A stretch of 64,000 bases of DNA from Salinibacter sp. 10B (lineage in GTDB: Bacteria > Bacteroidota > Rhodothermia > Rhodothermales > Salinibacteraceae). The DNA lies in contig NZ_MQWC01000001.1 of the NCBI RefSeq assembly GCF_002954405.1, forward strand, positions 1 through 64,000, given 5' to 3'. Position numbers and translations under genes: made by a program. The notes under the pieces are model-generated. The model had not been told where the DNA came from. It ran no database searches and worked only from the letters and a program-made list of their open reading frames with translations. This document shows, one piece after another, positions 1 through 64,000 of this stretch. Every line of letters begins with the position of its first letter. The stretch's first letter is position 1.

Positions 1-2
1 AA

Positions 3-431
3 AAAAAATGGAGGGAGGGGGAGGAAAAGACGCTGGAAGACATGGTCCCCGAGATTCTAGAGGGGATGCACGAGGCCGCCTACGGCGTTAAACAGCGGAG
101 GAAGGAACGAAGGGAGTTTCAGCAAAGGTTCGAGAAGAAGAGAAAGAGGCAGGAAGAACAACGGCGCCGTCGACGGGAAGAAGAAAAGCGTCGGGAGGAG
201 CTCGAGAGACAGGCAGGGGACTGGAAAGAGGCTCAAGATCTGCGCCGGTACATTGACGAAGTTGAACGGCAAGCACAGAGACGAGCGCTCACCGCTGAAG
301 AGAAAAAGGAGATTGACGAGTGGCTGGCCTGGGCCCGCGAGCATGCCGACCGGCTCGATCCTCTTCAAGGCGGGCTCCCCACCCTTGACGGATCCGATCA
401 GGAATATGGAGCAGTCCACAAACTCCGATGA
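3..431 (+). CDS. C-terminal part of a coiled-coil protein (5' end outside window)
   Basis: The reading frame is open back to the first complete codon of the window, so this is the 3' part of a longer gene; the ATG at 42 is internal and has no ribosome-binding site. The visible part begins with a short conserved-looking segment (WREGEEKTLED at 9-41), then about 60 residues that are almost entirely Arg, Lys, Glu and Gln, a long charged coiled coil. The tail is less charged. The stop overlaps the next start as ATGA (428-431), so the two genes are probably translated together. The family is not recognised beyond resemblance to hypothetical proteins of mobile elements with a WREG...TLED motif followed by a basic/acidic helix. 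Function unknown. Confidence 0.7.
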   Translation, partial: KKWREGEEKTLEDMVPEILEGMHEAAYGVKQRRKERREFQQRFEKKRKRQEEQRRRRREEEKRREELERQAGDWKEAQDLRRYIDEVERQAQRRALTAEEKKEIDEWLAWAREHADRLDPLQGGLPTLDGSDQEYGAVHKLR

Positions 432-1165
432 CGAAAGATGAGATCGATCCTCCCGAGCCCGGGACGCTTCCCTCACGGATCTCCTTCATCGAGCAGATGG
501 GCGGCTCGGCCGGCTACTACGTCCGCTTCAAAGACGTCCCGGAAGAAGTCGGGCCAATCCGAAAGTACGTCCCCATTCTCCAGTACGACAGCCAGGAGGA
601 GGCTCTCCAGGCCGCAATCGAGTACCGCGATCGGAAGGCCGAGGAGCTGGGCGTGCCTATAGAGTCCGAGCGGCTTCCGCACTCGAGCGAGGCGCGGGAG
701 AAGATGTCCGACTCCCATAACCGACTAGGCCTTCGGGGACTGGGACTCACGTTCACTTGGAAAAATGGCACGGCCTACCCGGAGCTCAGCGCGATGTGGA
801 GCGAGGAGGGAGGCCAGAAGAAGGTCAGCCGAGCCATGACGAGCCGCGGCCTCCATGGCACGATGAAAGAGCTCACGTCTTATCTGAAAGAGCATCTCCA
901 TCCGGAGGCCGAAGAAGAAACGCTGGCCCGAGAAGGAGCAGATGGTGCGGCACGTCTCCTCTTGCACATTGCTGGCAGAGAAGGTCCCGAAAGCGGGAAG
1001 CGGAAGCGCATCGAAGAGCTCTTCGAGCAGTGGGCCGAGCGCTACTCCGAAGACCGGGCGCTTCTGAAACGACTAGCGAAAGAAGAGCAGTCTGGTCCGA
1101 CGGGAATTTTGATCGGGCTCGAGCTGACAGATAGAACCAACAGAGGAAAAACTTCTGGCTCTTAA
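428..1165 (+). CDS. Hypothetical protein, possible tandem AP2-like DNA-binding segments
   Basis: A 245-residue protein whose ATG overlaps the stop of the upstream gene by four bases (ATGA), which supports this start. Two stretches look like AP2-type modules. One lies near residues 25-75 (aromatic strand GYYVRFK, then a helix with AALQAAIEYRD-like character). The second lies near 100-150 (GLRGLGLTFTWKNG, then a Lys-rich segment and a helix TMKELTSYL). AP2 modules in bacteria and phages are DNA-binding appendages of integrases and homing nucleases, but no nuclease or integrase motif is visible here. The C-terminus is acidic/basic and probably disordered. The gene converges on mcrC at its 3' end. 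The AP2 call rests on pattern only; a plain hypothetical protein is the fallback. Confidence 0.6.
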   Translation: MTKDEIDPPEPGTLPSRISFIEQMGGSAGYYVRFKDVPEEVGPIRKYVPILQYDSQEEALQAAIEYRDRKAEELGVPIESERLPHSSEAREKMSDSHNRLGLRGLGLTFTWKNGTAYPELSAMWSEEGGQKKVSRAMTSRGLHGTMKELTSYLKEHLHPEAEEETLAREGADGAARLLLHIAGREGPESGKRKRIEELFEQWAERYSEDRALLKRLAKEEQSGPTGILIGLELTDRTNRGKTSGS

Positions 1166-1406
1166 CGCGCCCCATCTTCGTCTATCTATAAGCGGTTTCG
1201 AGGCAAGATCTTCGAACAGGTGTTTCCTTTCAGCCCGATGGGCGGCTATCTCGTTATCGCCATGGCTGATGAGCCCGGCTAATCTTGAAGATTGTAGCCG
1301 GACACTATCACTCGCTTGCCTCACTGTCAAGTGGAAAACACTATTCGGTGCTTTTTAGGGACGAAGGGCACCGCGGAAATTTAATCAGATGCCGTAATGG
1401 ACAACC

Positions 1407-2444
1407 TCAAGTAGAAATATTGACGAGAGTAAGGAGATCATCATGTATCTTCCACCACTTCTGATCGAGGTCAATGCTGTGGGCTTGCATCTTATGCCCT
1501 CGAACTTCAAAAGCTTTCTCGTCGAGGTCAGTGTCCGTTGCTGCATACAGTAGAATTCCCTTGGCATCTTTCCACCTTCGCCCTTTCGTCTCTGCATTCT
1601 GCAGATACGAGAAGAGCTGGTATAGGTGCTCAGACCGATATCGCTTCTGCTCCCAATTGGAGACGAGCGGATTCTCGTAGAACTTCGTGTCTATGACGAT
1701 CGTCCGGTCTGAGGAGGTAAGCACCACGTCGGTCTCCATCCGCGGAAGCCGATCTGGAGGCTTCCCCTCGACATCCCAGGAGATGTACGGAGAGCTTACG
1801 TCGTAGACTTCCTGCTCCCGATCGTAGAAGTTCAATACGAAGTCCTCGAAGACCGTAGACATGGTGGCCTTATCGCGCAGAAAGTCACGAAACTGGCGGC
1901 CCTCTCCCTCTTCTGTCAAATCGAGGTTCCGTTCTACCAGCGAGCAAATGTTCAAGAGGAATCGGTAGAACGCGTTGTTGCTGTGAAGCTGAACGCGCCG
2001 AAACAGCGACCGGCGGAGAGGCACATCGCTTACCTCTCCGAACCGCCGTTGCAAGGTAAGAAGCTTTCTTCGAAGGTCCTCGTCTATGCTTTCTACCTGA
2101 GCCAAGTCGCCAAGCGTGCTCTTCAGAATCCGGTTATGAAGGACATCGCGGCTGAGGGTATCGTACTGGCAGTGAACCCGAGCGCGAGGAAGAAGCGCAC
2201 GCTTCAGCGAGGTGTCGAAGTCGATGCGGCCGCGGGGCCTGGAAGTGTCTTCGGACTGGGTAACGTATCCTCGATCTAGTCCCTGCTTCAGGACCCGCTC
2301 GGTCCCATTGATGAGAACCTTGGCAAACAGATCAACCAGCTCGGTCTGCTTGCTTGCACCAGTCTCCGCGATCTCACCCTCCCTCATCTGCCCCCACGCG
2401 TAGCAGAGCAGGTAGTACACATTTTCAATCGGGATCTGGGACAT
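1407..2444 (-). CDS. mcrC: McrC-type nuclease subunit of a type IV restriction system
   Basis: A 345-residue protein beginning with the N-terminal McrC signature IPIENVYYLLCYAWGQM. McrC is the PD-(D/E)xK endonuclease subunit that cuts DNA when loaded by the McrB motor onto modified target sites. The nuclease core is visible around residues 245-270: ETDVVLTSSDRTIVIDTKF gives the catalytic Asp and the DTK (D-x-K) motif. Length fits the family (about 340-450). It lies 54 bases downstream of mcrB on the same strand, the standard McrB-McrC order, so it is almost certainly in the same operon. Nothing suggests inactivation. Confidence 0.93.
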   Translation of the reverse strand: MSQIPIENVYYLLCYAWGQMREGEIAETGASKQTELVDLFAKVLINGTERVLKQGLDRGYVTQSEDTSRPRGRIDFDTSLKRALLPRARVHCQYDTLSRDVLHNRILKSTLGDLAQVESIDEDLRRKLLTLQRRFGEVSDVPLRRSLFRRVQLHSNNAFYRFLLNICSLVERNLDLTEEGEGRQFRDFLRDKATMSTVFEDFVLNFYDREQEVYDVSSPYISWDVEGKPPDRLPRMETDVVLTSSDRTIVIDTKFYENPLVSNWEQKRYRSEHLYQLFSYLQNAETKGRRWKDAKGILLYAATDTDLDEKAFEVRGHKMQAHSIDLDQKWWKIHDDLLTLVNIST

Positions 2445-2498
2445 GGCCAGAGCAGATAACAGGGAGACAGGAAAGAGGCGAACAAACAGGAAGCGTCC

Positions 2499-5400
2499 TT
2501 ACGCTCTCAGCTCCTCAATCTCTTTCTCGGCCGTCTCCGGAGCGTCAAACCAGTATTCTTTGAGAAGAGGTGCAATCTCTCGATCGATCACTTTTTGATA
2601 CCACTCCTCGCTGGGAGTCTCGTCCTCATCGGGGCAGAAGTAGCTGTGTCCGATTTTGAAGCCCTCTCCGAGGTTGTCGTCATCGGCAATCTCTTCGTTT
2701 AGGGCAGGGAGCTTGGTGGTGATCTTGTCAATCAGTTCAGCGCCAACACCTACCTCCTCCAGAAACGCCCGAAAGCGATCCGCCGTGAAGCGGGGTTCCA
2801 TGTCCACGAATGCAAAACGCCGGCGGAGAGCGTAGTCAACCATAGCCAGGGAGCGATCCGCCGTGTTCATCATGCCGATCAGGTAGACGTTCTCCGGAAC
2901 GTAGAACTGCTTTCCAAATGGATCGGTCTCTTCACGCTGATAGGCCAGGGGTACTGCCTCCTGCGGGCCGCGCTTGTCCTTCTCGATAAGCATCATCAGC
3001 TCTCCGAAGACCTTGCTGAGGTTGCCCCGGTTGATTTCGTCGATGATGAAGACGTAATCGTTCTCCGGGTCCTTTTTGGCCTTCTGGCAGAACTCAAAAA
3101 ACACCCCGTCCTGAAGCTGGAATCCACCGTCTGGCTTCGGCCGATATCCCCGGATGAAGTCCTCGTAAGTGTAGGACTGGTGGAGCTGGACCATCTTTAC
3201 GCGACCCTCTGCCTTCTCCTCCAAAAGCACGTAGGCGAGCTTCTTTGAGACAAACGTCTTTCCGACGCCAGGCGGCCCCTGGAGAATAATGTTTTTCTTC
3301 TTTTGAAGGCGATCCAGCCAGCCCAGAAACGTTTCCGTTTCATAAAAGAGGTCGCTGGTCGCTTCTTCTACTGCAAATGGCTCTGGACTTTCGTCTTTGA
3401 GGACTCGATCGACAAAGTCCTCCTGGAGCTCTTTCACTGTCTTTACGGCCCAATGAGACCGTTCTGGAATCGTCTGGGCGAAACTGGGGTCCCAGTCGAC
3501 GTGGACCACGTGGTTGTAGTCTTCGCGGCCGTCGTCCCATTCATAGCCGGACTCGGCAACCCGACCGACCGCGAGCACCTCGCTGGTTCCTCGGTTTGCA
3601 ACGATCCGATCGCCCGAATCCATCTCACGAAGCGTCCATAGCTCGCCCGCCTTTTCAGAGGCTTTCTGCTTCCGATCATAGAGATTCGGATAGTACCGGT
3701 CATAAAACGCGGCCCGAAAGTCGCTTTCGCTTTCGTAGTCACGAAGGTCCCCGACCTCCTCCCACCCGACGCAAATGTAGCCTTCTTCTCTGCACTCCTC
3801 CCAGAATTTTGCCTCCTTTCCAGGGGCAACTTTGAAGACGCGGGAAGCCTTTCCTTCACTGCCTTTGGCCTTCGCTTTTTCCATGTCCAAAAGTTTGTCC
3901 CAAGACGCTTCTGGGTAATGGTCAGAAGTAGACGAGAGAATGTAGAAGGCCGCGTGCACGTCCCAGAGATTCCGAAGCGGAAGACCGTACTCGCGTCGCA
4001 GACGGCGGAGGACGTCCCCATAAAGACGGGAGGCATGAACGATCCGGCCGGCCTCATCACTAGCAGTTTTGGCCGCGTCCGGTCCCAAAAGAGCTTCAGC
4101 GGCAACCTGGTAGGTACTTGGCTTGCAGAAGGCACAAAGTGGCGGATGCACAACCGCCAGGAAGTAGCTGGCAACGGTGCCGTTGATTCCAACCGTTTTT
4201 CCTTCTCCCTCGAACTGGCCCCATTCGAGAAAGGACTGAAGACGGGACTGGAGGGACCGGTCTCCACGCAAAAGGTCCTGGAGCCTCTCCCGCACCTCCT
4301 CAGGGCCGGCAGCGTCGAAGGCGTTTCGCGCGCGGTCGACTTCCTGCCATCCGAGGGGATTGGTGTCGCTTGGAAGTGCCTCCTGGGCATGTGTAACTGG
4401 GGCTTCTTCCAGGGCCTCCGGAAGAAGATGCTTTTGCCCAGTGGGAACCCGCTGGTCGTAAAGGTAGGATTCGCCGCCTTCGCGGAAGACCTTGTCTTCG
4501 ACGCATGGGCGAATCACTTTCTCAACGGCCGCCCTCAGAACCTCGTCGTCGATGGAGAGTGGGTCCCGGTACCCTGCCTCTATCTGCCCATCGATCCCGA
4601 GCAGAATCTCCAGCTCAGCGGCCATTCGGTCGTATTTGCCAACCTCGGTGAGGGTCTTACGGGGAAGGATTCGGGGCTCCTCTCGCCACTTGTCCGACTC
4701 TTTCTTATTGCGGTCCCAATCCGACCGGGGGAAGCTGCGAGGAAGAGTTTCCCAATCACCGGTGCGGACCCACTTCACGTCTCGCTGGTTTCTGTTCCGC
4801 TTCTTGTCACCGGAGTCGTAGCGGTATCCAGAAGTAACTATCCCTGCACCGAGGAGGGAGGTATTGCCCCCCTTTACAAACACGAGATCCCCCTCCTTCA
4901 TCGTCCGGGTAAACTCCCAGCACGCCTTTGCGTCGACCTTTGATACCCGCTCGACTTCCTGCACCATCTCCTCGGGACTTCCATACTGGCGAAGATCGCC
5001 AAGCTCGTCCCAGCCAATTGCAATGAACCCCTGATCTTGCCAGTACTCCCAAAACTTTGAATCTCGACCTGCGGCAATTAGCCACTTGTTCTGCTGCTGA
5101 TCCGCTGGCCGAGATTTCCGTTTCTTCTCCCCGTTCTGCTCGAATTGGGTCTCGAAGGTCCAATTGAAGAACTGATCGACCTCCAGGTAAACTGGGACCT
5201 CCGTCCGCGCGCCAACGACTTCGTTGTACTTCTCAATGACTGGCTGGGCCGTTTCAGTCAGCTGAACGAAGCGTTCTCCGAAACTTAGTCCCTGCGTCGG
5301 AATGTCGTAGCCGAGATATTCCAAACCCTTCCGCGAACGGCGATTAAACACGAGGTAGTTCTCTGCGAACAGCTTTCCGGCGAGTTCGCCTATCGAGCTC

Positions 5401-5744
5401 TCCGAAAGGAACTTGAGGCCGTACGGCTCCCTGTTCGACTGGATCTCGTCGAGACGCTTCGGAAGAGGATCATCCCCGCGAGCGAGGTACTCGAAGCTTT
5501 TCCGATAGCGTTCAATTGGGTGATTTGGGTTACCGAATGCCCGCTCGTAGGCCATGGGATTCGTAGTTAGGGCATGAATCTGCTTGCCCAACTCTTGAAA
5601 GTTCTCCCATTCGGCCTCTTGGAGGTTCTCCGGACGAAAGAAGTCCTGTATGAACTCGTAATGCTCAACCAGAAACTCGCGGTCTTCAAACCACTCGTCG
5701 GCAATCTCGGCGAACTCTTTGAGAAGCGGCTTCAGTTCTGGCAT
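2499..5744 (-). CDS. mcrB: McrB-type AAA+ GTPase with two EVE-like recognition modules
   Basis: A 1081-residue motor of a type IV restriction system. The C-terminal third is a McrB AAA+ domain: Walker A GPPGVGKT near residue 819, the segment SYTYEDFIRGYRP, Walker B with FIIDEINRGNLSKVFGE, and the McrB sensor motif MNTADRS followed by DYALRRRFAF. McrB hydrolyses GTP and translocates DNA for McrC. Two similar modules precede it, at about 220-345 and 636-761. Both begin with an FW-E--Q-(E/D)GF/Y-I-(A/C)(I/V)GW(D/E)E(L/V)GDLR pattern and end with a GAG/AVG-x-V-x-SGY strand; they resemble the EVE/PUA-like fold used to read modified bases. Residues 1-215 and 380-620 are mostly helical and unassigned. 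The modified base recognised cannot be read from the sequence. Confidence 0.92.
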   Translation of the reverse strand: MPELKPLLKEFAEIADEWFEDREFLVEHYEFIQDFFRPENLQEAEWENFQELGKQIHALTTNPMAYERAFGNPNHPIERYRKSFEYLARGDDPLPKRLDEIQSNREPYGLKFLSESSIGELAGKLFAENYLVFNRRSRKGLEYLGYDIPTQGLSFGERFVQLTETAQPVIEKYNEVVGARTEVPVYLEVDQFFNWTFETQFEQNGEKKRKSRPADQQQNKWLIAAGRDSKFWEYWQDQGFIAIGWDELGDLRQYGSPEEMVQEVERVSKVDAKACWEFTRTMKEGDLVFVKGGNTSLLGAGIVTSGYRYDSGDKKRNRNQRDVKWVRTGDWETLPRSFPRSDWDRNKKESDKWREEPRILPRKTLTEVGKYDRMAAELEILLGIDGQIEAGYRDPLSIDDEVLRAAVEKVIRPCVEDKVFREGGESYLYDQRVPTGQKHLLPEALEEAPVTHAQEALPSDTNPLGWQEVDRARNAFDAAGPEEVRERLQDLLRGDRSLQSRLQSFLEWGQFEGEGKTVGINGTVASYFLAVVHPPLCAFCKPSTYQVAAEALLGPDAAKTASDEAGRIVHASRLYGDVLRRLRREYGLPLRNLWDVHAAFYILSSTSDHYPEASWDKLLDMEKAKAKGSEGKASRVFKVAPGKEAKFWEECREEGYICVGWEEVGDLRDYESESDFRAAFYDRYYPNLYDRKQKASEKAGELWTLREMDSGDRIVANRGTSEVLAVGRVAESGYEWDDGREDYNHVVHVDWDPSFAQTIPERSHWAVKTVKELQEDFVDRVLKDESPEPFAVEEATSDLFYETETFLGWLDRLQKKKNIILQGPPGVGKTFVSKKLAYVLLEEKAEGRVKMVQLHQSYTYEDFIRGYRPKPDGGFQLQDGVFFEFCQKAKKDPENDYVFIIDEINRGNLSKVFGELMMLIEKDKRGPQEAVPLAYQREETDPFGKQFYVPENVYLIGMMNTADRSLAMVDYALRRRFAFVDMEPRFTADRFRAFLEEVGVGAELIDKITTKLPALNEEIADDDNLGEGFKIGHSYFCPDEDETPSEEWYQKVIDREIAPLLKEYWFDAPETAEKEIEELRA

Positions 5745-5927
5745 ACTCAGAATTGAGAACGTGTGCCAAGAAAAGACGGATAGCTGCTAACACACGTCCA
5801 AGGTACCATCTGCGAGATGGGCTTCCAAACAGACTCGTATACTTCTAAGGAAACATCCGGCCTAATCGCACGCCAAGCGTTCTCCACCCAACAAGGCAGT
5901 CCAACCGCTCAAGCGGGGGCTCAAAGC

Positions 5928-6524
5928 TCACCTCTGTGTTCTCTGCATTTTCTTTCTTCGCTCTGGATCTCCCGGTAGATCGTAGTTCCAATACTTATCC
6001 GGACCTGCAATGATGTCGTACTGCTCCGGTCTATACAGTTTTGGAGCCTGATCGGAAGCGATCTTTTTTCCTGTTTCTCTAAACCAGTACATCAGTCCGG
6101 CTAGCAGACCTGAAAGTGCAGAAAGAGACGACCCCAACGTCGCTTCGTCGAAATGCTGGTTGCGCTCATGCTTGACAGCATTGTAGGCTTCCCACCATTC
6201 TGGATTCCGATTATTCTCCCACTCTAGCCATGGCTTGAAAGACAGATCATAGCGTGGAAGGTGAATCTCCAGCTCTGGAAACCGAGGGTACTCAGATGTG
6301 ATCACGTCCCTGTATTCTCCTATTCTGCTTCCAACATTGCATTCTGGTCTAATTTCTCGACACAGGCACTTCGCTATGGTGTCGAACTCCGACGCTGTAG
6401 AGAGAAGAAGGCGGGCAAACTCAGTAGAGTAGGTGTCGAAGTTCTCCCGAGTAAAGTGAACATAGCGAGTGCATTCTTGGAGATCCTCCTCAAGAGCCTG
6501 GAAGTAGCGCCAGTGTTCGTTCAT
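5928..6524 (-). CDS. Hypothetical mostly helical protein, HEPN-like at best
   Basis: A 198-residue soluble protein, visibly more A+T-rich than mcrB. Its most distinctive segment is NPEWWEAYNAVKHERNQHF near residues 115-135, followed by a hydrophobic helix (LSALSGLLAGLMYWF). WW-AYN-VKH-R segments occur in uncharacterised helical proteins often seen near restriction and abortive-infection genes. The canonical HEPN RNase spacing (R-x4-6-H) is not evident, so an RNase role is not claimed. It sits alone on the minus strand between mcrB and the PIN/XRE pair, with about 180 bases upstream of mcrB's start and about 80 downstream of the PIN gene's end. No signal peptide. Confidence 0.7.
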   Translation of the reverse strand: MNEHWRYFQALEEDLQECTRYVHFTRENFDTYSTEFARLLLSTASEFDTIAKCLCREIRPECNVGSRIGEYRDVITSEYPRFPELEIHLPRYDLSFKPWLEWENNRNPEWWEAYNAVKHERNQHFDEATLGSSLSALSGLLAGLMYWFRETGKKIASDQAPKLYRPEQYDIIAGPDKYWNYDLPGDPERRKKMQRTQR

Positions 6525-6608
6525 CGTTGACCATTTTCAGTTAGGAGAACAGTCCCAGTTCTCAAGAAGCCCCTCGATTGGCGGAAAGGGGTACGCATAA
6601 TGAATCTC

Positions 6609-7247
6609 TCATAACTCCCTCCTTAATGAGTCTGCAAAGCCCTCACCGGGGTCAAACCGCGCCTGACGCAGTCCCTCAACAAGTTCATCGAATACGGCAG
6701 TAGAGGGCCCGAATACGTTTACCCAGCTTCTGAGGACATCTCGGATCGTAATGCGTCGTATACCGAGCTCATCTGCTACCTCGGACGCCTCCTCATCTGA
6801 AGAGACGAAGACCGCCGGCGCACCATGACGTAGAGCAAGAACCAGGCAGGCCGCTTCCCCGCGGCCGATACCGTGCTCGTCCATCAGCTCTTCTCTTTCG
6901 GGAAGCTCTTCGACCCCTAATGGATCGAGAACCAGATCCCCAGCGTCCATATGCTCTTTGATTTGAGAGGCGTGGTCGAGCCACCGTTGGTACCGCTCAC
7001 CTTGAGCAGGAGGGAGGGTCTGGACTTGACGTTTGGCGTAGCGGAGACCACGTGCAAGCTCACTTAGGTCCTCGTCGTCTTCTCCGAGGGAAAGCTCCCC
7101 TTCGTCGGCGGCGTACACCTCGGCCGGAAACCGCCCGTTCTCTGCCTGCAAGATCCGTAGGAGTAGCTCAATTCCCCCTGGATGCCCGAAGCCGAAGGCC
7201 TGAAGGACCATCGTGTCCAAGACCGGCTTCTTACTACTCAAGATCAT
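6609..7247 (-). CDS. PIN-fold protein, probable toxin partner of the XRE-ImmA gene
   Basis: A 212-residue protein starting at the ATG at 7247 (MILSSKKPVLDTMVL). A longer frame reaches 7313, but that part overlaps the upstream gene deeply and lacks the PIN start. PIN-type acidic residues are placed as expected for DUF3368-like proteins: Asp11 (PVLDTMVL), Glu131 (GRGEAACLVLA) and Asp151 (VSSDEEASEVADEL), with a possible fourth at Asp169. PIN domains are metal-dependent RNases, often toxins of toxin-antitoxin pairs. The start lies 14 bases inside the 3' end of the XRE-ImmA gene, so the two are translationally coupled. An acidic insertion lies near residues 48-62. The toxin role is inference from family and coupling. 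Confidence 0.8.
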   Translation of the reverse strand: MILSSKKPVLDTMVLQAFGFGHPGGIELLLRILQAENGRFPAEVYAADEGELSLGEDDEDLSELARGLRYAKRQVQTLPPAQGERYQRWLDHASQIKEHMDAGDLVLDPLGVEELPEREELMDEHGIGRGEAACLVLALRHGAPAVFVSSDEEASEVADELGIRRITIRDVLRSWVNVFGPSTAVFDELVEGLRQARFDPGEGFADSLRREL

Positions 7248-8412
7248 GATAGGCCTCCGGACGTTCCGGAGAAGCAGCTTCCTCCTCAACTCGTTCCTCC
7301 AATTCGATGGCACTTATGCCGAGAAGCTCCGCGGCCCGGCGCTTGGAAATATCCCCGTCTTGCCAGGCCTTGTACGCCAGTTCGATGTAGCGCTGAGGCA
7401 GACGGTCTTCAAGCGGCCACTTTAGATCTCGGTACTCGTGGTCAGAGGGCGCATAGCCGAGGCGACGGGCTAGACTGACAGGCCGCACGGATTCGTAATC
7501 AGCCGACTTCGGATCAATCTTCCGTTCGGCCTTGAGCCGGTAGAACATCGCCAAGTAGCTGATCCCGAAGTGTCGGGCAAGGTGCACCACCTGCTCTGGG
7601 TGTTCAACCTTCTCGACCCCCATCTGACGAAGCCGCTCCAAAAGCGCCTTGCGCGGAACCAGGAAACGGGCAGAGAACCGATCCGCGAACCGCTCTGAAG
7701 GCGGCTTGTCCTGGCTCCTGCAAAGAATGGCGGGCCGGTTGTAATGGAAGAGCACGTGAGCCAGCTCATGACCCATCGTGAAGGGGCGCCGCCCATAGTA
7801 CTGGTCGGAATTGACGGCTACCACTGGGCCCAGGTCCGGATGGGTAAAGAACAGCCCTGAGATGTCCTCCGTCAGGTCGCCAAGCGGTACGCCGAACACG
7901 TAGGCACCGACCTGCTCAATAAACCCCTTCACCCGGGAAAGGGGAGCAGACCCGAGATCGAAGTGATCTCTGGCCTCCTCGGCAAAAAGCTCCACATCTT
8001 CCGGCGGATAGTCTCGCTCGGGGAGCGGCTTGAAGGCATGGTGAGGAGAGCTAGGTAGCTCTTCTCCCGTTCTCTCATGGAGCTCCCGAAACTGCCGTAC
8101 GCGGCGGATCAACTTCGCGACGCCCTTTCGTCCCTGAGGCGAGAGATCGTCGGCCTGACCGAAGAGGGCTGCCTCCCAGTCGGGGCGCTCATCTTCCCCA
8201 CTATCGGGAAAAAGCGAGGAGAGAGGAATGCCGTAGAGACGGCCGAGGCGCTCTAAAGTTAAAGCCCCAATCTTCCGCTTGCCAGATTCATACTGGCTGA
8301 GGGCAGATGGAGTAATGTCGAGGTGCTCGGCAGCCTCCTTCTGGCTCATGTGCGCCTGATTCCGAGCTTGTCGAAGGCGCTGGCCGAGAGCCTCGTAATC
8401 TACATTGTGCAT
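7234..8412 (-). CDS. XRE-family regulator fused to ImmA/IrrE metallopeptidase
   Basis: A 392-residue two-domain protein. Residues 6-66 are a helix-turn-helix of the Cro/CI (XRE) type (SQKEAAEHLDITPSALSQYE). Residues about 150-260 are an ImmA/IrrE-type zinc peptidase with the motif GHELAHVLFHY (H-E-x-x-H) near residue 215. In known systems such proteins repress an operon and cleave a repressor or themselves on stress, or serve as antitoxin of a coupled gene. The downstream PIN gene overlaps it by 14 bases. Two palindromes lie 20 and 59 bases upstream of its start, suggesting autoregulation. The C-terminus (about 330-392) is helical, with a second possible HTH around SKRRAAELLGISAIELEERV. Confidence 0.9.
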   Translation of the reverse strand: MHNVDYEALGQRLRQARNQAHMSQKEAAEHLDITPSALSQYESGKRKIGALTLERLGRLYGIPLSSLFPDSGEDERPDWEAALFGQADDLSPQGRKGVAKLIRRVRQFRELHERTGEELPSSPHHAFKPLPERDYPPEDVELFAEEARDHFDLGSAPLSRVKGFIEQVGAYVFGVPLGDLTEDISGLFFTHPDLGPVVAVNSDQYYGRRPFTMGHELAHVLFHYNRPAILCRSQDKPPSERFADRFSARFLVPRKALLERLRQMGVEKVEHPEQVVHLARHFGISYLAMFYRLKAERKIDPKSADYESVRPVSLARRLGYAPSDHEYRDLKWPLEDRLPQRYIELAYKAWQDGDISKRRAAELLGISAIELEERVEEEAASPERPEAYHDLE

Positions 8413-8431
8413 ATTGTATCAAGAATGCGGA

Positions 8432-8483
8432 TAACGTAGCGTTAAGTATCTGGTGTAGAACCACTTTATTTAACGTTTCGTTG
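8432..8483. promoter_or_regulatory. Tandem operator-like palindromes upstream of the XRE-ImmA gene
   Basis: Two copies of the same half-site arrangement sit in the 158-base divergent intergenic region: TAACGtagCGTTA at 8432-8444 and TAACGtttCGTTg at 8471-8483, 39 bases apart. The first is a perfect 5-3-5 inverted repeat; the second differs in the last base. Position close to the XRE start, and repetition of one motif, suggest binding sites for that regulator. They could also control the divergent gene at 8571. Binding is inference. Confidence 0.5.
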
Positions 8484-8570
8484 CGTGGGGTACAACGTGG
8501 GAAGGGACGGCGGTCGTTCCCTTCGCAGTAAATTTCCCGATCAACTCTCCTCTTGATTTCCCGATCCGCC

Positions 8571-8930
8571 ATGGGTAGCAGCACGAACTACAACGAAGAC
8601 TACCAGCCAGAATCCCCAGGGACGGACGGAACCCCGGATGGTGTTGATCTCGCCGAGGAGGGAGGCGGTGAACTTGAGAAGAAAGACATTGCTGAGGAGG
8701 CCTCCCTGACCGTCCGCCTAGCCTCGGTAAACCTAGAGGTGAGAAAACAAACAAGTATCGGTGATACGGTCACTGTAAGCGGCCGCGAGGTCCGGGTCAC
8801 CGGGGATGTCCTTGGTTACCTTAATCTACAGGATGCTGAAAAGGCACAGAGCCGAGGACTGGACAGCGGTCACGTAAAGGGCCTTCCGGATACTCCGAAG
8901 CCAACTGCAATTATTGTCCTAACGCCATAA
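8571..8930 (+). CDS. Hypothetical acidic small protein
   Basis: A 119-residue protein from the ATG at 8571; an in-frame TTG at 8553 is less likely. The first 45 residues are acidic and low-complexity, typical of a disordered arm. The rest is strand-rich (TVRLASVNLEVRKQ, GDTVTVSGREVRVTGDVLGYL) and could form a small beta-barrel or sandwich. No family recognised. It is followed after 13 bases by the Cys-rich gene at 8944, so the two are probably one operon, divergent from the XRE-ImmA gene and possibly under the same operator. Confidence 0.6.
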   Translation: MGSSTNYNEDYQPESPGTDGTPDGVDLAEEGGGELEKKDIAEEASLTVRLASVNLEVRKQTSIGDTVTVSGREVRVTGDVLGYLNLQDAEKAQSRGLDSGHVKGLPDTPKPTAIIVLTP

Positions 8931-8943
8931 CGGCACCGACGTA

Positions 8944-10260
8944 GTGTCTTCCGAGCCTCAAAGTTCTCAACCGGCCGAGTATGCCGATCCCTCGACGCTC
9001 TTCGAGGAATCGGTGTGCCAGGATTGCGCCCTCTACCAGGCGTGTGGCGGATCATCCGCCGCGCCCTGCGGCTGCGTTTGGGAAGAACCCGCCCGCCGCT
9101 ACGACTGCAAGAATTGCCCGTTGATTTGCCGGGCTCGCACTGACGCCCCCGACCCGTATCATAAGGTAGTCGGGGATGGTCGAACACTCGATGAGGTCTC
9201 GATTCGTCAAAAGCGCCTCCAATCGGAGCCTCGAGACACAGAAGGGGAGAGGCCATTGCCATTCCCGATACTCATTCCCTACCAAACCACAGATCTTCCT
9301 GAGGACACCAGGGCCGAACTTAAATGGGCAGGGGTCCGACTCCCAAAGCTGATTAGCACAGGCGGAAAAAGCGGAAACCCCACCGGTCTCCTCGCTTCGG
9401 AAGACCTCAGGAGCCAGCTCCACGTGAGTCCAGAGACAAACATTCTGGCGGTGCTGAACGGGCGTGATGACCTCCTTGCTGCGTTTTGGGACATGCCTCG
9501 ATCAATGGTGTACGAGATGGTTGATCGTCATGGAATCGATGGCATGACGGGACCGACTTTCTCCATCTCGTCCGAGCGGGAAGGGAATCCCAGAACACCC
9601 GCCGCGCAAAACGTGATTATGCAGAAGCGTCACCATCAGGTCGTTTCCGAGATCGAGACGCGGACTGCGGCGGTTCCGATTCCGAATATTTACTGGCGAG
9701 ATCTGAGAGACCGGAAGCAATGGGCCCAGTGGCTGGAAGATAACGATCAGATCCACGTCGTCTCGAGGGACTTCACGATGACTCGGCAGACGGAGACGTA
9801 TCGTCCGGAGCTTGCTGGCCTCTCCCAGATACTTAGCCAAGTAGACAGGCGCCTCCACGTACTCGCTGTTGGAGTAAGCATGGAAAAGGCGGATTGGACG
9901 ATTCACCGCCTTGCTGAAGCGGGACACACCTGCTCACTCGTGACCTCCGATCCGCTTTTCACTGGTGCCGCTGCGGGAAAGAGGTTTGTCGAAGTCGGCG
10001 AAGAAGTTGAAAAGCGTGATGACCCAGCGTCGAACAGTGAGCTCGCCCGACTGAACCTGGAGGTCGCGGAGCGCCATTTACTGGATACAGCACAGGAGAT
10101 TTCGATCTACAACAACACTGACACTGGGAACCCGAGGGAAGCATTGCTAAACCAACCTACTCTCCGAAAGAAGAGAGTTACGCGTGAGGAGAGATCTCCG
10201 TCTCACTCGGCGAGTCCTTCTTCACCACCTCAGTTCAAGAAGGGGAAAGCGCCTCGATAG
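8944..10260 (+). CDS. DUF4417-like protein with an eight-cysteine N-terminal domain
   Basis: A 438-residue protein starting at GTG. Residues 25-62 contain eight cysteines in the order C25-x2-C28-x5-C34-x7-C42-x-C44-x10-C55-x2-C58-x3-C62, a likely zinc or iron-sulfur site. The middle (about 165-355) resembles DUF4417-type TIM-barrel-like proteins: LAVLNGRDDLLAAFW, GMTGPTFSI, a QKRHH segment, VPIPNIYWRDLRDRKQWAQW, and a later strand LHVLAVGVS. Biochemical activity of that family is not known to me. The last 60 residues are Ser/Pro/Lys-rich and probably disordered. It lies 13 bases after the 119-residue gene, so the pair may form one unit within the defence island. The DUF4417 assignment is by remembered pattern and is tentative. 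Confidence 0.75.
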   Translation: MSSEPQSSQPAEYADPSTLFEESVCQDCALYQACGGSSAAPCGCVWEEPARRYDCKNCPLICRARTDAPDPYHKVVGDGRTLDEVSIRQKRLQSEPRDTEGERPLPFPILIPYQTTDLPEDTRAELKWAGVRLPKLISTGGKSGNPTGLLASEDLRSQLHVSPETNILAVLNGRDDLLAAFWDMPRSMVYEMVDRHGIDGMTGPTFSISSEREGNPRTPAAQNVIMQKRHHQVVSEIETRTAAVPIPNIYWRDLRDRKQWAQWLEDNDQIHVVSRDFTMTRQTETYRPELAGLSQILSQVDRRLHVLAVGVSMEKADWTIHRLAEAGHTCSLVTSDPLFTGAAAGKRFVEVGEEVEKRDDPASNSELARLNLEVAERHLLDTAQEISIYNNTDTGNPREALLNQPTLRKKRVTREERSPSHSASPSSPPQFKKGKAPR

Positions 10261-10849
10261 AAAAGCATCTCCTTGTTTGACTTCTTTCCCGACGGGACGG
10301 AGTCACTTTTCGAGTACCCCGACGGCTGCTTCTAATCCTCTCGCCATCGATCAGGCCGCAGGACTCGATGCTCTGAGGGTCTTCTACTAGAACACCGGCG
10401 CTTATTTGGACAAGCGTATTGATGCCGACCTGTTCGATTCGGCACAGCCGGTGTCCAATTGACTCTCTGGACAGCATCTCTATCACATCTGGAAACCGAA
10501 TGCCTCGATGCTAAAGGCTCCCCCAAACTGTTACCGACGGTTTCATTGAAGCGCAAACTCCAGAACTATCCGAGAACGGGGACGGGTTCTACAGGAACGA
10601 ACTATTCTCCGCAGAGTGGCGGAGGTCCCAGACCGCTGCCGGTCACCAGGCGATTTGGTACGCAAAGGTCTACGGGAGAGGCGGACATGCAGCCGAAGCG
10701 AGCTCGATGAGGTAGCCGCCCGAATCGAGGAGTCCATTGCGGGGGAATCCATTCTGGGGAACGATTACAGGAGCAGAGTGGCTCCTAGCCCCCACCTCTA
10801 TTCGGACCACCACGCCGTCATTATTCCCGCTATTCTGACTGAAGGATAG
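10261..10849 (+). pseudogene. Decayed coding sequence in shifting frames
   Basis: No intact gene is found here, yet protein-like stretches appear in different plus-strand frames. Immediately after the preceding stop, one frame reads SLFDFFPDGTESLFEYPDG before a stop near 10335. Around 10576-10712 another frame reads GFYRNELFSAEW then HQAIWYAKVYGRGG before a stop. A third frame continues with SELDEVAARIEESIAG and HLYSDHHAVIIPAILTEG to a stop at 10847-10849. This is what a frameshifted gene looks like. The minus strand also holds an 83-codon frame (10235-10486) that cannot be excluded. The original family is not recognised. Confidence 0.35.
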
Positions 10850-11171
10850 GGCAGAGGATAAATGGAAAATGATCAGGCCCCCCCATGGACAGCAATCTTC
10901 ACACCGGCCCAGGACTGAGAAAGGGCGGACTTCAGGGATAGCAGACTCCGGTTCTATCGTCGGTGGATATTGCTCTGTCCGTTAATGACTTTGCCCAACA
11001 GTCCTTTGAATTGCGATAGAGCCATCATTACTGCCGATAATGTAACGATATCCGCAGTCTTTTTAGCATTTGTGTTGCCAGAGGCTTAATATTTTCCTGC
11101 AAGAGGCGTATCTACTTGCAAAAATATTATACCTATCCTGCACTAGCTTCCAAACGACTAGGTTTTTCCCT
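10850..11171. other. A+T-rich stretch without recognisable genes
   Basis: No coding frame of convincing composition is seen. The sequence becomes clearly A+T-rich after about 11000 and probably holds the promoter of the small gene at 11172; a specific promoter could not be assigned. Confidence 0.4.
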
Positions 11172-11354
11172 ATGAGCAAAGAAAGAAAAGGCAGAAGCGG
11201 ACCGCAGTCTGAGAAAACAGCGGAGGATCGCTCGCTTCCAGGACGGTATGCAAAAATCTACAGCAAGGTGGAAAGAAACCTTGAGCGATTCCGTCAGTCG
11301 TCCGATGCTCAAGACAGAGGGAACCAAGAGGAAGATGGCTCTTCCGGTGATTAG
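11172..11354 (+). CDS. Very small hydrophilic protein
   Basis: A 60-residue frame starting at ATG 11172 (MSKERKGRSGPQ), rich in Lys, Arg, Ser, Glu and Asp. An in-frame start further left (11070) would add a Cys/Phe-rich segment that looks non-coding. A strong hairpin followed by T residues lies 35 bases after the stop, which supports a real transcript. No family recognised. It precedes the dGTPase gene by about 150 bases on the same strand. Confidence 0.5.
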   Translation: MSKERKGRSGPQSEKTAEDRSLPGRYAKIYSKVERNLERFRQSSDAQDRGNQEEDGSSGD

Positions 11355-11388
11355 GAGATATGAAGATGCAGGAGTACGGGTTTGTCCA

Positions 11389-11421
11389 AACTGCCAGTGG
11401 CTAATCGAGCCACTGGCAGTT
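11389..11421 (+). terminator. Rho-independent terminator
   Basis: A perfect 14-base inverted repeat (AACTGCCAGTGGCT at 11389-11402 with its complement at 11408-11421) has a five-base loop and is followed by TCTTTTATATT. Position just after the 60-residue gene and before the dGTPase gene fits a terminator. Confidence 0.85.
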
Positions 11422-11502
11422 CTTTTATATTCACCCGTCGGAATGCAGTAATAAATCACATTCCCCTAGCCCATAGCTCTCCCCGAGACAAAACTTCTTG
11501 AG

Positions 11503-13074
11503 ATGAGCAGGCCCCTGTATACCGAGGAGGAAAAAGAGAGGATACAGCCGAGAGACTCGAATGAGGAAAATTACCGGTCGGTATTCCGCCGGGACTATGC
11601 TCGTCTTCTCCATTCGCCGAGCTTCCGCCGATTAGATGGGAAAACGCAACTCTTCCCTGATCACGAGTCTGATTTCTTCCGCAACCGGCTGACACATAGC
11701 CTTGAAGTTGCTCAGGTTGCCAAGTCAATAGCGATACGTTTCAACGCTACAGGGGATTTAGATGACGACATCAATACTGATCTCGTCGAGTTTGCTGCGC
11801 TTGCCCATGATATTGGACATCCTCCTTTCGGTCACAACGGGGAAGAGGCACTTGACGAGTGCATGCTCGATGCTGGAGGATTCGAGGGCAATGCTCAAAC
11901 TTTACGCATCATAGCCCGACTCGAAAAGAAAAAGTATCGCACGCCCCCAGGTAAACTTGGCATCGACGACAACGGCAACGACCAGCGACTAGGATTGAAT
12001 TTGACGTACCGTTCGCTTGCATCCGTTCTGAAATATGATCGGCAGATCCCACGACATCGGCGCGAACGGACTGGCACGGAGAAGGGATTTTACTGCACCT
12101 CCCAAAACCTCGTCGACAAAATAAAAAGCCGAGTGACAGGTGATAGACAGCTCTCGGATTTCAAGACGGTCGAGTGTAGCATCATGGACATTGCCGATGA
12201 CATTGCCTATTCGACCTATGATTTGGAGGATGCGTTTCAGGCTGGATTCTTACAACCGATGGATTTGCTTGGCATTGATCCTGATACAGCCGAAGAGGTA
12301 GCAGAGGAGGTTGAAGGCACTATGGAAGAAGAGGAGCAAAACATCCGGGAAGCTGGGTTTCCAGATGAAGCCGACAAGTATGTTGAGTGCATCGGAGACA
12401 ATGGCTACGACTCGGACCGCATTCGGGAGATCATGTTCGACATCTTTCGCGATCACGTCATCTCAGAGGTCGAGTCCTCATCCGAACCCTCTTCTGTTTC
12501 TTCTCAGACTCCTGGACCTGATGACTCGACATCAGAAAATGCCGAGGAGCCGGAGGATTTAACCCCAAAGGAGATGATAGAACTCCTCGGTTCCCCGGAC
12601 TATCAGGTCAGTAAAGGCTCTCTCTTCTACCGCGAGGCCAAGGACGTAGCGAAACAGTCATTTCGCCGTGAGAAGTTCACGTCAGACCTCATTGGGCAGT
12701 TCATCCAGTCGACACATCTTTTGGTCAATGAAGACATACCTGCTCTTTCTCGTGCGTACGTAGATCCGACTTATCGCGAGCGGATAGAGACGCTGAAGCA
12801 TTTCACTTTCATCTCGCAGATTCAATCGGCCCGCTTGCAAGTAGTAGAATACCGTGGGAAGGACATCGTCAAGCAAATTTTTGACGCACTCAATAAACCT
12901 GGTGGCGAGCGACTTCTACCAGATGACTACCGGTTGATTCATGACCGTGCCAAGGACGAACTCAAGAAGCGCACGATCTGCGACTTTGTCGCCGGTATGA
13001 CCGACCGCTACGCCCTCGACTACTACGCCCGTATCACCTCGGGCGACGAACAGACGATCTTCAAGCCGTACTGA
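11503..13074 (+). CDS. dgt: Deoxyguanosinetriphosphate triphosphohydrolase (dGTPase)
   Basis: A 523-residue HD-domain enzyme that hydrolyses dGTP (and possibly other dNTPs) to the nucleoside and triphosphate. Family marks: YRSVFRRDYARLLHSPSFRRL and LDGKTQLFP at the N-terminus, then the HD residues His65 (RLTHSLEVAQV), His102-Asp103 (ALAHDIGHPPFGHNGEEAL) and a later Asp in the helix MDIADDIAYSTYDLEDAF. Length matches the E. coli Dgt-like group (about 500). An acidic Ser/Pro/Glu-rich insertion near residues 322-360 is unusual and probably a salt-adapted loop. dNTPases deplete nucleotides and some act in phage defence; its position beside a STAND ATPase and McrBC makes that plausible, though a housekeeping role remains possible. 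The start at 11503 gives the canonical N-terminus. Confidence 0.93.
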   Translation: MSRPLYTEEEKERIQPRDSNEENYRSVFRRDYARLLHSPSFRRLDGKTQLFPDHESDFFRNRLTHSLEVAQVAKSIAIRFNATGDLDDDINTDLVEFAALAHDIGHPPFGHNGEEALDECMLDAGGFEGNAQTLRIIARLEKKKYRTPPGKLGIDDNGNDQRLGLNLTYRSLASVLKYDRQIPRHRRERTGTEKGFYCTSQNLVDKIKSRVTGDRQLSDFKTVECSIMDIADDIAYSTYDLEDAFQAGFLQPMDLLGIDPDTAEEVAEEVEGTMEEEEQNIREAGFPDEADKYVECIGDNGYDSDRIREIMFDIFRDHVISEVESSSEPSSVSSQTPGPDDSTSENAEEPEDLTPKEMIELLGSPDYQVSKGSLFYREAKDVAKQSFRREKFTSDLIGQFIQSTHLLVNEDIPALSRAYVDPTYRERIETLKHFTFISQIQSARLQVVEYRGKDIVKQIFDALNKPGGERLLPDDYRLIHDRAKDELKKRTICDFVAGMTDRYALDYYARITSGDEQTIFKPY

Positions 13075-13128
13075 TAATCTGAAAGCCTGGAGCGTTGGCC
13101 TATGGAGAAGGAAAGGAAAGCACTAATT

Positions 13129-13390
13129 TCAAAGCCCGATGTCCTAAGCGGGATTGTTCTGAAAGGTCCCCGCTTCCTCGACGTACTGGTTGAAAGTTTC
13201 CCAGGCGGCGTGGCCGGAGTGCTCTTTAACGCGCCGCTCGGCTTTCCCGGCGGGGACCGCCTACATAATGAAGCCCCCCGGTAGAGAGTGGGCCGAGTAC
13301 GCCTTTGGATCGAGTCCGGTTTCGCTTCTCTGTAGCACGAAAAGTATTGGATAACCACATTAACGGGAAAACTCCATGGCAAGCATCTTT
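13129..13390 (-). pseudogene. Relic of tyrosine recombinase 3' end (copy 1, decayed)
   Basis: The minus strand encodes a degraded copy of the C-terminus of the recombinase at 22674-23918. From right to left it reads GLDPKAYSAHSL, a damaged stretch with an in-frame stop, then GKAERRVKEHSGHAAW and ETFNQYVEEAGTFQ, another in-frame stop (PA-stop-DIGL), and the normal stop at 13129-13131. The resemblance fades beyond about 13390, where the frame has shifted. It keeps the catalytic H-x-x-H/W and Tyr region but cannot make a protein. It lies between dgt and the STAND gene. Confidence 0.85.
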
Positions 13391-13548
13391 ACGGCACTTA
13401 CCGTCCACTTTTGTGTGGATATTACAGAAAGGCCGAACATGCTCTCCAGGGAACTCTGTCGAGAGTCGAGGAGTCCGCGTTGTGGAAGAACAAGCGGTTC
13501 CTGCTCGCTTGAATTGCAGCGAAGAAGCAATTCAGGCGGTTATTGAAG
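13391..13548. other. Short stretch without recognisable features
   Basis: Between the recombinase relic and the end of the STAND gene no coding frame, repeat or hairpin could be supported. Confidence 0.4.
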
Positions 13549-16500
13549 CTACTCTTTGTCTTGCTCGAACAGAGCCTGAACTTTTTCCTCAAACTCCTCC
13601 TCTCGGAGGAGGCCCTGGTCACGAAGATTAGCTAGCTGGTCGTACTGCTCCTGCCGTTCCGGGGCCAAATCGTCCGGTTCGCGTTCGGACTCCTCCGAGA
13701 TCAGCACATTAAGTTCCAGTTCGGGACACTCTTTGGCAATGGCCTCTGCGTAATCGATCGCGCCAGCCTGCACATGGGCCTGCACCAGCGAGTAGACACC
13801 CTCGGCGGCAGCCTTCACGTCAAAAGGGTGCTGTGTGAGGCTCTGGCGAAGGAGGGGGCGCGGCTCGTCGGTGTGTTCTAATAAGGTCTCGCGCCAGGTG
13901 GTGAGGAAGTCCGTCCAGCCGTCGTGGGGCAACTCAATCTGAGGCATATGTTGAGCAAATGAATCTGCCTGCCCTGCCTCGGCCTGCTGTTCAGCAATTT
14001 CTCTGATGGCAGCGACCCTCTTAGAAAGGTCGGCAATGGAGACGGCAACATCGATTGCAAAATCGACACCTCCAGAACGACTGATCGTGGAGCTAAGGCC
14101 GAGGAGTAGCTCGGTGCGACTCGGATCATGATCAACCGCTCGGGCAGTGTCAAATGCCCGCTCAAAGATGGCTCGTGCTCGTTTAGATTCACCAAAGTCA
14201 GCAACAAGTGCGGCAAGGCCGGAGAGGGCCCAGGCGCGATCACCTTCATCGTCGATCGCCTGGACAGTCTCAAGGGCCTGTTCAAAGTCTCCGTCGTTGG
14301 CGATAACGGAGTCGATCGAGGTAAAAGCCCTCCCACGATTATCGGAGAAGATCCTGACGTGGTCGTCGAAGGAGACTTTAGTACGGCCGTTCTCGTTGTC
14401 GATCTCCAATGCTGCGCCGAAGGCCTGCTCGAAGATCGACCTTGCGGATTCGGTTTCTCCGAGATCGGTGAGAAGGGAATGGACCGAAGAGAAAACCTCG
14501 GCGCGCCTTAAGTTTGAGTCAATATCCTGTGTGGTGTAGAGGACCTGTTCCAAAGTAGCCAATGCCTCTTCGGTTTCACCGTGGTTGGTGAAGACGGAGG
14601 CGAAGCTGAGCAGAACCTCAGCGTGTCTCCGGTCGTCATCAATCAATTCTGCGGCAGTGCGGACCCGTGTGGAGATCGTCTTTGCACATTTGATATCTCT
14701 GGTTTCAGTAAGGACGGAAGCAAGGTCGAATAGAGCATCGGCGCATCTCCAGTCATCATTGATCTCCTGGAAGGCATCGAGGACTCTTTCGAAAAGCGGC
14801 AGGGTTTGTTCGATAGCACCGGCCTCGATAAGGGCAGAGGCCACGCCGGAAAGGGCCTTAGCGCGATAGGGCTCGTAGTCGATTGCTCGGACCTCGTCAA
14901 GGGCCTGCTCGAAAAGCGGCAGGGTTTGTTCGATAGCGCTTGCCTCGGCAAGGGCAGAGGCCACGCCGGAAAGGGCCTCGTAGCGGTTGTATTCGCTATC
15001 GATTGCGCGGGTCTCGTCAAGGATCTGCTTGAAGAGCGGTAGGGTCTGCTCGACAGTACCAGCCTCGGCAAGGGCAGCGGTGAGGTCGGAGAGAGCCTCG
15101 GCGCGGCGTCTGTTTGAGTCGATCGAGCTCGAAACGTCGAGGGCTCGACTGAAGGTAGCGCGCGCCTGCTCGATATGACCTGCCTCAGTGAGAGCGGATG
15201 CCAGGTCGGTGAGGACCTCGGCGCGGTGGTAGCCGTCGCCGATTGATCGAGCAGTATAAAGAGCTCGGTCAAAGGAGCCGGTCTCGGCGAGGGCTGAAGT
15301 CAAATTTGAGAGTGCTTGGGCGCGTTCGTTAAAAACTGAGTCGTCGTCAATCGATAGGGCGGTGTCGAGAGCTTGGTCGAAGGTATCGGTTGCCTGCGCA
15401 TGTTGGCCTTCCTCGGCCAAGACTGAGGCTAAGTCGGAAAGGACCTCCACGCGTGTGCGCCTATGGTCTATGGAGCAGGCAACGTCGAGGGCTCGGTCAA
15501 AGGTAGCGGTTGCCTGTTCGCGCTGGCCGGTCTCGATAAGGAAAGAGCCAAGACTGGAGAGAGCGGCAACAAATTTAGTGTTCGACTCGATTGTCTGGGC
15601 AACCCGGCGGACTTCTTTTGCCTGCACTGTCAGGTAAGGGGTACTACCCCTGCTTTTGATACGGCTCAGCAGTGCTTCAGTGAGTCCTTTCGAATCTGAG
15701 GTTCGGAGCAGCAGGCTCGTCAAATCGACCGAGGGAAATACCGCGGCTACTTGATCCGCCCACCAAATAATAAGCTCTTTGTTAAAAAACTTGTCCCAGT
15801 CGACCGCATTAGTGCCCGGCGCAACCTGCTCATCCACTGCGTCGAGCACCTGCTGCACCTTCTCTGAAGAGCGCTCCTCTTCGGGCCAATCGGCCTGTCG
15901 GTTCACCTCAATCCAGATCAGCTGTAGGGCCGCCAGAAAGTACTTCTCCTCGCCCAAAACTTCTATCCTTTGGAGCGCAACCTCCATTCGTCCTTTTTCT
16001 GCCCACCGGAAGGCCTGCGTGACGCGTTCCTTCGCCTCCCGGGCTACACGTCCTGCATCCAATGCCAGGCGGCAGAGCCGGGCGTCATCGTCGGGCGTTT
16101 TCCCATTCCGTCCTACGTAGGCCTCCAGCCCCACCTCGTAGGAGGCAAACGTTGCCTCATACTGTTTGAAGGTCTGAACCTGTTTTTCCTGGAATCTATC
16201 ACCAGCAAGTAGATCGTACAGGTCGGCGTGGCGGCCGGCATCACGCTGGTGGACCGCACCGTAGCGCAGAGCATACCGTCGAGCCGTTTCATTTTTTCGT
16301 TCTCCCCACTTGGCCGTCTTCTCTGCTAGCCTCTCCTGCATCTTCTCACAGGTGCCCTCGTGCTTTTCCCGAAGCCACTCCCGAAGACTCTCATGAAAGA
16401 GCTGCACGGCCTTCCGAGAAAAGGCGTCTTCAGGGGTATCTTCCGCCGGGTAGAGCGCCTCCGGACTCGCCTCGTGGAGCAGTTCCATCGCCTCTCGCAC

Positions 16501-18573
16501 CGCCGAACTCGCCTGCATCGGATTGACCTCCAGGTAGTCTGCAATCGCCTCCTCTGTCAGCGGCGTCTTCGTCTCTGCCAGGAGGTGAAGTAGGCCAAGA
16601 ACGGTTTGATTCTCACCGTCCTTCGTGACCCGCCGTACCGCCTCTTCGTAAAGCTTTCCGATCTTCTCAGGCAGGGCATCGATGTCCCCCACTTCGATCT
16701 TGCCCTGAACGAGTTCCTCCACTAGAAGGGTCAGGTAGAGTGGGTTGCCCTCCGACCTTTCAGCCACCGCCTCCACATAGTCCTCGTCAAAGGCCGGGTC
16801 GTACTTGTTTGCACCTTCGTAGAGAATCGCCCGCACCTCGCGCTTGCCAAGCGGCCCCACCGTCATCTTCGAGCGTGTCTCCCGCCTGCGCCCCTCATAG
16901 AACTCTTTTGCTTCGGGCGTTTCCCTGCTCGATATGATAACTGGGAGCCAGGACCTCGATTCAGGGATGTACCGGCCCAACTCCGGCGCCTCGTCGAGAC
17001 CGTCCACCAGGAGAAGGGTTCGCTTCGGGTTGTCCTCACCAGTCTTTCCCTCTATGGCTTCCAGGCGAGCGGAGAGCTGCTCCTGTAGCTCGACCGGCTC
17101 ACTACCAATACCGTGTCCGTCTAACCCGTAGCGCTCATCGAGGTGGCGACACAGGTACCGAAGAAACCGAACCGGGTCGTTCTTTCCTTCCGACCAACGA
17201 ATGAAAAACTCGATCACAGGCGGCGGATCGATCGGGGTGCCGTTCTCACCTGTCAGGATCTGCCCGTCGGCATCGATGCCCGCTTCGATCTCACGGACCA
17301 CCTGGGCGAGGAGGGCGCTTTTCCCGATGCCAGGCGCCCCGAAGACCATCAAGGTACCCTCCCCACCCGCGGCAAAGCCTCGTAGATGCGCCCGTACCTC
17401 GTGCCGTCCCTTAAACGCCTCAGTCAGGACTGCCATCTCGTGGGTAAAGCTTTCCAGCTCGGTGGATACCTCCTCTCGCCAGGCCCGAAGAGGAAGCCGA
17501 TTGAGAAACGGATCGTAGAGGTCCTCGTCCCGGCGGTGAACTGGCCCCTCGTAGTTGAGCTGGTAAACCGCTCGGTTCTTAAGGGCGTCGAAGAAGAAGA
17601 AGCGGAGTTCTCCAGCAGAGACGGCCCCGCCCGAATCAGCCTCCGCTTCGGCGGTGACGCCAAGGGGCCAGAGGTCAATCATGTCCCGCTCGGATTCATC
17701 TGGTAGAAGAGCAGCGGCATGACCTTCTGGCACGTCTGCTTTGATAGACTGGCGGTCGCCACCAACAAAAAGCTGAGCGTCTCCATACTTCCCTCGAGCT
17801 GCGAGTCCAATCTTCGTGAACAGCGGCGTGTGAACCAGCTCCTTCAAAACCGGGAGGTACTCTCCCACATCATTGAGACACTCCTCCGGTGGTGGCGTGG
17901 CCCCGTGCCCGTACTGGTTGCGGAAGCTAACGAGGTGATGCTCGTTTTCCAGATCGGTCAACCGCTCAAACCGGTCCCACGGGAGCGAAGGAGCAGCGTC
18001 TATTTCATCGAAGGCCCCGACCGCCTCCCTGAAGAATCTGTTCCATGTACCAAGTGACGGGGTCCGCAGGCTCTGAGCAAGTAGAACCTTAATCTGATTA
18101 GGAATGTCTCCAACCGTAAGTAGGTCGCTGAGGGCGAGGATAGTGTGCCATTTGACGGCCCACTCGACTGCGTCGATCAAACGGTGGACCTGCCGGAAGG
18201 GCTCTTCCCCGGTTTCCACGAGACGAATCAGGTGGTAGAGGGGACTAGGAAGTTCATTGTATTGGTCTTCAGAGAGGGGGCTGCCGTCCGGTTCCAACGG
18301 GCCCCATTTATCGGTCGGCTCGGGTGGTGCCTTCTGGGCGGCTTTGCCTATCAGGGTATTTTTTACGTCCTCAGCAACGCTGTCTGCCGCTCCTTCAGAC
18401 AAGCCCGCCTCATGAGCTTTTTTCTTAAACTCGGATTTTATCTCTGGGAGACGCTTATTCCTGTATACCTCGTCGTGGAAGCGTACAGCGATTTCTTCAA
18501 CTAACTCCGAAAAGCGATCGGAGGATAGGATTTGTTCGGCGAGGTCTTCTGCATTGGAAGCAGAAACGGACAT
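13549..18573 (-). CDS. STAND (NACHT-like) ATPase with TPR-like repeats and SHOCT tail
   Basis: A 1674-residue protein from the ATG at 18573 (MSVSASNAEDLAEQIL); the open frame reaches 18831, but the extra 86 residues are of non-coding composition. Layout: an N-terminal helical region (1-90) and an uncharacterised region to about 390 that could carry the effector; a P-loop NTPase with Walker A GAPGIGKSALLAQ near 411 and Walker B LLLVDGLDEAPE near 517 (NACHT/STAND style); a helical arm; about a dozen 40-43-residue TPR-like repeats from about 990 to 1560; and a C-terminal SHOCT-like segment (YDQLANLRDQGLLREEEFEE). STAND ATPases oligomerise on binding a ligand through their repeats, and bacterial members (Avs, bNACHT) sense phage proteins. 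No known effector motif could be named. The defence role is inferred from architecture and context. Confidence 0.85.
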   Translation of the reverse strand: MSVSASNAEDLAEQILSSDRFSELVEEIAVRFHDEVYRNKRLPEIKSEFKKKAHEAGLSEGAADSVAEDVKNTLIGKAAQKAPPEPTDKWGPLEPDGSPLSEDQYNELPSPLYHLIRLVETGEEPFRQVHRLIDAVEWAVKWHTILALSDLLTVGDIPNQIKVLLAQSLRTPSLGTWNRFFREAVGAFDEIDAAPSLPWDRFERLTDLENEHHLVSFRNQYGHGATPPPEECLNDVGEYLPVLKELVHTPLFTKIGLAARGKYGDAQLFVGGDRQSIKADVPEGHAAALLPDESERDMIDLWPLGVTAEAEADSGGAVSAGELRFFFFDALKNRAVYQLNYEGPVHRRDEDLYDPFLNRLPLRAWREEVSTELESFTHEMAVLTEAFKGRHEVRAHLRGFAAGGEGTLMVFGAPGIGKSALLAQVVREIEAGIDADGQILTGENGTPIDPPPVIEFFIRWSEGKNDPVRFLRYLCRHLDERYGLDGHGIGSEPVELQEQLSARLEAIEGKTGEDNPKRTLLLVDGLDEAPELGRYIPESRSWLPVIISSRETPEAKEFYEGRRRETRSKMTVGPLGKREVRAILYEGANKYDPAFDEDYVEAVAERSEGNPLYLTLLVEELVQGKIEVGDIDALPEKIGKLYEEAVRRVTKDGENQTVLGLLHLLAETKTPLTEEAIADYLEVNPMQASSAVREAMELLHEASPEALYPAEDTPEDAFSRKAVQLFHESLREWLREKHEGTCEKMQERLAEKTAKWGERKNETARRYALRYGAVHQRDAGRHADLYDLLAGDRFQEKQVQTFKQYEATFASYEVGLEAYVGRNGKTPDDDARLCRLALDAGRVAREAKERVTQAFRWAEKGRMEVALQRIEVLGEEKYFLAALQLIWIEVNRQADWPEEERSSEKVQQVLDAVDEQVAPGTNAVDWDKFFNKELIIWWADQVAAVFPSVDLTSLLLRTSDSKGLTEALLSRIKSRGSTPYLTVQAKEVRRVAQTIESNTKFVAALSSLGSFLIETGQREQATATFDRALDVACSIDHRRTRVEVLSDLASVLAEEGQHAQATDTFDQALDTALSIDDDSVFNERAQALSNLTSALAETGSFDRALYTARSIGDGYHRAEVLTDLASALTEAGHIEQARATFSRALDVSSSIDSNRRRAEALSDLTAALAEAGTVEQTLPLFKQILDETRAIDSEYNRYEALSGVASALAEASAIEQTLPLFEQALDEVRAIDYEPYRAKALSGVASALIEAGAIEQTLPLFERVLDAFQEINDDWRCADALFDLASVLTETRDIKCAKTISTRVRTAAELIDDDRRHAEVLLSFASVFTNHGETEEALATLEQVLYTTQDIDSNLRRAEVFSSVHSLLTDLGETESARSIFEQAFGAALEIDNENGRTKVSFDDHVRIFSDNRGRAFTSIDSVIANDGDFEQALETVQAIDDEGDRAWALSGLAALVADFGESKRARAIFERAFDTARAVDHDPSRTELLLGLSSTISRSGGVDFAIDVAVSIADLSKRVAAIREIAEQQAEAGQADSFAQHMPQIELPHDGWTDFLTTWRETLLEHTDEPRPLLRQSLTQHPFDVKAAAEGVYSLVQAHVQAGAIDYAEAIAKECPELELNVLISEESEREPDDLAPERQEQYDQLANLRDQGLLREEEFEEKVQALFEQDKE
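14781..15100 (-). repeat. Near-identical 120-bp tandem repeats within the STAND gene
   Basis: Three successive 40-codon units repeat at exact 120-base spacing. The 28-base block beginning GAAAAGCGGCAGGG at 14791 recurs without change at 14911, and a 28-base block beginning AGGGCAGAGGCC at 14831 recurs at 14951. The third unit (15031 onward) is more diverged. The other repeats of the array are much less alike, so these units were duplicated or homogenised recently. Confidence 0.85.
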
Positions 18574-19250
18574 AGGCAGAAACGAAACTTCAGCAAAAGA
18601 AATGCTGAGGAAAGGACAGCTCAAAACGTTCCTTCTGAGTCCAAGCGCTCGTTCTCTCTGGCCAGAAAAGAAATCGGACAGTTCGAAAACTAAGAGGCGA
18701 AGCACTGTCTGGCAAGATAGGAGCCTCTGGATCGAACGGAGGACAAAACCAACGGTAAAATGATCAAAGAAGCCGCGGGATGTTTTGTACGCCGACCAGA
18801 ATGCGTCTGAGCTTATTCTTGCTCTTTCCACTGTCGACGTCGGCGCCCCAGTAAGTGCCGTATCACCAGTCGAACTTCACGATCGGATCCTCCGAAGCAC
18901 AGAGCCAACAGGCAGGAGACGATTTTGCAGGTACGATTTAGAGCATGTACCGGTTGTGGAAGCGGTGTACTGCGAGCTGAGCCACCCTAAGGGCTAGGAG
19001 GGGGTCTACAACTGGATCAAGTCCTCCTCACCGTGGCTTAGCGCACGAGGCGTATGACCAAAAACGGAAACCAGATCTCAAACCGAGGCAGGTCCAGGGA
19101 ACCTTCAAAGCTTAGGTTCGGGCAAACGGGATACCATACTGCTGGCCTTCCGAGAGGAGGAATAAGGGAATTCGCTCGCTGGCGACCTCTTACGATAGGC
19201 GATCCGAATCCTCAAGCGAAGAGGTCAGGTGCCAAGCAGATTCCGAGGAG
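18574..19250. other. Gene-poor gap upstream of the STAND gene
   Basis: About 680 bases without a convincing gene. Short frames on both strands have poor composition. The part nearest 18574 should carry the STAND promoter (minus strand), but no box could be assigned. The gap ends at a recombinase fragment at 19251. Confidence 0.4.
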
Positions 19251-19460
19251 TCAGAGTCCAATTCCCTCAGCGGGACTGTCCTGGAAAGTCCCTGCCTCCT
19301 CGACGTACTGGTTGAAGGTCTCCCACGAGGCGTGGCCGGAGTGCTCTTTCACGCGCCGCTCGGCCTTCCCGGCCCGGATTGCCTGCGTGATAAAGCCCGC
19401 CCGGAGAGAGTGGGCCGAGTACTCGTCTGGGTCCAGAGCTGCCCCCGACTTTTGTACCAT
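19251..19460 (-). pseudogene. Fragment of tyrosine recombinase 3' end (copy 2, frame intact)
   Basis: A 69-codon frame ending at 19251 nearly matches the last 65 residues of the recombinase at 22674-23918: EYSAHSLRAGFITQAIRAG, then KAERRVKEHSGHASWETF, NQYVEEAGTFQDSPAEG. The catalytic H-x-x-R, the second His and the nucleophilic Tyr are preserved, but the first catalytic Arg and the N-terminal DNA-binding domain are missing, and similarity is lost just upstream of SGAALDPDEY. It cannot be an active recombinase. It lies between the STAND gene and the TPR gene, in the same orientation as the full-length copy. Confidence 0.88.
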
Positions 19461-19597
19461 GGTGAATGTTAGGCGGGGACATCTAAAGCGGCTCTTGAAC
19501 GAGGATGCCTATTTGGCATAGGACCAAAGTCGAACTCAGATCATTTGAAAGATAAGAGTTAGAACCGGATTCGGAGAAATTAATACTGACTAGCACT

Positions 19598-22441
19598 TTA
19601 TTCCTCCTCCTTCCAAGGGTAAGAGCCACAATACGACCGATCCAGTTCACAAGCCCGATCTACACTCCGGGTGGCCTTGTTTTCTCTTCCTGTCCTGTAA
19701 AGAGCAATTCCACGGTAGAACCAAGTCGCCCCTGCAGAGGAATCAGCTCGTAATGCCTGATCATAACTCTCGATAGCCTTTGGGAGGTTACCACGCTCCA
19801 TCAACAGTATGCCACGATGAAACCAGATTTGAGCTTCGGAGGAATCGGATTCAAGAGCTCGATTCAAGCTCTCAATTGCCTCGTTTACACTGTCTTGTTT
19901 CGCCAAAGCGACACCTCGGTTGGCCAGCGCCTGTGTGTGGGTTGGATCCACCTCTATGGCCTGTTCATAGCTCTTTATAGCATCGGATATCTTACCCAAT
20001 TCATCCAATGCAACTCCTCGATTGTACCATAACTCTGAATTAGAAGAATCAATTTTAAGGGCGTGATTAAAGTTTTCCAGTGCCTCTTTCAAATTCCCCA
20101 GCTTTCCTAGGACGATTCCCCGCTCAATCCAGGCCCTTTTATCGGAAGGGTCGAGTTCGATAGCCCGGCTGTAGCTTCTGATCGCCTCCTCTAATCTCCC
20201 TCGTTGTTGCAATGCATCACCAAGATTGCCCCAGGTTTTCACCTTGGTAGAGTCTAGATCAACAGCTTGATTATAGTTCTCGATTGCTTCCTCTAAGTGA
20301 CCAGTTTTTTTCAGAGCGAGGCCTCGATTGGTCCAAGCCTTTTCAAAAGAAGAATCGATTTCGATTGCCTGATTGTAGCTCGCAATAGCTGCTTCTAATT
20401 TACCCTTCTCTTTCAATACGTTGCCACGATTTATCCACGCCTCTGCTAGCGTGGAGTCGGCCTCAATTGCTTGTTTGAAACTCCTGTTTGCTCGTTCAAG
20501 GCTATCCTGTTGAGCAAGTGTTAAACCTCGTCCGTTCCATGCTATTGCTGAGGAAGAGTCAATTTCAATAGCCCGGTTATAACTCGCCAAGGCAGTAGCG
20601 AGCTCACCTTGTTCTACTAGGATATTTCCCCTCTGTAGCCATGACTCCGTGTAGGAAGAGTCTGCTCGAATAGCCCTGTCGAAGCTTTCGAATGCTTTCC
20701 TAAGGTTTCCGCGATTCTTATACGCCTCCCCGCGACCATACCATGCCCGTACATTTAAGGAGTCATACTTGATAGCTTGATTGTAGCTTCGGATCGCTTT
20801 TTCAAGGTTGTTGCCCCTTTTCAACGCGTCACCACGGTTGCTCCATGCCTTTACATTGGAGGAATCCGCCTCAATTGCGTGGTTGTAACTCTCGATGGCT
20901 AGCTGGATGCTGTCCTGCTTCTCCAGTGCGAAACCGTGGTTATTCCATGCCTTCGAAAGGACGGAGTCAATCCGAACGACATCAATGGCGTATTCGAAGC
21001 TTTCGGTTGCCTTTTCGAAGTTGTTTTGTCTCAAGAGCATGTCACCTCGACCTATCCACGCGGTCGCATAGCTAGAATCGATCTCGATAGCTTGATCGTA
21101 GCTCTCAATTGCTTTCGCGGGATTCCTCTCTTCAAGTGCAATACCCCGGTTTTGCCATGCCTTAGCTAATGACGGGTCGAGCGTAGTAGCCCGTTCATAG
21201 TTTTCGATGGCATTATCAATTTTTCCTTGCCTCCTCAACGCTACACCTCGGTTAGACCAAGCCTGAGCCAAGGAAGAATTTGCCTCGATGGCTTGGTTAA
21301 AGTTGTATATTGCTTCGTCAAGTTCATTACGCTCTAAAAGCACGACCCCCTTGTTAAACCAGGCCTCCGCCAAAGAGGAATCGATCTCGATTGCCCTTTC
21401 GTAGTAGCCGAACGCTTTCTTAGACTTCCCTTTCTCATTCAACGCTGCTCCTAAATTAATCCACGTCCAACCGTAGGAAGAGTCAGCTTCTATGGCTCGT
21501 TGATAGCTTTTAATAGCACCGTCTAAGTCACCTTCATTTTGTAAGGCAAGGCCCTTCATAAAATACTGGGGCAAGTACAGGGAGCCAGGGATGTCTTCCG
21601 GTCGCTCCCATTGTTCTAGAGCATCGTCATAGAAGCCGATAGCATCAACATATGCCCCCTGTCTAAAGCGTGCATAGCCCAAAGTGGCCAGTACTATGTG
21701 TTCGACCTTGTCCGCTATTTTCCACTCGAACTTTCTCGGAGTCGAGGTCGCATAGACACTTTCGCTCCTTTGGGGAATTTTGAGATTCTCAGGTTCCCCC
21801 ACAATCTCAAACTGAAGAGTGGCCCTCGCACTATCAGGAGCGGTGCCAGTTCTATACCAACCCCAGAGAACAACATCTGCATCTTCAGCTTTCCCTATCT
21901 TCCGTGCTTTCTCTCTTCCTTCCTGCACAGTTATTGTGCGTCCCAATGCCAAAACCTTAATACTGTTTAGTTTGGTCGACCTACTTCTGAGCTGTGTCAG
22001 GATCGATTCCGTGACTCCATACTTTTCGTCAGGACCGTCGAGATTAGCTACAAGAATCCGAAATTCGTTCGAATCTGCATAATATTTACCTCTTAAGTGG
22101 CTAAAACCATTATACAAAGCGGCTATATTTATAGATACTAGAAAAACTGTAGCCATTATCCTATAAGTTGATTTGTACCTTGGGGATGACCCCTCAACAC
22201 CTTCAATCCCTCTTCCGATAGGCCTTTTTGAAAGAATAACGTATAATAGGAACGCACATACCAATAGAAATGCTCCTCCTGCAAGTACCGCAACGGATAG
22301 GGTAGTGTCATCTTTTAGAGATTCCGAAATGCTAAGCACACCAGATAAAATTGGTATTGAGGCAACACCCCAATATACTATTTTCTTGACGTATCGTATA
22401 ATTCGTGAAGACTCACCCCTATTAGCATCACTATTACTCAT
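19598..22441 (-). CDS. Membrane-anchored tetratricopeptide-repeat protein
   Basis: A 947-residue protein. Residues 25-125 contain about three hydrophobic helices (one near 27-43, one AVLAGGAFLLVCAFLLYVIL near 50-70, one MATVFLVSINIAALYNGF near 96-113). Then comes a compact domain to about 240 (FRILVANLDGPDEKYG, DADVVLWGWYRTG) of a kind found in other membrane TPR proteins, and finally some 18-19 canonical 34-residue TPRs to the C-terminus (pattern A-x-N/Y-x-x-G-x-A...AIESYDQAIEIDSS). TPR arrays bind peptides or proteins. No catalytic motif is seen. The gene is A+T-richer than its neighbours and lies between two recombinase sequences, suggesting acquisition as a module. Its role is unknown; a sensor or scaffold at the membrane is likely. 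Confidence 0.85.
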   Translation of the reverse strand: MSNSDANRGESSRIIRYVKKIVYWGVASIPILSGVLSISESLKDDTTLSVAVLAGGAFLLVCAFLLYVILSKRPIGRGIEGVEGSSPRYKSTYRIMATVFLVSINIAALYNGFSHLRGKYYADSNEFRILVANLDGPDEKYGVTESILTQLRSRSTKLNSIKVLALGRTITVQEGREKARKIGKAEDADVVLWGWYRTGTAPDSARATLQFEIVGEPENLKIPQRSESVYATSTPRKFEWKIADKVEHIVLATLGYARFRQGAYVDAIGFYDDALEQWERPEDIPGSLYLPQYFMKGLALQNEGDLDGAIKSYQRAIEADSSYGWTWINLGAALNEKGKSKKAFGYYERAIEIDSSLAEAWFNKGVVLLERNELDEAIYNFNQAIEANSSLAQAWSNRGVALRRQGKIDNAIENYERATTLDPSLAKAWQNRGIALEERNPAKAIESYDQAIEIDSSYATAWIGRGDMLLRQNNFEKATESFEYAIDVVRIDSVLSKAWNNHGFALEKQDSIQLAIESYNHAIEADSSNVKAWSNRGDALKRGNNLEKAIRSYNQAIKYDSLNVRAWYGRGEAYKNRGNLRKAFESFDRAIRADSSYTESWLQRGNILVEQGELATALASYNRAIEIDSSSAIAWNGRGLTLAQQDSLERANRSFKQAIEADSTLAEAWINRGNVLKEKGKLEAAIASYNQAIEIDSSFEKAWTNRGLALKKTGHLEEAIENYNQAVDLDSTKVKTWGNLGDALQQRGRLEEAIRSYSRAIELDPSDKRAWIERGIVLGKLGNLKEALENFNHALKIDSSNSELWYNRGVALDELGKISDAIKSYEQAIEVDPTHTQALANRGVALAKQDSVNEAIESLNRALESDSSEAQIWFHRGILLMERGNLPKAIESYDQALRADSSAGATWFYRGIALYRTGRENKATRSVDRACELDRSYCGSYPWKEEE
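19630..21570 (-). repeat. 102-bp TPR-coding tandem repeat array
   Basis: The 3' two-thirds of the TPR gene is a degenerate 102-base repeat (34 codons). Recurring words such as the codons for AIE/AIA-SYN-QAIE and AWxNRGxAL are visible in every unit, but units are diverged, unlike the recent duplications in the STAND gene. Confidence 0.75.
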
Positions 22442-22673
22442 AATAATGTGTTAATAGATTACGTGACGAAACTCGCTCGCGTGGGGGGTGGGGTGAAATG
22501 ATTCACAAGATCGCGGTTTGCAAGACGAAACCGACCAACTTAATTAGTTCTTAGACTTAAGAGGGGGTAACGTCACCATTATAGTTGACCTTCAACTTTT
22601 ACGCTATGGACAACAAAAGAAGTAACAGCCACTTTTACCACACCATGGTGGAACGTAAACGAAGAGATTCCTT

Positions 22674-23918
22674 CTAAAGCCCAATCCCCTCGGCCGGATT
22701 GTCCTGAAAGGTCCCCGCTTCCTCAACGTACTGGTTGAACGTCTCCCACGATGCGTGGCCGGAGTGCTCCTTGACGCGCCGCTCGGCCTTGCCAGCGCGG
22801 ATCGCCTGCGTGATGAAACCCGCCCGGAGGGAGTGGGCCGAGTAGGCCTCCGGGTCGAGGCCCGCGCTCTCGGCGTGTCGTTTTAAGACCGTAGAGACGT
22901 ACTGAGCGGTCATCGCGCTCTCGCCGATCGACTCGCACCGGTAGAAGCGCCGGAAAATATCACCCTCAAACTGTCCATCCACCTCACGCTCGGCAGCTTG
23001 AAGCCACTGCCGGAGAGCGGTTACCGGGCAGGTTTCTTTGTTGGAGCCATAGGGGAGCCCCTTGACCAACCCGGAGCCCTCCTGGTCGCTCTTCGACCGG
23101 CGGACGTAGACGTTCACGCCCTCGCCCTCGACAAACTCGACATCGTCCGTGGTGAGGCCCACGAGCTCACTCCGCCGAAGCGCCCCGGTCCAGCCGACCA
23201 GGAGGAGCGCGCGGTCGCGAAGGGCGGTAAGTGTAAGGCGCCCAGTGGATCCGCCGTCAGAGCTGGAGTAACGGGGAAGGTGCTCAATAATGGACCTCAG
23301 GTCTTCGACCATAAGGGGCGGGGCGCCATCCTGCTGGCGGGTTTTCTCCCGGACGATCCCCTTCCAGATCTTTCGGAGCGGACCTTCGGCCACTGACGCC
23401 GGCGACTCGTAGCCTTCTTCTTTGTGGAGGGAGGCGATGGCCGCGAGACGGCGTTCCAGCGTCGCGAGGCTGAGGTCGTCAGCCCGGGCCCCGAGATAGA
23501 GTCCAATTGTCTTCGGGGTGGCCGGAAGCCACTCCCGCTCGTATTTTTTGCACCAGTGCCGAAAGTCCTCCAGATCGGCCGCGTAGGCCCGAATCGTATT
23601 CTCCGCCTGTGCCTGGGCGGCAAAGTCTTCCAGTCGGCCGAGACTCACCTGCAGCTCGCGTAGGCGCTCCGGATCCTCCAATGCCCTGCTTTCACCGCCG
23701 GGATCGCCCGCTTCAGCGTCTACCTCGGTTGACTCAGAGTCGCCATCCGAGCTTGTACCCGAACTGGAAGGGTTCTGTCCAATCTCAGAGAGGGGAGGCG
23801 GTGCCAATTCGCCCGGTCGATTCCCACCGGGTTCGTTACCAGCACTCTCTTGGCCGCCTTCGTGGTCATCAGTCTCCTGAGGTGAGTCGTCGGCTGGGGG
23901 ACTTGCCTGGTCGGTCAT
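22674..23918 (-). CDS. Tyrosine recombinase/integrase (XerC/D-like)
   Basis: A 414-residue site-specific recombinase. Residues 1-95 are a low-complexity acidic arm; 110-215 form a SAM-like core-binding domain (ENTIRAYAADLEDFRHWC); the rest is the catalytic domain. The catalytic set is visible: Arg near 248 (GALRRSELVGL), H-x-x-R near 363 (HSLRAGF), the second His near 387 (HSGHASW) and the nucleophile Tyr near 396 (NQYVEEAG). It acts by strand exchange through a covalent Tyr-DNA intermediate. Two truncated copies of its 3' end lie downstream at 19251 and 13129 in the same orientation. It is preceded by a small gene 58 bases upstream, likely co-transcribed. This is the only complete mobility enzyme in the window. 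Confidence 0.93.
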   Translation of the reverse strand: MTDQASPPADDSPQETDDHEGGQESAGNEPGGNRPGELAPPPLSEIGQNPSSSGTSSDGDSESTEVDAEAGDPGGESRALEDPERLRELQVSLGRLEDFAAQAQAENTIRAYAADLEDFRHWCKKYEREWLPATPKTIGLYLGARADDLSLATLERRLAAIASLHKEEGYESPASVAEGPLRKIWKGIVREKTRQQDGAPPLMVEDLRSIIEHLPRYSSSDGGSTGRLTLTALRDRALLLVGWTGALRRSELVGLTTDDVEFVEGEGVNVYVRRSKSDQEGSGLVKGLPYGSNKETCPVTALRQWLQAAEREVDGQFEGDIFRRFYRCESIGESAMTAQYVSTVLKRHAESAGLDPEAYSAHSLRAGFITQAIRAGKAERRVKEHSGHASWETFNQYVEEAGTFQDNPAEGIGL

Positions 23919-23976
23919 AGGGGCAGTTGCGTCAGTGCTGGTGTGGCTCGGCTTCTACTGATGATTCGTCCCGAGA

Positions 23977-24339
23977 CTAGCTCTCGGTCGAATTGGCTTC
24001 GGAGGAATCCCCAGAGGAGTCCTCATCGGTGAGATTGTCTCTCAAGGAGTCTGGGCGGCCGGGCAGGCGGGCCATTTCGAGGTTCGCCCGCGGCCAGGGA
24101 AGGTTGCTCGTCCATTGGAGTTGACCCTCGTCGTCGAAGTACTCCATGCGGCCGCCGGTTTGGACAGCAATGACCGGCGCATTGAAGTGCACGAACTGGG
24201 CACTGCTCATCGCGGCACCCGCGCCGGAGAGGCTCTCCGAGGACCAAACTACCCACGCGGCCCCACCCAAGGCGATCGATGGTTTGCCCTGGCGCCGGAT
24301 CGTTTCCAATATGGGATTGGCGATCGTCGAGTCGGGCAT
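23977..24339 (-). CDS. Hypothetical small protein upstream of the recombinase
   Basis: A 120-residue protein with an N-terminal segment (MPDSTIANPILETIRRQGKP), a central strand-rich part (AQFVHFNAPVIAVQTGGRMEYF) and a Ser/Asp/Glu tail. No family recognised. It ends 58 bases before the recombinase start on the same strand. The start ATG has a TATAAT-like sequence (24358-24363, minus strand) about 20 bases upstream. A regulatory or excision-factor role would be a guess; nothing in the sequence shows it. Confidence 0.5.
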   Translation of the reverse strand: MPDSTIANPILETIRRQGKPSIALGGAAWVVWSSESLSGAGAAMSSAQFVHFNAPVIAVQTGGRMEYFDDEGQLQWTSNLPWPRANLEMARLPGRPDSLRDNLTDEDSSGDSSEANSTES

Positions 24340-24377
24340 TCGCCAATCGAGGACTTAATTATAAGGTATGCGTCCGG

Positions 24378-24389
24378 GACACCGGTGTC
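24378..24389. promoter_or_regulatory. Possible operator palindrome upstream of the recombinase operon
   Basis: GACACCGGTGTC is a perfect 12-base palindrome 39 bases before the start of the small gene at 24339. Perfect 12-mers are expected about 16 times by chance in a window of this size, so only its promoter-proximal position gives it weight. Confidence 0.25.
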
Positions 24390-24437
24390 TTCAAGTCGGC
24401 CGCTCAACCACTATCAGGGTAGGTAATATTTTCCCGG

Positions 24438-24452
24438 ATAACAACCGATAAG
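24438..24452 (-). repeat. Left 15-bp inverted repeat flanking the PIN_8 gene
   Basis: ATAACAACCGATAAG is the exact reverse complement of CTTATCGGTTGTTAT at 26193-26207. The pair encloses about 1.74 kb containing a single gene. The left copy also overlaps a local hairpin at 24444-24466. Confidence 0.5.
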
Positions 24453-24466
24453 CTCGCCTTATCGGT
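24444..24466. promoter_or_regulatory. Local inverted repeat (operator or hairpin)
   Basis: ACCGATAAG (24444-24452) and CTTATCGGT (24458-24466) form a perfect 9-base inverted repeat with a five-base loop, within the left flanking repeat and about 400 bases before the PIN_8 start. It is followed by CCTTATAATC, so a promoter-linked operator is as likely as a terminator. Confidence 0.4.
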
Positions 24467-24868
24467 CCTTATAATCTATGGCTGAGATTCGGTATCATGG
24501 CGGGGGTTTTGACGCAATGATTTCGATCAACATCTCGCAGGAGGACTACCCGCTAGGCGCTTCACCGACTTGATTAAGGTTAAGACCACACAAGTGTTTT
24601 GGAGCTCGCGAAGCTCCTTCCGCTCACCTGTGCAATGAAACCCTCGGCGCTTTTTCTCTCGTTCCGATCGGCTTGCTTCAGCCAGTTTCGAATGTTGTCT
24701 CGGTTGGTTTTCAAAGTGGAGGAATTTCCACCGTACTGGGCAACTCCAATGGGAGCAAAGGACGCTCCCGCTTCACGGCCAAGAAGTATCTGCGGCGAAT
24801 CAATTGGCAGTGGATCGCCTTCATTTCAACACTGCACGCTGCGACTTAAGTGCTTCGAGACGACCAGA

Positions 24869-26140
24869 ATGATGCAGAACCAGTTTCCTTGGCTCATACA
24901 GCCCAACGAAGAGGACTTTAACACGCTCTGGCAGGAAGGGACCTTTGTCTTTGACACCAATGTTCTTTTGGACCTGTATCGCAGGTCTCGGTCATTCAAA
25001 GAAGACTTTTTTAAGGTATTAGAGGCACTCGATGGACGAGTCTGGTTGCCCCATAAGGTTGCTGAGGAGTTCCTGCGAAATAGATCTGGACCTATTGCTT
25101 CACAACTGGGTGACCTAGATCTGGCTGAAGAGGCGGTCGAGGCCTGGTCTGAGAACCTTCAAAAACTGAGTAACCTACAAGACAAGCTCGAGGATATCGG
25201 GGATCGCAAGGGACCAATAGAACGAGAGGTCGACGATCTGCTCGGTGAAAGCGAACGTCTTCAGGAGGCCGTGGAGGAGTATAAGAATCAGGTTCTTAGA
25301 TCAATTAATTCTCTCCGCGAAGAATTGCTTCCTTCAAGCCCGCGAGCGAGGAAGGATGAAGACGATACGCTGGCCAAGCTAGAAGAGATTTTTGAAGATC
25401 GGGTCGGTGAGCCATACGGTGAGGATGACCGGAATGAGATTTATGAGGAAGGAAACAGACGTTATTCCAAAAATATTCCACCCGGCTTTGGAGACGACAG
25501 CGAAGACAGAGAGTCCCGAAAATATGCTGATCTAGTAATCTGGAAGCAGATAATCGATTATGCTTCCGGTCATGATGTGGATGTTGTCTTCGTAACCAGA
25601 GATACGACAAAAGACGACTGGTGGGAAGAAAAAAGCGGTCGCACTATAGGACCTCATACCGAGCTTCGAAAGGAATTCTATCAGAAGACTGGATCCCTCT
25701 TTTGGATGTACCAAGGCCCGAGGTTCTTGAATATAGCGAAGGAAGAACTGGGTGTGGATGTGAAACCCACCTCAATTGAGGAGGCTCAGCATAAGGATAT
25801 CTCCCAATCGGAGAATGAAATGCTGCAAAGAGCCGCCTCTAATTTCCAGTTGCATAGTACAATAGAGGAGATTCGAAGAGCTTTGGAGCGTGCTCACGAA
25901 TCAGAATCTATGCCTTCTAGGGATCTCGTTGAAAGACTCCAGGATGTTATCGAAAGTCAGGAGAAAAGCTCCTCTCGTTTACACAAGAAGATTTCTCGAG
26001 CCATGAAAAGGGGACAGTCATCCCAGTTAGAACAATTGGTTCGTGCATTAGCTCACGCGCCCGTCGACCCCTCCCTCAAACGGCTAAAGGATCAACTCGA
26101 GATATATACAAAGAGCGGAGAAGAGCAGGAGAAAGAGTAA
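24869..26140 (+). CDS. PIN-like (PIN_8 type) nuclease-domain protein
   Basis: A 423-residue protein. The frame extends left to 24599, but the preceding 90 residues have poor composition; ATG 24869 (MMQNQFPWLI) begins the conserved family start. Residues 10-280 match PIN_8-type proteins: GTFVFDTNVLLDLYRRS with catalytic-type Asp29, VWLPHKVAEEFLRNR, a long charged helical insertion, YADLVIWKQIIDYA, and VVFVTRDTTKDDWW near 240-250 with the second acidic cluster. PIN folds are metal-dependent RNases. The rest is helical and charged. The gene is A+T-rich compared with flanking genes and lies between 15-bp inverted repeats, with a hairpin right after its stop. Such genes are common in defence islands; activity here is inferred from family. 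Confidence 0.85.
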   Translation: MMQNQFPWLIQPNEEDFNTLWQEGTFVFDTNVLLDLYRRSRSFKEDFFKVLEALDGRVWLPHKVAEEFLRNRSGPIASQLGDLDLAEEAVEAWSENLQKLSNLQDKLEDIGDRKGPIEREVDDLLGESERLQEAVEEYKNQVLRSINSLREELLPSSPRARKDEDDTLAKLEEIFEDRVGEPYGEDDRNEIYEEGNRRYSKNIPPGFGDDSEDRESRKYADLVIWKQIIDYASGHDVDVVFVTRDTTKDDWWEEKSGRTIGPHTELRKEFYQKTGSLFWMYQGPRFLNIAKEELGVDVKPTSIEEAQHKDISQSENEMLQRAASNFQLHSTIEEIRRALERAHESESMPSRDLVERLQDVIESQEKSSSRLHKKISRAMKRGQSSQLEQLVRALAHAPVDPSLKRLKDQLEIYTKSGEEQEKE

Positions 26141-26144
26141 ACTA

Positions 26145-26164
26145 CCCCGCGCTTCCGCACGGGG
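26145..26164 (+). terminator. Hairpin after the PIN_8 gene
   Basis: Five bases after the stop, CCCCG and CGGGG arms enclose an inner GC/GC pair and a TTCC loop. The following sequence (CATTCTCT) has only a weak T-run, so termination is probable rather than certain. It lies between two convergent genes. Confidence 0.5.
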
Positions 26165-26192
26165 CATTCTCTGATGACTTCGTGACTACGCC

Positions 26193-26207
26193 CTTATCGG
26201 TTGTTAT
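26193..26207 (+). repeat. Right 15-bp inverted repeat flanking the PIN_8 gene
   Basis: CTTATCGGTTGTTAT is the exact reverse complement of 24438-24452. It lies between the PIN_8 terminator hairpin and the end of the convergent JAB gene. Confidence 0.5.
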
Positions 26208-26245
26208 ATTTTAGGGGCGATTTGCAGGGTCGAAACGAGGACAAC

Positions 26246-26752
26246 CTACTCGGTAAGGGTACTTCTCGTCATTTCGACCATCAACCGATCTTGTGGGAAA
26301 GTAAAAGCTGAAATGTCTCTTCTCATGATTCTCCCACCTACCACTATTAAGACAGGAACCGCGCAGTCGTAACTCTCGGACCGTTGTATCTTGCACATGT
26401 GAGTCCGGTCGGTGACGCTCGGTCGAGGTGACTTGTCCGGATGAGTGTGCCATTCGCCCAAGTAGTAGACGCCGTCATCCCAGAGCGCGTTAAGCCGCTC
26501 GCTGAGCCCTCTTTTGCCCCGCTCGAACCAATACCGCCCACCGGTTGAATCAGGTGGTGGACCTATGACCTTCGACACTTCCGCCACGCGGTTCGAATTG
26601 ACGTACTGGCCTACGAGGATTCCACCCGTTTCGGCAGGAGCGGCCTCCTGTCCGAGCGACAATATCTTCCGTACTGGGCTGTCGAGGAGGCGTAAGCGGT
26701 ACTGCCCATCCGGTGACCGAAAACTGATCGCGTCACTGTCAGAGTTACCCAT
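26246..26752 (-). CDS. JAMM/JAB-family isopeptidase (deubiquitinase-like)
   Basis: A 168-residue zinc metalloprotease of the MPN/JAB fold. The complete JAMM set is visible (numbering from ATG 26752): Glu41 in ETGGILVG, His102 and His104 in GEWHTHPD, Ser112 and Asp115 in PRPSVTD. Such enzymes remove ubiquitin-like proteins or process their C-termini; the bacterial CBASS Cap3 and Bil/Bub enzymes are relatives. I prefer ATG 26752 over 26776 because it overlaps the stop of the E2-E1 gene by eight bases (ATGGGTAA), a typical coupled arrangement. It is the last gene of the long minus-strand operon. With the E2-E1 fusion just upstream it completes a conjugation/deconjugation pair. Confidence 0.92.
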   Translation of the reverse strand: MGNSDSDAISFRSPDGQYRLRLLDSPVRKILSLGQEAAPAETGGILVGQYVNSNRVAEVSKVIGPPPDSTGGRYWFERGKRGLSERLNALWDDGVYYLGEWHTHPDKSPRPSVTDRTHMCKIQRSESYDCAVPVLIVVGGRIMRRDISAFTFPQDRLMVEMTRSTLTE

Positions 26753-28553
26753 GCTCTGGCAATCGCTCCTCTTCAAAGTAGTCGCTTAAAGATCCTACCT
26801 GGACGCCAAGACGGTCTTTCGTATGCTCGATAACCTTCAACCGTGGCTCCACCGCACCTGGACCTTTCTCTGAGGCTTCTTGAAGCTGCTGCTCCATCCA
26901 CTTAAGTGCAGGGCTGATTAGGGCTGTGATATCGTCCTGCCGAGCCTCAAACACAGGGTGGTGGCACCCAGTCCCCTCCCAGGGGAGCTCCTTATCGGCT
27001 GACTCTTCCCCTTCCACGTAGTACCACGGTTCCATTCTTTCATCGAACGCATCTACCGGAAAGGAGCTAGCGAAAGCTGAGGAGACGTAGAGGCGGCGGG
27101 CTTGGGCGCTGATTGAAAGCGAGAAAAAGAGCTTCTTCTCCTCCCACTCGAAGCTTCGGAGCTGTCGTAGCGTCTCGGCTTCCGCGGTGCAGTCGATGAC
27201 TATGTCGGCCTTCCGAACTTTCTTTTTCCAACGATCATTGCTGGGTGGAAAGTGCTGTGGACATCCATAAACCTCAACGTTCGGCGAGAGGCTCTCAAGT
27301 CGGGTGGCAAGAGCTTCGGCCTTGTTCTGGCCAACCTCATCAAGGGAAAGGGTATGACGCACCAGGTTTCCCGCCTCCAGCGTATCGCGGTCCATGACGA
27401 AAAGTTTGCGAGCTCGCCCTCGCACCAATAGTTCGCTGAGAGTACTCCCCAGCGCTCCCGCGCCGATAAGGAGGATGGTGTCAGTTGACAGGCTCTTGTT
27501 GAGCTTTCCGCGTGTGGAAACTTCCATCGGACTCCAGTTCCTTGAGCGAAGCCAGCAGATTGGGTCGTCGTCATTGGTCTGATAAGAACCTTCGCCGTTA
27601 TCAAATTGGACGACCGCCCCCCACCAGTGCATCTGCTTCGGAGCTTCCCCAACCCGGTCTGGAATCGGAAAACCGACCAGAAGGATAAAGTTCTCTTTTC
27701 TCCTTGGAAGTACATTCCGCAAGTGTACGTCGAGGTTAACGTCTTGGTGGTTGCATACCGCTCGGAGCTCGCCCCAGGTCTTCGGCGGCCGCCACTTTTC
27801 GGTCACAGGCACCTCCGGAAGCCGGACCCACCTTCCAGTCACGTCTGCATTTGGCAGATCATCGATGTAGCCCCCCCAGGAGATACGCTTGACTGCGCTT
27901 CCCGCATTTGTGCGATATCGCCGTACAACCAAAAGGTTATTGCCCATAGCCCCGAAGGAGCATTGTCCCCCTTGGACTGCACCGTCCCACTCGTGGAGCC
28001 ATCCTTCATTCTCGTGGAAAGCTACGGTAGGTTGCCAATGTAGAAACCTGTGTGAAACGGTTGGTCGAACAGGAAGCGTGAAGTGTTCGCCATCCTGGAG
28101 GAGCTTCCCCACCGAAGCGAGTTCGTACCAACGCAATGCACGTTGGACATACCACTTCAGCTGGCCGTGTCGATCCTTCGGTTCTTCCCCACCACCGAGG
28201 CGACCTAGATTGTGCCTCGGGTGGTTAAGGCACAGCCCTTCTTTCCTCCATGGTTTGCGCTCATCCAGAGAGGGACCGTAGACCATATGGGGATACGTAC
28301 CTTCGATCCCATCCGTCTCCGCGGGATGGATCGACACGCTTCCCTCTGGGTACTTGGGGCTTGCCAGAACGTACGCATCTGTCGGAGAAGAAATTGGTCC
28401 CCCCTCCGGGACATCTGGATAGAGCTTCAACCTCAAGGCCCACCGATTGCGCCGGCTATGCCAGGTCCACTCTTCGGTGACTTTAACAGGGCCCAGATCT
28501 CGAAGCGACAGGGTACCTACATGCAGCGATGGTGGGAGGCTCGGCTCGGTCAT
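26745..28553 (-). CDS. E2-E1 fusion: ubiquitin-like conjugation and activation enzyme
   Basis: A 602-residue protein. The C-terminal half is a ThiF/E1 adenylation domain: glycine-rich ILLIGAGALGSTLSELL near 360, then FVMDRDTLEAGNLVRH, the NKAEALATRL helix, VIDCTAEAETLR, and a GCHHPVF motif near 525 whose Cys sits where bacterial E1s of this group keep a conserved, possibly catalytic, Cys. The N-terminal part (about 30-200) fits a bacterial E2: KEGLCLNHPRHNLG provides a candidate catalytic Cys108, followed by helix YVQRALRWYELASVGKLLQDG as in Cap2-type E2 domains. This layout is known from CBASS Cap2, which links the C-terminus of a client to targets. No CD-NTase is present here. It starts three bases after the YegP gene's stop and overlaps the JAB gene, so the three form one translational block. 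Confidence 0.85.
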   Translation of the reverse strand: MTEPSLPPSLHVGTLSLRDLGPVKVTEEWTWHSRRNRWALRLKLYPDVPEGGPISSPTDAYVLASPKYPEGSVSIHPAETDGIEGTYPHMVYGPSLDERKPWRKEGLCLNHPRHNLGRLGGGEEPKDRHGQLKWYVQRALRWYELASVGKLLQDGEHFTLPVRPTVSHRFLHWQPTVAFHENEGWLHEWDGAVQGGQCSFGAMGNNLLVVRRYRTNAGSAVKRISWGGYIDDLPNADVTGRWVRLPEVPVTEKWRPPKTWGELRAVCNHQDVNLDVHLRNVLPRRKENFILLVGFPIPDRVGEAPKQMHWWGAVVQFDNGEGSYQTNDDDPICWLRSRNWSPMEVSTRGKLNKSLSTDTILLIGAGALGSTLSELLVRGRARKLFVMDRDTLEAGNLVRHTLSLDEVGQNKAEALATRLESLSPNVEVYGCPQHFPPSNDRWKKKVRKADIVIDCTAEAETLRQLRSFEWEEKKLFFSLSISAQARRLYVSSAFASSFPVDAFDERMEPWYYVEGEESADKELPWEGTGCHHPVFEARQDDITALISPALKWMEQQLQEASEKGPGAVEPRLKVIEHTKDRLGVQVGSLSDYFEEERLPEHG

Positions 28554-28556
28554 GAT

Positions 28557-29057
28557 CTACGCGAATTGCTCACGATCAGGGTCCGAAGGATCTGCGGGCG
28601 GTACGAAGCCACCGTTCGAATCGTCTTCGTCGTCACCATCTTCGTCATTCCCACCGGAACCGTCCTCTTCAGTCTCGTCGATAATTTCAGCGACAGGCCC
28701 CTGATTCTGAAGGAGTTCAATCCCACTCCGGGCGTCGCCGCGATTATGATAGCCCTCACTTGCTACAGCGATGATCTCGCTGTTGGGTGCCCGCAAGCGC
28801 CATCGATACTCCCCTTCGTCGTCCTGGTAGAGCTCAAACCAGGAATCGGACTCATGCTCCTTTGGGGACGGTGTCGTCAGGTCTTCCACTTCGGCGCCAG
28901 GAGCATACCCTTGAACTCGCTCTACCGCAGCGAGGCACTCGTCTAGTTCCTCGTAGCTTTCACCCGGCACTGCGATCTCTTCGCCGTTGCGGGCGATGAA
29001 GGTCCACCGGTACTCGTTGGCAGCGTCTTCGAAAATGCGAAACTTAGTATTTCTCAT
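28557..29057 (-). CDS. Duplicated YegP-like (DUF1508) protein with long acidic C-terminal tail
   Basis: A 166-residue protein with two DUF1508 modules: residues 4-55 (FRIFEDAANEYRWTFIARNGEEIAVPGESY) and about 72-118 (FELYQDDEGEYRWRLRAPNSEIIAV, then SEGYHNRGDARSGIELL). Both show the family pattern F-x-(I/L)-x-x-D-x-x-x-EYRW...A-x-N-x-E-I-A. The remaining 45 residues are Glu/Asp/Gly/Ser-rich, certainly flexible, and end in Ala. The start at 29057 has a GGAG four bases upstream; the longer frame to 29297 is spurious. YegP proteins are small soluble proteins of unclear function. As first gene of the block with the E2-E1 and JAB genes, it is the natural candidate for modifier or client; this is inference. 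Confidence 0.85.
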   Translation of the reverse strand: MRNTKFRIFEDAANEYRWTFIARNGEEIAVPGESYEELDECLAAVERVQGYAPGAEVEDLTTPSPKEHESDSWFELYQDDEGEYRWRLRAPNSEIIAVASEGYHNRGDARSGIELLQNQGPVAEIIDETEEDGSGGNDEDGDDEDDSNGGFVPPADPSDPDREQFA

Positions 29058-29072
29058 AGCTCCATATTTATT

Positions 29073-29104
29073 CACTGGATAAAATGCATCCGTTTTACCC
29101 AGTG
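29073..29104 (-). promoter_or_regulatory. Long intercistronic hairpin before the YegP gene
   Basis: On the transcript, CACTGGGTAAAA pairs with TTTTATCCAGTG (12-base arms, one mismatch) around an eight-base loop, between the stop of the STAS-like gene and the ribosome-binding site of the YegP gene. No T-run follows. It could be an operator, an attenuator or an RNA processing site that lets the conjugation block be expressed at its own level. Confidence 0.55.
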
Positions 29105-29127
29105 CCAAAAAAAGTGTTTCGACACTC

Positions 29128-29709
29128 TCAGAGCACGCGCACCTGCCACTCTTGCCCCCCTGACGGACTGCTGACCTTTTCACGGCGAATGAGCCCCAGC
29201 TCGTCGAGACTACGGAGACGGTTGTTTGCGTTTTGAACAGACTGGCCGAGCCTAGAGGCCACCTCAGCTGTCGTCGCGGGAGCAGACTCCCTGACAACTT
29301 CGAATGTCTCCATCAGATGAGGTTTGACCTCGCCGATAGGTTTGATATCGGAAAGGGGATCGTCAGCGCTGCTAGCTACCAGCACAGCCATCCCCTCTTC
29401 GGAAAGCGCAGTCTCGATACCATCTAGGAAGTCGTCTTGCTCCTCAGATAGAAGGATGATGTGACGATCACCATACTCTCCAGAGCTCTGACGACGAAGA
29501 GGCGTTCGGACTGTTGGCTTCGAATACGAATAGCCGATGTACTCCAAGCCGCGGAGGTCGAGAGCTATGACTGCCTTCTCTGGCCGAGACCTGATGAATC
29601 GGTCAAGGTCAGGGCGATTGCGCTCTGCTTCCTCTACGTCGTGGAGTATTTCACTACCGAATTCTTCTCGGAAGCTAAAGGATTCTATGTCGGGTAAAAC
29701 TGTTTTCAT
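29128..29709 (-). CDS. STAS-like (DUF4325-like) protein with winged-helix C-terminus
   Basis: A 193-residue protein starting at ATG 29709 (MKTVLPDIESFSFREEFG); the extra 12 residues of the longer frame begin at TTG and are unlikely. Residues 5-120 look like a STAS-type fold: VIALDLRGLEYIGYSYSKP is a strand-then-signature segment as in DUF4325, followed by RHIILLSEEQDDFLDGIETAL and MAVLVAS. Residues about 130-193 form a winged helix (TTAEVASRLGQSVQNANNRL, then LGLIRREK). STAS proteins bind GHKL kinases/ATPases in partner switches. The GHKL gene lies directly upstream, 39 bases away, so the pair probably forms a switch; the winged helix suggests transcriptional output. Confidence 0.75.
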   Translation of the reverse strand: MKTVLPDIESFSFREEFGSEILHDVEEAERNRPDLDRFIRSRPEKAVIALDLRGLEYIGYSYSKPTVRTPLRRQSSGEYGDRHIILLSEEQDDFLDGIETALSEEGMAVLVASSADDPLSDIKPIGEVKPHLMETFEVVRESAPATTAEVASRLGQSVQNANNRLRSLDELGLIRREKVSSPSGGQEWQVRVL

Positions 29710-29748
29710 GTATCCAATGATACAGAGCAGAAGAACTGCTGTCAAGCG

Positions 29749-30603
29749 CTACTTGAGCTCCTCAGTAAGAATTCGGCACCATACGAGCGTTCCGGGGAAG
29801 AATTGTCGGAAATACCTGAATTTTACTTTGTCGAGAAGCTCAGCACATCCGTCATAGGAAACCAACTCAAAGTCGGCACCAAGCGCTTCGAGTGTGTTGA
29901 CAGCCGATCTAAGGCCACCGCCGCGTTCCTGATCTCTATGTGTGAGACGGGATACTCCCTGTTCGACAACAGCCTTGATAGCTTCTCTGGAACTTCGGAA
30001 TTCATGTGATGGGCTGGTGTTTAGGGAGCTTCGAATTCCCTCCCCAAGGTCTCCGATCGCAAGCTCAAGTCGGTCATTGTAGACCTGGACTTGAAGGGCA
30101 CCGTAGTCCATTCCATCTTCGCCACCATTGCCCGTAGAAACCCTGGTGTGCTGTCGGACATTCATCAAGGCTTCACTGAGCACTGAAAATGGTTTCCTCC
30201 ACTCCTCAACGTGTTCACTCAGGAATTTTCTGATGACCTCAGTCGCATCCTGAAGTTCCTGCTGATCCAAAACAATGAGTTCTGTAAACTCGACGGATGG
30301 ATTCCGGACGTGATGATCCAGCGCGCTGAGATCCTCATAGACGCGAGCCTCCCTGTGGAGGCTTTCGAAGAGGTCTACACGGTGAAGGTAAGATAGGACG
30401 TTCTTGTCATTCGGAACCACTATCTCTGTTGAATACCCATTCCGTCCACGGTACTGAACAATGAGAGTGAGTGCCACGATCCCTGGTGGATACGCAAATT
30501 CCACGTGACTCAAGTCAACCTTCAAATGCTCCTCTTCGTGGCAGGCCTTCGCCAAGTCTTTCCATTGGTATACTCCAAAATGTGGGCTAGCGTCAATCGT
30601 CAC
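29749..30603 (-). CDS. GHKL-family ATPase with N-terminal STAS-like region
   Basis: A 284-residue protein. Residues 130-235 carry HATPase_c motifs: N-box FSVLSEALMNVRQHTR, a D-x-G-x-G box in IGDLGEGIRSSL, and a Gly-rich lid (RDQERGGGLRSAVNTLEALG). The N-terminal part (LKVDLSHVEFAYPPGIVAL) looks like a second STAS-like strand pattern. There is no His-kinase dimerisation helix or phospho-acceptor His box, so it resembles anti-sigma-factor-type or conflict-system GHKL ATPases rather than a two-component kinase. It is followed by the STAS-like winged-helix gene. The role as sensor or switch of the operon is inference. Confidence 0.82.
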   Translation of the reverse strand: MTIDASPHFGVYQWKDLAKACHEEEHLKVDLSHVEFAYPPGIVALTLIVQYRGRNGYSTEIVVPNDKNVLSYLHRVDLFESLHREARVYEDLSALDHHVRNPSVEFTELIVLDQQELQDATEVIRKFLSEHVEEWRKPFSVLSEALMNVRQHTRVSTGNGGEDGMDYGALQVQVYNDRLELAIGDLGEGIRSSLNTSPSHEFRSSREAIKAVVEQGVSRLTHRDQERGGGLRSAVNTLEALGADFELVSYDGCAELLDKVKFRYFRQFFPGTLVWCRILTEELK

Positions 30604-30736
30604 TCCTATGGAGACGTGTTCATGGGAAGATGTTGAGTGGCCAAAATGCTAATTATGAGGGCCCCTTTGAATTTGAGCAGTTTGGCTAGGAAGTGTCTTC
30701 GTCAACATGGAATGGTGTTGTTTGTAACTGGAAACT

Positions 30737-33700
30737 CTACGCTGACTTCTCTGCTAGCACCTCATGTCCTTCCACCTCCGTCACAGGAACATCAGCCTCC
30801 TCGGCATGCCGATTAAAGTTTAGCTCTAACAACCGACGCAACACCGTCTTACGAGCCCGCTTGCTGATGGTGTACCGAATACGGTCGTCTTCGGGAAGGT
30901 AGTCGACTGCGTGGAAGTCGTGCTCGAGGTCGATGTCGTTCCAGCCGTAAGCGCCGAGGACCTGCCGGTCCATACGGGCGTGTAGATCACGCAGATTGAC
31001 GATCTGGGAAGCGACGGCTTCTGCTACATCATCGGACAGATCGGACTGCGCAGCGGTGGCGACGGTCTCAGGACCAGCGTCAGGGTCGTGAAACAAGTTG
31101 TAGGTCTTGGTCAACCCAAGCTGCATTCGCTCCATGACGGCCTGCCGCTGCTCGTAATACGCCTGCCCAACCTCGGCCAGCGCCGTCTCCTCGTCCTTGT
31201 CGAGACGGGGGAAGGGAAAGGTTTCGAACACTTTGCTGGGCGTGTACCGCAGGTCGCCCTTTAGGGTCGATGCGTTCTTCCAGGCCCACTGCTCGTGAAG
31301 ATTGGACTGGAGAATGGCGAAGTCGTCGTAACTGTCGAGGGCGAAGACCCCGTTCATGTGAGAGAAAACGATATCGTCCTCGTAGAAGACGAAAGACATG
31401 TACTTCGTGTTGAGCGCGTTGACCAGGACGCGGTCAAACGATTCGATCGTCCTGTACAGATTCATGCATGGCTCCGCGAAACGCCACCACCGCTTCCGGT
31501 ATGCTTTACGATTGTTATCAGCTCTGTGTGGCTTGACCTTTTCTTCTACGATTTCAAAACATTCCGGATATTTCTTCGCTTCCGACTTCGGCCAGTCCCG
31601 AAAGTTAATCACCCACCGTGAGGGCTGTTGATAAGGATCACTGTTTAGATCGTCTCCGATAAGATAGGGGAAGAGAACGTCCCGCAGATCTGGATTCTTT
31701 TCCATAAGAACTTCTGCCTCTGCTTCAGAGAGCACGAATCCACTTCCGGACAGGACACTGCCAATGAAGCTGACTTCCGAATTCTCATCCAACTTCTCAG
31801 GGTCAGGCAGCGGCTCTTCATCGGATAGATAGCTGTTTATTTCGTCAACCTCGTCGCCGTCTAAAACGAAATCACCTTCATATTCCCCCTTTTGAATAGT
31901 CGTGAGCGTAACTTTCAGATTTGCTTTGCCGGGCCATTTCTTCGAGCGCTCCGCATAGTTTATCGTCCCCCCCTCATTAAGAATCACGGCAAGACCTCCC
32001 TCTCGTGTACTGCCCTGCGCGATGGTGTTGGTAGCAATACAGCCGAACCCACCTTCCGAATTCAAAATGTCGAAGATGCGGCGGAAGAAGTAGGCGACGA
32101 GATCTGTCGCACCAGCCGGTTCGTACTCGCTCTTGACGTAGGGAAGGAAGTCATCACCAAAAGTACTCTTGAGTTTTCGATTTCCGAGGAACGGTGGGTT
32201 TCCTAAGATCACGTCGAACCCGCCCTCAGCGAAGACCTCGGGGAACTCTAGAAACCAGTGGAAAAAGTTCTTCTCATCGCCCACCTTGCAGGCGGCCTCA
32301 ACGTCCGGGCGGTCCGGCAGGGAACCGGAGCCGTGGAGAAGGCGGCGGAAGGTGCCGTCGGTCATCACCCGGTCTTTGTTCTCCTCAGTTTTCCGGATGA
32401 AGAAGGGCGCGACCTGAGCATCGGCGAGAGTCTTCAGGCGCGTCCACTCGTCGGTTTGGAAGCGGTCGAACGCCTCCTTCTTCTTGCGACGCTCATCTAC
32501 GGTATCGTCAGGCATCGCCTCCAAGTCGTGGAAGCGGCGGGCGAGGCTCTGTAGTTCCTCGCTTACTTCATCTCCCAGTTCAAGCTGAAGACCGCTGGCC
32601 GAACGCTTCTCACGCTCCTCCTTGCTTTGCTTACGAAGCGTACGGAGAACGTCGTTATCGTCGCCCGTTACCTTGTAAAACGGATCATTCGGGATCCCCT
32701 CTCGGAAACTGTCGACGCGATCGACGCCAATGATGGCGTCACCGCACCTGACGCGGTGGTCGAGAAAGGTTAGAGGTTTGCCGGGGTCGTGTGCTTCCAG
32801 CCAGAGGGCAACCTTGCAGAGCTCGACGGCCATCGGATTTTTGTCGACGCCGTAGATGCAGCGGCTGATGACGTCCCGCTTTGCGGTGCGGAGCGCCTCG
32901 GGGCTCGGCTGATCTTCGCCGGTGCGCACCACGGCCAACTCGAACGCAATGCGCCGTGCGGCCGCCAGCAGGAAGTGTCCTGACCCACATGCCACGTCAC
33001 ACACAGAAAGTGACAGGAGCGCCTCTTCCCGTTCTTGCGGGTTATCTCCTGCAGCGTTAAGCTTCTTCTCCATGACGGGGACTAGGGCATTCTCAAGGAG
33101 CGGACGAACGAGTTCCTCAGGCGTGTAGTGACTCCCGGTGTCGTCGCGCTCTTCCCCTTCCTGAAAGCCAAACCCCCATCCTTTGCCGTGCTCTGGTGAG
33201 GCCCCTTCCTGCACAACCGGTTCGTACTCAAGCAGACCTTCGTACACTGACCCAAATTCCTCGACGTTCAGCGCAGCATAGTTCACCCGCGTCCACACGC
33301 CCTGCTCGTTCTTGAATCGGGTCAGCCTGCTGAGCGTGTGAAGGAGGGTGCGGTTGTCGAGGACTGCATCCGTTAATGCCCCCAGGGCGTCGGGGGCAAA
33401 AAGCTCCCCAGCAAGGGGAGCAATACCAACCTCGGCGCCTACATCCTCTCGTTCGAAGAGCCTAAATGTATTGAGGACACGGAGCCACAAGTCGTGCTTC
33501 CGCCCATCGGCAAGTCTTGACTGCTCAGCCAGCGGTCGCAGACGACTCACGGCGTACAACTCATCGTATACTTCCTGAGAGCTCATCCCGTCTCCGTGGT
33601 CGTCTCCTTTCTCGTCTGGAAATACCAGATCCCGCTCTTCAATGACAAAGAGGAATAGGAGACGGTAAACAAAGCGTAGAAGCTGGTTATAGAGCTCCAG

Positions 33701-34519
33701 CGCAGTAAGATCTCCCTCAGCCACGCGCTTTCGAAGATCGGCGTTGTCACGGGCCTGTAGGAGAGCATTTGCCATCTCCTGAATGCCAGTTTTAACCGCA
33801 TCACTCAGCTTCCCCCGAATACGAGCACCTTGCTCCAACGCGTGCTGATGATAGCCTTCTATGATTGATTCGTCGGCCACCTCGGGACGCTCAGGCATGC
33901 GGCTCCGGTGGAGGAGCCGATAGAGGATGGCGAAGTCGGCATATACCTCGTCCTCCATCATCTGGACGAGATCAAACTCCAGGTACGTCAGGCGCGTCAG
34001 TCGCGAGGAGTCGCGTAGAAGGCGCAGCTGGCGGCCATTTGTGACTAGAGCGTACAGATGAGATGTCAAATTGAGATACTCCTGCACCAGCGCGTGCGGC
34101 GAGAGACGAGGCCCGCTGGCCTCACGTCGTCGCTCCAAGCTATCAGAGTATCCCATCACGTGAACTGGGAAGCCGCCGATCGACTCGTCGCGGTGACTTA
34201 GGTCGTAAGTTTCTCCCTGGACGACAGCGGCTTTAGGCTGATAGGTTAGGTTGTAGCCCAACGTGTCCAGGAAGGGTAGAATCCAGAACTGGCGCGTCTC
34301 GGAAGTGGCGGTCGAATCCTCATCGAGGCGCTGGAGCTTGCTCTGAAAGACCTGCCATTGGTGCTTCGTCTCTCCCCAGGCCCGTGCAATTTCATCTTTG
34401 ACCCTCCCTTCTATCCCAAAGCTTCCCGGCGTCTGATCCTGCGCCTCCTGCTCTAACCTTCCCAATAACTCGGCAGACAGAATATTTCCCTGAATCGTGA
34501 TGGTTGGGTATTGCTTCAT
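30737..34519 (-). CDS. Eco57I/PglX-type adenine DNA methylase (DISARM-like MTase)
   Basis: A 1260-residue protein. The N-terminal 330 residues are a conserved segment typical of large defence methylases ([28 protein letters not shown], here seen in two shorter parts: [10 protein letters not shown] and [18 protein letters not shown]). The methylase core has SAM motif I ([18 protein letters not shown] near 506), the segment [23 protein letters not shown], and catalytic motif IV [11 protein letters not shown] near 768 (NPPF, N6-adenine). The C-terminal third should contain the target-recognition domain. No separate nuclease motif was found, so it probably methylates self DNA for the helicase complex. 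The gene follows the SNF2 helicase by 132 bases on the same strand, as in DISARM class 1-like clusters. Confidence 0.88.
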   Translation of the reverse strand: [1260 protein letters not shown]

Positions 34520-34651
34520 AGGAATGAGAGAATTGGAGAACGCAGCGATCTGTATGAACAGCAGTCAGTTAGGGACTCAAAAGAAGTTACATCTCGACCA
34601 TGAGACCTCTTCGACGAACCCTTCACGGATCCTGTCACTGAGCCGGCGAGA

Positions 34652-37480
34652 TTACTCTGGGAGAAGAACGTATACCCCTAGCACATCGGGGGGCCACACG
34701 GGCTCGACCCCTTCATAGCTGGAGCCGCCGACGACCCTGCGATGCCGTTCATGAGCGTCGATCAGGGCCTGGGTGCGAGAACGAGTGATTGACTCCAGAT
34801 CGTCTTTTGCGAACTGAAGATCTTCGATCTCTTCTTCCAAAAACTGACGCTGAGCATTCGAGCTTAGATTGGAAGACGGGACGAGATCCAGAAGAAGGTG
34901 ACGTGCCTCTTCCTCAGACAGCTCTTCTCGGTCTTCGATAAGCCCGCGGTACCCCCAGGTCATCACCTCCTCGGCCACAATTTCTTCGGACTGCTGATCA
35001 GCACGAATGACATTGCGGATGCGAAAGAGAATGAGCGTCGTCTTAATGTCGACAGCTTCCGTCCGGATCACGGCAGCTCGGGAAGGGGCGTCTTCTGCAT
35101 CAGGATCAAAGGCATTCCGCATGACGTGTTGGCACGCCTGCTCAACGAAGGCGTGATTGCGGCCAAGGTACGTGTAGCCGTCAGGAACGGGTGACTGAAA
35201 GGTGACATCTACCTGGTCACTATCAGGCAAGGTTTCGCGGAGCGCGGGGGGAAGTTGGTTCGGATATAGGCGGTAGCCAACGACTTCCTCCCCATTTCGG
35301 CGTGGGTCCATCTGGACTCCCTCATGTGCAGCGAATCGGCGCACGAATCGCTCTACAGCCTGAGGGCTTCCCAAGACGCGATCCGTCTCTTTCAGATCGG
35401 GTTCGATTTCTTCGGGTTGGATCCGATTCTGCGCAAAGATTCCCCGAGTGTTTGTCTCACGCTCCAGTGCTCGATCGAGAGCTTCATTTACTTCCGACTC
35501 TTTGTTTTGAACTGTCTGTGCTTCTAGGCCTAGCGTGAGTTGATCCTGTTTGGCTGCCGCCTCAGGATTCATCAGCACCGCCTGCGTTATCGCCTCGGTG
35601 ATGGTCTGGCTGTCTTCGGGAAATGGAAGTGCAATGCCGGTTTCCTCGTGAATCTTACGGGTTTTGCGGAGGAGAACGCGGGTAATGACGCCGTCGATCG
35701 GGTTTTCCCCTACCATCAGCACAGTCTTTACTTGATCTGCGGCCTGGCCGTACCGATCCACCCTTCCCTCGCGCTGCTCAATGCGATTCGGGTTCCACGG
35801 CAGGTCGTAGTGAATCACAGCGGTGAAGTGCTCCTGCAAGTTGATCCCCTCACTCAGGCAATCGGTCGCAAATAGAACGCGCCGAGGGGCCTGTCCAATC
35901 GCTTCAACGCGATCTCTACGTTGATCATCGTTCAGTTCGCTTGTGACCGCCTCCACTGCGATTTTGGAGTAGGCGTCCTCCAGTACCGGTTTCAGACGCT
36001 CCTCCAGGTAGTTCGCTGTAGGAATATAGCGGCAAAAGACGATGGGCTGGTAGCCCGCCTCCAGGAGATCCTCCAATTGGGCACGGAGCTGCCGGAGTTT
36101 CCAGTCCCCATCGAACGTACGCAGATCTGAGAGCCGATCTGCAAAGGTTTGGAGCTGCTTGACCTCTATAGAGGCAAACTCGGCCGTTTCTGTAAGCTCG
36201 GTAGGCGTGGTGTCGGCATGATTCTCATCAGTGTCGAAAAGTACGTCAGCAGCCGCATCATCGTCCACCTCAGCGTCCTCAGCCACCTTCTCAGCCCGGT
36301 TGCGGAGCATCATTTCTCCTGAAGCGGGGCTGGAAATTACGCCTCGAAGGATGGCCAGAGCGGTCCAGTAGCGCATATGGGACTCAGACCCGTTCTCAAC
36401 GCCGGCGTATCCTCGGGCGAAGCGAAGCACATCGTCGAAGAGCTCCTGATAACCGGGCGACAAGGGGTACTGGGTCTCCTCAGCGATGCGATCAGGAAAG
36501 TCAGTATGCTCCATCCATTCGACAATGTCACGCCTGCGACGCTGTACTACATGTTTGGCAACGCGCTCACGGGTCTGTCGAGGAGCATCTGCCAGCACGA
36601 CATCTTCGAAGTCCGAATCCAAAAAGGCTAGTAGCGACTGAAACGACTCCTCGATGCCGCTATGAGGTGTCGCCGTCAGCAAGAGCAAGTGCTGCTGTGC
36701 TTTCTGGGCGATTTTATGCACGAGGAAGTGCCGCTGCTGCTGGCGGTGCGACGTGGCGCCGCGAGGCAACGTGCAGGTATGTGCCTCGTCTACCACTACC
36801 ATCTCGGGGCATTCCGCCAGAAACAACTGCCGACGGCGCTCAGACTTGATGTAGTCAATCGAGATAATTTGAAAGGGATAGTGACGAAAAACGCTCTCGT
36901 CCCCTTGAATCCGTCGGTCGAGCCGTGCTGCAGTGTCGGTTCGAATCACCTCCACGTCCTCAAACCCAAATTTCTCGCGGGCCTCCTTCTCCCACTGATC
37001 ACACAGGTGTGCTGGGCAAACAACGGCGAAGCGCTCAATCAGGCCGCGATCAACCATCTCGCGAACGATCAGTAGCGCCTCGATAGTCTTACCTACACCC
37101 ACGTCATCGGCAATGAGCAGACGAACGATCTCCTGGCGCAGGGCCATTATAAGTGGCACCACCTGATAAGGGCGCGGGCGCACCGAGAGGCGCCCGAATG
37201 ACCGGAACGGACCTGCTCCACTACGAAGGCCGAGCCGCGCAGCGTCGTACAGTAGCTGAGCCGAGTCGAAATCGGCCAGATCAGCAGCGCTGGGCATCGG
37301 AAACTCGGCAGGCTCGGGAGTTTCATTAGGAAGAGCCAGTGGCAGGTACACGCCAGTGCTTTCCAGTTCGTGTCCCCCGAGTGGCTTAATCCGGAGCACG
37401 TCCGGATCCGACGACGGCATTACAATCCATTCCCGGTCGCGAAGTCGAACGAGTGCGCCAGGATTGAATGTCTGAGACAT
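34652..37480 (-). CDS. SNF2-family helicase (DrmD-like)
   Basis: A 942-residue SF2 translocase starting at ATG 37480 (MSQTFNPGALVRLRDREWIV); the longer frame adds a Cys/Phe-rich leader unlikely to be coding. Motifs: LIADDVGVGKTIEALLIVRE (Walker A near 121), VVCPAHLCDQWEKEA, MVVVDEAHTC (DEAH near 227), LLLTATPHSG, and the helicase C-terminal lobe CLSEGINLQEHF with NRIEQREGRVDRYGQ near 533-575. The N-terminal 100 residues fit SNF2 proteins of DISARM (DrmD). Such proteins translocate along DNA without necessarily unwinding it. Lies between the DUF1998-type helicase (22-60 bases upstream) and the methylase, all co-directional. Confidence 0.88.
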   Translation of the reverse strand: MSQTFNPGALVRLRDREWIVMPSSDPDVLRIKPLGGHELESTGVYLPLALPNETPEPAEFPMPSAADLADFDSAQLLYDAARLGLRSGAGPFRSFGRLSVRPRPYQVVPLIMALRQEIVRLLIADDVGVGKTIEALLIVREMVDRGLIERFAVVCPAHLCDQWEKEAREKFGFEDVEVIRTDTAARLDRRIQGDESVFRHYPFQIISIDYIKSERRRQLFLAECPEMVVVDEAHTCTLPRGATSHRQQQRHFLVHKIAQKAQQHLLLLTATPHSGIEESFQSLLAFLDSDFEDVVLADAPRQTRERVAKHVVQRRRRDIVEWMEHTDFPDRIAEETQYPLSPGYQELFDDVLRFARGYAGVENGSESHMRYWTALAILRGVISSPASGEMMLRNRAEKVAEDAEVDDDAAADVLFDTDENHADTTPTELTETAEFASIEVKQLQTFADRLSDLRTFDGDWKLRQLRAQLEDLLEAGYQPIVFCRYIPTANYLEERLKPVLEDAYSKIAVEAVTSELNDDQRRDRVEAIGQAPRRVLFATDCLSEGINLQEHFTAVIHYDLPWNPNRIEQREGRVDRYGQAADQVKTVLMVGENPIDGVITRVLLRKTRKIHEETGIALPFPEDSQTITEAITQAVLMNPEAAAKQDQLTLGLEAQTVQNKESEVNEALDRALERETNTRGIFAQNRIQPEEIEPDLKETDRVLGSPQAVERFVRRFAAHEGVQMDPRRNGEEVVGYRLYPNQLPPALRETLPDSDQVDVTFQSPVPDGYTYLGRNHAFVEQACQHVMRNAFDPDAEDAPSRAAVIRTEAVDIKTTLILFRIRNVIRADQQSEEIVAEEVMTWGYRGLIEDREELSEEEARHLLLDLVPSSNLSSNAQRQFLEEEIEDLQFAKDDLESITRSRTQALIDAHERHRRVVGGSSYEGVEPVWPPDVLGVYVLLPE

Positions 37481-37538
37481 ATGAAAGAAGCAGTTCGGAC
37501 AGAAGTGAGATAACAAACAATAGAGACAAGGGACTGGA

Positions 37539-40500
37539 CTATCGGACAGAACGGAAAATATCCCCGTTCTCGTCGAGAAGAGTATCCAGAGGCTCTGAGT
37601 AGTGGTACTCGATTACGCGATAGCCATGAGCGCGAAGCTTCCGACGAACGTTCTCATCGTGCTTCTTCACTTCGGAGTCATCATGAGGTGACCCGTCAAC
37701 GAAGACAGCGGCCCGTTCCTCCTCGTAGTAGAAGTCCGGCTGTACGTATAGCTCTGGCGGCGTCCACTGCGCATAGTCGGGAAGCCGAAGGTTTCGTTCG
37801 TACAGGCGCTCCAGAAAGTCGTCTTCCAGCGTTGAGTTCGGGTCCGTTTGCTGAAGAAGGCGCTGATACTGTTCATCGTAGTCTTCTCCAGTTGCTGACT
37901 TTGATTCGAGATCGCATGCCAGTAGCATCTCCAACGCCCCACGAATCAGCCTGCGGTCTATGCGCTCGTGATGGTACTGGTTGTAATAGCTCAGAAGATC
38001 GTCATACGAGGCTTTCGGCTTGCTAGCTTCCTCCTCCGGATCCTCGTTGAAATGACATAGATCATACGCCACCTCAACTACCTGCCGAAACCGTTCCGGC
38101 GCCTCCACAATCTGCGACAGAATACCCAAGCTTCCCTCTGCTGCCTCATAGATCATCAAGTTAGGTATGTCCTGCTCGCCCATGAGGGTGGATTGGATCT
38201 CGCCAGACTCCACCTGAAAGACTCGAATAATGGCCTGCTGCAGTGCGTACTGCAGGGTTAACACCCCGTCTTCGTCCAGGTCAAGAGCGCTCGATGGGTG
38301 TATGTACAATGCGTCAGCGACGTCGCTCGTGTACAGCTTCACCCGTTCCCAGTCCGGCACGTCGGGATCGCTCGGATCCATATCGGGACTCGGGGATCGC
38401 GCCCACGTGCCGGTAGAGGGATTCACCATGAAGCCCTCTTGATCGTAATAACGCCACCCTTGATTGACGAAGTAGAGCCGGGCGGTCGGCACGTACTTGA
38501 CAGACAGAAGCGGTTCCCCATCCGAAGACAGGAGCAACTCCTGAACGTCGTCCATCGGCCCGTCGACACTGAAATAGGTGTCAATCTTGTATCCCTCCCG
38601 CGAACGCTCTTCCTCTTCGCATGTGATGTTCTCGCGCGGGTAGGTACGCACTTCCGAAAGCTCCAGCAGATTCGGAAAGCGTTCTCGATCGTTTTCGGTG
38701 TTGAGCGGAGTGTTCGTGAATGGGCAGTTTGTCCGATTCCTCTCCTCACCAGCGAGAAAATACCCAGAATGTTTGCTGACCTTTGCCTCAATCTGGCTCG
38801 TCTCTAGATCCAGGTTCTGAAGGCGATTAACCTCGAACTTTGAGCCGTTGTGATAAATGCGGTTGCGTGGCCCAAACTCACGAAGAGCAATCTCCCTTGG
38901 CCGCGAGATGTACTCGCCTCCCTCTCCTATCGGCATGTATGCCCGAATAGGCAGGCGTGTGAAGTTGTATCCGGGGAGGAAACCTTCCGACGCTAGATAT
39001 CGAAATGGATAGAACTCGGAGTAGTAACGTGCACCGCGGGCTTCATTCTTTAGAAGCGCAATCTGCCGCCGGGCTTGCCTTTCTTCCCGTTCCGCTTCTT
39101 GGCGCTCGTCACTCGACGGGGTGAGCACCGGATCGTCCAGAACTTTCTGGGCTTCCTTCCGCTGCCGGACGGCTGACCGGTAAAGCGACCGCCAGCGATC
39201 CAGTGCCTTATCGAACTTGTTTGGCACCGCACGAACCGCGTCCTTGATCCATGTCTCGGTATACCAGGATCGGCCAATGCGTTCATGCAATCGGCCAAGT
39301 GTACTTCGAAACCGTTGGGCAATACGTTCTTGTTGATCAGGAGAAAGCTCCAACTCTTCTTTCACCTCTCTGCGAAGCGGCAAGTCTGGATCGTCGAGCT
39401 TTAGGAGGCTGCTGACAGCGTCCTGAAGCGCGCCAAGGCCTACCTCTGAGAGGTACAGTGCGTGGAGGTGTGAGCGAAGCAGTTCTTCGTTCTTGAGATC
39501 CAGTCGTGGGGGATTCACCACCCCGGCAACCATGTCCTTTTTGTTCTGAAAGAAGTGTCGGTCATGTGGAGAGCTATTCGAGCAGTACGTGACCGATAAA
39601 GCTGCTTGCCCTACTCGACCTGCTCGACCACTTCGCTGTGCGTAGTTCGCCGGATTGGGTGGTACATTGCGCATGTGTACCACTGCCAAGTCCTTTATAT
39701 CAATGCCGAGTTCCATGGTCGGCGAACAGAAGAGAGCTTGCAACTGCCCTTCTCGAAAGTCTTCTTCTCGCTCCTGACGGTCGCTGTTCTGAATTTGGCC
39801 GGTGTGCTCTGCACCTGATAAACTTCCTTCGAAGTCGGAGTCTCTCGAGTAGACCTCTCGAAAATACTGGTTGGCTTCAGGCTCCGGCAGATTCTTTTTC
39901 GCCTGTAAACGCACATCGTCTCGGTAAGGCTGTATCTCCCGGTCCTCATTCGGCGCTTTCCACAGGAGCCGGTTGACCTGGAGGCGATAAAGAGGTATTT
40001 GCTCTCCTCTGTACTCCTTCTCGGTCCGACTCAAATACCCGAGACCAGTCAAGACCCCCAACAGGTCGTCCATAAACTGGTCATAGGCCGTACGATCAGA
40101 AAGGTGGAGTCCCAGCTCTTCGTGGCGGCGCAGATGTTTTCCTAAGGCGCTTCTATACCCGACGCTGGTAGAGGGCACGTCCCGCCGCTGGAAAGATTGC
40201 ACATACGCATATTTCGGATGCTCAATCTCTTCTTCCTCGGAATCTAGTCCCCACCGCGCAGTCAGCCGGTCCCGGATGAGGTGACTGTTTGTATTGATAT
40301 TTTGTGCTTGCAGGTCGACGTGGTCCAGGGCGTAGCTGGTGCGGAAGTAGTTCAGGATATCCTTCAGAAGGCCAAAGCGCACCTCTTGGCTCATGTCCCT
40401 TAGGGCATCCACTGTCTTCCATCCCTCATCTTGTCCCGCTATTTCGCTTAGGTTTTTGTACCCGATCTCCAGTAGCGCGCATTGCTCCAGGTTCGGAAGC

Positions 40501-42701
40501 ACGATACGCCAGGATCTCCGGAGATCCTCCAATGCCCGATAGAAGATCATCTTCTTCAGTGCCTTCTGATTGTCGTTTCCAGACACCGAGAAGCCGGAGA
40601 CGCTCATCGGATTACGCGCGTAATCAGACTCAGGTAGATCCAAAGCCTCAAACACGGCCTGTGCAAGACGATCACTTTCCAGAGTCTGATCAGGAGACGA
40701 CTTTACCGCCTCGTAGATCGCTGACCTAAGTCGGATAACCTGATTAAAGTCGTTGAAGTGCCCAGCCTGAAGAGAGGCGTCTTGCCGGTTGTCTGTGAAG
40801 CTGAGCAACTTCCGAGCTTCCGGTTCAACATCGGCCGACTCTAGTTGCCGAACGATGGTGCGAGACAGAACGGACGTGGCCGTACTTCGGGCCTCACTGC
40901 CCAACTTTGCCAGCTTGGAGAATTCACTGGTTCGACTCTGGTTGTACATCACCCCCGCCGTTGGATCCAGCGGCAGTTTCGCTGGCACCCACCAACCTTC
41001 ATAGGGAAAACCTGGACTCGGCTCGCTCGAAAAGTTCCCCTGAACGTCGAAATAGATCTTCTGTGGCACTCGATCCCTGCGGCTCTTCTTAATACTGGTA
41101 ACCGTCCCGTCCGAACCGCGATTGAACCACGACTTGGGTAGTATGTCTTCCTGCTCTTCCTCTCTCCACACCGGCTCGTCTCCCATATCAAGTAACAAAT
41201 AACCGCTTCTCCGGTCGACATCATCTGCCTCTTCCTGCTGGTGCACGTCGTGAAAGTCCCGTGGCACAAGTTGGTCGTCGTAATCCCGACGGGTAACGCA
41301 TAAGAAGTCGTGTCCCGTCAACCGACTGAAAGCAACAGGGAAGATGGGCTTGTCTGTCTCATCCTCCCGAACAGTGTAGCCAGCATCCAGCGTAATCGTA
41401 CGCTCCTCACGGCCCTCAAGGGTTACATAGACAGAACCTGTCTGAGCAATAAACTGGTGGAGCTTGAACGGCAGAAGAGGCTTTTCATTGCGCTCAGCCC
41501 GTTCTCGGTTTACGGTCTCAACCCACCGAAGAATATCGGTGAGGGCCTCTTTGCACTCCTCCTTGGCCAACCCTGTAACCTCGACCAGTTCTTCTGTGAT
41601 CTCTGGAAGAGTGAGGGGCTCTCGGCGAACGAGAACATCGCCCTTGACATCGAGCCCAATCCGATGCTCTAACCACCTTGCTAATGGATTCTCACGCAAA
41701 GCCGCCTCACCAGCTGACGGTACGACGGGTGCCTGCACAGCCTCACGAAGCGTCGAGGCCTCCTCGTTTGGAGGTTCAAAATGGTTCGTGAGGGTTTCGC
41801 CAATGACGTGGTCCGACTCGAAGGACTGCCCAAAGATCTTTTCAGCCACCTCGGCAACCTGACGACGTTGCTCACTGAGCGACTCATCACCAGCCGCCAT
41901 CGTAGCACTTGTGCCAATACAGACCAGTTCGTTCTCAGTATATTCCTGCAAGCGACGATTCAACAGGCCAACATCTGCACCTTGACGCCCCCGATAGGTG
42001 TGTAGCTCATCGTACACTAGATACTGCAAACCATCGCTGATGGAACCCCGAAGAGCCGCTTCCCTCTGCCGCGTCAGGATGAGCTCCATCATCATATAGT
42101 TCGTAAGCAGGATATGAGGCGGATTCTTCAGAATCCGCTCCCGCTCGCCCTGACCAGTTTGCCCGGTATATTGAGCAAATTGAACTGGAAACTGGCGTCC
42201 CGTTCTTGCCTCATAGGTTTCTTTAAACTCCTCAATAGCCTGTAGCTGAGAGTTGATGAGGGCGTTCATCGGGTAGATGATAATCGCCCGGATCCCTGGC
42301 CCGGTTTTGTCTCGGAAGACACTGTCGAAGATGGTCCCCAGATAGGTGAGTGATTTCCCCGAGCCGGTGCCAGAGGTAACTACAAAGTTCTCATCATTTG
42401 CGCCTAACCGCAGGGCCTCCTCCTGATGACGATAGAGCCGAAAGGGCTCATCTCTTTCCCGGTTGTAGAAGACGTCTGGTAATTCCGAATGCAGAACGCC
42501 TGCTTCGACCAAAGAGGAAGGCAGCCCTGCTGTCTCGTAGGCCGGATTGAACTGGACTAATGGCTCCGGCCAGAGCTTCTTGTCCTCATCCAGTGCACTC
42601 TCCACTTCCTTCCGAATTCGGCCATCACGAATGTCGATAAAGCTCTGAACGTAGCTCTTGTACTCCTCTACAACCTCGTCCTGAAAGGCAAAGATATCCA
42701 T
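37539..42701 (-). CDS. DUF1998-type DEAD/DEAH helicase with C-terminal Vsr-like nuclease
   Basis: A 1720-residue protein. N-terminal helicase: LYRHQEEALRLGA, Walker A VTSGTGSGKSLTYLGTIF near 110, IIYPMNALINSQLQAI, DELH box (VYDELHTYRGRQGADV), CIGTSATMA, and a C-terminal lobe with CSPTMELGIDIKDLAVVHM and YAQRSGRAGRVGQAAL. Residues about 1440-1600 match DUF1998 (LQQAIIRVFQVESGEIQ, YEAAEGSLGILSQIVE, SYDDLLSYYNQYHHERIDR), but the Cys residues that normally bind zinc in this domain are not conserved. The last 90 residues (YVQPDFYYEEERAAVFVDG and DENVRRKLRAHGYRVIEYH) fit a Vsr/DUF559-like PD-(D/E)xK nuclease. So this is a helicase-nuclease, probably the core cutting or unwinding subunit of the cluster. 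Confidence 0.88.
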   Translation of the reverse strand: MDIFAFQDEVVEEYKSYVQSFIDIRDGRIRKEVESALDEDKKLWPEPLVQFNPAYETAGLPSSLVEAGVLHSELPDVFYNRERDEPFRLYRHQEEALRLGANDENFVVTSGTGSGKSLTYLGTIFDSVFRDKTGPGIRAIIIYPMNALINSQLQAIEEFKETYEARTGRQFPVQFAQYTGQTGQGERERILKNPPHILLTNYMMMELILTRQREAALRGSISDGLQYLVYDELHTYRGRQGADVGLLNRRLQEYTENELVCIGTSATMAAGDESLSEQRRQVAEVAEKIFGQSFESDHVIGETLTNHFEPPNEEASTLREAVQAPVVPSAGEAALRENPLARWLEHRIGLDVKGDVLVRREPLTLPEITEELVEVTGLAKEECKEALTDILRWVETVNRERAERNEKPLLPFKLHQFIAQTGSVYVTLEGREERTITLDAGYTVREDETDKPIFPVAFSRLTGHDFLCVTRRDYDDQLVPRDFHDVHQQEEADDVDRRSGYLLLDMGDEPVWREEEQEDILPKSWFNRGSDGTVTSIKKSRRDRVPQKIYFDVQGNFSSEPSPGFPYEGWWVPAKLPLDPTAGVMYNQSRTSEFSKLAKLGSEARSTATSVLSRTIVRQLESADVEPEARKLLSFTDNRQDASLQAGHFNDFNQVIRLRSAIYEAVKSSPDQTLESDRLAQAVFEALDLPESDYARNPMSVSGFSVSGNDNQKALKKMIFYRALEDLRRSWRIVLPNLEQCALLEIGYKNLSEIAGQDEGWKTVDALRDMSQEVRFGLLKDILNYFRTSYALDHVDLQAQNINTNSHLIRDRLTARWGLDSEEEEIEHPKYAYVQSFQRRDVPSTSVGYRSALGKHLRRHEELGLHLSDRTAYDQFMDDLLGVLTGLGYLSRTEKEYRGEQIPLYRLQVNRLLWKAPNEDREIQPYRDDVRLQAKKNLPEPEANQYFREVYSRDSDFEGSLSGAEHTGQIQNSDRQEREEDFREGQLQALFCSPTMELGIDIKDLAVVHMRNVPPNPANYAQRSGRAGRVGQAALSVTYCSNSSPHDRHFFQNKKDMVAGVVNPPRLDLKNEELLRSHLHALYLSEVGLGALQDAVSSLLKLDDPDLPLRREVKEELELSPDQQERIAQRFRSTLGRLHERIGRSWYTETWIKDAVRAVPNKFDKALDRWRSLYRSAVRQRKEAQKVLDDPVLTPSSDERQEAEREERQARRQIALLKNEARGARYYSEFYPFRYLASEGFLPGYNFTRLPIRAYMPIGEGGEYISRPREIALREFGPRNRIYHNGSKFEVNRLQNLDLETSQIEAKVSKHSGYFLAGEERNRTNCPFTNTPLNTENDRERFPNLLELSEVRTYPRENITCEEEERSREGYKIDTYFSVDGPMDDVQELLLSSDGEPLLSVKYVPTARLYFVNQGWRYYDQEGFMVNPSTGTWARSPSPDMDPSDPDVPDWERVKLYTSDVADALYIHPSSALDLDEDGVLTLQYALQQAIIRVFQVESGEIQSTLMGEQDIPNLMIYEAAEGSLGILSQIVEAPERFRQVVEVAYDLCHFNEDPEEEASKPKASYDDLLSYYNQYHHERIDRRLIRGALEMLLACDLESKSATGEDYDEQYQRLLQQTDPNSTLEDDFLERLYERNLRLPDYAQWTPPELYVQPDFYYEEERAAVFVDGSPHDDSEVKKHDENVRRKLRAHGYRVIEYHYSEPLDTLLDENGDIFRSVR

Positions 42702-42793
42702 AGACGTGAGAGCGGAGACCTATACTGAGGCGCTGTGGGGCGGAATAGAGTCCGATCTGACCAGATAAGGAAAGACCGGAGCAGAAGAACTGC

Positions 42794-42812
42794 CGAGAGA
42801 ATTATTCTCTCG
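42794..42812. promoter_or_regulatory. Palindrome in the 160-bp gap inside the operon
   Basis: CGAGAGAAT and ATTCTCTCG form a perfect 9-base inverted repeat around a single T, about 90 bases before the start of the 1720-residue helicase gene. It is the largest intercistronic gap of the operon besides the ones near 34.6 and 30.7 kb. It could be an internal operator/promoter region or a transcript hairpin. Confidence 0.4.
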
Positions 42813-42861
42813 AATCGATGTGTTTTCAAACTATGAAAAGGGGAGAGCGAAGACAATAGCA

Positions 42862-45651
42862 TTAGTTAAGAGCGGGCAGTCCCTTCTCCCTGACGAGAGA
42901 CATGTCGGAAACGTAGTCCGCAAACGGAGCAAGCGACCCGCCTGCACGCCGACACTGATCCAGGTGCCCCATAACCTGCAGCGATGCCCGGGCACGGGTG
43001 ATGGCTACATTCAAAAGCTGATCGGTCGTCGCCACCCATCTCTCGGTGAACTCGTCAATCCCTGGAGCCACGACCGGAGAGAAGATCATGAGGTCTCGCT
43101 CGTCGCCCTGAAAGCGGTGGGCCGTCCCGATCGTCGGTCCTTCCACGTCTACCGGAGAACCGCTCGATTTCGATCGCAGATCATTCCACCAGGAAGTGCC
43201 CTGCATCCGGTCCTGTAGGCGATCGGCCTGCGCGCGAAACGGCGTCACCACACCCACATTGAGATCCGGTCGCCCGAGAAGTCCTTCCTCATGCCACTTG
43301 CCAAGAAGCCAGAGCACGCCTTGAATTTCCCGCTCGTTGTAGGCACTTCGGATGCCCTCGGGCACCTCTCCCCTGACATCGAACCACCGGACCCCTCTCC
43401 ATTTTCCCGGAACGTCGAACGAGTCCTCACTTCTCATCTCCCGCAGCCGCTCCCCGTAGAAGCGGCTATTGGAGAAGCCGATAATCTCCGGGTGCGAGCG
43501 GTAGTGGTTGCGCAGTAGAATGGGCTTTTGCCTGCGGTCGTCCAAAGCCCGTTCGGCCAATCCATAAAGCGACTGGCGGACGTAGGACCACCGAGGCGTA
43601 AGATTGGAGGCGCTGCTCCGTTCGGCAATACGCTTCTCTTCCTCTTCCCGAATCGAGGTGATGTGCTGGAGCTGCTTCTCGTCGCCGATAACGCACGAGC
43701 GTTCGGCGCGGTAGAGAAGCGGGACGGCCGAGGCGATGTCGCACTGGCTGGCCTCATCTACAATCACAAGATCAAAGAGCCCGGGCCGGAGTGGAAGGGC
43801 GTTCCGAACAGAAAGGTTGGTAACCACCCACACCGGGAGGTGCCCAGCCAGCGAGGTAAGCGCCGATTCCAGGCGGTCGAGCGCCTTTTTATATCCGGAT
43901 GGACTGGTATCGCGAACGCCCTGGAGAGCCTCGTAATAGTTTCGAACGCCCCGCTCTACGCTTGGTAGGTTCCGCGCGACTCGCCCGACCCACTCGTTTC
44001 TGATAAGCTTCTGATTCGCCTCTGTGAGCTCGCCTTTGAGCTCAGAGAGTCGCTCCTCGTATCCCTCAGCTCCTTTCAGAAGGTCTTCGAAAGCAGCGCG
44101 GGCTTTTCGCTCTTCTTCGCGGCGCTCGGTCCAGGCGCGGTAGTCCAACAGTTGGGATAGGATTCGAGACAACTCATCGAATCCATCGGCTCCGTAGGCC
44201 TCCACATATACATCCTCCTGAACAGACCGAGGCAGCGAACCAGTCAGTTCGTCGGCCTTCTCGCGAAGAGTCTCCAGCAGCCGACCTGCGAAGAAAAGCT
44301 GCTTCAGCCAAAGAAGAAGGCCCATCTTTTTCTCTCCGGCGAGCATCTGTACCCGATCGAGCGCGGAACGGAGCTCGCGAAGAGGAAGAGCGCTTGGATT
44401 AGGCGCGTCCGGCTCGGTCCATCTGTTCGGGAGCTCGTCTTCGGCCGCGCGGCGTTTCTCAACTGCTTCCCTGTAGGCCTGATGCCGCTTGTTCAACTCC
44501 TCAATCTGCTCTCGAACAGCCTCAATTTCCTCACGGAGAAGGCGTCCTCTCTTTTTCGAGAAACGCTCGGTCAGCTCCTCGCGCCGATCAGACAGTCTGC
44601 GTAGGCGATCCAAAAGCTCCTCCTTCGTGTCGTCCATTATTCGGCGGCTTCCCAGGCGGAGGACAAAGTCGTACTCCTCCCCTAAGATTGCCCGCATCCG
44701 CTCCCGGACGACATCGACGGCCTTGTTGTTTTTGCTGGCGAAGAGAACCGGTTCTCCATTCAGAGCCGCGTCGGCAAGCAGGTTCACAACAACCTGGGAC
44801 TTGCCAGTCCCCGGCGGACCGGTCACGACGGAGAGCTCTTCGGTTAGCGCAGCCCGAGCGGCCTCTGCCTGCTCCTCGTTGAGACGAAGCACCTCCGCGG
44901 GTTCTCTTTCTAGTTTTCCACTTGACCCACGACTTGACTGGAAGTACGCCCCCAATGCCGACGAAGAGGACTTCCTCTGCAAAAACTCGTACTTTTGCAG
45001 GGCAGAGAGGTCGCGCTCAAGGTTGTAGGTGTAGGAGCTATAGGCACTCTGGAAGAGAATTGGAGAGGCGTAGACCCCGGTAGACGGCTGCCTTGGTAGG
45101 GAGTCCATTTCCCGTCGACTTAAAGAACCGGGTGCCTCGTCAAAGTACCCGAGCACAATCTCCAGCTTCTCTTCAAATGGGCCCGAGTGGTGTTCAATCC
45201 GATCCTGGATGTCAGCGATCTGCTCCGGATAGTAGCCCTCCTTTCGAAACAGATGGTGGTTCACGTACGGCGGTGTTTCCTCCCTCCGGCTCAAAGCAAG
45301 CCCGCCTCCTTCATTCTTCTCTACGCGAAGCTCAGTGAAGAAGAGCGGAGAGACGTTGCTCTCCCGGTCAACGTAGACGGGAAACCCGTAGAAAAGACGA
45401 TCCTGACTCGTCGTGTTTGGCCCCTCGTCCTCGACCGCATCGCTCAGAAACTCCGATTGGGACTCCGTCAACCGCGGTAGACTCAACTGATCCAGGTCCT
45501 GGTGGAGAAACACCTCTCGCTCGAAGGCAGGGGCGATAAAAACGTATCCACGGCGTTTTGACCGGAGGCTCAGCCGTCGAAGGCCCTCTTCTTGAACGCA
45601 GCCAAGATAGAATTCGGAGAGATGTTTGAAGGACCTGGAGATGCTACCCAT
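42862..45651 (-). CDS. Upf1/Dna2-like superfamily 1 helicase
   Basis: A 929-residue protein from ATG 45651 (MGSISRSFKHLSEFYLG); an alternative ATG at 45702 adds 17 residues. SF1 motifs of the AAA_11/AAA_12 class: LNEEQAEAARAAL (Q-motif-like), VVTGPPGTGKSQVVVNLL near 273, LFDLVIVDEASQCD near 628, CVIGDEKQLQHI, VGVVTPFRAQADRL, TAHRFQGDERDLMIFSPV and LLNVAITRARASLQVMG. A long coiled-coil stalk sits between motif Ia and motif II. Members of this group move 5' to 3' on single strands and occur in many defence systems. It lies 26-77 bases after the PLD-helicase gene in the same operon. Confidence 0.9.
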   Translation of the reverse strand: MGSISRSFKHLSEFYLGCVQEEGLRRLSLRSKRRGYVFIAPAFEREVFLHQDLDQLSLPRLTESQSEFLSDAVEDEGPNTTSQDRLFYGFPVYVDRESNVSPLFFTELRVEKNEGGGLALSRREETPPYVNHHLFRKEGYYPEQIADIQDRIEHHSGPFEEKLEIVLGYFDEAPGSLSRREMDSLPRQPSTGVYASPILFQSAYSSYTYNLERDLSALQKYEFLQRKSSSSALGAYFQSSRGSSGKLEREPAEVLRLNEEQAEAARAALTEELSVVTGPPGTGKSQVVVNLLADAALNGEPVLFASKNNKAVDVVRERMRAILGEEYDFVLRLGSRRIMDDTKEELLDRLRRLSDRREELTERFSKKRGRLLREEIEAVREQIEELNKRHQAYREAVEKRRAAEDELPNRWTEPDAPNPSALPLRELRSALDRVQMLAGEKKMGLLLWLKQLFFAGRLLETLREKADELTGSLPRSVQEDVYVEAYGADGFDELSRILSQLLDYRAWTERREEERKARAAFEDLLKGAEGYEERLSELKGELTEANQKLIRNEWVGRVARNLPSVERGVRNYYEALQGVRDTSPSGYKKALDRLESALTSLAGHLPVWVVTNLSVRNALPLRPGLFDLVIVDEASQCDIASAVPLLYRAERSCVIGDEKQLQHITSIREEEEKRIAERSSASNLTPRWSYVRQSLYGLAERALDDRRQKPILLRNHYRSHPEIIGFSNSRFYGERLREMRSEDSFDVPGKWRGVRWFDVRGEVPEGIRSAYNEREIQGVLWLLGKWHEEGLLGRPDLNVGVVTPFRAQADRLQDRMQGTSWWNDLRSKSSGSPVDVEGPTIGTAHRFQGDERDLMIFSPVVAPGIDEFTERWVATTDQLLNVAITRARASLQVMGHLDQCRRAGGSLAPFADYVSDMSLVREKGLPALN

Positions 45652-45728
45652 AACTGAAGAGAGACCTGAAATAGAAAGGACTTGACTGCGGGCCAACCAC
45701 ATTGGTGCCGATTTGGACCGTGCAAAAC

Positions 45729-48700
45729 CTAGAGGGGCAGCGCGACAATTGCAGCAGCCAGCCGCCGCCCGATTGGCTCTTCTTGCTTGACCGACTGGGC
45801 GAGTTGCTGTAGGCTACTCGTTTCAATCTTATCCCGGTACCGGAGATGATCCTCCATATCTTTGAGACGGATCGGCTCCCGACTCTCCGTATTTCGCTTA
45901 TACTGGACGTATCTCGGCTGCACGATCCCCAACCACCGGTCAGCCAAGTCGTGTAGGTCGGCCCAGGGCTTTTTATCCATCGTGAGAACGTCGCTCAAAA
46001 ACTCGCTGGCTTGCTTCCGATTGGTCCCTTCGTCTGCGGTTGTCTTGTACCGGACGACCAGTTCCTTCAAGAGGTCTAGCCCATGTTGGGCCTTGTTGGA
46101 GAGAAGCTCCCGTTCATTTCGCCGAATTCGCCCGAGCATCTCTTCGAGCTCCTCTCCGACGCTTTCCCAAAGTGCTGGATCGCCTTGATTCGGCGCCCGG
46201 CGCGCCCTCGGCAGAAGCTTTCGGAGCCGCCGTGCGATCGGGCCAAGACGCGTTGTGACCCTCCACTCCGACTCCTCAAACCCGAGCCCAACAGCATCCT
46301 TTTCGCTTCCCTGGTGCAAGAGGACCCACCTGGGAGCGCGCCCCTCCCGACCGCGGAGACAGAAGAACCCCCAGCGTTTCTCGGATTCCATGATCGTGAC
46401 CCGGCTCCATACCGCTTTGCTCGTTCCAGCGATGTGTTTGTAAACCTCTTTATCGATGAGCGGAGGGGTTCTGTGATCGGTCTCGTCACCGAGCCCTACC
46501 AGTCGCCGAACCGGCTGGAACGCGTCTTCAAGCCGCTCATCAGGCCCCTCGCGCTGGTGCGTCTCGTATTCCTCGATGAGCTCCTCCGCACTTGCGCGGC
46601 GAGACTGTTGCTCAGAAAAGAGACCGTCCTCTCCCTGGAGCGGCTCGGGGAGTTTAATGTTGTTTCCCATGAGCCGCTCGTTCACGTTGTAGCGTTCGAT
46701 CAGGAGGTCTCGCCGTGCTGATTGGAAAGGACGGCTATCACTTGGCCACCATACCTCAATCTCATCGTGAGGGCTGTCCATACGGTCGATTCGGCCGACG
46801 CGCTGCTCGGCAATACGAATGACACTGGGCGTGTCCAAAAGGACGACCGAACCTGCTCGTTGCAGGTTGAGCCCCTCACTCATTGCGTCGCTACAGAGCG
46901 CTACGAGCCCGACCTCTCCTTCCCCATCTTCCCCGATGGTGGTCTGCGTCCCGCCTTCCAGACCAAGCCGCTTGATAATGGAGCGTTTCTTCCCAGCCGA
47001 CAGGCTCCCATCGGCTACAACGACCTCCTGTCCCAGCTTACGGTTGCGAAGTTGATCACGAAGGTCGTACAGGGTGAGAGGGCGCGCCCCAAACGCGAGG
47101 AGGACGTCCTCTTCTCTCGCGATCTCCTGAATCTTCTGCGCACGGGCCTTCGCCCTGGCGTCGGAGAGCTGACTTGCCTTGTCCCCAATCTGCCGAAGGC
47201 GCTCTTTTTCTTTCTCAATTGTCTCTTCGAGCCCCGAAGTCAACCACTCCGGAAGGTCAATCTCCAGGTTGCTATTCTCCTCAGGCGGGTCCCGTCGAAG
47301 CTCCTCTACGGCACTCAAGCGATCGCCGCTCTCAGTTTTTAGGTCGGCTTCGAGGCCAAGGCGCCTCGACGCTTCGGCGGTCCCAAACACCACCTCCAAA
47401 AGAGCGGCACGCGAGGACTGCAGGGCGCTTCGCATTCCGTGGGCCGCCAGACCCTTCGCTCCCTTAATCTTTCGCTCCAGAAAGTCCTTCTCTCGCTCCT
47501 CGTCCCCAACAACCCAGAACGGGGCCTTAAATGTACGGAGCCAAGGAAGCCCCTTAAGATCTTCGGAGATCTGGTTGATCTCCCGAGCAATTTCCTTGTC
47601 TTTGTCAGTTTCTCCGGTGAGATAGGTCTTGCAAATGTGCTCGGGAAACCGGTGGACTGTACCATCCTCGGATCTGTAGCCATCTGTCTTCCGCTCGACG
47701 ATCCGGTTCAGGTCCTGCTTTGTGCGGCGGATGGTACACTGCCGAACGATACGTCGAAGGGCCTGCTCGTCTTCGCCGGTCAGGTTCGTCTTTTTCCGAA
47801 GCTCCTTGTACGTCTGAAACTCCCGGTCCGACAGATTATCAAGCCCCAGAAGCTCAATCATCCGAAGCAGGTCGCTAGAGCCTCGATTTATGGGGGTGGC
47901 AGTCAGAAGAGAGATGTAATCCGGTGCACTCTCCTCTACTGCCTTGCTCCGCTCAGTGCCGGTAGAAAGGTAGTTGTGGGCCTCATCCAGAAAGAGGACA
48001 TTACTTTGCCGCACCTGTCGGTGGATCTCCTCTTTCTGGTTTCCTTGCGACAGTTTTCCGTGGGAGATCGCCTCCACGGAGTTGGCCGAAGACTTTTGGA
48101 TCTCCTCAGACCACTCGCCGGTGACGTTCGGCGGACACACGACTGTAGAATTCGTCCGATGGCCTTGTCCCTTTGACCAAAGACGATTGAGAAGCCCGTA
48201 CAGCAGATGCGTCCCCACACGGGTCTTCCCCGATCCCGTCGCATCAGCTACGAGGACACTTCCCCGTGTATCCAGAATCCAGAGTCCCTGGGCAATGGCC
48301 TCCTCCTGATGGGGCCAAAGATTCTGATCTTGGAGAAGACGGAAGACTTCTGGATAGCGGTCAACCCAATCCCCCTCTAATACCTCAGCCGACGCGCGTG
48401 CGAGAGCTTCTTCCCACTGAACTGGCTGGAGAAGGTCCTCAAGCAAGCGCTTTATCTCTGAGGTGCACTCTCGGGCCTGCTCTTTGAACTGAGCCGCAAC
48501 CTCACAGAGTTCTCCATAACGGGTGCTCCCACTTTCAAACCGGGCATTAGCCTCACGTTGCTTCCCGAACCCGTGTCTCGAGAAGTTACTCGATCCGACC
48601 ACAGCCCCGTCCTCCCCGACATAGATCTTTGCGTGGAGATCCTCTCCAGCGTAGAAGCGGACCTTTCCCCTAGTCATTGCTTCAATCAAGCGGACAATGC

Positions 48701-49082
48701 CACCACCGGTCAAAACCGAGACGCCTTTTTCGAGCCAGTAGTCTCTGGCTTGCTCTTCAACCGGCTGGGTGCCGACGTACAGGGACCCCTCGCGGGTTGT
48801 CGGCTCACTTCCAAGCACGATGTCAATCGAACGGTCTCCAACCTCATTCTGACTGAAAAATGCAAGGAGGTGCTCAAGCGAGGTAAATGCCGTTACGATT
48901 GTAAACGAGGTTGAGGCCTCATAGCTTTCCGCCACTGTCTCCCCAACCTCTGTCCCGGCTTCGTTCAAGGGGAAACGCGTCTGTGGTGGCCAGGGCGACC
49001 TCGCCTCTCCCGTGTCGTCCTGACTGAAGTCGATTCTAATCTGAGATGGGCCTTCTCCTTCCTGGTCGTTTCGGGCGGTCAT
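45729..49082 (-). CDS. Phospholipase-D-like nuclease fused to SF2/SNF2 helicase
   Basis: A 1117-residue protein, first gene of the long operon. Residues 45-180 form a PLD-type domain with one HKD-like motif: His150-x-Lys152 (DLHAKIYVGEDG) and SSN at 164-166 (VVGSSNFSRHGFG). Then an SF2 translocase: WPHQEEAIAQGLWIL, Walker A ADATGSGKTRVGTHLL near 284, LFLDEAHNYL near 364, SLLTATPINRGSSDLL, and a C-terminal lobe SDAMSEGLNLQRAG with IRIAEQRVGRIDRMDSP near 730-770. A single HKD half-site usually means the enzyme works as a dimer. DISARM uses separate PLD (DrmC) and helicase proteins; here they are fused. The ATG at 49082 is preceded by 104-119 bases shared with a divergent gene. Confidence 0.88.
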   Translation of the reverse strand: MTARNDQEGEGPSQIRIDFSQDDTGEARSPWPPQTRFPLNEAGTEVGETVAESYEASTSFTIVTAFTSLEHLLAFFSQNEVGDRSIDIVLGSEPTTREGSLYVGTQPVEEQARDYWLEKGVSVLTGGGIVRLIEAMTRGKVRFYAGEDLHAKIYVGEDGAVVGSSNFSRHGFGKQREANARFESGSTRYGELCEVAAQFKEQARECTSEIKRLLEDLLQPVQWEEALARASAEVLEGDWVDRYPEVFRLLQDQNLWPHQEEAIAQGLWILDTRGSVLVADATGSGKTRVGTHLLYGLLNRLWSKGQGHRTNSTVVCPPNVTGEWSEEIQKSSANSVEAISHGKLSQGNQKEEIHRQVRQSNVLFLDEAHNYLSTGTERSKAVEESAPDYISLLTATPINRGSSDLLRMIELLGLDNLSDREFQTYKELRKKTNLTGEDEQALRRIVRQCTIRRTKQDLNRIVERKTDGYRSEDGTVHRFPEHICKTYLTGETDKDKEIAREINQISEDLKGLPWLRTFKAPFWVVGDEEREKDFLERKIKGAKGLAAHGMRSALQSSRAALLEVVFGTAEASRRLGLEADLKTESGDRLSAVEELRRDPPEENSNLEIDLPEWLTSGLEETIEKEKERLRQIGDKASQLSDARAKARAQKIQEIAREEDVLLAFGARPLTLYDLRDQLRNRKLGQEVVVADGSLSAGKKRSIIKRLGLEGGTQTTIGEDGEGEVGLVALCSDAMSEGLNLQRAGSVVLLDTPSVIRIAEQRVGRIDRMDSPHDEIEVWWPSDSRPFQSARRDLLIERYNVNERLMGNNIKLPEPLQGEDGLFSEQQSRRASAEELIEEYETHQREGPDERLEDAFQPVRRLVGLGDETDHRTPPLIDKEVYKHIAGTSKAVWSRVTIMESEKRWGFFCLRGREGRAPRWVLLHQGSEKDAVGLGFEESEWRVTTRLGPIARRLRKLLPRARRAPNQGDPALWESVGEELEEMLGRIRRNERELLSNKAQHGLDLLKELVVRYKTTADEGTNRKQASEFLSDVLTMDKKPWADLHDLADRWLGIVQPRYVQYKRNTESREPIRLKDMEDHLRYRDKIETSSLQQLAQSVKQEEPIGRRLAAAIVALPL

Positions 49083-49201
49083 GTCAGCGGGTGTTGGAAG
49101 AAGTCGCTTGAGATGTGATCAAAAGCCGAACTGATTGGCTCTTGTAGAAAAGAATATGCTCTCAGTACCAGAGCTTGCTTGTGTAGGTGTTTCTCCCGTT
49201 G

Positions 49202-49591
49202 ATGATTTCTCGTCTCCTGCCCTCCCTAGCGCCCGGCCCAAATTCCTTCCTGTTATCCTATAGCGGTCTCATCTACAACACGCCGGCGCTTCTCTTTCTG
49301 GGCCTATTATTTTGGAAACGCCCTCTATGGGGAGCGCTTCTGACTGCCCTTTCCTTCGGGCGAGTATTTCTTGGATGGGTGCCGTGGAGCATGCACATGA
49401 TGATTGCCTGTTTTGCTCTCCTGGCCAGCAGGTCGAGGTGGATGCGTGTTCTGGCGGCCTTTCTTTTGGCGATGACAACGTATTACTACCTCGGGCGCTT
49501 TCAGGACGTCTGGGGCTGGCTGCTTAGCGGGGGGATGGGACTTTTGGCTGCTCTCCTGGATCACCTGTATCCGCTCCTGAGCCCCGGTTGA
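49202..49591 (+). CDS. Small integral membrane protein
   Basis: A 129-residue hydrophobic protein from ATG 49202 (MISRLLPSLAPG); a GTG at 49187 is an alternative. It has about four predicted membrane helices (around IYNTPALLFLGLLFW, WGALLTALSFGRVFLGW, HMMIACFALLA and WMRVLAAFLLAMTTYYYLG, then WGWLLSGGMGLLAALL). No family recognised. It is divergent from the long operon, 119 bases away, and convergent with the GIY-YIG gene. A membrane effector is conceivable but nothing specific shows it. Confidence 0.6.
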   Translation: MISRLLPSLAPGPNSFLLSYSGLIYNTPALLFLGLLFWKRPLWGALLTALSFGRVFLGWVPWSMHMMIACFALLASRSRWMRVLAAFLLAMTTYYYLGRFQDVWGWLLSGGMGLLAALLDHLYPLLSPG

Positions 49592-49617
49592 AAGTCCAGC
49601 ACGGTTGATTCAGAACC

Positions 49618-50130
49618 TTAGAGTTGCTCCCGGATCTCTTCGAGCTCTTCTTCGAGCTCGCCGACCCGCTGGGTGAGCTCTTCAATCTTGGAAAGTGCCT
49701 CACTTAAAGTAGGGACGCTCACGCTTGCAGTCGGTCCTTCTTCAATCACCGATCGGATCTCCTCCGCAGCTTCGGAATCGGTGGCAATGGTTTCCGCCTC
49801 CTCTGTGACATGCCCCCTGCTCCGGAGCGCCGGATCAAACTCCTCAAAGGCAATCAGCTCCGCCGCCTTAAGGTAGCTCTTCTCCTCGAACCGGGAATGG
49901 AGCCACCATTCGATACGGGTGACCAGATCCGGGTTAAGCGAGGCGGCTGACGTTCCTGTAACCACGCTACTGTCCTGGCGGATGAAGTGCTGGCGGATCC
50001 GATTGCGGAGATTGCTGCTGATCCCAATGTAGGCGACGTGTCTCGACCGTCCGGTTCCCCCGTAGAGCGCGTAGAGGGCCGGGTCCGTCGGGAGGTCGCT
50101 GATGAAGGGAAACGCAGTCGTGATGGGCAT
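49618..50130 (-). CDS. GIY-YIG-domain protein with C-terminal coiled coil
   Basis: A 170-residue protein. The first 75 residues have the GIY-YIG pattern in variant form: ALYALYGG, then HVAYIGISSNLRNRIRQHF with the Tyr and the catalytic-type Arg of the following helix, and WWLHSRFEEKSYLKAAELIAFEEF containing a Glu candidate. The last 40 residues are a Glu-rich coiled coil (LSEALSKIEELTQRVGELEE). GIY-YIG enzymes cut DNA in repair, homing and restriction. Downstream of it on the minus strand there is no partner; the DUF6884 gene lies 46 bases upstream in the same direction, so the two may be an operon. Confidence 0.82.
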   Translation of the reverse strand: MPITTAFPFISDLPTDPALYALYGGTGRSRHVAYIGISSNLRNRIRQHFIRQDSSVVTGTSAASLNPDLVTRIEWWLHSRFEEKSYLKAAELIAFEEFDPALRSRGHVTEEAETIATDSEAAEEIRSVIEEGPTASVSVPTLSEALSKIEELTQRVGELEEELEEIREQL

Positions 50131-50175
50131 CGGAACGGCTCCTAAAAGATATGTGATGGGACACTTCGGTAGTGG

Positions 50176-50616
50176 CTATTCCGCCTCAACCTGCTGCTCG
50201 GAATTCCTCTGATTCAGAAACTGAAGCTGCTCTCCGATTCCCAATCCTTCCATGGGTATAGATACGCGGGCGACCAGATCTTCAAGGGGACCAGTAAGGT
50301 ACTCCCGGTACTTCAGCCCCGCAAGAATGACAACTTCGTCCTCGGGAGAAAGCACCTCGCCAAGCTCCTCAAGAACGCTGGAGGCCCACTCCTGACGCTC
50401 CTGGGCCGAGAAGTTGTTTAACGTTTCCTCATAGGGGGCAACCTCATCGGTAGGAGCCAAAACGCCGTGCTTCGCCGAAAGAATAAACCAGGAGTCGCAC
50501 CGTTCCCGCGCATAAACCCGAGCCTTCTGAAACCAGGTAGAGTTATACAGGCGCCCCGCCGGCATCGGTCGATCACGTTTTGACTTGACGCAGGCTACAA
50601 GCGCAACGGTAGGCAT
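50176..50616 (-). CDS. DUF6884-family protein
   Basis: A 146-residue protein from ATG 50616 (MPTVALVACVKSKRDRP); the frame continues left to 50817, but the extra part has non-coding composition. The family pattern is clear: LVACVKSKRD, LYNSTWFQKARVYA, WFILSAKHGVLAPTDEV, PYEETLNNF and a helix with WASSVLEEL. DUF6884 proteins are common on phages and genomic islands; a conserved Cys and the SAKHG motif suggest an enzyme, but the reaction is not established to my knowledge. It lies just upstream of the GIY-YIG gene. A partial second copy of its N-terminus is found near 52.4 kb. Confidence 0.8.
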   Translation of the reverse strand: MPTVALVACVKSKRDRPMPAGRLYNSTWFQKARVYARERCDSWFILSAKHGVLAPTDEVAPYEETLNNFSAQERQEWASSVLEELGEVLSPEDEVVILAGLKYREYLTGPLEDLVARVSIPMEGLGIGEQLQFLNQRNSEQQVEAE

Positions 50617-50736
50617 AAGCAGCATTTCGCATTGTGCAAAACGGACGGAGGGAAGGCTTCTGTATGTCACATAATGAAGGTGCAGAAGAAAAGCGGCCTG
50701 CACTCGACCTTCCCTAATGACAAACCGACTGTTGCA

Positions 50737-51030
50737 ATGACCCTTCCCAACGCCTCTACACTCGCCTGCCTCGGCGGAAAGGCCTACACCCGAAACCACC
50801 ACAATGAGCATCAACACGTAGACGTGGTCACCGCAGCCAACCTCCTCGTGCTCCGAGCACTCGCTGAGGGGATCGACACCAGGGACCTCGACGAGATCGA
50901 CATCTCATGCACCCCTTCAGAGATCTGCCTCAGTGCCTTTGGCTCGGAAGTCTCCGTCGAGATTACCAAGCGAGAAACCGAGCTTACATGCCCCTGGGAC
51001 GGGACCTACGACCTGTTGGGCAGCGAGTAG
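50737..51030 (+). CDS. Hypothetical small protein
   Basis: A 97-residue protein from ATG 50737 (MTLPNASTLACLGGKAYTR). It includes a His-rich segment (NHHNEHQHVDVV), a helix (AANLLVLRALAEG) and a strand-rich end (EVSVEITKRETEL). An in-frame earlier start at 50632 seems unlikely. No family recognised. It is divergent from the DUF6884 gene, 120 bases away. Moderate confidence that it is a real gene, based on composition. Confidence 0.5.
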   Translation: MTLPNASTLACLGGKAYTRNHHNEHQHVDVVTAANLLVLRALAEGIDTRDLDEIDISCTPSEICLSAFGSEVSVEITKRETELTCPWDGTYDLLGSE

Positions 51031-51149
51031 CTTAGGCGGCCAGTAACATACCTCTCGCTCATTAACGGGGTTACCCTGACGAAGACCTTGCCTTCGGTCT
51101 TCGGTGTAAACTGCCACCGTTGGTGATCCAGCCGTACCAGTGAAACTCC

Positions 51150-52295
51150 TCAGGAAAACGCCAAGTCCACGGTCACCGGATAGTGGTCCGAGGCCTTCTT
51201 GAACGCGTCTCTGACCTCCACGAGGTCTCCGTTCTCCTCTTTATCGAACCGCTCGTTTTGGTAGGGGTGGAAGATCTCCCAGTCCGGATCGCTTTTCTGA
51301 GCCAGCCCGCGGCTTACCATGACGTAGTCGATCAAGGTGTTGAAGTACTTGCCCGTCTTCTCCTGGTAGAAGGCGGCCGTGGCCGGCGACCAGCCGTACT
51401 CCCCCCACTCTGGATCCGTAAACGGGTTGCGAAGAATCTTCGCCGGCTCCCCGACATCCCCCATGACGGTTTCCATGCTGCTTTGCCCGAAGCGCCGCTC
51501 GAAGTAGTCAAACCCGGGGCCGTCGTTGAAGTCGCCCATGACGACGACCTCGTCTCCCTGATTCAGGAATTCATCGACTCGGTACCGAATCCACTGCGCC
51601 TGGGCCAGAATCTTTCGCCGGTTGCGAAGCGAGGTCTTTCGGTGCTGTAACCGGTCGTAAGCATCGAAGATGCCCTTCGACTTTAGGTGAGCACTGATCG
51701 TTCGAAACTGAACGTTTTCTCCGTCCTCCTGCTTTAGGGTCACTTTCGCTTCGAAGGGTGGGCGGTAGAAATTGTGGATCTCGTTTACCTCGTTGTCCCG
51801 GATGTCGAACGTGTAGGCGCCGTCGAACCGTGGGGTCGGCTCCAAGCCCTCTCCATCCAGGATATCGGCAAGCTGGCCGACCTCTTCCTCCGGGTTCTCC
51901 ACCTCTTCGCTCGTGGTAAGCGATTCGAGGGGCTGTCCTCCCGGTGCGTGTTGGACCGAGACGCGTTCCGGGTCAAACATGAGGCCAATCTCCTGGCTCC
52001 CGTTCGAGCGGAAGCCGGTCGCCGCCTCGCTGATTCGCAGGTCGAAGTAAGAGGCGAAGTTTTCGAGGGCCTCCACGGTGGAGCGTCCGGTCTTGGTCTT
52101 GTCCGGGCCCTCGATGACAGTGAGCAGGTCTGGATCGATGGTCTCCAGAACCGTCGCGATGGCCTCGGCGCGCTCGGCTTTGGTCGGGCCGTGACCGTTG
52201 GAGTCGGACTCGCTTAGGTCCAGTTCGTTCTCCTCGTCAAAGAGCCGGTTGAACCATTCGATGTTGTAAGTCGCAAGGCGAAAGGAATCGGACAT
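51150..52295 (-). CDS. Endonuclease/exonuclease/phosphatase (EEP) family protein
   Basis: A 381-residue protein with the full set of EEP motifs: ATYNIEWFNRLF at the start (Asn), LLTVIEG with metal-binding Glu62, ISAHLKSK with catalytic-type His, VVMGDFNDGPG near 255 (Asp-x-Asn), LIDYVMVS and KASDHYPVTVDL at the end (Asp-His). EEP enzymes cleave phosphodiesters or phosphoesters (DNases, RNases, sphingomyelinases). No signal peptide, so it is probably cytoplasmic and nucleic-acid directed. Length is slightly long for the family because of an acidic insertion around residues 120-150. It stands alone, upstream of the divergent helicase module by about 290 bases. Confidence 0.9.
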   Translation of the reverse strand: MSDSFRLATYNIEWFNRLFDEENELDLSESDSNGHGPTKAERAEAIATVLETIDPDLLTVIEGPDKTKTGRSTVEALENFASYFDLRISEAATGFRSNGSQEIGLMFDPERVSVQHAPGGQPLESLTTSEEVENPEEEVGQLADILDGEGLEPTPRFDGAYTFDIRDNEVNEIHNFYRPPFEAKVTLKQEDGENVQFRTISAHLKSKGIFDAYDRLQHRKTSLRNRRKILAQAQWIRYRVDEFLNQGDEVVVMGDFNDGPGFDYFERRFGQSSMETVMGDVGEPAKILRNPFTDPEWGEYGWSPATAAFYQEKTGKYFNTLIDYVMVSRGLAQKSDPDWEIFHPYQNERFDKEENGDLVEVRDAFKKASDHYPVTVDLAFS

Positions 52296-52588
52296 GGCGA
52301 AATGAGCACCTAGACATGAGATTGCACGAATGAGGTGACGTTTTCATGAAAGGATAATTGAACCCTTTAGAGAACGTCAAAGGGCCTTCAGACATCTCAC
52401 CGCACTTCGACTTGACACACACAACGAGCGCAATCTCTTCCTGAGATAGGATCGTGCTACTGGTATGGAGACCAACTGCAATAGGAGGCGTCCCAAACAA
52501 GCCCCCGACTCATTTTGCGAATCATCCTTGGCCAGAATTACCACCTGATTTCTGGTGCCCCACTTCTTAACTTGCGATCACAGCATCT
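52296..52588. other. Divergent intergenic region
   Basis: This gap holds the DUF6884 fragment (52370-52440) and must hold promoters for both the EEP gene (minus) and the helicase module (plus). No boxes could be assigned. Confidence 0.4.
52370..52440 (-). pseudogene. Fragment of a DUF6884 gene N-terminus
   Basis: The minus strand here reads EIALVVCVKSKCGEM, very close to the start of the intact DUF6884 protein at 50616 (TVALVACVKSKRDRP), and weak similarity continues for about 12 more residues. No start codon and no continuation were found. It looks like a decayed second copy. It lies in the gap between the EEP gene and the helicase module. Confidence 0.5.
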
Positions 52589-54700
52589 GTGCCGAGGTTT
52601 CACGTCCATATGGAAGACGATTTGCTAAGTACGGCCGCCGAGGGTGTCTTCATCGAGGGGCCCGTCGCAACAGGAAAGACGAGCGCTGCTACCAATCATC
52701 TTCAGAACCTGCTTGACCGCGGCGTTCCGGCAGCAGAGATTCTCGTTCTTCTTCCCCAACGCGCCTTGGCCGAACCGTACCGCGAGGTAGCAAAAGAGCA
52801 CGTCGGCGGGCGAGTTGACATCCTGACCATCTCCGGGATAGCCCGGCATATGATTCAGCGCTTCTGGCCGCTTGTGGCTAAAGAGGCTGGGTTTGATGAG
52901 CACCGCCCGCCGAACTTCCTCACGCTGGAAACGGCTCAGTACTTCATGTCACGAGTCGCGGACCCACTGATGGAGGAAGGCGCGTTCGCTGGACTCTCGA
53001 TTCTGGAAAGTCGGCTGTACAGCCAGCTGATCGATAATCCTAGCAAGGCCGCACTCGTTGGCTTTCCTGTCTCAGAGATCGCTCCCAGGCTCAAAGACGC
53101 ATGGATCGGAAGCTCCGAGCGAGAGAGCGTCTTCGACGATGTCCAGCGGGCAGCCGACGAGTACCTGAAGCTTTGCAGGAAGCACAACCTTTTAGATTAC
53201 GGGATTCAACTCAAGGTATTTTGCAAACACCTCTGGACCGAGCCTGCATGCAGGACTTATCTGGAGAACACCTACCGGCATCTCATCGCCGACAACGTAG
53301 AAGAAGACGTGCCTGTCACCCATGACCTCCTACTCGAGTGGATCCCAGAGTTTGACTCTGCGCTCTTGATCTACGACGAAGGCGGCGGGTACCGAAAGTT
53401 TCTCGGGGCAGACCCGGAGTCAGCATACCGACTCAAGGACTGTTGTGAGCACCACGTTTCCCTCACAGGCGACGATTCTCTTGGAAAAGACGCCGCAGAG
53501 AACGAGCAGCCGGTGATCACCGATCTTGGGGAGCAGTTGACCGGTGCTCTTCACCCACATAAGGGGATGGCATCCCCCTCCGAGATTCGAGAGATGAGAG
53601 AGCAGCTAGACGTTCTCTACGAGGACACCTACCCGGAAATGCTCGAATCGGTTGCGGAGCAGATCCGGGACATGATCGGCGGGGGAACGCCTCCGGAAGA
53701 CATTGTGGTTTTGGCGCCCTTTCTCTCCGATACGCTTCGCTACGAGCTCAGCAACACGCTCTCACGCCTGAACGTCCCCTACTCTCTTCGCCGCCCGTCC
53801 CGCCCCCTGAGCAAGGAGCCTGCGGTAAAGGCGCTTCTTGCCTTCGCCGCAGTAGCCCACCCGAGCTGGAAAGTGCGTCTAGGGATTCGCGACGTAGCGC
53901 AGGCCCTTTCGTTCTCCATCAAGGACCTCGACCCGATTCGAGCTCATCTTCTGGCCTCCTCAGTATTTGAGTCCGACGATGAGAGGCCCCGACTTCGCTC
54001 CTTCTCCGAGATTGGAGGACAGCGACAGGAACGGGTGACGTACAGGCTGGGCAAGCAGTACGATGCTATTCAGGACTGGATCACCCGCTACGTAAGCGGG
54101 GACTCCCAGCCTCTTGACCACTTCCTAAACCGCATCTTCGGGGAGCTCCTCTCTCAAGAGGGGTTTGGTTTCCACGACGACTTCGAGGCGGGAGCACTTG
54201 CCGAACGGCTCGTCGAATCCGCCCGGAAGTTTCGGCAGGTCATTGAAAGGACCGAGTTCGAAGAGACAATGGCCGTCGGCCGCTCGTATCTACAAACGGT
54301 CCGAAAAGGAGTCGCTGCCGCTCAATACGTACAGGACTGGGCCGACGATGATGAAGAGGGCGTTCTTTTGACCCCTGCCCACACGTTCTTGGTGCAAAAC
54401 CGGAAGGCGCCGCATCAATTCTGGCTCGATGTCGGATCGACCGGATGGCATAGCCGAATCCGACAGCCACTTACACATCCCTACGTTCTCAGCCGGACCT
54501 GGGAAGAAGGCCAGAAGTGGACGGATTCAAAGGAAACAGAGGCAGGCCTCACGATGCTTGGGCGCCTGACGACCGGCCTTACGCGGCGGTGCACAGGCAA
54601 GGTACACCTCGCCATCTCCGGACGCGGACAAAACGGAGAGAAGGAGCGCGGATACCTCCTGAAAGCCTTCCAGCAGCTCTTTGGGCAGGCCCGGCGATAA
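52589..54700 (+). CDS. AddB/UvrD-like P-loop protein
   Basis: A 703-residue protein starting at GTG 52589; ATG 52610 is an alternative start. Residues 22-45 hold a P-loop (FIEGPVATGKTSAATNHL) followed by ILVLLPQRALAEPYREVA, and the SF1-like segment VDILTISGIARHMI. Later parts (IVVLAPFLSDTLRYELSNTL, then NVPYSLRRPSRPL) match the second RecA lobe of AddB/RecB-type proteins. The usual DExQ Walker B is poorly conserved (SALLIYDEGGGYRKF), as in AddB-like proteins with degenerate helicases. It is the first gene of four co-directional recombination genes, 41 bases before a canonical UvrD. A structural or ATP-binding partner in an end-resection complex is plausible. Confidence 0.75.
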   Translation: MPRFHVHMEDDLLSTAAEGVFIEGPVATGKTSAATNHLQNLLDRGVPAAEILVLLPQRALAEPYREVAKEHVGGRVDILTISGIARHMIQRFWPLVAKEAGFDEHRPPNFLTLETAQYFMSRVADPLMEEGAFAGLSILESRLYSQLIDNPSKAALVGFPVSEIAPRLKDAWIGSSERESVFDDVQRAADEYLKLCRKHNLLDYGIQLKVFCKHLWTEPACRTYLENTYRHLIADNVEEDVPVTHDLLLEWIPEFDSALLIYDEGGGYRKFLGADPESAYRLKDCCEHHVSLTGDDSLGKDAAENEQPVITDLGEQLTGALHPHKGMASPSEIREMREQLDVLYEDTYPEMLESVAEQIRDMIGGGTPPEDIVVLAPFLSDTLRYELSNTLSRLNVPYSLRRPSRPLSKEPAVKALLAFAAVAHPSWKVRLGIRDVAQALSFSIKDLDPIRAHLLASSVFESDDERPRLRSFSEIGGQRQERVTYRLGKQYDAIQDWITRYVSGDSQPLDHFLNRIFGELLSQEGFGFHDDFEAGALAERLVESARKFRQVIERTEFEETMAVGRSYLQTVRKGVAAAQYVQDWADDDEEGVLLTPAHTFLVQNRKAPHQFWLDVGSTGWHSRIRQPLTHPYVLSRTWEEGQKWTDSKETEAGLTMLGRLTTGLTRRCTGKVHLAISGRGQNGEKERGYLLKAFQQLFGQARR

Positions 54701-54741
54701 CCTTCCACTCTTCAAGCTCACCTCATTGCGCTGACCAGTAG

Positions 54742-56961
54742 ATGGCAACGCCTCGCGAAAAGCAACAAGAAGTTCTCGACTACAAGGGCGGCACGATGGG
54801 CGTCTCGGCCGTACCGGGGAGCGGGAAGACCTGGACGCTGACCCGCCTGGCGGCCCGGCTCGTCACGGAGAAAGACCTAGACGCTCATCAGGAGGTCTTG
54901 GTCGTGACCCTCGTCAATTCCTCGGTCGACAACTTCTCCAACCGGATCGACAATCTGATCGAGGAGGAAGGACTTCTTCCAGACGTCGGATACCGGGTAT
55001 GCACCCTTCACACCCTCGCTCACGAGATCGTGCGGGCCCGCCCGGACCTCGCCGGGCTTACCGAGGACTTTCACGTGATTGACGATCGCCGGTCCAGTGA
55101 GATTCTAAGCGACGTTGCATCAAGCTGGTACACGAGCCACCGGTCGGAGCTTACGGGCTACCTCGCCGATGACATCCGTTCGCACAAGCGGAAGGAGGTT
55201 CTAGCGTCGAAGCTGCCTACCCAACTGCGATACTTGGCCCAGCACGGAATCAAATACGCAAAGAGCCTTGGCCTCTCGGCGGAGGAGCTCAAAACTGAGC
55301 TGGCAGAGAGCGGGAAGGACTTCCGGCTCGCGGAGATGATTCAGTCCATCTACACGAGTTACCAGCAGGCCCTGGACGTCCGAAGTGCCGTCGACTTCGA
55401 TGACCTGATTCGACATGCACTTTGGGTCTTGAAGACCGATGACGAGCTCCTTCACCGCCTTCGTGACCAGTGGCCGTACGTGTTGGAGGATGAGGCTCAG
55501 GACAGCAGCAAGATCCAGGAGCGCATCCTTCGCGCGCTGGTCGGAGAGGAGGGAAATTGGGTCCGCGTAGGAGACCCCAATCAGGCGATCTACGAGTCGT
55601 TTACGACCGCAGACCCGAACCTTCTGCGCGAGTTTGTCGATGAGGCTGATGAGAGCCCGAAGTTGGCCCGGTCCGGCCGCTCTCAGCCAAGCATCATCAA
55701 ACTTGCCAATGGCACCATCTGGTGGTCGAAGAAAAACCACCCGAACCGGGAGGTTCGGGGTGCCCTAACCAAACCATACGTCCATCCAACCGATGAGGAC
55801 GACCCTCAGCAGAATCCGCCGGACCGCCCAGACCGAATTGGTTTCGTAAACAGGGACTTCCAGGTGGAAGAGGAGATCGACTTGGTTGCCCGCTCTCTGA
55901 AGAAATGGACCGAGGAGAACCCCGACAAGACCGCCGCAATCCTGGTCCCAACGCGTAAAGTTGGGGTTCAGGCAATTAACTACTTCAAGGAAAAAGGGGT
56001 GCCGTACACGGATGCGCTACTCAAAACAACCACAGAAACGCGCAAGGCCGCCCAGCGCATAGAACGAGTCATCGAGTATTTGGCCGAACCGGACTCCGCA
56101 ACTCGCCTCGCGAAGTGTTATCTTCAGTGGCGCTCTTCGCAGGTCGAAGACCCGAATCCAGACGCAATCAAGTCAACGGCCAGTCGCATCTCTGAGTGCG
56201 ACCGAGTTGAGGACTACATCTGGCCCCAAGGAGATCGGAGCTGGCTTGCCTCAATTGAGTCGGACCTCAGCAACGACGAACTGCAACGACTGGAGGAGTT
56301 TCGCGATAAGGTTCGGTACTGGCTAGACCTTTCGGGTCTGCCCATTGGGCAGCTCGTGATGGCCCTTGGCCGGGACTTCTTTTCAGACCCGGACCAGCTT
56401 GCCCTCGTGCAGAAGTTTGCCGGTCTCCTTCGGCGCGCCAACTCCTACAATCAAGACTGGGGACTGCCTGAGCTATCAAGCGAGCTGGAGGTAATTGCGC
56501 AGAACCAGCGGAAGTTTGAAGGGGTCGGTGGCCAAGAGAGCGAATTCGACCCAGACGAGCATACGGGGGAGGTTACGATCTCTACGATGCACGGAGCAAA
56601 AGGCCTTGAGTGGGACAGAGTCCACCTTCTCGGCGTGAATGACTACCATTTTCCCTCTGGGGGAGCCCCGGGCAAGCTTCTCAATGAGAAGTGGTATATC
56701 CGCGACGATCTGAACCTTCAAGCAGAGACGCTGGCCCAGATCGACGCTCTTTCGGGAGAGAATACGTACTCAGAGGGAACGGCCACAATCGAAGCTCGCA
56801 ACGAGTACGCCCGAGAGCGGATTCGGCTCTTCTACGTCTGCATCACTCGGGCCCGGGAGGAGCTGATGATTACGACAAACATTGGGCGCTTTGAGAATAA
56901 CGCCCCCGCCCTGGTATTCAACAAAATGAGCGACTTCTACAATGAACACATCGACGAATAA
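54742..56961 (+). CDS. UvrD/Rep-family (SF1A) DNA helicase
   Basis: A 739-residue helicase with all main motifs: REKQQEVLDY, Walker A SAVPGSGKTWTLTRLAARL at 22-40, CTLHTLAHEIVR, DFDDLIRHAL, motif II VLEDEAQDSSKIQERIL near 250, motif III VGDPNQAIYESF, GRSQPSIIKLAN, motif V ISTMHGAKGLEWDRVHL and motif VI RLFYVCITRAREELMI. SF1A helicases move 3' to 5'. Its last 20 bases overlap the RecB-type nuclease gene, so the two proteins are probably subunits of one helicase-nuclease, together with the AddB-like protein upstream. Length is typical of UvrD. Confidence 0.92.
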   Translation: MATPREKQQEVLDYKGGTMGVSAVPGSGKTWTLTRLAARLVTEKDLDAHQEVLVVTLVNSSVDNFSNRIDNLIEEEGLLPDVGYRVCTLHTLAHEIVRARPDLAGLTEDFHVIDDRRSSEILSDVASSWYTSHRSELTGYLADDIRSHKRKEVLASKLPTQLRYLAQHGIKYAKSLGLSAEELKTELAESGKDFRLAEMIQSIYTSYQQALDVRSAVDFDDLIRHALWVLKTDDELLHRLRDQWPYVLEDEAQDSSKIQERILRALVGEEGNWVRVGDPNQAIYESFTTADPNLLREFVDEADESPKLARSGRSQPSIIKLANGTIWWSKKNHPNREVRGALTKPYVHPTDEDDPQQNPPDRPDRIGFVNRDFQVEEEIDLVARSLKKWTEENPDKTAAILVPTRKVGVQAINYFKEKGVPYTDALLKTTTETRKAAQRIERVIEYLAEPDSATRLAKCYLQWRSSQVEDPNPDAIKSTASRISECDRVEDYIWPQGDRSWLASIESDLSNDELQRLEEFRDKVRYWLDLSGLPIGQLVMALGRDFFSDPDQLALVQKFAGLLRRANSYNQDWGLPELSSELEVIAQNQRKFEGVGGQESEFDPDEHTGEVTISTMHGAKGLEWDRVHLLGVNDYHFPSGGAPGKLLNEKWYIRDDLNLQAETLAQIDALSGENTYSEGTATIEARNEYARERIRLFYVCITRAREELMITTNIGRFENNAPALVFNKMSDFYNEHIDE

Positions 56962-57841
56962 CAAGTCGCCAGGAGATCCGGCGGAGGGAAACTCGGCGGA
57001 GGCAGACGGCCCGCTTCTCCCAGAGGACTTCTCGTTTAGCCAGGGCAGCCTTCAAGACTTTCAGGACTGTCCTCGGCGGTTCCTTCTCCGCCACATTGAG
57101 AGGCGTCCGTACCCGGCCCCTGAAGCCGAGCCGATTCGGCTCAATGAGCTCCGCAAGGAGCGGGGCGTGCGGTTTCACGAGCTTCTTTGCCAGGAGCACA
57201 GTGGCGTTCCCCGTGAGGCTATCGGCCGCATGGCCGCCGGCGACGAAGAGCTTGAGACCTGGTGGGAACGGTATACGTACCGCGAGCCAGTGGGCGAAGC
57301 TGCCGAAACGTACGCTGAGCTTCCTCTGGAGGGAGAGGTCGGCGGATATCCGCTCATCGCAACGTTCGACCTCGTTGCCAAACGACCTGACGGCTCCTTT
57401 GAGATCTTCGACTGGAAAACGTCCAAACACCGACCGGGCCGCGACCGACTCGCGTCACGGCTTCAAACTACGGTTTATCCGTACCTTCTCGTTCAAGCGG
57501 GGAGCTGGCTGAATGGCGGCGAGTCGATTTCACCGGAAGACGTGCAAATGACTTACTGGTTTGCGCAGCACCCCGACGATCCCGTGACCTTCGAGTACAA
57601 CGACTATCAAAAGCAGGTCGACGAAGATCACCTTACCGACCTCATCGGAAAGGTCCTTGCGCGAACGGAGCGTCCTCACTTTGAGAAGACCGATAACGAA
57701 GACCACTGCCGCTACTGCACCTACCGCTCGCACTGCGGGCGTGGCAACCAAGCAGGGAATATCGAGGACGGAGAAACGTACCTAGAGGAGGTAGAGTCCC
57801 TTGAGGCAAACCTCGAAGACGTCGAGGAGATCGAATTTTGA
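56942..57841 (+). CDS. RecB-family PD-(D/E)xK nuclease with iron-sulfur cluster
   Basis: A 299-residue nuclease. Catalytic motifs: His79 (GVRFHELL), Asp143 (ATFDLVAK), and Glu154-x-x-Asp157-x-Lys159 (FEIFDWKTSK), then a Q-x3-Y motif (LQTTVYPYLL). Cys43 (FQDCPRRFLLRH) plus C256-x2-C259-x5-C265 (HCRYCTYRSHCGRG) is the four-Cys arrangement of Fe-S nucleases such as AddB, Dna2 and Cas4. It overlaps the UvrD gene by 20 bases, and the RecJ gene follows after 44 bases. A role as the nuclease of an AddAB-like complex is likely; a Cas4 role is unlikely since there is no CRISPR locus here. Confidence 0.9.
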   Translation: MNTSTNNKSPGDPAEGNSAEADGPLLPEDFSFSQGSLQDFQDCPRRFLLRHIERRPYPAPEAEPIRLNELRKERGVRFHELLCQEHSGVPREAIGRMAAGDEELETWWERYTYREPVGEAAETYAELPLEGEVGGYPLIATFDLVAKRPDGSFEIFDWKTSKHRPGRDRLASRLQTTVYPYLLVQAGSWLNGGESISPEDVQMTYWFAQHPDDPVTFEYNDYQKQVDEDHLTDLIGKVLARTERPHFEKTDNEDHCRYCTYRSHCGRGNQAGNIEDGETYLEEVESLEANLEDVEEIEF

Positions 57842-57885
57842 GCCTCGACGCAAAGCTTTAGACCCCAGCAAACTGCGGCAGACCT

Positions 57886-60195
57886 GTGGCCGAATGGATT
57901 CAGCCTCCTTCTCCTCCTGTTCCTGACGAGATCAAAACGCTCGTCGGCGGCAATGCCCTTGTGGCCCAGCTGCTGGCCCAGCGGGGCATTCAGTCCGTCG
58001 AGGAAGCCCGCCCGTTCTTGAATCCAGATTGCTACACCCCCTCCCCACCCGAAGCGCTCCCCGATCTCGAGGCTGGTGCGCGCCGGATCCAAGAGGCAAT
58101 CGAAACCGGCCAACGGATTCTCGTTTGGGGAGACTTCGACGTAGATGGGCAAACGTCTACGGCCCTCCTCGTCGACGCATTGACCGAGCTTGGAGCCGAC
58201 GTTTCCTATCACATTCCCCTTCGCGAGACTGAGTCTCACGGCGTCAATACAGAAAACCTCGCTCCTTATCTCGATGAGGGCATTGAGGTTGTTCTCACCT
58301 GCGATACCGGCATCTCCTCACACGAGGCCCTGGAACTTGCCGCAAGCCGCGGAGCAGACGTCGTTGTCACCGACCACCACGACCTTCCCGCGGAGCTGCC
58401 CCCAGCAAAGGCGCTTATCAATCCGAAGCGTCTGGAGAAAGACCACCCTCTCCGAACGCTGCCAGGGGTGGGGGTTGCCTACAAGTTTATCCAGGCACTC
58501 GCTGAAAACACGGACCTGGATCCTACAGACTACCTCGATCTGGTTGCTTTGGGAATTGTGGCGGACATTGCCCACCAGCGGAAGGACACTCGTTACCTCC
58601 TTCAACGGGGGCTAGAGAAGCTTCAGGAGACCCGGCGGCCGGGCCTAAGGGCCGTAATGCAGAACGCAAACGTCACCCCTGAGGCCGCCGATGAGGAAGA
58701 CATCGGCTACCAGATCGGCCCTCGACTGAACGCTGTCGGCCGACTTGGAGACGCGAATATTTCTGTCCCTCTACTTACGACCGAAGACCCGGAGGAAGCT
58801 ACGGAGATCGCCTCCCAACTCGAAGAACTGAACGACCGCCGCAGGCTTCTGACCGACCAGGTATTCGAGTCCGCCCGGCAGAAGATTCGGCGCAGCCCCC
58901 ACCTTCTCCAGTATGCTGTCCTCCTTCTTTACGGCGAGCAGTGGCCTGCCGGCGTGATTGGGATCGTCGCTCATCGGCTGGTCGAAGAGTACCACAAGCC
59001 CGCCATTCTTCTTACCTCTGCGGATCAGAAAAGCGAGGGGCCTCCCCTGGCTCGCGGCTCGGCCCGCTCAATCGAGGACCTCGACATCTCCGGGGCGATC
59101 GGCGACCATGCTGACATCTTGGAGTCCTTTGGAGGGCACCCGATGGCTGCCGGGCTTACTCTTCCAGAAAGCGAGATCGCGCGGTTCCGGCGCCTCGTGT
59201 CTCGCTCAATCGTAGAGCAGAAGGGTGGCGAGGAGCTTACCCCAACGCTTCAGATTGACAGTTACGTCTCCCTAGAGGACCTCACGCTTGATCTGGTAGA
59301 CGCGATCCAGCAGCTTGCTCCCTTCGGTCCGGGCAACCGGGAAGTGGTTCTCGCCTGCCGCAACCTTCAGGTCGGCGAAGTCAAAGAGATTGGCGAAAGC
59401 GGAGACCATCTCAAGATCACTGTGACCGACCGAGAAGGCCGCTCCCAGCAGGTCCTCAACTGGAACGCCGCTAAGCAGGACCTCCCCTCCGGCGTCTTCG
59501 ACCTAGCCCTCAAGATCTCAGACAATGTCTTTCGGGGAGAACGGTCTGTTCAGCTGACCTGGGAGGACGCGCGTGAGCGACGAAAGGAGCCGACCGGCCA
59601 AGAGGATGGTCAGGCCAAACCATCAGTTAAAACAATCGATCATCGGGGCGAGGAAGACCTAGCCTCGCTCCTCCGCAAACTCGACGAGAAAGAGGACACC
59701 CAGGTGTGGTTGGAAGCTACCTCTGTGACGGGCGTAGACGCCAGAAGCAGAAGTGCCCTGACCTTATGTAAGGAGCTTGTCGTTGGAACGATCCCACCTA
59801 GCAGGCAGGTGCTACAAGAGACCCTCCAGGACTGCCAGCCGGAGGTCCTTCATATCGTTGGCGTAGAGCCGGAGGTAGACACGCTTCCGACATTCACCAG
59901 GCGACTTCTGGGCCTCTCGAAGCATGCGATTAAGACCGGAAAGTCTCCCTCTCTGCAGCAACTAGCAGAAATGATGGCTCACGAGAAAAGCACCGTTCGT
60001 CTGGGCCTGAGCTGGCTCCAGGAAAAGGGGAAGATCCAAGTCTCCGGGCCCGACTCGCGCTTACAGATCGAAGCCGGCGCCGGAAAGGGAAGCCCCAATT
60101 CAGAGACCTCCCAAGAGTTGAAACGGTCTCTTGAAGAGGCAAGAGCCTATCGGCGGTACGCCTTTTCGACATACGGGTCGCGAGTTCAGACGTGA
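57886..60195 (+). CDS. recJ: RecJ single-strand-specific 5'-3' exonuclease with winged-helix extension
   Basis: A 769-residue protein starting at GTG 57886. DHH phosphoesterase motifs: VWGDFDVDGQTSTALLVDAL near 80-100, TDHHDLP near 162, GVGVAYKFIQAL, and IGPRLNAVGRLGDA; the DHHA1 motif GGHPMAAGL near 416 and an OB-fold segment APFGPGNREVVLACRNL near 480. RecJ degrades single strands 5' to 3' in recombination and mismatch repair. The family is normally about 560-580 residues; here about 190 extra residues follow, ending with a winged-helix-like part (LQQLAEMMAHEKSTVRLGL, WLQEKGKIQV). It follows the RecB-type nuclease in the same operon. Confidence 0.92.
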   Translation: MAEWIQPPSPPVPDEIKTLVGGNALVAQLLAQRGIQSVEEARPFLNPDCYTPSPPEALPDLEAGARRIQEAIETGQRILVWGDFDVDGQTSTALLVDALTELGADVSYHIPLRETESHGVNTENLAPYLDEGIEVVLTCDTGISSHEALELAASRGADVVVTDHHDLPAELPPAKALINPKRLEKDHPLRTLPGVGVAYKFIQALAENTDLDPTDYLDLVALGIVADIAHQRKDTRYLLQRGLEKLQETRRPGLRAVMQNANVTPEAADEEDIGYQIGPRLNAVGRLGDANISVPLLTTEDPEEATEIASQLEELNDRRRLLTDQVFESARQKIRRSPHLLQYAVLLLYGEQWPAGVIGIVAHRLVEEYHKPAILLTSADQKSEGPPLARGSARSIEDLDISGAIGDHADILESFGGHPMAAGLTLPESEIARFRRLVSRSIVEQKGGEELTPTLQIDSYVSLEDLTLDLVDAIQQLAPFGPGNREVVLACRNLQVGEVKEIGESGDHLKITVTDREGRSQQVLNWNAAKQDLPSGVFDLALKISDNVFRGERSVQLTWEDARERRKEPTGQEDGQAKPSVKTIDHRGEEDLASLLRKLDEKEDTQVWLEATSVTGVDARSRSALTLCKELVVGTIPPSRQVLQETLQDCQPEVLHIVGVEPEVDTLPTFTRRLLGLSKHAIKTGKSPSLQQLAEMMAHEKSTVRLGLSWLQEKGKIQVSGPDSRLQIEAGAGKGSPNSETSQELKRSLEEARAYRRYAFSTYGSRVQT

Positions 60196-60352
60196 CACCT
60201 GCTGTGACAACCCCCACGGCTCGCAATCTGTCCAGCGTGTATAAAACTCCCTCCTCGAGAGACAATACCGCCACAACATAGATTTCGGCTGCCCCCACCT
60301 CCAGAGCGCCACCGATGCCCACCCCGCGCGCTCATTTTGCTGGGAGATTGCA

Positions 60353-60613
60353 CTACTCCCGGTACTCCTCAGCTAAGCGCTTTACTTCTTCAAGAAAAGG
60401 ACCGACCTCAATCTCAAGGGCATCGCAAAGCACGAACACGATGTCGACCGAAGGCACGTTCAGTCCGCGCTCCAGTTGAGAGACATACGTTTCGTGGACC
60501 CCCGCCTTCTCCGCGAGCTCTGCCTGGGTAAGCTTCTCGTCTTTCCTGTGGCGATGGAGCTCGTGGCCCAATGCAGTAGCAATTGATTCCTTTACCGGCT
60601 TCGGAATGCTCAT
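60353..60613 (-). CDS. Small XRE-family transcriptional regulator
   Basis: An 86-residue helix-turn-helix protein from ATG 60613 (MSIPKPVKESIATALGHELH); the longer frame to 60769 is not credible. The HTH is QAELAEKAGVHETYVSQLER with the usual N-V-P-S turn (RGLNVPSVDIVFVLCDAL). Single-domain XRE proteins of this size are repressors of their own or neighbouring genes. It converges on recJ and is followed upstream by a 760-base gap with palindromes that could be its targets. Confidence 0.88.
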   Translation of the reverse strand: MSIPKPVKESIATALGHELHRHRKDEKLTQAELAEKAGVHETYVSQLERGLNVPSVDIVFVLCDALEIEVGPFLEEVKRLAEEYRE

Positions 60614-61377
60614 GAGTGGAGGCCAACGTCGAGGTGCGCTCTGTCGGGAAGACTGCCCGGAACCAGCTTCCCGTTGAGAGGGACCTTCGGGGGACCCACC
60701 TGCGGCACTTACCCACAGGGACGAAGCCGCTCGGGTGAACCATATGGTCCAATTCAAGTCCCGTCTCATTTCCAGCTACACGTTCCGACACAGCCACCTC
60801 GTAGCATCCGAAGTAGGGGAAACCATTTACACAGACTAACGTGTCTAAAAACAGACGATCGTCTTATTATCTGGACTCCACTACGTCTTGGTTCTATGGC
60901 TCCAGCCTCCTTTCGAACGAGAGCTTCTTGATAGAGCAGAAAGGGCGCCTCCAGTCGAAGATGGATTATTGCCAACAGAATGAATCGAAGAACCTTCTCT
61001 AGAGAACTTCAATGACTACCTCCCCAGAGGAGGAGTCATACATGTTCGATGACTACTACAGATGCGCTCTCGCCCGCGGCATCTAGCCGATCCAAAGCGG
61101 TCTTAACGACACGTATCCCTGTGCACACAAGCCACACCCGGAGCTGATGAAGATCTGATCGAAGGGATACACTATATCCTAAACCAGTTCTGCTCTAACC
61201 TTCAGATCGTCCTCCTGGCGGTGGGAAGGACACGAGAGACACGCTGGAAGACTGGAGAGCGATGGAGTCCCTTCTGTAGAATCCGAGCTAACTCGGTATC
61301 TCAAGCTAACTCCGGCCATCCTTCCTCAAGATTCCAGCTGTCACGCGCCCATTCCTGGAGGGATTTTTCCCCCACTT
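60614..61377. other. Long gap without recognisable genes, with AGAC/GTCT palindromes
   Basis: No coding frame is convincing. Two nested palindromic sites occur near 60833-60864: AGACtaacgtGTCT and the perfect 12-mer AGACGATCGTCT (60853-60864). Two AGAC/GTCT sites so close together suggest an operator, perhaps for the XRE gene, 240 bases away. The rest shows nothing I can name. Confidence 0.4.
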
Positions 61378-61773
61378 ATGAGCGATAACTACAGTACCGA
61401 TAGCTCGGTGCCCACGTATGCAGCCGTTGCGGCGATTGGGATCCTTTTCGTCGTGATGATGGTGGCGGTCTTGGGTCCGTTCACCTCGCATCCGCATTCA
61501 GACTGTTCGCTTATGACCGAGGCGATGGCCAGAAGCGCCCTTCGTAAGGAGATCGAGAGCCAGGCCGTGGAAGACGGAAACGAGATCGCAAGGTATGGAC
61601 AAGAGATCACACATCGGGAAGGAAATGGGTATCGAATTCGGGGTTACGCCGATGTGGCTCTTGGTTCTGGCGGACGACAGCGAATCAGTTATAGAGCCAC
61701 GGTCGGGCCCAACGAGAACGGTTGTCCATCACTCGAAGGACTCTCCGTTCGCGCCGTAACCGGTGTTCGATAA
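61378..61773 (+). CDS. Hypothetical single-pass membrane protein
   Basis: A 131-residue protein with one N-terminal membrane helix (YAAVAAIGILFVVMMVAVLG, residues 14-33) after a short cytoplasmic arm, then a soluble domain with two cysteines (Cys43, Cys115) that could form a disulfide outside the membrane. It has a strand-rich end (GYRIRGYADVALGSG and RQRISYRATVGP). No family recognised. It begins a set of small plus-strand genes near the window edge. Confidence 0.6.
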   Translation: MSDNYSTDSSVPTYAAVAAIGILFVVMMVAVLGPFTSHPHSDCSLMTEAMARSALRKEIESQAVEDGNEIARYGQEITHREGNGYRIRGYADVALGSGGRQRISYRATVGPNENGCPSLEGLSVRAVTGVR

Positions 61774-61980
61774 CGACAGGCGGTCCTTAGGGGCCTTAGG
61801 TCTATTTCCACAAACCAAGAGGTCTATAGCAGCATGTCTTGCTTCTGTATGTCGGATAGATAACAGCATTCAGAGCGCTCAGGCGGGTGTCATGAAGGGA
61901 CGGAATAGACCAGAAAAGGTGGTCAAACTCCCGTGCCGCCCACACTTCACCCCCATCTACCTCAATGCAGCATCGCACTC

Positions 61981-62187
61981 ATGTCCAACCTGTCAGAAGA
62001 CGACCTCTCCGACAAGCAGAAAGAAGAACAGTCCGAGTTCGAAGACCACTTCGACGTCGACGAGGACGGTCACCTCGTGCCCTCGCACCGAGACCCTAGG
62101 TACGTCCCCGACGAGAGCGTGGACAATCCGCCGGGCGACCTCCAAGATTCCGAGGATGATTCAAACGACGAACTCTCATTTGAGTAG
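61981..62187 (+). CDS. Small acidic hypothetical protein
   Basis: A 68-residue protein from ATG 61981 (MSNLSEDDLSDKQKEEQ); the earlier in-frame start at 61933 adds a His/Pro segment unlikely to be coding. It is about one-third Asp/Glu and probably disordered. It is followed after eight bases by the next gene, suggesting an operon. No family recognised. Confidence 0.55.
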   Translation: MSNLSEDDLSDKQKEEQSEFEDHFDVDEDGHLVPSHRDPRYVPDESVDNPPGDLQDSEDDSNDELSFE

Positions 62188-62195
62188 CTGTACCG

Positions 62196-62471
62196 ATGGA
62201 GACAACCACTTCTGAGACTGACTACCGGCCGTACCTGTACACGGGCACCAAGATGATCGGCGGGGCTGTTGTTGCGATGCTGCTCGTCATGGTCTTTGTT
62301 GGGGGCGGGCTTGAGGGGTTCTTCGAGGCCACAGGTGAGCTTGAGTTATGGGATTCCTTTGATAACGTACAGCTCATGGGCGTCGAGGGTCTTGGGGCGT
62401 ACTTAGTCTGGGGCATTGGAGCGGGCACTGCCTACTACCTTCGCGACAGCATCCCTCCCTACGCCGATTAG
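62196..62471 (+). CDS. Small membrane protein
   Basis: A 91-residue protein with two hydrophobic segments (GGAVVAMLLVMVFVGGGL near 22-40 and GLGAYLVWGIGAGTAYYL near 65-82). No family recognised. It follows the acidic gene by eight bases, and its 3' end overlaps the convergent 498-residue gene by four bases. Confidence 0.6.
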   Translation: METTTSETDYRPYLYTGTKMIGGAVVAMLLVMVFVGGGLEGFFEATGELELWDSFDNVQLMGVEGLGAYLVWGIGAGTAYYLRDSIPPYAD

Positions 62472-63964
62472 CTCGGCCCCTGCTGGCTGGTGTCGTAGAG
62501 GGAAGCAATCCGGTTGGCTACCTGCGTAACCGTAGCCCCTTCGAGGAGGCCCTCCTCGTCGAGCTGGCTGGCGGCGACTTCTGTCATGCTGGCCGGGCCC
62601 GTTGAGCCTGTGAGGCCAGCTGTGTATGGCTCTCCCTTGTAGGAGAGCGGGAGGAACATGATGGGGTTTGCGTCCATCGCTCCCGAGATCATGCCGACGT
62701 AGCTCGCGGCCTTGTCTTGACCGGTCTCGTAGAGGTACTTCCCAACGGTCCGGATGAGGTCGAGCCAGATTAGCCCACTGGCGGCCCCAAGCGCACCTCT
62801 AGCGACCGTGCCTGCGGCGCCTCCGGGGCTGGCCGCGAGGAAGCTTCCTGCGCGGTTGGCGATGAACTGGCCGATCTCCTTGTACATGACCGCCCGGCCG
62901 CCGAGGCCCATCATTGAGCCGAGGAAGTTTCCGGCGCGACTGGCCCAGTTCATGTAGTTGCTGACCTGACCGGCCATGCCCATCCATTTGGTGTCCATCC
63001 CCTCGTCGGCCCCACGCATGTAGGTCATGAGCTTCGGCTTGACCTGCGTGTAGAAGCCCTGCTGCGCGTCGAACCGGTGGTAGACTCCGTCTACTTCAAC
63101 GGGCCCGTGCATCTGGTCGATGTCGTCCCAGAGGTGGATGGCATGATACGGCCGGATGCTTGGGTCGCCCATCATGATGAGGTCCCCGGTATACATGTGC
63201 TTGAAGCGCTGCTTCAAGACGTTGATTGCGACCGTTGAGAACTTCGGCCGTGTGTAGAACGGGCGGAGCTCTCCGAGGGCATCTTCGATCATCTGGTTGA
63301 TGGCTTCGAGGGCGTCTGCGGGGTGGGATTCGTTCCCAAGGCCAGCAGCAGCCTCAATGTCATAGTCGGCCTCCCAGATACTGTTGTCGATCGTGTACTT
63401 CTTCTCCCCGTTCTTGAGGGCCTCTTTGATGTCCTTTCGCTCCTCGATGAGCTCGGAGAAGCTCACCCCGTCGGGCGTAGAGGCATCCAGCTGCTCAGCG
63501 ATCATGCCGGCGACCTCTCCCTGGTTGTACCGGAGGTTGGGGAAGTACACCTGGTCGTCGATGATGAAGTCCTCTGAGATCGTCGGGGACGCCTGTACCT
63601 GGTACGACTGCATCTCTCCCTGCTGCCCGAGGTAGGCGGCAAGTCGTTTGTCAGGCTCTGTTGGGAAACTGAGGGTTACTCGGTTGGCGAAGGCCGGATG
63701 TGAGTCTGAGGCCATGATGTTCTGGGAGGCGACCTTCCGGTACGTGTCCCCGAAGTGGTGTCGCTGGATCGGCTTCATCCGCTGCGATGGAACGAAGCCC
63801 TGGTTAATCAGCTTGCGCCGGATCCGCTTGATGAGAGGGTTGTCCGAGAGCTGCCCGCTTCCGAGACTCTCGAAGTAGCCTGGCTCCTTGGCGAGGCGGA
63901 TGAGGTCCTTCTTGAAGGCGTCTAGGATCGAACGACGAGCTGCGTCAATGTCCAGAACTGACAT
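62468..63964 (-). CDS. Probable phage virion-type structural protein
   Basis: A 498-residue protein. The most informative segment is around residues 265-312: DLIMMGDPSIRPYHAIHLWD, then MHGPVEVDGVYHRFDAQ and QGFYTQVKPKLMTYM. A G-D-P-x-x-x-P-Y ... M-x-G-P-x-x-V-x-x-V-x-H-x-F ... G-F-x-T-x-V-x-P pattern is familiar from tail- or baseplate-associated proteins of large tailed phages. After that come Gly/Ala-rich hydrophobic stretches (GNFLGSMMGLGG, AASPGGAAGTVARGALGAASG). The ATG at 63964 is chosen, but the frame stays open to the window edge, so the N-terminus could be longer. Family assignment is by remembered pattern and not firm. Confidence 0.6.
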   Translation of the reverse strand: MSVLDIDAARRSILDAFKKDLIRLAKEPGYFESLGSGQLSDNPLIKRIRRKLINQGFVPSQRMKPIQRHHFGDTYRKVASQNIMASDSHPAFANRVTLSFPTEPDKRLAAYLGQQGEMQSYQVQASPTISEDFIIDDQVYFPNLRYNQGEVAGMIAEQLDASTPDGVSFSELIEERKDIKEALKNGEKKYTIDNSIWEADYDIEAAAGLGNESHPADALEAINQMIEDALGELRPFYTRPKFSTVAINVLKQRFKHMYTGDLIMMGDPSIRPYHAIHLWDDIDQMHGPVEVDGVYHRFDAQQGFYTQVKPKLMTYMRGADEGMDTKWMGMAGQVSNYMNWASRAGNFLGSMMGLGGRAVMYKEIGQFIANRAGSFLAASPGGAAGTVARGALGAASGLIWLDLIRTVGKYLYETGQDKAASYVGMISGAMDANPIMFLPLSYKGEPYTAGLTGSTGPASMTEVAASQLDEEGLLEGATVTQVANRIASLYDTSQQGPS

Positions 63965-64000
63965 CTCAGGCTGACCGGTTGCCCCAAAGTTGGACTCGTG

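Follow-up and report, generated by a model that had tools for sequence, protein, structure and literature searches.

The window, a stretch of 64,000 nucleotides from Salinibacter sp. 10B (contig NZ_MQWC01000001.1, positions 1 to 64,000 of the forward strand), carries a compact operon in which the gene for a putative client of the YegP type is followed by genes for a Cap2-family E2-E1 fusion and a Cap3-type JAMM protease, in the order client, Cap2, Cap3. An earlier note on this DNA had described the three genes as one translational block, and we confirmed that layout on the minus strand, with a 3-base gap between the YegP and E2-E1 genes and an 8-base overlap between the E2-E1 and JAMM genes. 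Upstream, that description was extended by two regulator genes, CapS-like and CapK-like, which were absent from it. The features are as follows.

28557..29057, minus strand: putative YegP-type client of 166 aa, with two DUF1508 units and a predicted disordered acidic tail ending GGFVPPADPSDPDREQFA (PF07411, E 1.7e-29)
26745..28553, minus strand: E2-E1 fusion of the Cap2 family, 602 aa, with E2 Cys108 and E1 Cys530 (PADLOC PDLC00848, 512 bits)
26246..26752, minus strand: JAMM isopeptidase of the Cap3 kind, 168 aa, with complete motif (Prok-JAB, E 5.7e-16; PADLOC JAB, 147 bits)
29128..29745, minus strand: gene for a CapS-like STAS-wHTH repressor (phmmer to PDB 9z71 and 9z72)
29749..30603, minus strand: gene for a CapK-like GHKL kinase (BLASTP to two CapK-like proteins)
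28560..28613, minus strand: proposed conjugation handle, the last 18 YegP residues, GGFVPPADPSDPDREQFA (motif common to CD-NTase tails)

No cyclic-nucleotide effector, such as a SAVED or patatin protein, is encoded in the window operon. A convergent PIN_8 gene lies beyond it.

Pfam detected ThiF in the E2-E1 protein (E 1.3e-21) but did not pick up its E2 region. Of the PADLOC E1-E2 models the best, PDLC00848, spans residues 5-564, and a profile made from six sequences (the window E2-E1 and five relatives) matched the PDB Cap2 structure 7TO3 with 462 bits over profile positions 5-576 of 605. Cys108 and Cys530, the latter within GCHHP, occupy the alignment columns in which the full-length relatives have their E2 and E1 cysteines; the Spirosoma E2-E1 in this alignment is a fragment that stops short of the E1 site. 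In the 7TO3 chain both catalytic residues are Ala, whereas in a natural relative on an E. cloacae complex plasmid both are Cys. The E2-E1 fusion with Cys108 and GCHHP that had been proposed was therefore upheld, both cysteines being in register with Cap2 relatives, and the 7TO3 match refined its identity: by sequence the enzyme is, almost end to end, a Cap2 of the type II CBASS kind. Its structure model (mean pLDDT 62.5, residues 79-122 below 50) was too weak and was left out of the evidence.

The motif of the JAMM protein is complete, as claimed before, comprising E41TGGIL and H102THPDKSPRPSVTD and so the E plus HxH...D metal site. The NCBIfam Cap3 model scored it at only 40 bits, below the cut-off of 200, and NCBIfam NF058523 matched the operon E2-E1 and JAB at 112.6 and 96.5 bits, below the cut-off of 320.

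PF07411 matched two stretches of the YegP protein, which as a whole scored 101.9 bits (cut-off 22). Sequence and fold searches gave YegP/UPF0339 proteins as its nearest solved relatives, among them E. coli YegP and HVO_2922, which share the DUF1508 units. The weak structure model (mean pLDDT 58.7) was used solely for this family match and for tail disorder, which it predicts over residues 120-156 and 158-166 (pLDDT below 50). These results agree with the double DUF1508 protein with a flexible acidic tail described in the earlier note. No beta-grasp fold was matched, as Pfam, sequence and fold searches all led to the YegP family, again with a weak model. No ubiquitin-like match was found among the operon proteins searched, so a client gene of the Bil/Bub type was not detected there. 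A single CD-NTase query of the whole genome found no match, which is a weak negative, and YegP holds the operon slot of the CD-NTase. The reported absence of both kinds of protein thus held among the operon proteins and, weakly, for CD-NTases in the genome.

In type II CBASS the CD-NTase is bound to Cap2 as a thioester through its C-terminal Gly/Ala and is attached for the most part to lysines, and Cap3 cuts the conjugate; this terminal residue is conserved alongside full Cap2 and Cap3 and not in other architectures (available part of PMC10097602). In B. cereus, a cyclase with the C-terminus KPGGFA becomes attached to PspA (available part of PMC11153139). A Cap2 client is expected to have a flexible tail with a C-terminal Ala or Gly, and the predicted disordered tail of the window YegP ends in Ala166, its last residues being -QFA, unlike the -RFA of many relatives. 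The other DUF1508 protein of this genome ends -EEKQ.

We compared these tails with those of CD-NTases. On plasmids, genes for related E2-E1 enzymes come after CD-NTase genes whose products mostly terminate in -RFA, -RFG or -LFG, in many cases preceded by GGF or GGY. A frequent tail of CD-NTases beside related Cap2s is GGFT...GRFA, and of Cap2-linked YegPs GGYIPP...GRFA. Thirteen of 15 distinct CD-NTase tails end F[AG] and two end otherwise, while 10 fit the longer motif G[FY]x(1-2)[PR]x(6-14)F[AG], which was composed after the tails had been seen. All eight distinct YegP tails end F[AG] and five fit the longer motif, the three that miss it being those of G278, G471 and Spirosoma. Shuffled YegP tails gave the full motif in about 1/10,000 cases and the F[AG] ending in about 1/100. 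Two haloarchaeal CD-NTases continue past QFA (QFAESDS), and one viral-contig CD-NTase ends RFSQIC.

The ending was also followed in a sample chosen by DUF1508 only, 200 genomes of one family with 54 DUF1508 genes, 11 of them directly before an E2-E1 gene. The -FA ending was present in 10/11 linked proteins versus 0/43 others (Fisher 4.6e-10). A search by tail pattern had already turned up six of the 11; without them the counts were 4/5 versus 0/43 (p 2.6e-5). In an earlier control, none of 22 distinct unlinked DUF1508 proteins from the loci returned, the other one of the window genome included, had the ending. Within the family sampled, the -FA ending is thus confined to DUF1508 proteins whose genes adjoin an E2-E1 gene, and the unlinked proteins sampled end in neither -FA nor -FG.

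This comparison supports the earlier proposal that YegP is the client, to be activated at its C-terminal Ala, since its tail ends like those of CD-NTases beside related Cap2s. We consider that the operon is probably (about 0.82) a Cap2/Cap3 conjugation module whose client is YegP instead of a CD-NTase. It resembles type II CBASS in its Cap2 and Cap3 families, its gene order and its client C-terminus, but has a YegP where the CD-NTase would be and encodes neither a cyclase nor a cyclic-nucleotide effector. The tail might instead merely dock to Cap2, with YegP acting as a sensor or adaptor that regulates conjugation of another, unlinked client. Tails can bind without being consumed, but here the terminal residues are kept (-FA in 14/15 loci, and -VG in the one with another enzyme), as would be expected of an activated carboxylate, and no other client gene was seen to recur in the loci read; we regard docking as improbable.

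A neighbourhood search for DUF1508 genes beside ThiF-E2 genes, on which the earlier note had let its proposal hang, showed that the linkage is conserved. In all, 14 genomes yielded 15 YegP/E2-E1 loci: the window, G278, G471, Spirosoma plasmid NZ_CP087140, six loci (two Hymenobacter and four Pontibacter) found in genome contigs with the DUF1508-plus-tail pattern, and five more (two in G1002 and one each in G971, G1036 and G1009). Weaker E2-E1 matches in G042, G029, G084, G087 and G322 and a second one in G095 are not in this count. Six of the seven pattern matches in genome contigs were YegP/E2-E1 operons, and three Pontibacter loci have identical YegP sequences. The seventh, L030, was a false positive. 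A JAMM gene follows the E2-E1 in the window, Spirosoma, the six pattern loci, both G1002 loci and G1009; none adjoins the E2-E1 in G278 or G471, none is among the genes listed for the G971 locus, and the G1036 stretch ends before the JAMM position. Six carrier genomes yielded no DUF1508 protein other than the operon YegP, and G1002 and G1009 also hold an unlinked one without the -FA ending (L116 and L129).

The operon is rare. At E<=1e-20, E2-E1 matches among 394 genomes of the phylum were confined to the own genome, G278 and G095, the last accompanied by a CD-NTase; among 244 genomes of the class they fell in the own genome, G278 and G471, and the 12 other genomes of the genus listed by the class search had none. 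Of 16 plasmid records with a DUF1508 match, the Spirosoma plasmid is the one examined at locus level. Three scans of viral contigs found no YegP operon: four loci there were of the CBASS type, and two pattern matches were dismissed as false after visual inspection of their reading frames, which showed no neighbouring E2-E1. Phage records gave two weak DUF1508 matches.

The enzymes common to CBASS and YegP versions could also mean that the operon is what remains of a CBASS that decayed, with a passing yegP gene having by chance taken the place of the lost cyclase. The tree of YegP recruitment needed three changes, and a single change occurred in none of the bootstrap trees, yet a single YegP clade was not rejected (AU p 0.235); we therefore claim neither a single nor a multiple origin, and that much leaves room for such decay. 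However, the motifs are intact, the genes have the 3-base and 8-base spacing given above, and the arrangement recurs at 15 loci with a matched tail, including two YegP operons on one contig. Chance replacement is thus very improbable, and a conjugation module with YegP as client fits these features better.

The locus in G1009 (L148) has a different enzyme. Its YegP body is like those of Hymenobacter and is followed by a second kind of E2-E1 (PADLOC PDLC00855, 85 bits, E1 part; with a CxxC pair) and then by a JAMM gene. This YegP, the eleventh linked DUF1508 protein and the one without -FA, carries the tail of its own enzyme, NPPQPPKDRQVG, and reads ...PRNPPQPPKDRQVG. Elsewhere the tail of the second E2-E1 is borne by a free proline-rich peptide. 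Thirteen plasmid records matched this enzyme, and in 5/5 relatives examined a short proline-rich frame of about 48-81 residues lay beside the E2-E1, preceding it and in one case overlapping its annotated start. The peptides end -VG (one -VGQQ), for example NPPVPPKPRQVG and NPPKPPKDRPVGQQ. Since the L148 tail and these peptides share -VG, the YegP body occurs with whichever tail its enzyme uses, a reading based on a single YegP locus and five peptides. It may be, at slightly less than even odds in our judgement, that these E2-E1s read a short grafted tail, so that the body is interchangeable (a cyclase, a YegP or a near-bodiless proline-rich peptide), and that YegP is attached through two tails by two enzymes, its attachment being the immune output.

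We next turn to the regulator genes. The CapS-like protein matched PDB 9z71 (E 9.9e-8) and 9z72 (E 7.3e-6) in phmmer, both named as CapS in the available part of PMC13373217. It has STAS-wHTH similarity and the conserved phospho-Ser of CapS, as its Ser72 aligns with CapS Ser54, provided that the numbering of the paper is that of the plasmid gene. It is also 29% identical (E 7e-14) to the product of a gene preceding a multiubiquitin/ThiF operon; on E. roggenkampii plasmid NZ_CP109730 a homologous CapK/CapS-like pair precedes a multiubiquitin/ThiF/DUF6527 operon. The CapK-like protein has no Pfam match at E<=1 and weak similarity to two CapK-like proteins (BLASTP E 2e-6 and 2e-16). Its GHKL motif residues, including Asn148, which aligns with CapK Asn218, and its position upstream of capS agree with CapK, although its N-terminal part is missing. 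Ahead of this pair lies a DrmMI/type IIG-like gene. Several of the 15 YegP/E2-E1 loci adjoin CapK/S-, CapH/P- or CapW-like regulators. Loci other than that of the window have different ones: HTH plus M78 peptidase in G278 and Spirosoma, WYL in Pontibacter virosus, and M78 in two Hymenobacter and P. diazotrophicus.

The available part of PMC13373217 reports that upon DNA damage CapK phosphorylates CapS and the next operon is derepressed, that 57/443 capKS pairs have a yegP homologue downstream and 88/443 lie directly downstream of restriction-modification genes, and that CapK/CapS also accompany Bil/Bub operons. The window resembles these capK-capS-yegP neighbourhoods, with CapK/CapS-like genes directly before a yegP homologue and downstream of modification-type genes, but in that text the 57/443 are described without naming conjugation enzymes.

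A mechanism can be proposed from these parallels. DNA damage would activate the CapK-like kinase, which would phosphorylate the CapS-like repressor and allow expression of the operon. Cap2 would then adenylate YegP at Ala166, pass it to E1 Cys530 and on to E2 Cys108, and join it to a lysine of a target, and the JAMM protein would cut it off again. The chemistry would be the same as in type II CBASS, so joining is expected through Ala166, and the grafted C-terminal tail rather than a ubiquitin fold would be what the enzyme reads.

No effector shared by all loci was seen by eye in the loci read; YhcG nucleases adjoin the Pontibacter loci, and neither these nor the window PIN_8 is common to all. 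Because no dedicated effector recurs, the attached YegP itself, or a change to its target, is the likely output. This would be by analogy with Bil, where conjugation itself is the output.

We infer a likely defence role. Conjugated YegP could nevertheless serve stress or housekeeping functions, which we hold to be a real but clearly less probable alternative: a global stress role for yegP and Bub loci is allowed in the available part of PMC13373217, and damage-type regulators fit either role, but the distribution is patchy, none of the 12 other listed genomes of the genus giving a match, defence-like genes are among the window neighbours, and the Cap2/Cap3 relatives reside in CBASS.

Related systems were compared. 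Bil and Bub operons also encode E1/E2/peptidase conjugation, with ubiquitin-like beta-grasp proteins as modifiers; the window YegP differs in not being beta-grasp. The available part of Iyer et al. 2006 (PMC1779556) describes E2-E1-JAB operons that also encode either a metallo-beta-lactamase (6a) or a nucleotidyltransferase (6b), and neither DUF1508 nor YegP occurs as a word in its main text. The type 6a operon (NCBIfam 6A-MBL, an E2-E1-JAB triple protein plus metallo-beta-lactamase) has a related E2-E1 and JAB, whereas the window has a separate JAMM gene, a YegP and no metallo-beta-lactamase. The earlier note knew of no described system with a YegP client. This stands for the conjugation link, for which no paper was found in literature that excluded most subscription journals and all bioRxiv preprints, but yegP beside capKS had already been published, as the available part of PMC13373217 shows. 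As far as we have seen, the conjugation enzymes are already known and the YegP client is new.

If true, YegP would be a further client without a ubiquitin shape for machinery so far known for an antiviral signalling enzyme. The findings suggest the tail as the recognition handle of the E2-E1 and offer a hypothesis on what some DUF1508 proteins do, and further clients may be found by searching for such tails in front of E2-E1 genes.

Features flanking the YegP (DUF1508)/E2-E1/JAMM operon in the window:
19598-22441, minus strand: TPR-like repeat protein of 947 residues (by eye)
24749-26137, plus strand: gene for a protein with a PIN_8 domain (E 2.7e-54), running convergently to the operon
30737-45702, minus strand: defence-like block (PADLOC)

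PADLOC assigned to this block a DrmMI/type IIG methyltransferase, DpdE/DrmD-like and DruE-like helicases and a MkoC-like protein. By eye, the 947-residue protein has a hydrophobic N-terminal region followed by many TPR-like repeats.

Elsewhere, we found two complete YegP/E2-E1/JAMM operons (L142 and L143) on one 40.8-kb contig (contig 75 of genome G1002), with YegPs and regulators that are similar but not identical. On the Spirosoma plasmid, the E2-E1 occupies two reading frames of 451 and 120 amino acids (L014:4788-6582), reflecting either a frameshift or a sequencing error. In Pontibacter, a YhcG-type PDDEXK nuclease gene adjoins the JAMM gene convergently (L060:10247-11854); this assignment was Pfam-tested in L060 only, and similar frames occur in L032, L033 and L034. 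In three genomes of the same order, DUF1508 matches lie within open frames exceeding 1,200 residues (L084 in G131, L085 in G034, L086 in G013), which makes them candidate fusions.

A second E2-E1/JAMM family was preceded, in all five plasmid loci opened, by a short proline-rich reading frame ending -VG, or -VGQQ in one case:
L155:3803-3979
L156:3322-3492
L157:3338-3484
L158:2992-3237
L159:2549-2737

The peptide is apparently unstructured, and is perhaps a modifier consisting of scarcely more than a tail.

In some clients, residues continue beyond the likely activated one, as in QFAESDS of two haloarchaeal CD-NTases (L067:2341-3465, L069:2272-3396) and VGQQ (L155). These extended tails suggest that the JAMM enzyme may trim its clients, by analogy with ubiquitin precursors.
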